From a virus, in the IMG/VR virus record IMGVR_UViG_3300025117_000202, positions 1 through 28,428 of that record: DNA of 28,428 nt, one strand, 5' to 3'. The notes under the pieces are model-generated. The model worked only from the letters and a program-made list of their open reading frames with translations. It was not told where the DNA came from and did not search any database. A program made the translations under genes and the position numbers. Positions 1 through 28,428 of the stretch are shown here, one piece after another (within the stretch, counting starts at the first letter, position 1; each line of letters begins with the position of its first letter).

Positions 1-434
1 CGACGATGGATTTCAACAACATTCCGCAGAATGCACGAAGGATCGATATCGCGTTCGTTGACTTGTCGCTTTCGTTGAATCCCGATGACTTCCTTGTTCA
101 GATCGGAGATTCGGATGGCCTTGAAACATCGGGATATCAATCGGAGTCAGCCAATCTTCCGGACGCGGGCAACATAGATGTGAATACCTCAACGTCCGGA
201 TTCATTGTGTTTAGTTCCGGCCTGCAAACGGTTGCAAACGGAATCATGACATTGCTGCGCATGATGACCGGAGATCACCAGTGGGTCGAGACTCATGCCT
301 CGCGCCGCGCAACAAGCGCTGCAATCGTAGGCTCCGGAGAAAAGACGCTTTCAGGAGATCTAGACCGCATCAGAATAACGTCCACCGTATCTGCAACAAT
401 TGATGCCGGTAAGGTCAACGTCCTCGTTTCTTAG
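1..434 (+). CDS. tail-fibre-like protein, C-terminal part (5' truncated by window edge)
   Basis: The reading frame is open from the first base of the window to the TAG at 432-434. The first ATG (position 6) sits inside what looks like an ongoing domain, so this is probably the C-terminal end of a larger protein. The visible 142 residues contain an aromatic/proline segment followed by repeated beta strands, with a pattern like VQIGDSDG...TSGYQS near residues 31-47. That pattern is familiar from C-terminal modules of phage tail fibres and other virion surface proteins, where the trimeric beta domain contacts the receptor or a tail partner. A small helical gene follows 10 bp downstream, a common arrangement next to fibre genes. 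The fibre assignment is inference from this pattern and position; a generic structural protein is the alternative. Confidence 0.55.
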   Translation, partial: TMDFNNIPQNARRIDIAFVDLSLSLNPDDFLVQIGDSDGLETSGYQSESANLPDAGNIDVNTSTSGFIVFSSGLQTVANGIMTLLRMMTGDHQWVETHASRRATSAAIVGSGEKTLSGDLDRIRITSTVSATIDAGKVNVLVS

Positions 435-444
435 GTGAGGTTAG

Positions 445-819
445 ATGCATATCTCCGTTGTCGCCTGGACCTCCGACGGGCGGATTTCCAAGTACCGGGA
501 ATTTGCAACTAAAGCAGAGGCCGATGCGCACGTTGCCAGCGTGTCGGCCCGCTTCCCCGGCGCATTTGCCACCGAATATCCCGCCGGACCTGTGCGCGAA
601 TGGAAGATTGACCCGCTGGCCAAGTCCATATCACTGGAGCCAGTCGTTCTCACGCAGGAAGAAGTCCTGCGGGAGAAAATGTCGGAGTTGCATAGAACCG
701 ACCTGAATCTCATCCGGGCCATTGAAGACGTGATCGACATCATGGCGGTCACGGTCCCGCCCGTGGTAGCGGATCTCATCGCTCGGCGTAAGGCGTTAAG
801 ACAGGAGATTTCCAAGTGA
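445..819 (+). CDS. small hypothetical phage protein, helical C-terminal half
   Basis: This is a 124-residue protein with an ATG start preceded by a GGTGAGG purine stretch at 434-440. The N-terminal half (1-65) is mixed and ends in a strand/loop segment. The C-terminal half (about 70-124) is strongly helical and charged, with heptad-like spacing that could form a coiled coil. No enzyme motif is visible. Its stop overlaps the GTG of the next gene (GTGA at 816-819), so the two are probably translationally coupled. Small helical proteins directly after fibre genes often help fibre folding or assembly, but nothing here proves that role. Confidence 0.6.
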   Translation: MHISVVAWTSDGRISKYREFATKAEADAHVASVSARFPGAFATEYPAGPVREWKIDPLAKSISLEPVVLTQEEVLREKMSELHRTDLNLIRAIEDVIDIMAVTVPPVVADLIARRKALRQEISK

Positions 820-1589
820 AAAAGTTCCCGTCATGGTTCTCCCTAGCGCTAGTCCCGGCGGCGGCGGTCGCCTTGCTCTTCTTGGCCTCTCCCCGCGTCT
901 CAGGCCAGTCGCCCGTCTGCTCCTTCACGGGCACGGTCCTCTCTTGCGACGCGCCCCTCGTCATCCGGGTTGCGAACCCGGCAACGGGAGGGACGACGGA
1001 CGTGGCAACACTCGGCCCATCGGGGATCACCTTCAACGCGCCAAATGACAATGCGGACATCGCCTTCCGGCAGAACAACACCGAGCTTCCCGCTTTCTTC
1101 ATGAGGGGGCGGATGCTCTTCTCGTGCCGCCATACATGGGAAGGCGGCGCAGGATGCCCCGGCGTCCAGGGCTCGGCGGGCGATATCATCATAGCAAACA
1201 ACGCGGCCCTTCGCGGCTCGGCCACGGCGGACGGAGGCGCCATGAGCGGGCAGAATCTGACCTTGGCCAAGGTGAACCGATTCAACGGCCCTCAGTTCGG
1301 GATGTATAAGGTCGCGCTGGGGTCAAACCAGGCGATCACCGTGGCATCCCCGGTGGGCGGACTGTTCCTTGTCCATGAGTGGACCCAGGGGCACCAAGCC
1401 GTGTTCATGCAGGGCAACGGCCAAGGTGCAATGGTCATGCACTACGGCGACGGGAACTTCTGGAGCACCGTTGACGCCACGCCCAGCCGGATCGTTGTGA
1501 CCTACATGCCATCGACCGGGCTGGTCCAAATCCAGAACCGCTTTCCGTGGACGGCGCTCATCTCGTTCGGGACGTTCGGGGGGATGTAG
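816..1589 (+). CDS. exported beta-rich hypothetical protein with signal peptide
   Basis: This 257-residue protein starts at a GTG overlapping the previous stop. The N-terminus is a textbook signal peptide: KK at residues 2-3, a hydrophobic core at about 8-24, and a likely signal peptidase I site after VSG near residue 30. No lipobox cysteine is seen. The mature part has several cysteines (in the CSF and SCD segments and around CRHTW...GCPG), then a glycine- and valine-rich beta domain that resembles a jelly-roll or fibre-tip fold. A signal peptide is odd for a virion protein, since virions assemble in the cytoplasm. The product may therefore act in the periplasm or at the cell surface. Function is unknown. 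Confidence 0.6.
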   Translation: MKKFPSWFSLALVPAAAVALLFLASPRVSGQSPVCSFTGTVLSCDAPLVIRVANPATGGTTDVATLGPSGITFNAPNDNADIAFRQNNTELPAFFMRGRMLFSCRHTWEGGAGCPGVQGSAGDIIIANNAALRGSATADGGAMSGQNLTLAKVNRFNGPQFGMYKVALGSNQAITVASPVGGLFLVHEWTQGHQAVFMQGNGQGAMVMHYGDGNFWSTVDATPSRIVVTYMPSTGLVQIQNRFPWTALISFGTFGGM

Positions 1590-4255
1590 TGGTCGCTGCG
1601 GTTGAACAGACACCCGTCCAGATCAACGCCAGCATCCCGCTCGGGCCGACGCAGGAGCGCTTCATCATATGCCCGGCGCGGGAGGTGTGCATAGGGGGTT
1701 CGAGAAGGGAAGGGAAGGCACTCCCGTTGGATACGCCTATCCTTACGCCATCCGGATGGGAAAAAATCGGCGACATCTCAGTTGGCGATAGAATCATGGC
1801 GCAAGACGGCACAGAAACGTACGTGTTGGCCGTTTTTCCACAACCCGTACAGGATTTGTGGCGGTTTCATTTTTCCGATGGCACTTCTGCGGTCAGCACA
1901 GACGACCATTTGTGGGCGGTAGAGACTATATGGGATCGGCATGGCGGGGTCGAGGCGGATACGCGAGAACGATCAAGGGGCATATTCAGCGCTGTAGGTA
2001 TGTTGAAAAACAAAGCGACCCGCAGGGCGTTGGCGAGAAAAACTCCATACAAAATTGTTCGCGCTAGCGAACTCAGGGAAGCCCTGACCGACGGCCGATG
2101 GGCCAGTGGGGGCAGATGGTCACTGCCGTTATCCCAATCGATGCAGTTCAAGAAGAGAGAAACAAAAATTCATCCATATATTCTTGGAACATTGCTGGGG
2201 GATGGGTGTATTTCGCAGAAAGAGGTCTACTTTACCAACGATGACGAAGAGGTCCTGGAAAATATCCGGTTGCTTTTGCCTTTGGATATGCACTTAACGA
2301 GGATGAAATCAGCCAAGTATGGATATTCTCTTTCCCGCAAAATACCCAAGGGAAGGAATCCAATTTATGTAGAATTGGAGTCCCAAAGCTTGGCTGGCAC
2401 AAATTCCCATAGCAAATTTATTCCGAATGAATATTTGTGGAACGACGCCGAATCAAGGTTGGCCCTTTTGCAGGGCCTGATGGACACGGATGGATGGGTT
2501 AGCAAACACGCCAACAGTGCCCTGTTTGCTTCTACTTCCATCCAACTGATTCAAGGAATGGAATTTTTAGTTCGATCGCTTGGTGGTGTGGCTAGGCGGC
2601 AAAAGAAAGTCAAGGTCGGGTATCGTTTGACGATCAGCCTTCCGAACGGAATGTGCCCATTCAGAACGTCCAGGAAGGCACGATACATTACCGACAAAAA
2701 AATGTGGATTCCGAGGCGGTTTATCACTGCTTGTGAATATGAGGGGAATGGCGAGTCGGTTTGCATTGAAATCGACAATCCATCCGGCTTATTTGTGATC
2801 AATGATTTCATCGTTACGCATAATAGCTTTTCCGGATATTCGGCCATGATATCCCACGCCCTGCGGCAGGATCCCAGCAAATGGCCCATCCCCTGGGTCG
2901 TCTGCCGTGATACGGCCACGAACCTGCACCGGACGACCGTGCCCGGGGCCTACAAGTGGGAGCAGCAGTGCAAGCAGGCCATGTGCCTCCAGATCGGCCA
3001 GCACGCCGCGGACGGGCGCGTCACCGCCGAGGCGGCGAACAGCATTATCCAGTCCCTCCGGGCCAGTCCATGGGTGCGCCTGACCAAGCGATCCAACACC
3101 GAGGTCATGTGGCTACGCACGGGGCAACTGGACGCAGACGGGCGCGTGGTGTGGCCCGTCATGGCCTACCTGTTTGGGATGGATCAGTTGAAGGACATCT
3201 CGCGCTTCCAGTCCATGGAGCTTGGCGGGGGGTGGTTCGAGGAGCCCGCCCCGGCGGCCGAGGACGACATCGGCGGCGGCATCCAGGAGGTCGCCTGGAT
3301 CGTCATGCTCTCCTCGCTCAACTACGAGGTGGATGCGCCTCGCGCCCAGATCACCATGAACCCACCGGACGAGGATCACTGGACGTGGCGGCGGTTCGTG
3401 GCGGACAACGAGGACCCCGACAACCGCGTCTATCTTCACATCCCCGTGGGCGAGAACAAGCATCTGCCCCAGTGGTACAGGGAGCACATCGACAAGGCGT
3501 TAAAGGCCAGGCCGGATCTGCACCGGAGGCTGGTACAGGGACTGCCAGGGTTCATCCAGAAGGGCAAGCCAGTCGCCTCAAACTTCAGCGAGGATCTGCA
3601 CGTCTCCAAGGTTCCGCTGACGTTCAACAAGTTCGCCAAGGAGATGTATCTGGGATGGGATTTCGGGTTCAATCCGACCGCCATCGGAATGCAGCAGACG
3701 ACCACGGGGCACTTCCATTTCCTGTTCGCCTTCACGGGCGAGAACATGGGCGTGCGCCAGTTCATTGACTACATACTTAAACCATACATGTCCACCCACG
3801 TCCCTTCGGCGACGCTCTGGCACATCGGCGATCCGCAGGGAAACGTGGGGAGCGACACGGACATCATGGCCACTCCGGTCAGGGAAATCATCGACAAACT
3901 TGGCGGCTACTGGCGGTCGGGGCCGCAGAAATGGGATCCGCGCCGCGAGGCGGTCCACAACTCACTGGCCGCGATTCACATGGGCAAGCCGCTCGTTCAG
4001 ATCGACAAGGCCAACTGCGGCATTCTAATCAAGGCGTTGCGCGGGGCTTGGCATTACCAGCAAGTGGGCCAGGGCCGCGTGTCGGAAGTTCCAAAAAAGG
4101 ATTTCGCGAGCCACCAGGGCGACGCTTACAGCTACTTAATGGCCGTCCTCATGGGCGAGCGCGGCATCGTGAGAAAGGATCTCCGCGTCCGCTCCGCCTC
4201 CTACTCCAAGGGGACGCCACGCGAGAAGATCTCGGCGGGGATGGTGCGGGCATGA
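1589..4255 (+). CDS. terL: terminase large subunit precursor interrupted by an intein
   Basis: This is the ATP-driven DNA-packaging motor and headful nuclease. I prefer the GTG at 1589, which overlaps the previous stop (TAGTG) and follows a G-rich stretch at about 1576-1583. An ATG at 1547 would overlap the upstream gene by 43 bp. The precursor is 888 residues and becomes about 519 after removal of the intein, normal for this family. The Walker A motif GSRREGK|S is split by the intein and restored by splicing. A Walker B-like segment WFEE lies near residues 549-552. The RNase H-like nuclease follows, with likely metal-binding aspartates in GWDFGF (D691), GDPQGN (D748) and GDAYSY (D845). Portal lies just downstream. 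No small terminase subunit was recognised nearby. Confidence 0.93.
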   Translation: MVAAVEQTPVQINASIPLGPTQERFIICPAREVCIGGSRREGKALPLDTPILTPSGWEKIGDISVGDRIMAQDGTETYVLAVFPQPVQDLWRFHFSDGTSAVSTDDHLWAVETIWDRHGGVEADTRERSRGIFSAVGMLKNKATRRALARKTPYKIVRASELREALTDGRWASGGRWSLPLSQSMQFKKRETKIHPYILGTLLGDGCISQKEVYFTNDDEEVLENIRLLLPLDMHLTRMKSAKYGYSLSRKIPKGRNPIYVELESQSLAGTNSHSKFIPNEYLWNDAESRLALLQGLMDTDGWVSKHANSALFASTSIQLIQGMEFLVRSLGGVARRQKKVKVGYRLTISLPNGMCPFRTSRKARYITDKKMWIPRRFITACEYEGNGESVCIEIDNPSGLFVINDFIVTHNSFSGYSAMISHALRQDPSKWPIPWVVCRDTATNLHRTTVPGAYKWEQQCKQAMCLQIGQHAADGRVTAEAANSIIQSLRASPWVRLTKRSNTEVMWLRTGQLDADGRVVWPVMAYLFGMDQLKDISRFQSMELGGGWFEEPAPAAEDDIGGGIQEVAWIVMLSSLNYEVDAPRAQITMNPPDEDHWTWRRFVADNEDPDNRVYLHIPVGENKHLPQWYREHIDKALKARPDLHRRLVQGLPGFIQKGKPVASNFSEDLHVSKVPLTFNKFAKEMYLGWDFGFNPTAIGMQQTTTGHFHFLFAFTGENMGVRQFIDYILKPYMSTHVPSATLWHIGDPQGNVGSDTDIMATPVREIIDKLGGYWRSGPQKWDPRREAVHNSLAAIHMGKPLVQIDKANCGILIKALRGAWHYQQVGQGRVSEVPKKDFASHQGDAYSYLMAVLMGERGIVRKDLRVRSASYSKGTPREKISAGMVRA
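1718..2824 (+). other. intein with LAGLIDADG homing endonuclease, class 3 sequence signature
   Basis: This is a 369-codon protein insertion between Lys and Ser of the terminase P-loop. Intein residue 1 is Ala, not Cys or Ser. Block A reads LDTPILTPSGW. Block B has T61-x-x-H64 followed by Trp66. Two LAGLIDADG-type motifs, ILGTLLGDG (about 155-163) and LLQGLMDTDG (about 250-259), mark a homing endonuclease. Block F has Cys349 (VCIEID). Block G ends Thr367-His368-Asn369, followed by the +1 Ser of the P-loop. Trp at B:12, Cys at F:4 and Thr at G:5 form the WCT set of class 3 inteins, where the block F Cys replaces the missing residue-1 nucleophile. The insert is visibly more AT-rich than the flanking terminase sequence, which suggests recent acquisition. 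Confidence 0.93.
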
Positions 4256-4440
4256 ATGGCGAGAGAAAGTTTGAGCCATATCCGGTGTTCACCGAATGTA
4301 TCCACTGCGGCGGACCCGTTGGTATGGGGCATGGAAACACGGGCGTGTGTTCCTGGTGCATCATCCGGCCGGGGAAGTTCCAGATGAGGCAGAAGACCTA
4401 TTTCGCGAAGGAGATGACAGTTGTCCCGAAACCCGTCTGA
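4252..4440 (+). CDS. small zinc-ribbon-like protein (62 aa)
   Basis: The ATG at 4252 overlaps the terminase stop (ATGA). The 62-residue product carries two CxxC pairs, Cys16-x-x-Cys19 and Cys33-x-x-Cys36, with glycines around them, a layout that would bind one zinc ion. The C-terminus is basic. The last 20 bp overlap the start of the portal gene, so it belongs to the packaging operon. Its role is unknown; such mini zinc ribbons are often accessory nucleic-acid or protein binders. Confidence 0.65.
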   Translation: MNGERKFEPYPVFTECIHCGGPVGMGHGNTGVCSWCIIRPGKFQMRQKTYFAKEMTVVPKPV

Positions 4441-6466
4441 TCGGCCGGGCGTCGTCCCCGCGAAGAACTCAGAGGCGAACCTCTCTGCGCTCAAGATCGT
4501 CCAGCGCTATATCGACGAGGGCGGCGAGGATGCGGCCCGCACCGATCGCCTGGAGCGCAACAAGGACAACTACCGCGAGTTCCGCGGGGAAAAGGACTGG
4601 AGCCACAAGTCGCGCGGGCAGAGCCGGGAACATCTGCCCAAGATGCGAGTGGCCTTCGAGCAGATATCGGCCATCTTCAAAAAGTCGCTCGTTGACCTCG
4701 GCGGCTCCTGGTACGACATCGAAGTTCGCGGCGACGCCCTGCCCGGCATAACGGGAAACGATCTGCGCAAGCTCCTGAACGCCCATCTCCTTTCCAATGA
4801 GATCAACTTCCCCACCATGATTTCGGACGCTGTGAAGCAGGGTAGCTTGGAATCCCTGATGATCGCCAAGGTGTTTGGTCGCTTTGTGCCCAAGAGGCGG
4901 TTCATTGCCGAGGTTGCCGGGGCCGAGATGGTGCGCGACGACTCGGGCGTCCCTGTCGGCATCCAGCCCCGCTTCCGATTCAAGTCCAGCGAGGAGCGCG
5001 TGTGGCGGCTGGCCGTGAGCCTTATCCCAACCGAAGACTACATCCCTGACCCGGACGGCCTGGGACTGTACGAGATACACGAGGTCACGCGCGACATCTG
5101 GCAGGTTCGCGAGATGGCTGAGATCGGCGTCTACGATCAGGCCGTGGTGGATCAGATTGTGGCGGGGATGAGCGAGGAGAAGGACCGAAAGCGCGGGGCC
5201 GAGGACGCCCGTGGCAAGCGTCCCCACCGGGGCCGCGCCCAAAAGCGAAAGAAGGTCCGCGTGTCCGAGTGCTGGGCCATCCTGGTGGACGACGATGGCC
5301 GGATTATCACCATCCCAGGATCGAAGGAGAAGGCCCGCAACACCGTCACCACCGTGGTGGACAACCGCTACATGGTGCGCGCCACGTCGCGCAACCCGAA
5401 CTGGAGCGGCTTGCGCCCCATGGTAGCGGCGCCCCTCATCCGAACCCCGCACTCCGTCTGGCACGACGCCCTAGGGGACTACGTCCAGTCCCTCAACAAT
5501 GCCATCGACGAACTGTTCAACCTCATGCTGGACGCGGGCATCAAGGGCGTGTGGGGCATCAGCCAGGTCCGGCCCGAGATGCTCCTGGACGAAGATCAGA
5601 TCAGCGATGGCATCCCGCCACAGGAGACGCTTGTTCTCCGGCCCGGCGTGCCCGCCGACGTGGACGTGTACAAGCGCGTGGACACTGGCTCCAACATCGG
5701 CGAGTCCATCGCCGTGATGAATCTGCTGATGTCGAGCTTCTCCGATGCTTCGATGGTGAACCAGATCGGACTGGGGCAGCTACCAGCTCGCCAAGTCAAG
5801 GCCACGGAAATTTCACTTTCCAGCCAAGCCATGGGCAACTTATTCGACGGAATCACCCGAGACATGGAAGACAGCTTCATCGAGCCCATCCTGGAGCGGG
5901 CTTTCCATCTCGTCATGCAGCACCTGAATGAAATGGACACGGATGAGGTGGTGGCGGCGCTCGGAACCAAGAAAGCCATCATGCTATTGAGCCTGAGCCC
6001 GGAGGAACGCTTCGCCATTTTCGGGAACCGAATCAAGTTCCGCGTGACGGGCCTCTCGTCCGTGGTGAACCGGACGCGGGAGTTCCAGAAGATCCTTGCC
6101 CTCCTGGAGGTCATGGCCTCCAACCCGGCGCTCGGCATGATATTCGCCAAGAAGTATAGCCTCGCCAAGGTGGTGGACCGCCTCGTGCGCTCCATTGACC
6201 TGGACCCAGAGTCGCTGGGCGTGGTGGATGAGCAGGAAGCACAGGCCCAGACGGCCCTTCTCAAGGCCTATGTCCAGGCCCAGCAGGGCGCTCCGTCCAC
6301 TGGGCAGGCCTTCAAAATGCCGGAGGTGGAAGGGAATCTGCCCGCCATTCCGGGCGAGCTTCCGTCGTCCGCAAACGCCGCCCCAGGCAATATCCCGCCC
6401 GGCCTGGAGGGTGGAGGTGGCATGAATGAATTCGAGGGTATGTCACAAACCAGGAGGGCACAGTGA
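4421..6466 (+). CDS. portal protein (podovirus-like)
   Basis: The portal forms the dodecameric ring at the capsid vertex through which DNA is packaged and ejected. The start is a TTG at 4421: an in-frame stop lies at 4415-4417, and a good ribosome site GAAGGAG (4407-4413) sits 7 bases upstream. The product has 681 residues. It is rich in long helices and lacks a signal peptide. A basic linker (RGKRPHRGRAQKRKK, about residues 264-278) lies before the central domain, a helical stem/crown region follows, and the tail is Gly/Pro-rich. Size, position just after the terminase and the segments with PHSVWHDALGDYVQSLNNA-type helices fit long podoviral portals. The call rests on synteny and overall look more than on a single motif. 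Confidence 0.8.
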   Translation: MSRNPSDRPGVVPAKNSEANLSALKIVQRYIDEGGEDAARTDRLERNKDNYREFRGEKDWSHKSRGQSREHLPKMRVAFEQISAIFKKSLVDLGGSWYDIEVRGDALPGITGNDLRKLLNAHLLSNEINFPTMISDAVKQGSLESLMIAKVFGRFVPKRRFIAEVAGAEMVRDDSGVPVGIQPRFRFKSSEERVWRLAVSLIPTEDYIPDPDGLGLYEIHEVTRDIWQVREMAEIGVYDQAVVDQIVAGMSEEKDRKRGAEDARGKRPHRGRAQKRKKVRVSECWAILVDDDGRIITIPGSKEKARNTVTTVVDNRYMVRATSRNPNWSGLRPMVAAPLIRTPHSVWHDALGDYVQSLNNAIDELFNLMLDAGIKGVWGISQVRPEMLLDEDQISDGIPPQETLVLRPGVPADVDVYKRVDTGSNIGESIAVMNLLMSSFSDASMVNQIGLGQLPARQVKATEISLSSQAMGNLFDGITRDMEDSFIEPILERAFHLVMQHLNEMDTDEVVAALGTKKAIMLLSLSPEERFAIFGNRIKFRVTGLSSVVNRTREFQKILALLEVMASNPALGMIFAKKYSLAKVVDRLVRSIDLDPESLGVVDEQEAQAQTALLKAYVQAQQGAPSTGQAFKMPEVEGNLPAIPGELPSSANAAPGNIPPGLEGGGGMNEFEGMSQTRRAQ

Positions 6467-6555
6467 TGCCAAAGAACAAGCCAGAGATGTACTTCGGGGG
6501 CATGAAGAAAAGCGGCAAGGGGACCAAGAAGCGCCCGCCCAAGAAGGGGAAATAG
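6466..6555 (+). CDS. 29-residue lysine-rich peptide
   Basis: The ATG at 6466 overlaps the portal stop (TGATG) and is preceded by a strong ribosome site GGAGG at 6453-6457, 8 bases away. The peptide begins MPKNKPEMYFGGMKK and is about one third lysine or arginine. Its stop at 6553-6555 abuts the ATG of the next gene. Very small basic proteins of this type occur next to portal genes in many phages, but their role is not settled. A non-coding spacer is less likely, given the ribosome site and perfect spacing on both sides. A similar lysine-rich start appears at 28390. Confidence 0.55.
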   Translation: MPKNKPEMYFGGMKKSGKGTKKRPPKKGK

Positions 6556-7359
6556 ATGCTGTCCAGACGGGCCTTTGGCTTTCTAGCGCTTCCCGTCCTT
6601 CCCGACAAGCCCCGTTCCGCAGGCATCACCGTGGCGATCGACCGGGGACTCCATCTGCGCGACGCCATTCTACTGGCCGATAACCGGCCCGGATACGTCG
6701 ACGCCGTGAAGCTTGGATGGGGTACATCGGCCATCGTCCCCGAAGGCACTTTGCGAGACAAGATCGGTGCCTACAGGGCCAAGGATATCGGCGTCATGCC
6801 GGGCGGCACCCTCATGGAGATCGCCGCCGTGGAGGGCGTGTACGAACGGTTCCTGGACGCATGCGGAGACTATGGCTTCACGCACATTGAGGTCTCAAAC
6901 GGAACATTCGATCTGGCCGGTGAGAAGCCCAGCCTGATACGCGAAGCCAAGCGGCGGGGCTTCGCTGTCTTCGCCGAGGTGGGCCGGAAGGATTCCTGCT
7001 ACACGGGCTACGAATCCGCCGAAGTGTGGCTCGTCGAGGCCATGTCCGACCTGGATGCCGGGGCCGACAAGATCGTCCTGGAGGGACGCGAGAGCGGAAC
7101 ATGCGGCATCTACAACGGGGACGGAATCGTGAAGGCGGACATCATCGATCTCCTGGCCCGTGAGATCGGCCCGGAGCGGTTCATCTTCGAGGCCCCACAG
7201 AAGCGTCAGCAAGTCGAGATGATCCGGCGCTTCGGTAACGAAGTCAATCTCGGCAACATTCAGCCTGATGACGTGGTGCCACTGGCCACCCTGCGCCTGT
7301 GCCTCAGGAGTGACACGGCCAAGATGTTCCGGGAACCCGCCCTGCGAGGAATGCAGTGA
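6556..7359 (+). CDS. comA: phosphosulfolactate synthase (ComA family)
   Basis: Family members add sulfite to phosphoenolpyruvate to give (R)-2-phospho-3-sulfolactate, the first step of coenzyme M synthesis in methanogens and of sulfolactate synthesis in some bacteria (YitD in Bacillus). The 267-residue product has the full set of family blocks in order: KLGWGTS (52-58), PGGTLME (82-88), IEVSNGT (111-117), EVGRKD (141-146), EGRESG (176-181), FEAPQK (211-216), NLGNI (231-235) and LRSDT (250-254). The length is normal for this TIM-barrel family and there is no break. It lies between the 29-residue gene and a GTGA-coupled small gene, so it is part of the phage operon. No ComB phosphatase or ComC dehydrogenase is recognisable in this window. 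Family membership is firm; activity on sulfite is inferred. Confidence 0.9.
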   Translation: MLSRRAFGFLALPVLPDKPRSAGITVAIDRGLHLRDAILLADNRPGYVDAVKLGWGTSAIVPEGTLRDKIGAYRAKDIGVMPGGTLMEIAAVEGVYERFLDACGDYGFTHIEVSNGTFDLAGEKPSLIREAKRRGFAVFAEVGRKDSCYTGYESAEVWLVEAMSDLDAGADKIVLEGRESGTCGIYNGDGIVKADIIDLLAREIGPERFIFEAPQKRQQVEMIRRFGNEVNLGNIQPDDVVPLATLRLCLRSDTAKMFREPALRGMQ

Positions 7360-7565
7360 GCTACGAGAGCGAGCAGAAGCTGCGCACCATGCGGCGGTGG
7401 CTGGCCTATAGCGAGCAGGACTTCGAGAAGATGGATCCCATGCGCCGAGACGAATACCTGAACGACGGCGTCAACATGTGCGTGGAGGTCCTCAAGTCGC
7501 TGCACGCCGACACGCTGAAGCTGCGGGAGCGGGCCGAATCGCGCGGTCCGATATTGGTGCCGTGA
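7356..7565 (+). CDS. small helical hypothetical protein (69 aa)
   Basis: This starts at a GTG overlapping the comA stop (GTGA). The product is 69 residues, almost entirely helical and charged, with no cysteine pairs or membrane segment. Its own stop overlaps the GTG of the next gene, so comA and the two small genes look like one translationally coupled set. Not recognised. Confidence 0.55.
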   Translation: MSYESEQKLRTMRRWLAYSEQDFEKMDPMRRDEYLNDGVNMCVEVLKSLHADTLKLRERAESRGPILVP

Positions 7566-7876
7566 TCGACGACCTCTACCGCGGGAAGATGGCCGACTTG
7601 AATCAATGGGCCTCCTGGAACGCGAGCGACGGGAACCGCGCCACCGCACGTGAGCGCGACATCTTCATTTTCCGCAAGCTCCGCGGCTTCGCCGCCGCCC
7701 TGGTGGAATACGTCGGCTACCAGCAGCAACTGGAGGGCCGGATGCCGGGGGATCCGGACGACCGCTCTACCTTCCCCTTCCCGGACGCGCTGGCCGACCG
7801 GAGGCGCCTGGGGACAGGCCCCAGCCTCATCGTCCCCCTCCGTGCGTCCTTGCCGGGGCGGCGGATCATCGTGTAA
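7562..7876 (+). CDS. hypothetical protein (104 aa)
   Basis: The GTG at 7562 overlaps the preceding stop (GTGA). An earlier in-frame ATG at 7478 would overlap the upstream gene by 88 bp, so it is less likely. The product is helical in its first 60 residues (with IFRKLRGFAAALVEYVGYQ near 33-51), then Pro/Asp-rich and basic at the end. No known motif was seen. It is the last gene before a 67-bp gap containing a promoter-like sequence. Confidence 0.5.
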   Translation: MIDDLYRGKMADLNQWASWNASDGNRATARERDIFIFRKLRGFAAALVEYVGYQQQLEGRMPGDPDDRSTFPFPDALADRRRLGTGPSLIVPLRASLPGRRIIV

Positions 7877-7881
7877 CGCGC

Positions 7882-7910
7882 TTGCAATGCGGACGTAAAT
7901 TTGCTATATA
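7882..7910 (+). promoter_or_regulatory. sigma70-like promoter
   Basis: A TTGCAA -35 box (7882-7887) and a TATATA -10 box (7905-7910) are separated by exactly 17 bases, in one of the few AT-rich spots of the window. They sit in the gap between 7876 and the gene starting at 7944. Each box matches 4 of 6 consensus positions. Confidence 0.5.
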
Positions 7911-7943
7911 TTGTGTATCGCCCGTCTGGAGGGCATACATTTC

Positions 7944-8231
7944 GTGCCCCGGCGACCCGTCGATCCGAACCGCGACCTGGATCGTCTGCGCGACAAGGTG
8001 GCCCAGGGCCTCCGGGCCGCCCAGGCCATGCCGTTTCTCCGTCCCTACCTAGACCTCCGGCGCGCCGAACTGCTCGTCGCTCTCAAGGCGTATGCCGACA
8101 ACTCAAACAAAGACAAGGTGTTAGAGACAGCTATCCGGATATCCGAAGTGGAAACCATCCTGATCCAGATGCAGGCCGACACCCGGGCGGGGCAGTCCGC
8201 GGGCGCCCGTATCACGGGAGGGCGTGGATGA
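7944..8231 (+). CDS. small helical hypothetical protein (95 aa)
   Basis: The preferred start is GTG at 7944, with GGAGGG at 7928-7933 about 10 bases upstream. A TTG at 7911 is possible but overlaps the promoter -10 region. The product is highly charged and helical, with a long central helix (about residues 12-75). It ends in an ATGA overlap with the methyltransferase gene. No motif was recognised. Its own promoter suggests a separate transcription unit with the next two genes. Confidence 0.55.
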   Translation: MPRRPVDPNRDLDRLRDKVAQGLRAAQAMPFLRPYLDLRRAELLVALKAYADNSNKDKVLETAIRISEVETILIQMQADTRAGQSAGARITGGRG

Positions 8232-9196
8232 GGGAGGCGGATATCCGCCCACCCGAAGCCTACGCCTCGCTACTCTCGGCCGCACGGCAAGCCGCCGTGG
8301 ACATGGGAATGCCCCCGGTGCCAGTCCCATGCCCCGCCTGCGGCTGGGCGGGAACGTCCCCGGTCGCCTTCTTCCGCGACGAATACTCATACGCCGAATG
8401 CGGACAGTGCGGCAGCCTGTACGCCGATTCGAGACCCACAGCCGACGCCCTCGCCCAGTTCTACGGGCGGCTCGACGCCTTCGGGGACTTTTACGGCGCC
8501 AGCGCGGAGGCCCGCCTCCGGGATATCGTCCTGCCTCGGGCACACCGCATCGTCCAGGCGTCTATGCGCCACGGGGTGCGCGGAACCTTTTGCGACATCG
8601 GCTGCGGCCCCGGCCACCTGCTGGCGGCGGTGGAAGGGCTTCGGTGGTTCAACGGCCATTTCGGCATCGAGCCCTCCAGTGCGACAGCGGACGCCGCCCG
8701 CATCCTGGGATTCGCCGTGGCCCCCTACGCCCTGGAGGAAGGCCCACTGCGCCAGGAAGCGGACTTCGCCGCGGCCTTTGAGGTCCTGGAACACGTCTTC
8801 AGTCCGAAAGCGTTCCTCGAATCGGCGCGGGCGCTACTGGTTCCGGGCGGGCTGCTCATGCTGACCACGCTGACCTGCGATGGTTGGGACATCGGCGAAC
8901 TGTGGGAGAGGCACCCGTCCGTCTGCCCGCCGCTTCACCTGAATCTGTTGTCTATGCAGGGCCTGCGCGACTTGATGGCGCGGACAGGCCTGGAACTGCT
9001 GGACATATCCACGCCGGGCCGTTTGGACGCCGATATTGTCCGCAACGCGATGGCCACCCGGCCGGACGCCTCCGTCTCGCGCTTCGCCCGTAGATTGTCC
9101 TCCGCCCCGCAGGAAACCCTCGACGCCTTCCAGGACTTCCTGCGGGCGCATCGCATGAGTTCCCATGTGGAAATCCTGGCGAGGCGGCCAGCCTGA
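8228..9196 (+). CDS. class I SAM-dependent methyltransferase with N-terminal zinc ribbon
   Basis: This is a 322-residue protein, ATG start overlapping the previous stop. The N-terminus has a zinc-ribbon pattern: Cys35-x-x-Cys38 and Cys58-x-x-Cys61, the second pair followed by LYADSRP. A Rossmann-fold methyltransferase follows: motif I DIGCGPGH at 123-130, the acidic end of strand 2 in GIEPS (E148), the FEVLEHV segment at 184-190 and a LLVPGGLL loop at 203-210. This build is typical of methyltransferases encoded in surface polysaccharide and natural-product clusters, where small molecules or sugars are the substrates. It does not look like a DNA methyltransferase, as no DPPY/NPPF-type motif is visible. 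The gene sits between two promoters in the accessory block and is coupled to a 77-residue gene. Confidence 0.85.
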   Translation: MREADIRPPEAYASLLSAARQAAVDMGMPPVPVPCPACGWAGTSPVAFFRDEYSYAECGQCGSLYADSRPTADALAQFYGRLDAFGDFYGASAEARLRDIVLPRAHRIVQASMRHGVRGTFCDIGCGPGHLLAAVEGLRWFNGHFGIEPSSATADAARILGFAVAPYALEEGPLRQEADFAAAFEVLEHVFSPKAFLESARALLVPGGLLMLTTLTCDGWDIGELWERHPSVCPPLHLNLLSMQGLRDLMARTGLELLDISTPGRLDADIVRNAMATRPDASVSRFARRLSSAPQETLDAFQDFLRAHRMSSHVEILARRPA

Positions 9197-9429
9197 TGGC
9201 CCGAAACGTACAGAAAACCCTATATCTGACGGAAAACATTTCTGAAACTGACGGAACGGGTGACATCGAGGTCCCGCCCCCCATGTTACTACTGCCCATC
9301 ACCGTAGACTTCACCGGCGAGGTCGTTCTGCGGTACAACCATGGGAAATTGGTCGGAGTGGATCGTCATGTCAGGGATCGCTACAAGCCCGTTCCCCTCT
9401 CAGATCGTGGTTTCAGGCGAGACACGTAA
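9196..9429 (+). CDS. hypothetical protein (77 aa)
   Basis: The ATG at 9196 overlaps the methyltransferase stop (TGATG). The product has a beta-strand-rich N-terminal half, with a hydrophobic PPPMLLLPITVDF segment near 27-39, and a basic C-terminus. No motif was recognised. It is the last gene of the accessory block. Confidence 0.5.
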   Translation: MARNVQKTLYLTENISETDGTGDIEVPPPMLLLPITVDFTGEVVLRYNHGKLVGVDRHVRDRYKPVPLSDRGFRRDT

Positions 9430-9440
9430 AAAAATTCTAC

Positions 9441-9468
9441 TTGACAATTCAACCCGAACGGCGCTAAT
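9441..9468 (+). promoter_or_regulatory. sigma70-like promoter before the scaffold/capsid leader
   Basis: A perfect TTGACA -35 box lies at 9441-9446, 11 bases after the preceding stop. The best -10 candidate is GCTAAT (9463-9468) with a 16-base spacer; TAATTT at 9465-9470 is the alternative. The surrounding 60 bp are AT-rich in a GC-rich window. Confidence 0.5.
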
Positions 9469-9469
9469 T

Positions 9470-9626
9470 TCCCCATGGGAATATATGTTTGGCCCTCAAC
9501 AGGCCCATTCGGAAAACGGGAGGCCCATCCGCTCGTAGGCAAAACTGAATAGCGCGCCCCTTCAGCGGGGCGAGAGGCTTCCCAGGGCACAGCCCGCCGA
9601 CCTTCAACGGTCCGGCGGGCTTTTTT
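9470..9626 (+). promoter_or_regulatory. untranslated leader of scaffold gene, with hairpins ending in a terminator
   Basis: No gene is seen between 9430 and 9639. From the promoter a transcript would run about 150 nt. It would pass a 6-bp hairpin (CGCCCC 9555-9560 with GGGGCG 9567-9572) and a weaker GGCC pairing upstream, then reach an intrinsic terminator. The arrangement suits an attenuator, an antitermination target or a short terminated RNA. I could not match it to a known riboswitch class. Confidence 0.4.
9592..9626 (+). terminator. Rho-independent terminator immediately upstream of scaffold gene
   Basis: The left arm GCCCGCCGACC (9592-9602) pairs with the right arm GGTCCGGCGGGC (9609-9620), leaving one bulged base and the loop TTCAAC. 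Six T residues (9621-9626) follow directly. The stem is long and GC-rich, so it should be a strong stop. It lies only 13 bases before the scaffold ATG. Confidence 0.85.
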
Positions 9627-9639
9627 GTTGGAGAAATGT

Positions 9640-10479
9640 ATGCCGGACGAACCGAGACCCGACGCGAGCCTACCCGAACCCGTCCGTGAGGGGGACACCC
9701 TTCCGGCGGCGGCCACAGCCCCGCCCGCCAAGCCTCAAAGCGCGGCCCCGGCTCCACGACCCCCGGCGTCCGAACCCCCGAAGGCGGCTCAACCCGCCCC
9801 GGAACCCAAGCCCGAGCCTCCGGCGGAACCCAGGCCCGAACTCGTCACCATCAAGTACGAGGGCCAGGAGTTCCAGCTTCCCAAGGAAGCGGCCGAGGCG
9901 TGGCATCGCAGGCAGGAGGCGTTCGACCGCGGCTTCAAAACCGTCAAGGACGAACTCGACGCCATCAGGGCGTCCATGCCTCAGCCCCCCAAGCCCGCCA
10001 CGCCGAGCGAGGAGGAAATCCGCGAGCAGTTGGCCACCCGGCTGTTGACAGAGCCCGACAAGGTCTTCGCCGAGTGGAAAGATCAGATGCGCAAGGAGCT
10101 CACCGAGGAGTACCAAGCCGATGTCCGGACCCGGGAGTTCCAGGCGAAATTCTGGGGCGACAATCATGAAATCCTGCCCTACCGGGAAGTGTTCGACGGC
10201 CTCCTGATGAAGAACGCAGGTTCCTACATCAAGGAGGGCCTCACGGATCAGCAAGCGTATGAGCGAACGGCGGACGCGGTTCGGAAAATGATCCTGTCCA
10301 TCAAGGGCAATGGTCAGCCAGCCGCCAATCCCGCCGATCAGCACGTCGAGGAACCCGGCCCCTCGGGGGGTCCGGCTGCCGTAACGGAACCGGCGGACGA
10401 GGGCGTCAGCAGGAGCCTCACGGAGGCCATCAAGCGTCGGCAGAACCAGAAGAACCCGGTTCTGGCCGGGGCGAGATAG
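9640..10479 (+). CDS. putative scaffolding protein
   Basis: The preferred start is ATG 9640, with GGAG at 9630-9633. In-frame TTG codons at 9625 and 9628 lie in the terminator tail and are unlikely. The product has 279 residues. Residues 1-67 are a low-complexity Pro/Ala/Glu segment. A short beta segment (VTIKYEGQEFQLP, about 69-81) is followed by long charged helices to about residue 225, then a disordered Pro/Gly/Glu tail ending in a basic helix. An acidic, helical, disordered-ended protein placed directly before the major capsid gene is the standard profile of a scaffold that guides procapsid assembly and binds the shell through its basic C-terminus. The call rests on composition and position. 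Confidence 0.75.
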   Translation: MPDEPRPDASLPEPVREGDTLPAAATAPPAKPQSAAPAPRPPASEPPKAAQPAPEPKPEPPAEPRPELVTIKYEGQEFQLPKEAAEAWHRRQEAFDRGFKTVKDELDAIRASMPQPPKPATPSEEEIREQLATRLLTEPDKVFAEWKDQMRKELTEEYQADVRTREFQAKFWGDNHEILPYREVFDGLLMKNAGSYIKEGLTDQQAYERTADAVRKMILSIKGNGQPAANPADQHVEEPGPSGGPAAVTEPADEGVSRSLTEAIKRRQNQKNPVLAGAR

Positions 10480-10511
10480 CCCTCTACGCCGCGCAAGCGA
10501 GCGAGGACAAA

Positions 10512-11459
10512 ATGGCCGAGTTCACCTGGACCTTCGATGTCACCGACAGCGTGTACAAGAACCACGCGCTGAGTTCCAAGATGCGCGAGACGAGCGTGGC
10601 GCAGTCGGTGGTCATGGAGCACTTCAACCCCGAGCCAAACTTCGGCAAGGGGCGCGGCGAGTCCGTGACCATCACCAGAATCCACGCCATCACCGAGCCC
10701 ACCACCGCGCAGCTCACCGAGAACGTCCCCATTCCCGAGGACACGTTCGCCATCAGCCATCAGCGCATCACGGTGGCCGAGTTCGGGCGGGCGATTCCCT
10801 ACACCAGCCTCTCCGAGGACCTGACGGACTTCAACGTCCAGAACCAGGTGCAGCGCGAACTGCTGAAGCAGATGCGCCTCGTCCTGGATACGCGCGGAGC
10901 CACGGCCCTCAAGTCCGGCCAAATCAAGTACGCCGTCACCGGACTCTCCAGCAACAACATAACCACGAACGGGGCCTTCGGGGCCACGTCCAGCCAGAAC
11001 ATGAACGTGACCCACGCGGCGCTCATCCGTGACCGTCTGATGGATATCCAGTTCCTGGATCCGGACGCCAGCGGGGAGTACAAGGCTGTCTTCCGAACGA
11101 AGGGCCTCCGCGGCATCAAGGACGACCCTCTCTTCGAGGAGTGGCACAAGTACACCACACCCGAGATGAAGGCCAACTCCGAGGTCGGCAAGGTCGAGCA
11201 GATCCGCTTCCAGGAGACCAACCACTCCAACGCCTTCGGCACGGTCGGAACAGGCTCCGTGCTCGGCGAGGGCGTGGTCTTCTCCGAGGACGTGGGCGTG
11301 TTCATCGAGGCCGTGACGCCCGAGCTGCGCATCGGGCTGGCGCAGGACTACGGCCGCCGGAAACTGGTGGCCTGGTACGGCGTCCTCCAGTGGGCGCAGC
11401 CCTACAGCGACAGTGGAAACGCGGGTCAGGCCCGAAGCCTCCACGTCGGCTCGCTCTAG
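10512..11459 (+). CDS. major capsid protein, N4-gp56-like
   Basis: This 315-residue protein would form the icosahedral shell with the HK97 fold. The start ATG 10512 follows GCGAGGAC. The N-terminal half has the pattern seen in N4-gp56 family capsid proteins: GRGESVTITRI (about 47-57), TTAQLTENVPIPED (64-77), then TVAEFGRAIPYT (87-98) and a helical stretch with LLKQMRLVLD. A DPDASGEYKAVFR segment follows in the peripheral-domain region. It sits directly after the scaffold gene and before a pair of small structural genes, the expected order. The position makes the capsid role secure; the exact family is less so. Confidence 0.85.
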   Translation: MAEFTWTFDVTDSVYKNHALSSKMRETSVAQSVVMEHFNPEPNFGKGRGESVTITRIHAITEPTTAQLTENVPIPEDTFAISHQRITVAEFGRAIPYTSLSEDLTDFNVQNQVQRELLKQMRLVLDTRGATALKSGQIKYAVTGLSSNNITTNGAFGATSSQNMNVTHAALIRDRLMDIQFLDPDASGEYKAVFRTKGLRGIKDDPLFEEWHKYTTPEMKANSEVGKVEQIRFQETNHSNAFGTVGTGSVLGEGVVFSEDVGVFIEAVTPELRIGLAQDYGRRKLVAWYGVLQWAQPYSDSGNAGQARSLHVGSL

Positions 11460-11471
11460 GAGGAGGCCACC

Positions 11472-11951
11472 ATGGCGGGTGATGTCAGAACGCGGCTACG
11501 GTTCCAGGCGGTTCGCGGAGCCACACAGTCCACTAGGGAGACGACCTCCGGGGATCTGCTGGTTGGTGCCAGCAACGATTTCGTCAAGTACACGGCCATC
11601 GAGAAAGAGCGCATCCACCGGGCCATCGTGTATGTGGTCACGGCGGATGCCACGGCGACGCTTGATGTTCAGCTCATCCGGGCGAACACGATCGATCAGG
11701 CGCTCACCGGCGGCACGACCATCGACAGCATCCTGATCCCCACCACGCACGTTGCGGGCCAGGGCTTTTACAAGGACTTGAGCCCTGCCTCGGGGGACAT
11801 GGAGCCAGGGGAGCAATTCGTCTTCCGCGCCAAGAGCGGCCAGGTGGGCGGAGGTGAGAACTATCACCTCAGTTGCTGGGTGATTGTGGAGCCCAAGAGC
11901 GAGGCCGACGCCAACCTTCCTTACCCCCAGCGCATGAACCAGTCGTCCTAG
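11472..11951 (+). CDS. small structural protein, paralogue A (decoration-like)
   Basis: This is a 159-residue protein with a good ribosome site (AGGAGG just upstream). It is beta-rich with no transmembrane segment or cysteine pair. It shares many blocks with the next gene: RLRFxAVRxAT near the start, a GDLL motif, TIDQAL in the middle, a xPGxxxVF segment, then VVEP or VIVEP and a final RMNxSS. The two therefore arose by tandem duplication. Position right after the capsid gene suggests a capsid decoration or head-completion protein. That role is inference. Confidence 0.7.
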   Translation: MAGDVRTRLRFQAVRGATQSTRETTSGDLLVGASNDFVKYTAIEKERIHRAIVYVVTADATATLDVQLIRANTIDQALTGGTTIDSILIPTTHVAGQGFYKDLSPASGDMEPGEQFVFRAKSGQVGGGENYHLSCWVIVEPKSEADANLPYPQRMNQSS

Positions 11952-11978
11952 CGCTGCGGACTGGATAAGGAGGATACC

Positions 11979-12467
11979 ATGGCAAGCAAAACTTCGGATC
12001 GGCTGAGATTCAAGGCGGTCCGGGAGGCGACGGCCAGCGCAAGGAATACGGCGACCGGGGATCTCCTTGGCGACTACCGGGGCAGCACGACCGGGGATGT
12101 GCTCAAGTATTTCTCCGCCGCCGGGGACAAGCTGAAGAGCGTGATCGTGGCGGTAATTACGGGAGACACAGGAAACGACGCACAGATCGCGGTCCTGCGA
12201 ACTCAGACCATCGATCAGGCGCTCTCCGCGAGCGGAGTCGCAACGCTGGATCTCATCACCATCGCCAGCGTGGACAAGGTGCGCGGGATGCTGACGTACA
12301 AGGACATGGGCGGCATGAGCCAGGACATCGATCCCGGGCAGGAGATCGTCTTCCAGACCTACAGCGGAGCCCAAGCGAGCGACAGGTTCGCGTGCTACGT
12401 CGTGGTCGAGCCGAATGACGAGGACGCCGGGGCGGTGTTTCCGGGGCGGATGAACAAGTCGAGTTAG
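11979..12467 (+). CDS. small structural protein, paralogue B (decoration-like)
   Basis: This 162-residue protein starts at ATG 11979 after a very strong AAGGAGG site. It is a diverged copy of the gene before it, aligned over the full length (DRLRFKAVREAT, TGDLL, QTIDQAL, DPGQEIVF, VVVEP, RMNKSS). Copy B carries a short insertion, GDYRGSTTGD, after GDLL. Both copies have intact frames, so each probably has its own place in the virion. The stop is followed at once by a strongly paired 99-nt element. Confidence 0.7.
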   Translation: MASKTSDRLRFKAVREATASARNTATGDLLGDYRGSTTGDVLKYFSAAGDKLKSVIVAVITGDTGNDAQIAVLRTQTIDQALSASGVATLDLITIASVDKVRGMLTYKDMGGMSQDIDPGQEIVFQTYSGAQASDRFACYVVVEPNDEDAGAVFPGRMNKSS

Positions 12468-12566
12468 GCATCCGGCCGGGAGGGGAGCCCTGATCGCGGA
12501 TCGGCTCCTCTCTGCCGCAAAAGGGACTGATTCCGTCTTCATTGTCCCCTCCCGGCCACCGGATGC
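12468..12566 (+). ncRNA. branched inverted-repeat element, possible structured RNA
   Basis: The 112-bp gap contains a 99-nt element whose ends pair over 18 bp. GCATCCGG (12468-12475) plus CCGGGAGGGG (12476-12485) match CCCCTCCCGG (12546-12555) plus CCGGATGC (12559-12566), with a 3-base bulge. Two further hairpins lie inside: AGCC/GGCT with an inner GATC/GATC (12486-12506), and GGGAC/GTCCC (12523-12548). The second competes with part of the outer stem. The layout is a possible three-way junction. There is no T run, so it is not a standard terminator. It ends one base before the next gene's GGAGG. The pairing is seen directly; an RNA function is inference. Confidence 0.5.
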
Positions 12567-12579
12567 TGGAGGCAGATAA

Positions 12580-13074
12580 ATGGCAATCCAGACCGGCGAC
12601 GTGACCATCAGCAACCTCAGCCTCCTGGGCAAGCGGGCGGCCGGGGGCGGGCGCTACCGGAATACCGCTACCCTCTCCGTGGCGAGCGGGGACATCTACG
12701 GCACCGACCACCGCATCCCGGTGGACAAGGCCGCCCTTGGATGCCCCACGGCCATTGAATCGTTCGAGTTCCTGAACGACGGGGCTGCGGGATATCAGTA
12801 CCGCTACCACAAGGACAATGAGGATATCCTCCTCTACGTCCCCAGGCTCCTGTCGGGAGCGACGACCATGGACGCGGGGTTAGTCACGACCCTGGACGCC
12901 GTCCGGATGCTTGGGGCCGCACGCCAGTACACTGGCGTGGCGCTGATCATCACCCAGGACTCGGGCGCGGGAAACGCCATCAACACGAGCTACCAGATGC
13001 CCACCCTCATCGAGCTAACGTCGGGCGACATCATGGTGGCCATCACCCTGGATGTGGCCTACGTGGGCTACTAG
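12580..13074 (+). CDS. hypothetical virion structural protein (164 aa)
   Basis: The ATG at 12580 has GGAGG at 12568-12572. The product is 164 residues, beta-rich, without cysteine pairs or membrane segments. No close likeness to the paralogous pair upstream was seen. It lies in the head gene cluster, so a head or head-tail joining component is plausible. Not recognised by motif. Confidence 0.6.
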   Translation: MAIQTGDVTISNLSLLGKRAAGGGRYRNTATLSVASGDIYGTDHRIPVDKAALGCPTAIESFEFLNDGAAGYQYRYHKDNEDILLYVPRLLSGATTMDAGLVTTLDAVRMLGAARQYTGVALIITQDSGAGNAINTSYQMPTLIELTSGDIMVAITLDVAYVGY

Positions 13075-13101
13075 ACCGCCCGGGACAATCGGGGAGATTG
13101 C

Positions 13102-13659
13102 ATGAGTCCGAAGCAGCTGACTGAAGACGAGCTTCTCAGGCCGACGAAATACAAGGTCGATCACGGCACCATGACCATGATGCCGGAGAAGACCATCCCC
13201 ACCATGACCATCACGGTCAAGGGGTCGCCTCCCGTGTTCCTGCGCGAGGGGGTCTTCTACGACCAGGGCGGGAACGAGTACGACATGGATCAGTTCCCCG
13301 GCGGGGAGAAGGGCCTCATCCGCCACCTCGTTGAGACGGCCAATCCGGAGGTCCTGGCCATGCACGGCCTGGCAGTGGACGGGGCGGCCACGGCGCCCAA
13401 GGCCGATGTGGCCCCCGTGCGGCGACTGCCGCCCAAGGAAACTTTCAGGCCCTCCGACACCGGGGCGGAGAAGGCGGCCCTGCTGGGCACCCTGGGCGAG
13501 GAACGCGAGATGGACATCGAGTCCATATCCAGCGTCCTGGGCCTCCATCCGGAGCGGGTCCGGAAGCTGTTGTCCGACCTGGGAGATCAGATCGAGCGGA
13601 CGGGCGAGGGCAAGCGCGGAAGCCCCTACCTCTATAGGCTGGCGAGGAAAACCGAATAG
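13102..13659 (+). CDS. hypothetical protein with winged-helix-like C-terminal domain
   Basis: This is a 185-residue protein with a GGGGAG ribosome site. Residues 1-90 form a mixed domain of unknown type with a TMTITVKGSPPVFLREG strand pair near 34-50. Residues 91-120 are a Pro/Ala linker. Residues about 121-182 look like a winged helix: helix LLGTLGEE, helix IESISSVLGL, recognition-type helix ERVRKLLSDLGD, then a basic turn and strand GKRGSPYLYRLA. Such domains normally bind DNA, or sometimes mediate protein contacts. Its position among head genes is unusual for a regulator. It may be a virion protein that touches DNA, or a regulator encoded within the operon. Confidence 0.6.
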   Translation: MSPKQLTEDELLRPTKYKVDHGTMTMMPEKTIPTMTITVKGSPPVFLREGVFYDQGGNEYDMDQFPGGEKGLIRHLVETANPEVLAMHGLAVDGAATAPKADVAPVRRLPPKETFRPSDTGAEKAALLGTLGEEREMDIESISSVLGLHPERVRKLLSDLGDQIERTGEGKRGSPYLYRLARKTE

Positions 13660-13671
13660 GGGGGGGCGTCT

Positions 13672-14967
13672 ATGTTGCACGGTACAGCCCTCCTCGTGCT
13701 GATCGGTTGGATACTCTGGCTATCGACCGTGTGCGACCGCGCGCGGGACGTGACGCCCAACTGGCGTCGGTGGACCCACATCCAGTGGGCCGCCGGGGCA
13801 GCCTTCGTCCTCGCCTCGCCGTCCTGGCCCTTCACCCTCCTGTACCTCTCACTGTGCGCCGCCTATTGGCTTCCCTGGGTTGAGGCCAAGTCAGGCGCTT
13901 TGAACGACTGGTTCATCAAGGTGTTCCTATTCGGCGGCTTCTATGTGGCCGCCATGCCCCGCATGGAGGCCTGGATGCTGCCCTGGCTCCTGCTTTTCGT
14001 CCTCATTTGCGGGTCTTCCGTCGCCTTCTGGATCGCCATGGTCAAGTGGCGCGGGCCGCGCTACGCCCTCCGCATCCTCGGTTGGGAATATCCCTGCTGG
14101 GAGATGTGGCCCGACCGGGATGAGCCCACGCCGGGCGGTTTCAACTGCCACGGGCGGATGATGAATCCCGTTCATGCGGGCGCATGGGGATCTATCTGCG
14201 TTTTCGCCTCCCTGGGGCTTGGGGCGATGTGGCATCCCGCATGGACGGCCACGGCGGCGATTGGTGCCTTCATCCTATGGGGCTCTGGAAGCCGCGGCGG
14301 GGCGCTGAATATGGCCGCAGGAGGATTGGCGTGGGCGCTGGCGGGCGGACCCTACGCGGATTGGGTGTGGCTGGGCGTGTTCCTCTGCGCGGCACTGGCC
14401 AGCTACCGCAAGGTGCGGGACTGGTCCTGGGCTGGGAATCTGTCCTCATGGCGCTTCCAGGTCTGGTGGGACTCCGTGCGCCTGTGCCTGGGAAACCCGT
14501 TCCGGGCGTGGGAATCTGCGATGTTCTGGCTCATCGGGACGGGTCCGTTCGGATGGCAGGACATCGCCGAGAAGCATCTGCGCAAGTATGGGGAGCGTTC
14601 CTGGCTGTCGCCGCACAACGAATACGTCCACATACTGTGCGAGCATGGGCTACTCGGGCTTGCGGCTTCGGTCATTTTCATAGGGTGGACATTGGAGCCC
14701 GCATGGCGTTCCGGGAGCGAGGCGGGCGCAGCCTACCTCGGGGTGGCTGGGGCGCTTCTGGCCACCGCCGCATGGTCATTCCCGTGGCGCGGGACGGCCC
14801 TCATCGAGGGCGCCACGGGGCGCTTCATGGACACCGGGGCGATCCGGACCGCGGACGGGAAAGAGAAGAAGGTTCTCGTGCCAGAGATTCAATATGGTTC
14901 GGCAGGCGCACCCATATTCACATGGCTCACGGCAGTGTGGGCGGTTCTCGGACCGCACATGGGATGA
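13672..14967 (+). CDS. O-antigen ligase/polymerase-like membrane protein (Wzy/WaaL family)
   Basis: This 431-residue inner-membrane protein has about ten hydrophobic segments. An eight-G run (13659-13666) serves as the ribosome site. Three marks of the Wzy/WaaL superfamily are present in order: GSGSRGG (204-210), the NPF...GTGPFGW block (275-295) and SPHNEYVHILCEHGLLG (313-329), the last being the loop and helix that in WaaL holds the catalytic histidine. Family members join undecaprenyl-linked sugar polymers to each other or to lipid A core. In a phage, such a protein could alter or block O-antigen on the infected cell. It lies inside the structural operon with no sign of a separate promoter. 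Length is typical and the frame is intact. Confidence 0.75.
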   Translation: MLHGTALLVLIGWILWLSTVCDRARDVTPNWRRWTHIQWAAGAAFVLASPSWPFTLLYLSLCAAYWLPWVEAKSGALNDWFIKVFLFGGFYVAAMPRMEAWMLPWLLLFVLICGSSVAFWIAMVKWRGPRYALRILGWEYPCWEMWPDRDEPTPGGFNCHGRMMNPVHAGAWGSICVFASLGLGAMWHPAWTATAAIGAFILWGSGSRGGALNMAAGGLAWALAGGPYADWVWLGVFLCAALASYRKVRDWSWAGNLSSWRFQVWWDSVRLCLGNPFRAWESAMFWLIGTGPFGWQDIAEKHLRKYGERSWLSPHNEYVHILCEHGLLGLAASVIFIGWTLEPAWRSGSEAGAAYLGVAGALLATAAWSFPWRGTALIEGATGRFMDTGAIRTADGKEKKVLVPEIQYGSAGAPIFTWLTAVWAVLGPHMG

Positions 14968-14973
14968 TGGACA

Positions 14974-15951
14974 ATGGCCCTAGACCAGCTACTTGATAAC
15001 GCCGACATCGTCGATCACGCTCTCGACTTCGTGAACGAGAAGACGGACGGGACCTCGGAGTACGAGGATCAGGCCACCTCGCTCCTCAAGGAGGCTCTCC
15101 AGACCCTCGTGGACGGCGGCACCGTCTTCGGGTCTGACATCGACGAGGAGTGGCTCTGGCTCCAGAAGTCCCCGCCGGGCACCATCACCCTCCAGCCAAA
15201 GATTCCCGTCACCTTCGCTGCCGACAACGGAAGCCAGTCCATCGACTTCGGATCGGAGCCGGTGGCCAGCATCGACTCCAGTGTGGAGGGCTGGTTCTTC
15301 AAGGCCGATGACGAATCTGACATCTACCGCATCGCCACCCACGACGCAGGCGGACACTACGCCTCTCTTGACAGTGTCTTTACGGGCACGACTACCTCCA
15401 GCGACAGCGGAAAAGTATTCAAGCTGGAATACGATCTCCCCTCGGACTTCCTGCGCTTCTACGCACCCATCCGGGCGCAGCGCGACCGCCAGCGCGAGAT
15501 CACGGTGGGGACGGAGGAGGCCATGGACCGGGATTGGCCCCTAGTGGACGTGGAGGCTGGGATGCCCTCGCGGGCCGCCTTCTCGGATCGGGACACCCTG
15601 CGCTTCAACCGCTACGCCGACAAGGATATGATCCGGCTGGAGCTTCCATATCTCTACGATCCGGGCAGTCCGGCCAACACAATCGACGCGACGCTGCCTG
15701 TCCCGGAAGCGCATTACGGTTTTTTTGTCTTCTATATCGCCCATTTCATTGCGATCCTGAAAAAAGAGTCCGACAAGGCCGCGCAGGCGGAGCGCTTGGC
15801 GGCCAATGCCCTTTCGCGCATGATCGCGGCCAACCGCCGCGTGAAGAAGTCCGCACAGCGGAGCTTGGGCAAGATCATCCCGCGCCAGGGAGACCTGGAT
15901 CGGTTCAACAGGCCAGTCAGAACTTCGGGCGGGTTCATCATCACGGGGTAG
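14974..15951 (+). CDS. putative head-tail adaptor / connector protein
   Basis: The product is 325 residues from ATG 14974. It starts with an acidic helical region (1-50), has a beta-rich middle with a Ser/Thr/Asp-rich stretch (about 80-150), then the LPSDFLRFYAPI segment (about 154-165), and ends with a long basic helix (about 260-310). Adaptors that extend the portal in short-tailed phages have similar helix-beta-helix builds and lie just before the tail-hub gene, as here. No signal peptide. The call is mainly from gene order. Confidence 0.55.
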   Translation: MALDQLLDNADIVDHALDFVNEKTDGTSEYEDQATSLLKEALQTLVDGGTVFGSDIDEEWLWLQKSPPGTITLQPKIPVTFAADNGSQSIDFGSEPVASIDSSVEGWFFKADDESDIYRIATHDAGGHYASLDSVFTGTTTSSDSGKVFKLEYDLPSDFLRFYAPIRAQRDRQREITVGTEEAMDRDWPLVDVEAGMPSRAAFSDRDTLRFNRYADKDMIRLELPYLYDPGSPANTIDATLPVPEAHYGFFVFYIAHFIAILKKESDKAAQAERLAANALSRMIAANRRVKKSAQRSLGKIIPRQGDLDRFNRPVRTSGGFIITG

Positions 15952-15954
15952 CCG

Positions 15955-17541
15955 GTGTCTTACGGCGGAATTGTTGCGGTGATGAGGTTTGGGGTGCGCG
16001 GCCAAAATGGCAAGCGCAACCAGAGCACCATTCCAAGCGACGCCCTGATCGACACGCAGAATATAGACATGAGCGAGGGAATCGTCAGGGGGGAAGGGGG
16101 CGCCTCGCTCTACACGAGCCAGGACGTTGGGAACTCCATCGATGTGCTGGGCGGGATCGACTACGCCGTAGGCACGACGACACAGCGTCTGGTCTGCGCT
16201 TTTTCTTCAGGTGATGTGAAGATGGATGCGGGGACGGGCCTCTTCCCCACCCTCCTGGACACGGGCCGGGACACATCGGCGCGCACGTTCTTTTCCGAGG
16301 GCGGCAACGAATCGCAGGGACGATCAAAAAAGCTGTTCGTGGCAAACGGCGTGAATCCTGTCCTTGTTATCACGGGCGACGCATCTTCGACAGGTGATAT
16401 ATCGGCAGCGGCGGCCGACTGGACGGGCGCCACCCAGCCACAGAAACTTGTGTCGCACCGCGGCCGCATGTGGGCCTGGCTGAACGACCGCATATACTGG
16501 AGCGACCCGGACAACCACGAGATATTCCACACCACGACCGGAGACGCTGGAAGCATTTCCGTATGGCCCGGGACAGGCGGCGCCATGCGGGATGCCGTAA
16601 GCTACAAAGGCCGGTTGTTCCTGTTCAAGCAGCGCTTCATAGGATGGCTGGACGATTCCAGCGCCACCACATCGAACTGGATCGTGGAGAAGTTGACGGA
16701 CGCGCTTGGGGTCGCCGGTACGGATTGCGCTGACTTGATAGACGACGACATCGTGTTCCTAAGCCCGGAGGGGGGCATACACTTACTTGGCGCCGTGGAG
16801 AGTTTCGGGGACGTGAAGAACTCGGATTTGTCCGCCCCTGAAGACATGAATAAATGGATTCGGGACAACGTGAATTTTGCGCGCATAGGGAATTCCACCG
16901 TCAAGTATTACCCCAACCGGAAGCAGGTTCATGTCTGTGTGCCAACCGGGAACGCCACCGTGCCGGATGCGCGCATCGTTATCGATATGAACGGTCAAAT
17001 CCCCAGGTTCCACATCAGCAACAGGGACGTGGTCAAGTCCATGTGGATGTACCGGGACTCGGGCGGCGTGAAGCGGCCAATGATCGGCGACAACGACGGT
17101 CATGTATACCGCCTGGATCAGTCATCCCGGACCCACGGCCTGAACGGGGCCTATACGTCATTTTTCCAGACCGCAAACAGGGACTTCAGCGACATCGATC
17201 CGTCTTTGGCGAACAAGCGGAAGAATTTCGATTTCCTGGATATAAAATTCGAGGAGATTGGGGGCTGGCACATACCCGTCGAGATCTACATTGACGGCGT
17301 GAACACACAGACCGTCAGTTTCAGGATGTCATACGGACAATCCGAATTGGGTTCTTTTGTCCTGGGAACGGATGTGTTGCTGGGGCTATCCGGTTCCCCG
17401 CCCTCCATCCGCCGGGCGCGTATCAGGGGGAGCGGCCAGTTCTTCGGCATCAAGCCCATCAGCACGGGGGACTCCCAGGAGTTCCTCCTGAGCGAGGCAC
17501 GTGTCTACTTCACCGTGGCGGACGAGAGGCTTTCGGCATGA
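15955..17541 (+). CDS. putative tail hub / stabilisation protein (beta-propeller-like)
   Basis: The product is 528 residues, starting at GTG 15955; an ATG at 15982 is an alternative. The sequence is beta-rich with repeated blade-like units: short strands ending in aromatic residues, as in RMWAWLNDRIYWSDPDN (about 176-192) and YKGRLFLFKQRFIGWLDD. That fits the propeller-type nozzle or stabilisation proteins of short-tailed phages (analogous to P22 gp10 or T7 gp12). It lies between the adaptor and the ejection genes, as expected. Its stop overlaps the next ATG (ATGA). Analogy is by size, fold impression and position, not by a defining motif. Confidence 0.6.
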   Translation: MSYGGIVAVMRFGVRGQNGKRNQSTIPSDALIDTQNIDMSEGIVRGEGGASLYTSQDVGNSIDVLGGIDYAVGTTTQRLVCAFSSGDVKMDAGTGLFPTLLDTGRDTSARTFFSEGGNESQGRSKKLFVANGVNPVLVITGDASSTGDISAAAADWTGATQPQKLVSHRGRMWAWLNDRIYWSDPDNHEIFHTTTGDAGSISVWPGTGGAMRDAVSYKGRLFLFKQRFIGWLDDSSATTSNWIVEKLTDALGVAGTDCADLIDDDIVFLSPEGGIHLLGAVESFGDVKNSDLSAPEDMNKWIRDNVNFARIGNSTVKYYPNRKQVHVCVPTGNATVPDARIVIDMNGQIPRFHISNRDVVKSMWMYRDSGGVKRPMIGDNDGHVYRLDQSSRTHGLNGAYTSFFQTANRDFSDIDPSLANKRKNFDFLDIKFEEIGGWHIPVEIYIDGVNTQTVSFRMSYGQSELGSFVLGTDVLLGLSGSPPSIRRARIRGSGQFFGIKPISTGDSQEFLLSEARVYFTVADERLSA

Positions 17542-17981
17542 TAGAGATGAAGCGGCCCGATTTCATCGAATATTTCACGGACGTGCGCGGCCGAACCCAC
17601 ATCCGGAACGTCTACTGTAAGTGTTGCGGAACGCTCATCCAGCGCGGAGACATCGTCCGGGATCGGGAGGGCGTCCCCGTCCCACGTCTGCGGCCTACGG
17701 ATCAGTACGTGGACCTCTATGTGGCCTGCGAGGCGCGTGACGGAACGCATCGGCGCAAGTCCACTCCCGTGTGCTCGGACTGCGCGTCCCGTGACATCGG
17801 GCCGGACGAACTGGAGGCCATACACCGCTGCGATTGCGAGCGGGGCAGGGAACGCCACGCCCACTCCGGCAACCTGGATCCGAAGGTCATCGCGGACATG
17901 GAGGACCGGGAGTCGATGCGCCCGATACGGAAGATCGGCTACTGCGTCCCAGGCTATGCCATCACGGGGGAGGGCCGGTGA
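17538..17981 (+). CDS. cysteine-rich hypothetical protein (147 aa)
   Basis: The ATG overlaps the preceding stop. The product has YCKCCG (Cys27, 29, 30) and Cys79-x-x-Cys82, with a further CDCERG near 98-103. These could form one or two zinc sites. The N-terminal 25 residues (PDFIEYFTDVRGRTHIRNVY) lead into the first knuckle. No nuclease or helicase motif. Its stop overlaps the GTG of the next gene. It sits inside the tail cluster, but its role is unknown. Confidence 0.55.
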   Translation: MIEMKRPDFIEYFTDVRGRTHIRNVYCKCCGTLIQRGDIVRDREGVPVPRLRPTDQYVDLYVACEARDGTHRRKSTPVCSDCASRDIGPDELEAIHRCDCERGRERHAHSGNLDPKVIADMEDRESMRPIRKIGYCVPGYAITGEGR

Positions 17982-18358
17982 ACGTGGCCTCTACGGTGCG
18001 GGTGATGCGGCGGGAGGACCTGGAGGCCGCCCAGCGGCTGAACGGAGGGGAATTCCCCAAGTGCTTCCTGGCCATGGTGTACGAGCGGGACGGGGAGATA
18101 CTGGGCTGGGCATCCTGCCGTGCGGACAATGGATTGCCGGTGCTTCAGGCGGCGGTGGGGAAAAAGATGACCGGCTTCTCGGTGATGCGGCTGGGCGAAG
18201 CCATGGAGGATTACCTCCGGCGCATTGGCATCTATATGTACGTCTTCGCCGTTCACGTCAAGCGGAAGCGGTGGATCGGCGTCCTTGAGCGGCTTGGCAT
18301 CTTCGAGCGGTACGCGAACAAGGCGATGCACGCCTGGTTCCAGAGGAGGTTGCGCTGA
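17978..18358 (+). CDS. GNAT-like protein (126 aa)
   Basis: The GTG at 17978 overlaps the previous stop (GTGA). The frame is open further upstream but there it only shadows the cysteine-rich gene. The sequence has an N-terminal helix (REDLEAAQRL), a strand pair around LAMVYERDGEILGWASCR, a following helix (SVMRLGEAMEDYLRR) and a strand plus basic helix at the end. This order resembles a minimal N-acetyltransferase fold. The classical acetyl-CoA loop (Q/RxxGxG/A) is not clear, so activity is doubtful. T7-like phages carry a GNAT-like internal virion protein near the ejection genes; that is a possible parallel. Confidence 0.45.
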   Translation: MNVASTVRVMRREDLEAAQRLNGGEFPKCFLAMVYERDGEILGWASCRADNGLPVLQAAVGKKMTGFSVMRLGEAMEDYLRRIGIYMYVFAVHVKRKRWIGVLERLGIFERYANKAMHAWFQRRLR

Positions 18359-19428
18359 TGGGAAGCACCAAGGTCTCCACCCCGGCCCCCACACCCAAGA
18401 GCCAGCAGGAGCTGGACCTTGTCTCGGCGCAGACCAAGCAACTGGAGAACCTGACGCGCATCCAGGAGGAGCAGTTCAAACAGTTCCAGGAGTTCGCCCC
18501 GGCCCAGATGGAGGCTTTCCAGACCCAGGCCGATTTGGCCAAGCTGGCGGCCGAGGCGGCTAGGGCGGATAGGCCCCTCCTGGAGGAAACGCGGACGGCC
18601 CAGACCGAACTTCTGCGCCTCTCCCGGGAGGATGCGGCCCGGCGGGCGCAACTGGAGAAACTCACCCTTCCCGTCCTCCTGGAGTCGGCGGGCCAGAAGC
18701 CCATATTCGACGAGGCTGGCAATCTGGTTTCACTGGAGGCGCTTCCCAAGAGCGAACTGGAACTTCTCCAGGAGCAGTTCGCCCTGGAGTCCACCCAGGA
18801 GGCGCTGAAGGGCATCCGGGGCGAGGTCCCGGTGGGAGACCCATTCGAACGGCGCATCGCACAGGATCGGACGGCCCTTCGCGAGCAGCTCAGGCGCCAA
18901 CTCGGCCCAGGCTTCGAAACCTCAAGCCCGGGCATTGAGGCGTTGTCTCAGTTCGAGGCCCTGGCCAACGAGGCCCGTGAAAACATCCGCTTCGGGCGGC
19001 TCTCGCAGAGCGCAGCGCTGGCCGAGGTGGGTTCCGAACGCCTTAACCAGGGCCTCCTGCGCGATTTGGAAATCCTGAGCCGGGAGCGGGCCAGTAGCAT
19101 CCCAGGGGCCTTCGGGGTGGCGTCGGGCACGGGGAGCAGCGCCAGTGAGTCCCTGGCCCGGGCCTTCGCGCTATCAGGCGGGGTGACGCAGCCCGGATCG
19201 GACGCTCTTCTTCGATCTGCGGACTTGGCTGGCCGGGCCGGGGCATTCGCCGGGGACATCGCGGGCGGCTTCGCCCAGGACCGCAGGATCATTGACGCCA
19301 TGAACCAGCAGGCAGCCATCCAGTCGGCGGCCAACCGGGCGGCCCGGACGTCCTCCATCTTCGGGGCGCTGGGCTCGGCCGCCGGGGTGGGCGGAGGAAT
19401 CTTCGCTGCATCCAGGAAATGGACATAG
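18358..19428 (+). CDS. putative internal virion / DNA ejection protein 1 (coiled coil)
   Basis: The ATG at 18358 overlaps the preceding stop, with AGGAGG at 18344-18349. The product has 356 residues. Residues 15-150 are one long Gln/Glu/Leu-rich coiled coil. Residues 150-215 are charged helices. Residues 235-350 are Ala/Gly/Ser-rich, with small-residue helices that could enter membranes. Ejected proteins of short-tailed phages often have this coiled-coil plus small-residue-helix composition, and three large genes of this type follow one another here. Function is inferred from composition and order. Confidence 0.55.
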   Translation: MGSTKVSTPAPTPKSQQELDLVSAQTKQLENLTRIQEEQFKQFQEFAPAQMEAFQTQADLAKLAAEAARADRPLLEETRTAQTELLRLSREDAARRAQLEKLTLPVLLESAGQKPIFDEAGNLVSLEALPKSELELLQEQFALESTQEALKGIRGEVPVGDPFERRIAQDRTALREQLRRQLGPGFETSSPGIEALSQFEALANEARENIRFGRLSQSAALAEVGSERLNQGLLRDLEILSRERASSIPGAFGVASGTGSSASESLARAFALSGGVTQPGSDALLRSADLAGRAGAFAGDIAGGFAQDRRIIDAMNQQAAIQSAANRAARTSSIFGALGSAAGVGGGIFAASRKWT

Positions 19429-19437
19429 GAGCAAGTC

Positions 19438-21216
19438 ATGGTCCAAGCCTTCCCGCAGCCGCTCGACGCCTTCACCAGGGGCTTCCAGGGGAGCTTTCTG
19501 CCCATATACCAACTCGCCACAAAGGCCAAAGAGAAGGCGGAAGAGCAGAAACTCCTGGCCGAGAAGCGCGAGTCCGACAAACAGATGAAGATCGCTGAAA
19601 TAGGAATCAGCGCCCTCAAACTCCCGAACCCGCGCGTCCGCAGGCAGGCGCTCGGCATCCTGGCCGGTAAACTGAGCGGCGGGGACAAAGCTCTGGCAAA
19701 CCACATCGTGACCAGTATCACGAACCTCTCCGACGAGGAGCAGGCCGTGATGGCCAAGGACCTGTCCGACTGGCGGACCTCCGTCCTGGGGGGCCACAAG
19801 CCCTCTCCAGAGCTTCAGGCCTCCATTGACCTCTACAGCCGGGCCTTCATGAGCGGCGAGAAAAGCATCGACGACCTGATGAAGGCCTCCGAGCACCTGA
19901 GCAAGCGAGCCGGTGAGGAGCAAGCGGCGGGATTGCTCAAGTCGCCCGGATCGGGCGCGGAGACGGCCCAGCCCTCGCTGGGCGCCGCGCCAGGGGCCGC
20001 GCCCGAGGCCCCCGTCATGGCGGGTCCTGGCACCGAGCCGGGTGGGCGAGGATCCACTGCCCTGGCGCAGGAGATCCTGGCCCGCGTGAGAGGCGGAACA
20101 CCCCCATCCCAGGCGGCGGTGACGCCACCGTCTGCCGGGTCTCCCTCTCCTGGCGGCATCGACTTGGCCACGGCCCCTATCGAAACCCTGCGCCGCCTCC
20201 AAGCCCGTGCCCTCACGCTAGGAACCACCCAGGGCGCAGCGGCGGCCGACCGGATCGGCAAGTTCATCGACAGCCGGATGAAGGCCATGGAGGCCAAGGC
20301 CCCGGCGACCCGCGAGGTGAAGCAGGGAGACAACGTCATCACCCAGGAGTTCGATCCCGCCACGCGCTCATGGCGCACCATCGGACAGGCGAGACGGTTC
20401 CAGCCAAAGGATGAGAAAGCGCCCGTCACCCGCGAGGTGAAGCGTGGGGATCGCGTCATTACCCAGCAGTGGAACCCGGAGGCCAAGAAATTCGAGGACG
20501 TGGCCGAGGCCCCGAGGTTCCAGCCACGGGAGGAAAAAACCTACGAGCTCTCGGCCCTCCAGGCCATTCGAGACAAGTTGGCAAAGGACGACCCGAAAAG
20601 AAAAGAAATCGACAAGCGTATAAACAAGCTGACGGAAACCACCTCGCGCTTCATGGGATACGACGAACAAGGTCGGCCCATATACGCCGAAGGCGCAGCG
20701 GCCCTTACCGTGGCCGAGAAGGGAAAACTCCAGCAAGAACGCAGATTGGGCGAAATCATCAGCTTGGAACTCCAGGAACTCAAGAACACTCTCAGCAAAA
20801 GTGATGTGGGTATACGCGGATACCTGAATGAACTCAAGAACACGGTTGGCGCACAACTTATCCCCGCGCTGAACGATCCAAGCGTGACGAAGAACCGAAA
20901 CATCATGCGCAGTATCCGTGAGAAGGGAATGCGCTTGATGACCACGGACAATCGTTTCAATGTCCAGGATCGCAAGGCAATCGAGGCCATGTTCCCGTCG
21001 GACGGAATCTTCGAGAGCGCGGAATCCGCCAGAGACAAGATTTCCATGCTAGGCCAGATCATCAAGGATCGGACCAGTTTCGTGTCGGGCCAGTTGAAGG
21101 ATCGTATCCCCATCCACGAAATGACGCTACAGGAGCTCGGCGAAGCGTACAAGAAAAAACTGATCGACAAGGTGACGGTCGAGCGCGCATTGCGCCTTTT
21201 CCATGGGTTTGATTGA
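19438..21216 (+). CDS. putative internal virion / ejection protein 2, with internal 40-residue repeat
   Basis: The product is 592 residues from ATG 19438 (GGAG just upstream). Residues about 20-60 are a basic coiled coil. Residues 160-250 are Pro/Ala/Gly-rich and probably disordered. Residues about 287-366 are two tandem 40-residue units, beginning KAPATREV and KAPVTREV. The rest (370-592) is mostly charged helix. No enzyme motif is visible. The last four bases overlap TGA/ATG with the next gene. It lies second in the row of three large proteins, fitting the ejection set of a podovirus. Confidence 0.55.
   Translation: MVQAFPQPLDAFTRGFQGSFLPIYQLATKAKEKAEEQKLLAEKRESDKQMKIAEIGISALKLPNPRVRRQALGILAGKLSGGDKALANHIVTSITNLSDEEQAVMAKDLSDWRTSVLGGHKPSPELQASIDLYSRAFMSGEKSIDDLMKASEHLSKRAGEEQAAGLLKSPGSGAETAQPSLGAAPGAAPEAPVMAGPGTEPGGRGSTALAQEILARVRGGTPPSQAAVTPPSAGSPSPGGIDLATAPIETLRRLQARALTLGTTQGAAAADRIGKFIDSRMKAMEAKAPATREVKQGDNVITQEFDPATRSWRTIGQARRFQPKDEKAPVTREVKRGDRVITQQWNPEAKKFEDVAEAPRFQPREEKTYELSALQAIRDKLAKDDPKRKEIDKRINKLTETTSRFMGYDEQGRPIYAEGAAALTVAEKGKLQQERRLGEIISLELQELKNTLSKSDVGIRGYLNELKNTVGAQLIPALNDPSVTKNRNIMRSIREKGMRLMTTDNRFNVQDRKAIEAMFPSDGIFESAESARDKISMLGQIIKDRTSFVSGQLKDRIPIHEMTLQELGEAYKKKLIDKVTVERALRLFHGFD
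20296..20535 (+). repeat. in-frame tandem repeat, two units of 120 bp
   Basis: Unit 1 (20296-20415) and unit 2 (20416-20535) each code for 40 residues. Conserved positions include KAP.TREVK.GD.VITQ near the start and RFQP.[DE]E at the end. The units have diverged (for example QEFDPATRSW against QQWNPEAKKF) but keep exact length, so the duplication is old and selected for spacing. Confidence 0.9.
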
Positions 21217-24071
21217 TGCCTAAGACAGAAGATTTCTTCAGACAATACGAGCGCCCCTTTAAACTCCCCACGGGCGAAATCTCGAAAGAGGCTCCATTCG
21301 TGCCAGCCGCTCCCCGCCCTTCCTCCGCTGTCAGTGCAGAAAGGGAATTGTCCCGATTTGAAGCGGAACATGAGGGCGTGGATATCCGGTCCGGTGGTCC
21401 TTCCTCGCTCCGGATGAGGCTCTCTTTCCAGCCGGACGAAAAAGCCAAGGAAAATATTCTCGACAAGGCCATTGGGAAGGGCAACTGGCGGCGCGACAAG
21501 GAAGGAAATCTCATCATCCGCCACGGCGGCAAGGACAAGTTGTTGGACGAAAGGGGCTTGTCCTGGGGAGACTTGGCGGACTTTGTCGGTTCCATGCCGG
21601 AGGTCGCCGGTGGGGCTCTTGGAGTCGCCGCCGCGGCCGCGCTCGGGCTTAATCCGGCCACATGGGCGGGCCTTCTGGGAACGGTCGCCATCTCCTCCTT
21701 CATGTCGCAAGCCGCCGGGGCGGGCGGGGAAGAGGCATCCAGGGCGGTTGAAGGAATACCACGATCCAAGACGATCGCTTCGCGGCGGACGGCCGGGACT
21801 GCCATGGAACTGTCTATGGGCTTTGGTACTGGCACCATATTGAAACTACTGCGCAAGGGGGCTGGCATCATTTCTGGCCCCTTTTCCAAGGGCGTGCGAT
21901 CAGAGGAATCTCAGTCCGTCGCCGAAGCGGCGACACGGATGCGGGGCGAGAAAGCGAAGATCGATCTTTCCCCGGCACAGATCACGGGGTCGCCCACACT
22001 TGCCCGCGTGGAGGGTATGGCCGAGAAAATTCCGGGCGCTGGAGAGCCCATCAAACGGGCACAACAGGCCCAGGACGAAGCTCTCCGGGCTTACCAGACC
22101 CGCGTGGCGGGTCCTCCCGAGGAATCGCTCTCCATAGGACAGAGGATGACCGCTGAGCTTGAGACTCAGCGGCAGATTCCGGAACGGGCCGCGGCAATGG
22201 CTCGCGAGGAAGTAGAGCGGCGCTCCCTGGCGGGCATGGGTGCAGTTCGTCGCGACATATCTCCGGTCGTCCAATCCGTTGAGGAGGCGGGAAAGAAAGG
22301 CCTCGCTGGCGTCCTGGCGCAACGGGAGACATTCCGGGAAAGGGTCAAATCTCTGTATCAGGCCGTCCGGGACGAACCAGGAGGAAGCGATGCGTTCGTC
22401 CCCACGACGCACGTCAAGGCAGAGGCAAAAAAGATACTGAACGAGCTGCCCAAAGAAAAGGGCGGACAGGTGGCTCGGGCCTATGTTCCAAGCGAAGTGA
22501 GGAGGTTCCTGGAAGGCCACGACAGACTGTCAGATGCGATGACCATCGATCAGATTATCCAGATGCGCCGGATCGTAAACGATGCCATCTCGCAGGGGGA
22601 AGGCCTCCCTGGCATCAGTACGCGCTATCTCCGCAACATTTCACATGCCCTGACGCGCGATCTGGATGAGGCCGTTAAGAGCGCCCCCAATCCCGCCATC
22701 GCCAAGAAACTGTCTGAGGCTTCCCAATACTACAAGGGGAATTTCCAAAAATTCCTCGAACCCGGAATCGCCGAATTCTTCCGCGAGCCGACACAACGGG
22801 GCGGAGTCACTCCCATGAGTCTCGTGGAGAAACTGTTTTCGGGGCGAGGGGACGTGGATCTCGCCCGAAAACTCAAGGGACTCCTGCCAGAAGGCGATTG
22901 GAACCAGCTTCGCGCCGCCTCATTCGACTGGATGCTGGAGAGGTCGCAGAACATTCTTTCCCCGGGTGCCATAGATCCCAAGCGGCTGGCATCTTCTCTC
23001 GAAACGATGTCGCCCGAGATGCGGCGGGAGGTGTTCGGCAACCGATGGGGAGAGGTTTTATCCTATACGCGCGCCTTGGCCGCCAGATACGGGGAAATAC
23101 CCTTAGATAAGGTGAAGGACTTAGGGGACAACCTCGTGGGAGGCCTACGCCGGGCCGCCAAGATCGAGGAGAACGCAAAACGGGAATTCGAAAACTCCAT
23201 CGTCCGTCCGTTCTTAAAAGATAAAATAGGCGAGACGGCCATCAACCCCGAGGAATTCGTCCGGCACATGATGCGGACGGGAAGCCCGGGGCAGATTGCA
23301 CAGACCATGCAGAAATTCACGCCCGAACTAAGGGAGAAAATCCATAACAAGGCGATTCAGCACATTCTGCAAGACTCGGCGCGAAGCCCAACGCCTTCGG
23401 ATGTTATCAAGGAACTCGGCGACAGGCCCGGGTTCGTATTGAGCGGAAGATCTCTCCTCAAGAACCTTTCCAACGGATACGGAAAAGACGTTTCCACGTC
23501 ATTGGCCCGGCTCCGGGCCATCATAGGTCCGGAAAATATACAACGGCTAAAGGACCTGGGGACCATCGCCGCCACGCGAGAACGGCAGGAAGAGGCTGCA
23601 TCCGCCGCGGGCGGTCTCGTGGCCGGTACGATTATCAAGAATCTTATGCGTGGGAGCATTAGTGGCGCGGAGGATATCGCCAAGTTCCGTCTGTTCTCCA
23701 TCATCATGCAAACGAAGGCGGGGCGCGCATGGCTTACGAGCGGAATTGAGGTCCCGGAGGCGAGGAACTTGGCGAGGGCGGCTATCCTGGGGGCGGAAAC
23801 ATGGCCGAAGATACAGAAAGAATTCACGTCCGATCCGGATGCCTTGAATCAAATCCTGGAAACATTTGGGCTCGACCCGAAAGAAGCGCCGACGCCACCA
23901 CCACGCAGAACGAGAACCGAGGACTTTCTTCGCCAATTCGAGGTCAAGTCGCCCCCAGAAACCGAAGCGAATACGCAACCAGGGCGCACTCAACCAGACA
24001 TGCGGGAGGGGAATCAAAAACGGAAAAGAATCATAGAGAGGATTCCAGTTCCCTCGGGCCTCCTCGAATGA
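21216..24071 (+). CDS. putative internal virion / ejection protein 3 (951 aa)
   Basis: This is the largest protein of the window. ATG 21216 overlaps the previous stop (TGATG) and is preferred to the in-frame TTG at 21213. Residues about 125-170 are an Ala/Gly-rich hydrophobic stretch (FVGSMPEVAGGALGVAAAAALG and on) that could span or insert into a membrane. The rest is long charged helices. No lysozyme, protease or polymerase motif was seen. The motif TEDF[FL]RQ[YF]E occurs at residue 4 and again at residue 901. Size and place suit the largest ejected protein, the one that forms or lines the channel across the cell envelope in short-tailed phages. That role is inference. Confidence 0.55.
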   Translation: MPKTEDFFRQYERPFKLPTGEISKEAPFVPAAPRPSSAVSAERELSRFEAEHEGVDIRSGGPSSLRMRLSFQPDEKAKENILDKAIGKGNWRRDKEGNLIIRHGGKDKLLDERGLSWGDLADFVGSMPEVAGGALGVAAAAALGLNPATWAGLLGTVAISSFMSQAAGAGGEEASRAVEGIPRSKTIASRRTAGTAMELSMGFGTGTILKLLRKGAGIISGPFSKGVRSEESQSVAEAATRMRGEKAKIDLSPAQITGSPTLARVEGMAEKIPGAGEPIKRAQQAQDEALRAYQTRVAGPPEESLSIGQRMTAELETQRQIPERAAAMAREEVERRSLAGMGAVRRDISPVVQSVEEAGKKGLAGVLAQRETFRERVKSLYQAVRDEPGGSDAFVPTTHVKAEAKKILNELPKEKGGQVARAYVPSEVRRFLEGHDRLSDAMTIDQIIQMRRIVNDAISQGEGLPGISTRYLRNISHALTRDLDEAVKSAPNPAIAKKLSEASQYYKGNFQKFLEPGIAEFFREPTQRGGVTPMSLVEKLFSGRGDVDLARKLKGLLPEGDWNQLRAASFDWMLERSQNILSPGAIDPKRLASSLETMSPEMRREVFGNRWGEVLSYTRALAARYGEIPLDKVKDLGDNLVGGLRRAAKIEENAKREFENSIVRPFLKDKIGETAINPEEFVRHMMRTGSPGQIAQTMQKFTPELREKIHNKAIQHILQDSARSPTPSDVIKELGDRPGFVLSGRSLLKNLSNGYGKDVSTSLARLRAIIGPENIQRLKDLGTIAATRERQEEAASAAGGLVAGTIIKNLMRGSISGAEDIAKFRLFSIIMQTKAGRAWLTSGIEVPEARNLARAAILGAETWPKIQKEFTSDPDALNQILETFGLDPKEAPTPPPRRTRTEDFLRQFEVKSPPETEANTQPGRTQPDMREGNQKRKRIIERIPVPSGLLE
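21225..21251 (+). repeat. TEDF-RQ-E motif, N-terminal copy
   Basis: This codes for TEDFFRQYE at residues 4-12 of the 951-residue protein. It matches the C-terminal copy at seven of nine positions, the two changes being conservative (F/L and Y/F). Confidence 0.7.
23916..23942 (+). repeat. TEDF-RQ-E motif, C-terminal copy
   Basis: This codes for TEDFLRQFE at residues 901-909 of the same protein. A basic residue precedes both copies at nearly the same place (K before one, R before the other). The remaining 42 residues after it are polar and look disordered. Confidence 0.7.
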
Positions 24072-24163
24072 AGACATGCCTGCCCGACGTGGCGCGCATC
24101 GTCCTGGGCGTCATCGAGACCGTGGCGGCGATCGTGATGTTCGGGTTCCTGGTTCGGCACTGA
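24068..24163 (+). CDS. 31-residue single-span membrane peptide
   Basis: The ATG at 24068 overlaps the preceding stop (ATGA). The peptide has a short polar start (MKTCLPDVAR) and then one hydrophobic segment of about 19 residues (IVLGVIETVAAIVMFGFLV), ending RH. It lies at the head of the lysis region, 12 bp before a membrane coiled-coil gene. A pinholin-like or small accessory membrane role is possible but unproven. Confidence 0.5.
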   Translation: MKTCLPDVARIVLGVIETVAAIVMFGFLVRH

Positions 24164-24175
24164 GAAGAGGCGGAG

Positions 24176-24463
24176 ATGAACGGAAAAGCTCCCTTGGCCA
24201 TCGGAACCATCTTGGCACTCATCGGCGTGGTCACATTCGCCCTGAGTTTCCGGAGCAGCGTGCTCAAGGACAGTGCAGAGTGGCAGGCGGCGACGGCCTT
24301 TTCTCTGGCGGAAGGGTCCGCCATCAAGGGCCGGATGGATCGGGCCGAACGCGACATCGAACGCCTGTGGCAGACTGTATCCCAGCAGCGCAAGGAGATC
24401 GCGGAGAAACTGGAGAAGATATTCGAGCGGCTTCCATATCCGCCCGGAGGAGGGCCGAGATGA
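24176..24463 (+). CDS. membrane-anchored coiled-coil protein, i-spanin candidate
   Basis: This is a 95-residue protein with a GCGGAG ribosome site. It has one N-terminal hydrophobic segment (about 7-26, PLAIGTILALIGVVTFALSF) followed by a charged coiled coil (about 45-87) and a short PPGGG end. This is the plan of an inner-membrane spanin (Rz-type): anchored by its N-terminus, with a periplasmic coiled coil that meets an outer-membrane lipoprotein. The next gene codes for just such a lipoprotein. Spanins fuse the inner and outer membranes in the last step of Gram-negative lysis. A membrane protein of another role cannot be excluded. Confidence 0.6.
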   Translation: MNGKAPLAIGTILALIGVVTFALSFRSSVLKDSAEWQAATAFSLAEGSAIKGRMDRAERDIERLWQTVSQQRKEIAEKLEKIFERLPYPPGGGPR

Positions 24464-24473
24464 GGGACGAGCC

Positions 24474-24779
24474 GTGAGACGAATCTACCTGACTTTCCTG
24501 GCTTCCATCCTCATAATCTTGCTGAGCGCCTGTACGTCAGTTTCCGTGTTGCTTTCCAGGCCCATATCGCCCGGCGAGTCTATCCTCATCGCGCCCATGC
24601 CATGCCCAGGCATTCTTGAGGCCCGGGATACGGACGGAGACGGGATCATTGACGAGGCGGCTATCATTCCGGAATCGGAATGCCTTAAAGGGCACCTTAA
24701 AAATCCCCCGCCCCCGCCTTCCAAACGGGAGCCCCTACAGCCCATGAGCTGGGGCCAGGGCACGGGGCGGCGGGCCTGA
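24474..24779 (+). CDS. proline-rich lipoprotein, o-spanin candidate
   Basis: The GTG at 24474 follows GAGGG. The product is 101 residues with a signal peptide ending in a lipobox LLSAC (Cys20), so it should be lipidated. The mature part is short, with two more cysteines (44 and 70), an acidic DTDGDGIIDE loop (52-61) that looks like a calcium-binding DxDxDG motif, and a Pro-rich stretch NPPPPP (77-82). Small proline-rich lipoproteins directly after a coiled-coil membrane protein are typical Rz1-type outer-membrane spanins. The calcium-type loop is not part of the usual picture. The TGA stop is followed by an uninterrupted frame into the next gene. Confidence 0.6.
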   Translation: MRRIYLTFLASILIILLSACTSVSVLLSRPISPGESILIAPMPCPGILEARDTDGDGIIDEAAIIPESECLKGHLKNPPPPPSKREPLQPMSWGQGTGRRA

Positions 24780-25742
24780 GAAGGGATCGCCCGGGGGGAA
24801 TGGCCTATCTACATCGGGGCACGGACAGTCCAACTCGGAGGTTTCGGGCGAAGGCACGCCATCCAATTTCTGGCGCAGGGGGATCAGCACTGCGACGACC
24901 GCGGCTTCGTGGAGGGGGCGTGGCGGGCCTTCATCCGGGCCGTGAAGGAGGCCCCTCCGGGATCGGGCTGTATGCTGCTAGGGGACACCTTCACCTTCGC
25001 CAATACGCGGAGCCAGAAGGCGTTCCAGAAGGCGATGCGCGATGCCACGGAGGACACGGAGGACACGCTGGACGCCTTCGTGGCCCAGATGATGCGGCCC
25101 GAGCGCAAGCGCCTGGAGGCCATCCGCGACAGAATATGGGGAGTGCTCAAGGGGAACCACGGCTGGCGCTTCAAGGATGACACCACCATCGAGAGCCGCC
25201 TGGCCGATATCATCGGCGCGCCCTATTCGGACGGGATGTTCGTCCTGGCCCTCCGGATGCAGCCCGTTGTGAGCCGCACGAACGGGGCTGTCCAATGCAA
25301 CATCGTGGCGCACCACGGGGCCACAGGGGCGCAGACCAGGGGCGGCGACATCAACAGCGTCATCAAGCACTGCGGATACTTCGGGAACGCACATATCATC
25401 GTGGAGGGCCACACACACGACCTATATTGCGAGCCAGTCAAGCCGCGGCTGGTCATCGGGAACGGCACCGTGCCCGTGCTCAAGGCGATCATCCCGTGGA
25501 TCGCCCGGTGCGGGTCGGCCAAGATCCACTTCAAGCCAGGAGCGGCCCAGTGGGAGGAGACGAAGATGTTCCCGCCCTCCATCCCCGGCCATGCCGAGTT
25601 CACCATCTGGGCGGAGCGCGACGTGAGCGAGCGGAGGCGCGTGAACGGAAGATGGGAGGGTGGAGACAGGCCCGTCGTGATGGTGGAGGGCCGGGCGGTG
25701 CCGTATCAGGGGCGCGGATCGCTGGGGGCCACGGAGGCTTGA
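24780..25742 (+). CDS. calcineurin-like metallophosphoesterase; start codon unresolved
   Basis: All five metal-site motifs are present: D-x-H in GDQH (24879-24890), GD in GDTFTF (24981-24998), GNH (25152-25160), HH in VAHHG (25311-25316) and GHTH (25407-25418). The enzyme should therefore be an active two-metal phosphoesterase or nuclease of the calcineurin-like superfamily. The problem is the start. The only ATG/GTG/TTG near the 5' end in this frame is GTG 24909, which would drop the first metal motif. The frame is open back to the TGA of the lipoprotein at 24777-24779. Possible answers are a rare start codon, a base-count error (for example in the G4 run 24816-24819, which would bring in ATG 24800), or stop readthrough. 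The coordinates given are the open stretch. The substrate is unknown. Confidence 0.75.
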   Translation, partial: EGIARGEWPIYIGARTVQLGGFGRRHAIQFLAQGDQHCDDRGFVEGAWRAFIRAVKEAPPGSGCMLLGDTFTFANTRSQKAFQKAMRDATEDTEDTLDAFVAQMMRPERKRLEAIRDRIWGVLKGNHGWRFKDDTTIESRLADIIGAPYSDGMFVLALRMQPVVSRTNGAVQCNIVAHHGATGAQTRGGDINSVIKHCGYFGNAHIIVEGHTHDLYCEPVKPRLVIGNGTVPVLKAIIPWIARCGSAKIHFKPGAAQWEETKMFPPSIPGHAEFTIWAERDVSERRRVNGRWEGGDRPVVMVEGRAVPYQGRGSLGATEA

Positions 25743-25745
25743 TGG

Positions 25746-26321
25746 GTGAACTGGCTATCGGATCTTCTGGCCGCGCTCGGTCGCTTCATCCCCCGGCTCA
25801 TCCTCATACCGGCCACCCACCGCGGGGTGCGTTTCGGCCCGCGCGGCGGTGTCAAGGCCGTGGGTCCGGGCGCATATTTCTTCTGGCCCATCACTCACGC
25901 CGTCAAGACATTCCCGGTGGTCCGGACCACGATCAACCTGAGCAACCAAGCGATCATGACCGAGGACGATGTGACAGTATTCTGCTCCGCAGTGGTGGTC
26001 TTCCGGGTGACGGACATCGTGAAGGCCCTGGCCGAGACGGCCCACCTCGTGACGGCGGTCTCTGACATCGCCCTATGCGCCGTGGTGGAGACCATCTCCA
26101 AGTGGAAGTTCAAGGAGGAGGTGGCGGACTACCAGAACATGGAGCGGAGGCTGAAGCGAATCTGCGGCCAGAGGCTCCGCCCGTTCGGTATCTCCGTGGA
26201 GCGCGTGGCCCTGAGCGATTGCGCGCCCTGCCGGGTTATCCGCTTGGTGGGGGATACCGATCCGACCAGTTCGGTTTCCATTGAGCGGGACGAGATGAAG
26301 ACGGCGAGGGATGCGGCGTGA
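25746..26321 (+). CDS. SPFH/Band 7 domain protein (stomatin/prohibitin-like)
   Basis: The GTG at 25746 has GGAGG at about 25734-25738. The product is 191 residues. A short amphipathic N-terminus (about 1-22, IPRLILIPAT) could be a membrane hairpin. The SPFH core follows: VGPGAYFFWPIT (39-50), VRTTINLSNQAIMTEDDVTVFCSAVVVFRV (59-88), and the helix segment with DIALCAVVETIS. It ends soon after the core, without the long coiled-coil tail of bacterial flotillins. SPFH proteins assemble into membrane rings and often restrain membrane proteases or mark lipid microdomains. In a lysis region it might act on the host inner membrane. Its stop overlaps the next GTG. Confidence 0.75.
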   Translation: MNWLSDLLAALGRFIPRLILIPATHRGVRFGPRGGVKAVGPGAYFFWPITHAVKTFPVVRTTINLSNQAIMTEDDVTVFCSAVVVFRVTDIVKALAETAHLVTAVSDIALCAVVETISKWKFKEEVADYQNMERRLKRICGQRLRPFGISVERVALSDCAPCRVIRLVGDTDPTSSVSIERDEMKTARDAA

Positions 26322-26638
26322 GGGCGCACGAGTTCCTGGAACGTGCGGCGAATCTGGTCAAGGGAGACCGGGAGCGCCAGCACGGCGACAAGCTGGATAA
26401 CTTCGAGAACATCGCGGCTGTGTGGGAGGGGGCCATCCGCCGGATCATCTACATGAAATGCCGAATTCACGTCCCGCAGGGATGGATGGGTGGGGAGCAC
26501 GTGGGCGACCTAATGGAATGCCTCAAGGTGGCGCGGCGGTGGTCCGGGGAGTTCAACGAAGATGATTTCGTGGACGGCCCTGGGTATGGCTCTTGCTCGG
26601 GCGAGATCGTAAGCCGGAAGCGCGAGGCCAAGCCTTGA
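26318..26638 (+). CDS. DUF6378-like phage protein
   Basis: The GTG at 26318 overlaps the previous stop (GTGA). The 106-residue product shows the pattern of a widespread phage domain: EFLERAANLVKGDRERQHGDKLDNFENIAAVW at the N-terminus, a DLMECLKVARRWSG helix, then DDFVDGPGYGSCSGEI. The QHGD and D..GY residues are the conserved core. Members are common in phage genomes and helical, sometimes compared with MazG-like pyrophosphatase folds, but no activity is established. I am fairly sure of the family and unsure of the function. Confidence 0.75.
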   Translation: MRAHEFLERAANLVKGDRERQHGDKLDNFENIAAVWEGAIRRIIYMKCRIHVPQGWMGGEHVGDLMECLKVARRWSGEFNEDDFVDGPGYGSCSGEIVSRKREAKP

Positions 26639-26889
26639 TTCTCTTTCTCGCCACCGTTCTCCGTGTCTTCGCCCTGGCCTTCCAGAGCCAGTCGGTGAAC
26701 CACGGCTATTACAGGCTGGCCTTCGGCGGATCCATCGCGCTCGGATTCCTGGACGCCCTGGTGTACCGCCATGTGCAGTTCATCGACTCGGACCTCATGG
26801 CCGGGGTCCTCATGGGGACGGGCGGGGCCATCGGCTCGCTGGTGGCCATGTGGATTCACATTAACTACGTTCGCAACCGGGAGAGATGA
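26635..26889 (+). CDS. small membrane protein (84 aa)
   Basis: The TTG at 26635 overlaps the preceding stop (TTGA), with GAGG about 8 bases upstream. An earlier in-frame TTG at 26593 would overlap the previous gene by 46 bp. The product has a hydrophobic N-terminus (LILFLATVLRVFALAF), a second hydrophobic segment (RLAFGGSIALGFLDALV) and a third (MAGVLMGTGGAIGSLVAMWIH), so two or three spans. Small phage membrane proteins with a C-terminal GGxxGSxxxMWxH-type end are seen in lysis and early regions. A holin is possible but not shown. Confidence 0.55.
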   Translation: MILFLATVLRVFALAFQSQSVNHGYYRLAFGGSIALGFLDALVYRHVQFIDSDLMAGVLMGTGGAIGSLVAMWIHINYVRNRER

Positions 26890-27092
26890 GGGTGAGCATT
26901 TGCCCCCAGTGTTCCGGAACGGGCTGGATACAGAAGGAGACACGTGCGCCGAGCGGCATAGTTCCGGACGCCGTGCCCTGCGACTACCCGGGATGCGCGG
27001 GCGGGATCATCTCATGCTGCGAGGGCGACTGCGCCCAGCCGGAAGGAGAGAGCGAAGATGGCGGACTTCCCCATCCGCGCAAACCCGATTGA
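26886..27092 (+). CDS. zinc-binding mini-protein (68 aa)
   Basis: The ATG overlaps the previous stop (ATGA). The product has CPQCSGTG (Cys6, Cys9), which looks like one repeat of the DnaJ-type CxxCxGxG zinc finger, then Cys32, Cys37 in CDYPGCAGG and Cys44, 45, 49. The C-terminus is acidic and polar. It overlaps the endolysin gene by 35 bp. Its role is unknown. Confidence 0.6.
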   Translation: MRVSICPQCSGTGWIQKETRAPSGIVPDAVPCDYPGCAGGIISCCEGDCAQPEGESEDGGLPHPRKPD

Positions 27093-27501
27093 CTCCCTAC
27101 AGTGGCTGGCATCGACAGTCTACATGGAGGCCGAGGGTGAGCCATATGAAGGAAAGCTGGCCGTGGCTTTCGTGGTGGCGAACCGCTGCCGCAAGGCGGG
27201 CATTTCCGTCCCGGACGCGGTTCTCAGGGCCTGGCAGTTCTCGGCGTGGAACACGGACAGCCCCACCCGCATGAAACTAGACAGCCTGCGCGGAGACGAT
27301 CCCGTCTGGATCGACTGCGTGCGGGCCGCCACGGAAGCGATATTCGCCAGCGTCCCGGACCCCATCGATGGGCGGACGCTCTACATGAACGAGAAGGTGG
27401 TAATACGCGAAACCGGGTCGCTCCCTGCTTGGTGGAAGCTGGCGGGTGAAACTGACCCTGGGAAGGCCGTCGGCGCGCACACTTTCAGGCATGACATCTG
27501 A
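27058..27501 (+). CDS. SleB-like cell-wall hydrolase (endolysin)
   Basis: The ATG at 27058 has a strong GGAAGGAGAG site, which settles the start despite the overlap with the previous gene. The product has 147 residues and no signal peptide. It opens with WLASTVYMEAEGEPYEGKLAV (16-36), matching the Hydrolase_2/SleB pattern in which the first Glu (E24) is the likely catalytic residue, followed by VVANRCR (39-45) and QFSAWN (60-65). Family members cleave peptidoglycan and occur both in spore germination and as phage lysins. Here, beside spanin-like genes and a hydrophobic holin candidate, the job is host cell-wall breakdown at lysis. Without a signal peptide it would need a holin to reach the wall. 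Confidence 0.8.
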   Translation: MADFPIRANPIDSLQWLASTVYMEAEGEPYEGKLAVAFVVANRCRKAGISVPDAVLRAWQFSAWNTDSPTRMKLDSLRGDDPVWIDCVRAATEAIFASVPDPIDGRTLYMNEKVVIRETGSLPAWWKLAGETDPGKAVGAHTFRHDI

Positions 27502-27520
27502 CCGCCCGGAGGAAATCGGC

Positions 27521-27802
27521 ATGAAAGCCCTTTTGCTGCAACTTGCCATCGCGTTCTTTACCCCGTTTGTGACCGCCCTATACAAGACCATCGCGGCCAA
27601 GGCGGCCGAACTCGTCCCCAAGGTGGCCGGGAAGCTGCCACCGAATACCATCCCCCTGTTCAATGCCGGTGTCGGCGGGGTGGTGGAAATCCTGGCGCCG
27701 CTGCTGGGCGGCCCCGAGACTCCGATTCCCGGCATCGGCATCCTGTCCGGCCTCGCGGCGGGCGGCATCCGGGATATCGTGATGAAGGGGGCGGGCAAGT
27801 AG
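27521..27802 (+). CDS. hydrophobic small protein, holin candidate (93 aa)
   Basis: ATG 27521 has GGAGG at 27508-27512, 8 bases away, and is preferred over upstream ATGs at 27446 and 27491. The product has an N-terminal hydrophobic helix (LLLQLAIAFFTPFVTALY, 4-21), an amphipathic Lys/Ala segment, then a Gly/Ile/Leu-rich half (50-85). The tail is short and basic (MKGAGK). It lies directly after the endolysin, where holins are often found. No known holin family pattern was recognised. Confidence 0.5.
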   Translation: MKALLLQLAIAFFTPFVTALYKTIAAKAAELVPKVAGKLPPNTIPLFNAGVGGVVEILAPLLGGPETPIPGIGILSGLAAGGIRDIVMKGAGK

Positions 27803-28428
27803 GTGATCGCGGTTCTGGTTGGCGGGACCTGGGCCGACTCCGATGACGCCCCGTGGTGGCGGCCAAGTTCACCCTTCGCCCGCATGCTCGCGGAATCCGG
27901 GCACAAGTTCCCGCCGGAGCCGTTCCGCTGGACGACGAAGCTGGACGGCATCCTGGGCGAGAACTCGGAGTGGGCGAGGTGGGGCATGGCGCTCACTTGG
28001 TTCTGCCACAAGCATTCTGGCGGCCAGCGGGTGAATCTCATCGCGCACAGCCACGGCGGCCAAGTGGCGGCCTACGCCCTCTCGGTGGGTCTCCGCGTCA
28101 ACGCTCTCATCACCGTGGCCACGCCCGTCCGGCGTGACATGCTCCAGGCATGGGAGACTGGCACCAAGAATCTTCGCCGGTGGTCGCACATCCATTCGGA
28201 CGGCGCGGATTGGTGGCAATGGCTTGGGGCGCGCCTGTCGGGATGGCTCATCGCCCCGCGTGAGATGCCCGCCCCGGCGGAGAACATATACGAGCCGGGG
28301 AGGGGCCATTCGGAATTGCTGGTAGTGGTGCAGTTTGAATTTTTCGCCCCTTGCACGGACTTGGCAGGGCATGCGAAACTTAGCGGGCTATGCCAAAGAA
28401 AAAACTATCAAAGCCGAAGAAAAAGTCA
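27803..28428 (+). CDS. alpha/beta hydrolase, lipase/esterase-like (runs off window end)
   Basis: The GTG at 27803 immediately follows the previous TAG. The frame is open for 208 codons to the window edge. The nucleophile elbow AHSHGG places Ser83 in the centre of the GxSxG-like motif (Ala replaces the first Gly). The preceding strand is RVNLI. A histidine in GHSELL (His169) and an aspartate in SDGADWW (Asp133 or Asp136) complete a likely triad. The N-terminus VLVGGTW is the oxyanion strand. No signal peptide is seen, so it acts in the cytoplasm unless released at lysis. Possible roles are a lipase or esterase that damages membranes at lysis, or removal of acyl groups from surface sugars. Confidence 0.75.
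   Translation, partial: MIAVLVGGTWADSDDAPWWRPSSPFARMLAESGHKFPPEPFRWTTKLDGILGENSEWARWGMALTWFCHKHSGGQRVNLIAHSHGGQVAAYALSVGLRVNALITVATPVRRDMLQAWETGTKNLRRWSHIHSDGADWWQWLGARLSGWLIAPREMPAPAENIYEPGRGHSELLVVVQFEFFAPCTDLAGHAKLSGLCQRKNYQSRRKS
28390..28428 (+). CDS. possible start of a lysine-rich small protein (3' truncated)
   Basis: An ATG at 28390 opens a frame coding MPKKKLSKPKKKS to the window edge, in a different frame from the hydrolase. It recalls the lysine-rich 29-residue gene at 6466. The ribosome site is weak and the overlap with the hydrolase frame is unresolved, so this may be chance. Confidence 0.2.
   Translation, partial: MPKKKLSKPKKKS

Follow-up and report, generated by a model that had tools for sequence, protein, structure and literature searches.

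Phages carry auxiliary genes of sulfur metabolism, including those of the cysH, sox and dsr types. The locus described here raises the question whether a phage may also encode a working phosphosulfolactate synthase (ComA), and what such an enzyme would do in an infected cell. The analysis covers IMG/VR record IMGVR_UViG_3300025117_000202 over 28,428 nucleotides, the whole of this stretch being referred to as the window. The phage is known from metagenome DNA alone, and its comA lies intact amid shell-protein genes, with no second viral case found in the searches reported below. The gene probably encodes a catalytically competent phosphosulfolactate synthase, which a tailed phage carries as cargo (an auxiliary metabolic gene) within its late operon for virion structure. 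The ComA family is well known, and the surprise lies in the viral carrier rather than in the fold.

Genomic setting of comA

The features of the region are as follows.

1547..4255, plus strand: terminase large subunit (TerL) with a LAGLIDADG, intein-like insertion (PHROGs terminase matches, PF14528)
4421..6466, plus strand: portal / head-tail connector (PHROG 332, E 6e-21)
6466..6555, plus strand: 29-aa basic ORF; TGATG overlap with the portal stop, direct TAG-ATG junction with the comA start
6556..7359, plus strand: comA, phosphosulfolactate synthase family, predicted TIM barrel, 267 aa, ATG start (PF02679, phmmer match to 1qwg, structure model)
7356..7565, plus strand: 69-aa ORF, its GTG overlapping the comA stop (GTGA)
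8228..9196, plus strand: class I SAM methyltransferase (PF13489, E 3e-19, scanned within ORF 7901-9196)
9196-9429: 77-aa ORF
9625..10479, plus strand: scaffold-like protein (position before the major capsid gene; homologues similarly placed in relatives)
10512..11459, plus strand: major capsid protein (MCP; PHROG 1357, E 2e-12; 80 IMG/VR relatives)

The PHROGs matches to TerL, the connector/portal and the major head protein, together with an MCP common to 80 IMG/VR loci, bear out the phage origin of the flanking genes, and the window also encodes an SU10-type adaptor and a cell-wall hydrolase. Judged from these matches, the surroundings of comA are a tailed-phage head module. The original prediction had placed comA between portal and scaffold genes and described it as tightly spaced with its phage neighbours; the gene order stands, as does the close spacing on the portal side and at the downstream GTGA overlap, but the scaffold gene lies 2.3 kb away. 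ORFs starting at 7356, 7562 and 7944 follow comA before the methyltransferase, which is a second cargo gene of the portal-capsid interval. The coupling of comA to its neighbouring ORFs within the run of head genes agrees with the unusual position in a virion operon that had been proposed. Between portal and MCP no forward promoter-like site was found, and terminator-like sites were no commoner than in shuffled sequences. Moreover, the codon log-odds of comA amount to 0.25 in frame versus -0.42 and -0.50 in the shifted frames, and its codon usage matches that of the phage core genes (TerL, 0.24).

Several other features of the window deserve mention. The LAGLIDADG insert seems to interrupt the TerL Walker A motif (GGSRREGK / ...VTHN-S), and looks like an intein with Ala as its first residue. 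Directly after the major capsid gene, 11472-11951 and 11979-12467 encode tandem paralogues (39% identical) that are possibly head decoration proteins. A membrane-type protein encoded at 13672-14967 within the structural cluster has a sub-threshold match to Wzy_C (O-antigen ligase), and it may, together with the methyltransferase at 8228-9196, serve modification of host surface glycans. Finally, an SPFH/Band 7 domain protein is encoded at 25746-26321, beside ORF 24909-25742, which has GNHG, HHG and GHTH motifs resembling those of a metallophosphoesterase and no ordinary start codon further upstream.

Family membership, predicted structure and phylogeny

The ComA-family profile PF02679 matched the 267-aa ORF with 241.8 bits (E 9e-72, over 238 aa), against a curated gathering cut-off of 25.2 bits, and profile positions 4-243 of 243 were covered. 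This full-length family match in an open reading frame upholds the earlier description of an intact gene of normal length with all family blocks present. The Pfam scan of ORF 6556-7359 detected no family besides PF02679, and phmmer against the PDB retrieved phosphosulfolactate synthases only: 1qwg (E 8e-50), 24fo, 9cm1 (a designed cage built on ComA) and 1u83 (the B. subtilis protein). These sequence matches lie far above chance level. The narrower NCBIfam profile TIGR03849 (arch_ComA equivalog) gave 244.5 bits, below its cut-off of 280, and by this profile the phage protein is not assignable to the equivalog. B. subtilis YitD (233.9), the ComA of a Methylocystis coenzyme M (CoM) operon (267.1) and a further cellular homologue (L019, 244.4) also fall below 280, and the score therefore does not count against function.

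The AlphaFold2 model (32 sequences; mean pLDDT 91.4, pTM 0.90) predicts a complete alternating beta/alpha barrel. In VIA-align it superposed on Methanocaldococcus jannaschii ComA (1qwg, PF02679, EC 4.4.1.19) with Z 34.5 and an rmsd of 1.5 Å over 248 residues, in agreement with Foldseek, and on B. subtilis YitD (1u83) with Z 30.9, versus about 15 (15.4) for the next-ranked unrelated TIM barrels. The model would thus place the protein among the ComA-type TIM barrels. Aligned with 86 cellular homologues (87 sequences in all), the phage protein retains every position that is invariant in 86/86 homologues, i.e., R20, G23, D29, D49, K52, G83, G84, E88, E112, S114, G116, E141, G143, K145, G169, E176, R178, G181, E212, P214, N234, R247, R251 and T254. 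The retained set includes the equivalents of E133, Lys137, E168, R170 and E205 (M. jannaschii numbering); K145 aligns with Lys137, the proposed catalytic lysine. The comparison with archaeal ComA suggested in the original prediction thus revealed no loss of an invariant residue. The phage protein departs from conserved positions at L15 (usually R), A244 (E in 83/86 homologues) and C249 (G in 81/86), of which the latter two are both within the C-terminal LExLRxGLR motif.

Compared with M. jannaschii ComA, the phage protein shares the fold, the length and the family-invariant residues, whereas it differs in sequence (about 40% identity), in host context, in having no CoM pathway genes as neighbours, and in carrying A and C at the equivalents of E237 and G242. 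YitD resembles it in fold, in the bacterial N-terminus (LP...KPR..G) and in the EVGxKD motif, and differs in sequence (about 39% identity) and in being encoded by a chromosomal sporulation gene. The ComA proteins of Xanthobacter, Methylocystis and Mycolicibacterium CoM operons belong to the same family (37-41% identity); their genes lie in plasmid operons with lyase-family CoM genes, whereas the phage comA belongs to an operon of head genes and its product falls outside their clades.

The closest cellular homologues share about 36-45% identity with the phage protein, the nearest being 44-45% identical and none exceeding 45%. In the tree of ComA family sequences, the phage protein forms a lone long branch (about 1.0 substitutions per site). 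Its sister group is a broad clade of mostly bacterial members (Actinobacteria, Bacteroidota, B. subtilis) at a support of 88/80, a placement that is not firm. The protein does not fall inside any of the subgroups whose pathway is known. Because of this loose placement and the 36-45% identity, no donor or host can be named.

These data bear on a rival reading in which the ComA fold is kept and the reaction is another or an altered one: PEP might, for example, receive a different nucleophile, or the protein might have no catalytic role, as may apply to HSA32. To our knowledge, PF02679 includes proteins without an established reaction, of which plant HSA32 is an example. The deep branch, the E244A and G249C replacements and the score under the TIGR03849 cut-off speak for such a change; against it stand the retention of all residues invariant in 86/86 homologues and the tight superposition of the model on 1qwg. 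Moreover, YitD, which scores lower still on TIGR03849, is tied to sulfolactate (PMC517825), and the similarly scoring L019 has a ComB gene in its own genome. The altered-reaction reading is considered unlikely.

Phage relatives, cargo site and viral survey

The MCP query retrieved 80 IMG/VR loci, all but one 47-57% identical, and many of these approximately 80 relatives also share the portal, whose homologues are mostly 32-40% identical and lie upstream of the MCP gene. The longest whole records of these relatives measure 40-48 kb, which indicates that the 28-kb window is a fragment. The order portal, small ORFs, scaffold and MCP is conserved in the relatives, and weak homologues of the 69-aa ORF at 7356..7565 occur between their portal and scaffold genes. 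Among 46 relatives, the median length of the portal-MCP interval is about 2.0 kb; the interval exceeds 3.5 kb, owing to extra ORFs, in 9/46 (L105, L123, L139, L143, L147, L151, L157, L162 and L169); in the window it is about 4.0 kb, owing to comA, the methyltransferase and small ORFs. The extra genes in these nine relatives identify the interval as a cargo site. Cargo ORFs in the relatives reach 880 aa, and most of the few that were scanned with Pfam had no match. Neither tblastn of the 80 relatives' loci nor the profile search of those relatives' whole records that were searched detected ComA, and the simplest reading of comA is an insertion at this site that is specific to the lineage. In genomic terms it has the marks of an auxiliary metabolic gene, being a host-type gene with head genes on both sides and variable among relatives.

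A second contig, L093, matches window positions 9749-21456 at 99.96% and starts 2.4 kb downstream of comA; it is another assembly of the phage backbone, ending short of the gene. The occurrence of comA on one contig only could reflect a chimeric assembly, in which a cellular comA had been joined to phage DNA. The TAG-ATG and GTGA couplings to phage ORFs on both sides argue against this, as do the absence of cellular genes above 45% identity and the phage-like codon usage, which also speaks for long residence; a chimera is judged very improbable. With respect to the host, the MCP profile gave distant matches (116-153 bits) in 8/398 Pseudomonadota genomes, too weak to name a host, and none in 396 Actinomycetota genomes; no tRNA clue was found.

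The survey of phage genomes for the portal-ComA neighbourhood, proposed earlier as a check, yielded no second case in the collections searched. No ComA was found by tblastn in the 50,697 phage records of INPHARED, with a query that matched plasmid ComA homologues down to 27% identity. Protein-pattern and DNA motif scans of IMG/VR with several motif sets were likewise negative (one DNA motif scan gave 5 matches, all without ComA). The pattern scans need exact motif matches, and records nearly identical to the window may be absent from the set searched, so that rarer or divergent ComA could be missed; a wider ComA alignment provided no pattern fit for scanning. When lengthened by one residue, one of the pattern sets retrieved 289 homologues from the genome collection. 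Among BFVD structures only generic TIM barrels were retrieved, and no PHROGs family matched the phage protein. Viral ComA is thus represented by this one gene in the collections searched, and the open-access literature searched yielded no paper that connects phage auxiliary genes with phosphosulfolactate synthase or with sulfolactate. Like the cysH, sox and dsr genes of phages, comA is a host-type sulfur enzyme gene carried as phage cargo; unlike them, it would encode formation of a C-S bond from sulfite, and it is absent from the phage collections searched.

Partner genes and possible role during infection

ComA forms (R)-phosphosulfolactate from PEP and sulfite, after which ComB removes the phosphate (PMC5695019). 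For B. subtilis, a role in sulfolactate synthesis is inferred for the yitCD and yitBA-yisZ operons, with YitD making the sulfolactate of the spore, where this compound represents about 5% of the dry weight (PMC517825). Other bacterial ComA relatives reside in CoM-type operons (PMC11507031). ComB is present in 12/15 of the genomes tested that carry ComA homologues, and the ComB match adjoins ComA or shares its ORF in Thiomicrorhabdus, Hydrogenovibrio, Comamonas, Verrucomicrobiaceae, Legionella and others, while lyase-type CoM genes adjoin ComA in Methylocystis, mycobacteria, Acidimicrobiia and Xanthobacter. Among the scanned ORFs of the window, a fragment of a phage whose relatives measure 40-48 kb, no ComB, ComC, ComDE or lyase-type CoM gene was detected; the earlier statement that partner genes are missing therefore holds for the 28-kb fragment and does not extend to the whole phage.

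We consider it quite probable that the phage ComA is an active enzyme. This reading is favoured by the PF02679 score, the 1qwg and 1u83 matches, the model superposition and the kept invariant residues; by the coupled ORFs, the codon log-odds of 0.25 and the frequent presence of ComB in homologue genomes; by a TIGR03849 score lying between those of YitD and the Methylocystis ComA; and by the substrates of ComA, PEP and sulfite (PMC5695019). The sub-threshold TIGR03849 score, E244A, G249C and the long branch count against it, as do the single copy, the lack of a partner gene in the fragment and the inclusion in PF02679 of proteins without an established reaction.

Late in infection, an active phage ComA would add sulfite to phosphoenolpyruvate to form (R)-2-phospho-3-sulfolactate, from which host ComB or another phosphatase would then release sulfolactate. 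The phage would in this way boost, or install, a sulfonate-making step and simultaneously remove sulfite. There is about an even chance that an active phage enzyme diverts sulfite and PEP of the host into sulfonates of the sulfolactate type. The effects first proposed, a push of sulfite and PEP into phosphosulfolactate or the removal of sulfite, are plausible and may benefit the phage. As to that benefit, support of host sulfonate synthesis is preferred over sulfite removal, and the latter over CoM supply. A non-exclusive variant holds that the same reaction takes place and that the phage gains mainly from detoxifying sulfite or diverting PEP, with the sulfonate being irrelevant; it gains from the lack of a partner gene in the 28-kb fragment and loses from the larger size of the relatives and the usual pairing of cellular ComA with ComB, and is regarded as a tentative, minority option. 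A further variant, support of CoM synthesis in a bacterial host that uses CoM to metabolise alkenes or epoxides, is suggested by the plasmid ComA relatives of Methylocystis, Mycolicibacterium and Xanthobacter in CoM-type operons (PMC11507031). This variant appears quite improbable, given that the phage protein lies outside those clades and that the fragment contains no other CoM genes.

An active enzyme would extend the chemistry delivered by phages to the making of C-S bonds from sulfite, and would tie infection to sulfonates such as sulfolactate, a widespread class of nutrients for microbes. Moreover, the stretch between portal and capsid genes in this group of environmental phages is a cargo site worth mining.

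The cellular homologues also include ComA-ComB fusions of about 500 aa (L012, L013, L014, L038, L041 and L080; profile-confirmed for L012 only), carried by Gammaproteobacteria, Betaproteobacteria and Verrucomicrobiota. Finally, three Legionella loci (L002, L008 and L021) encode a protein of approximately 975 aa with a C-terminal ComA, followed by a ComB gene, and in L002 an aminotransferase gene lies 5' of the ComA protein gene; these loci possibly represent a sulfonolipid or sulfonate pathway.
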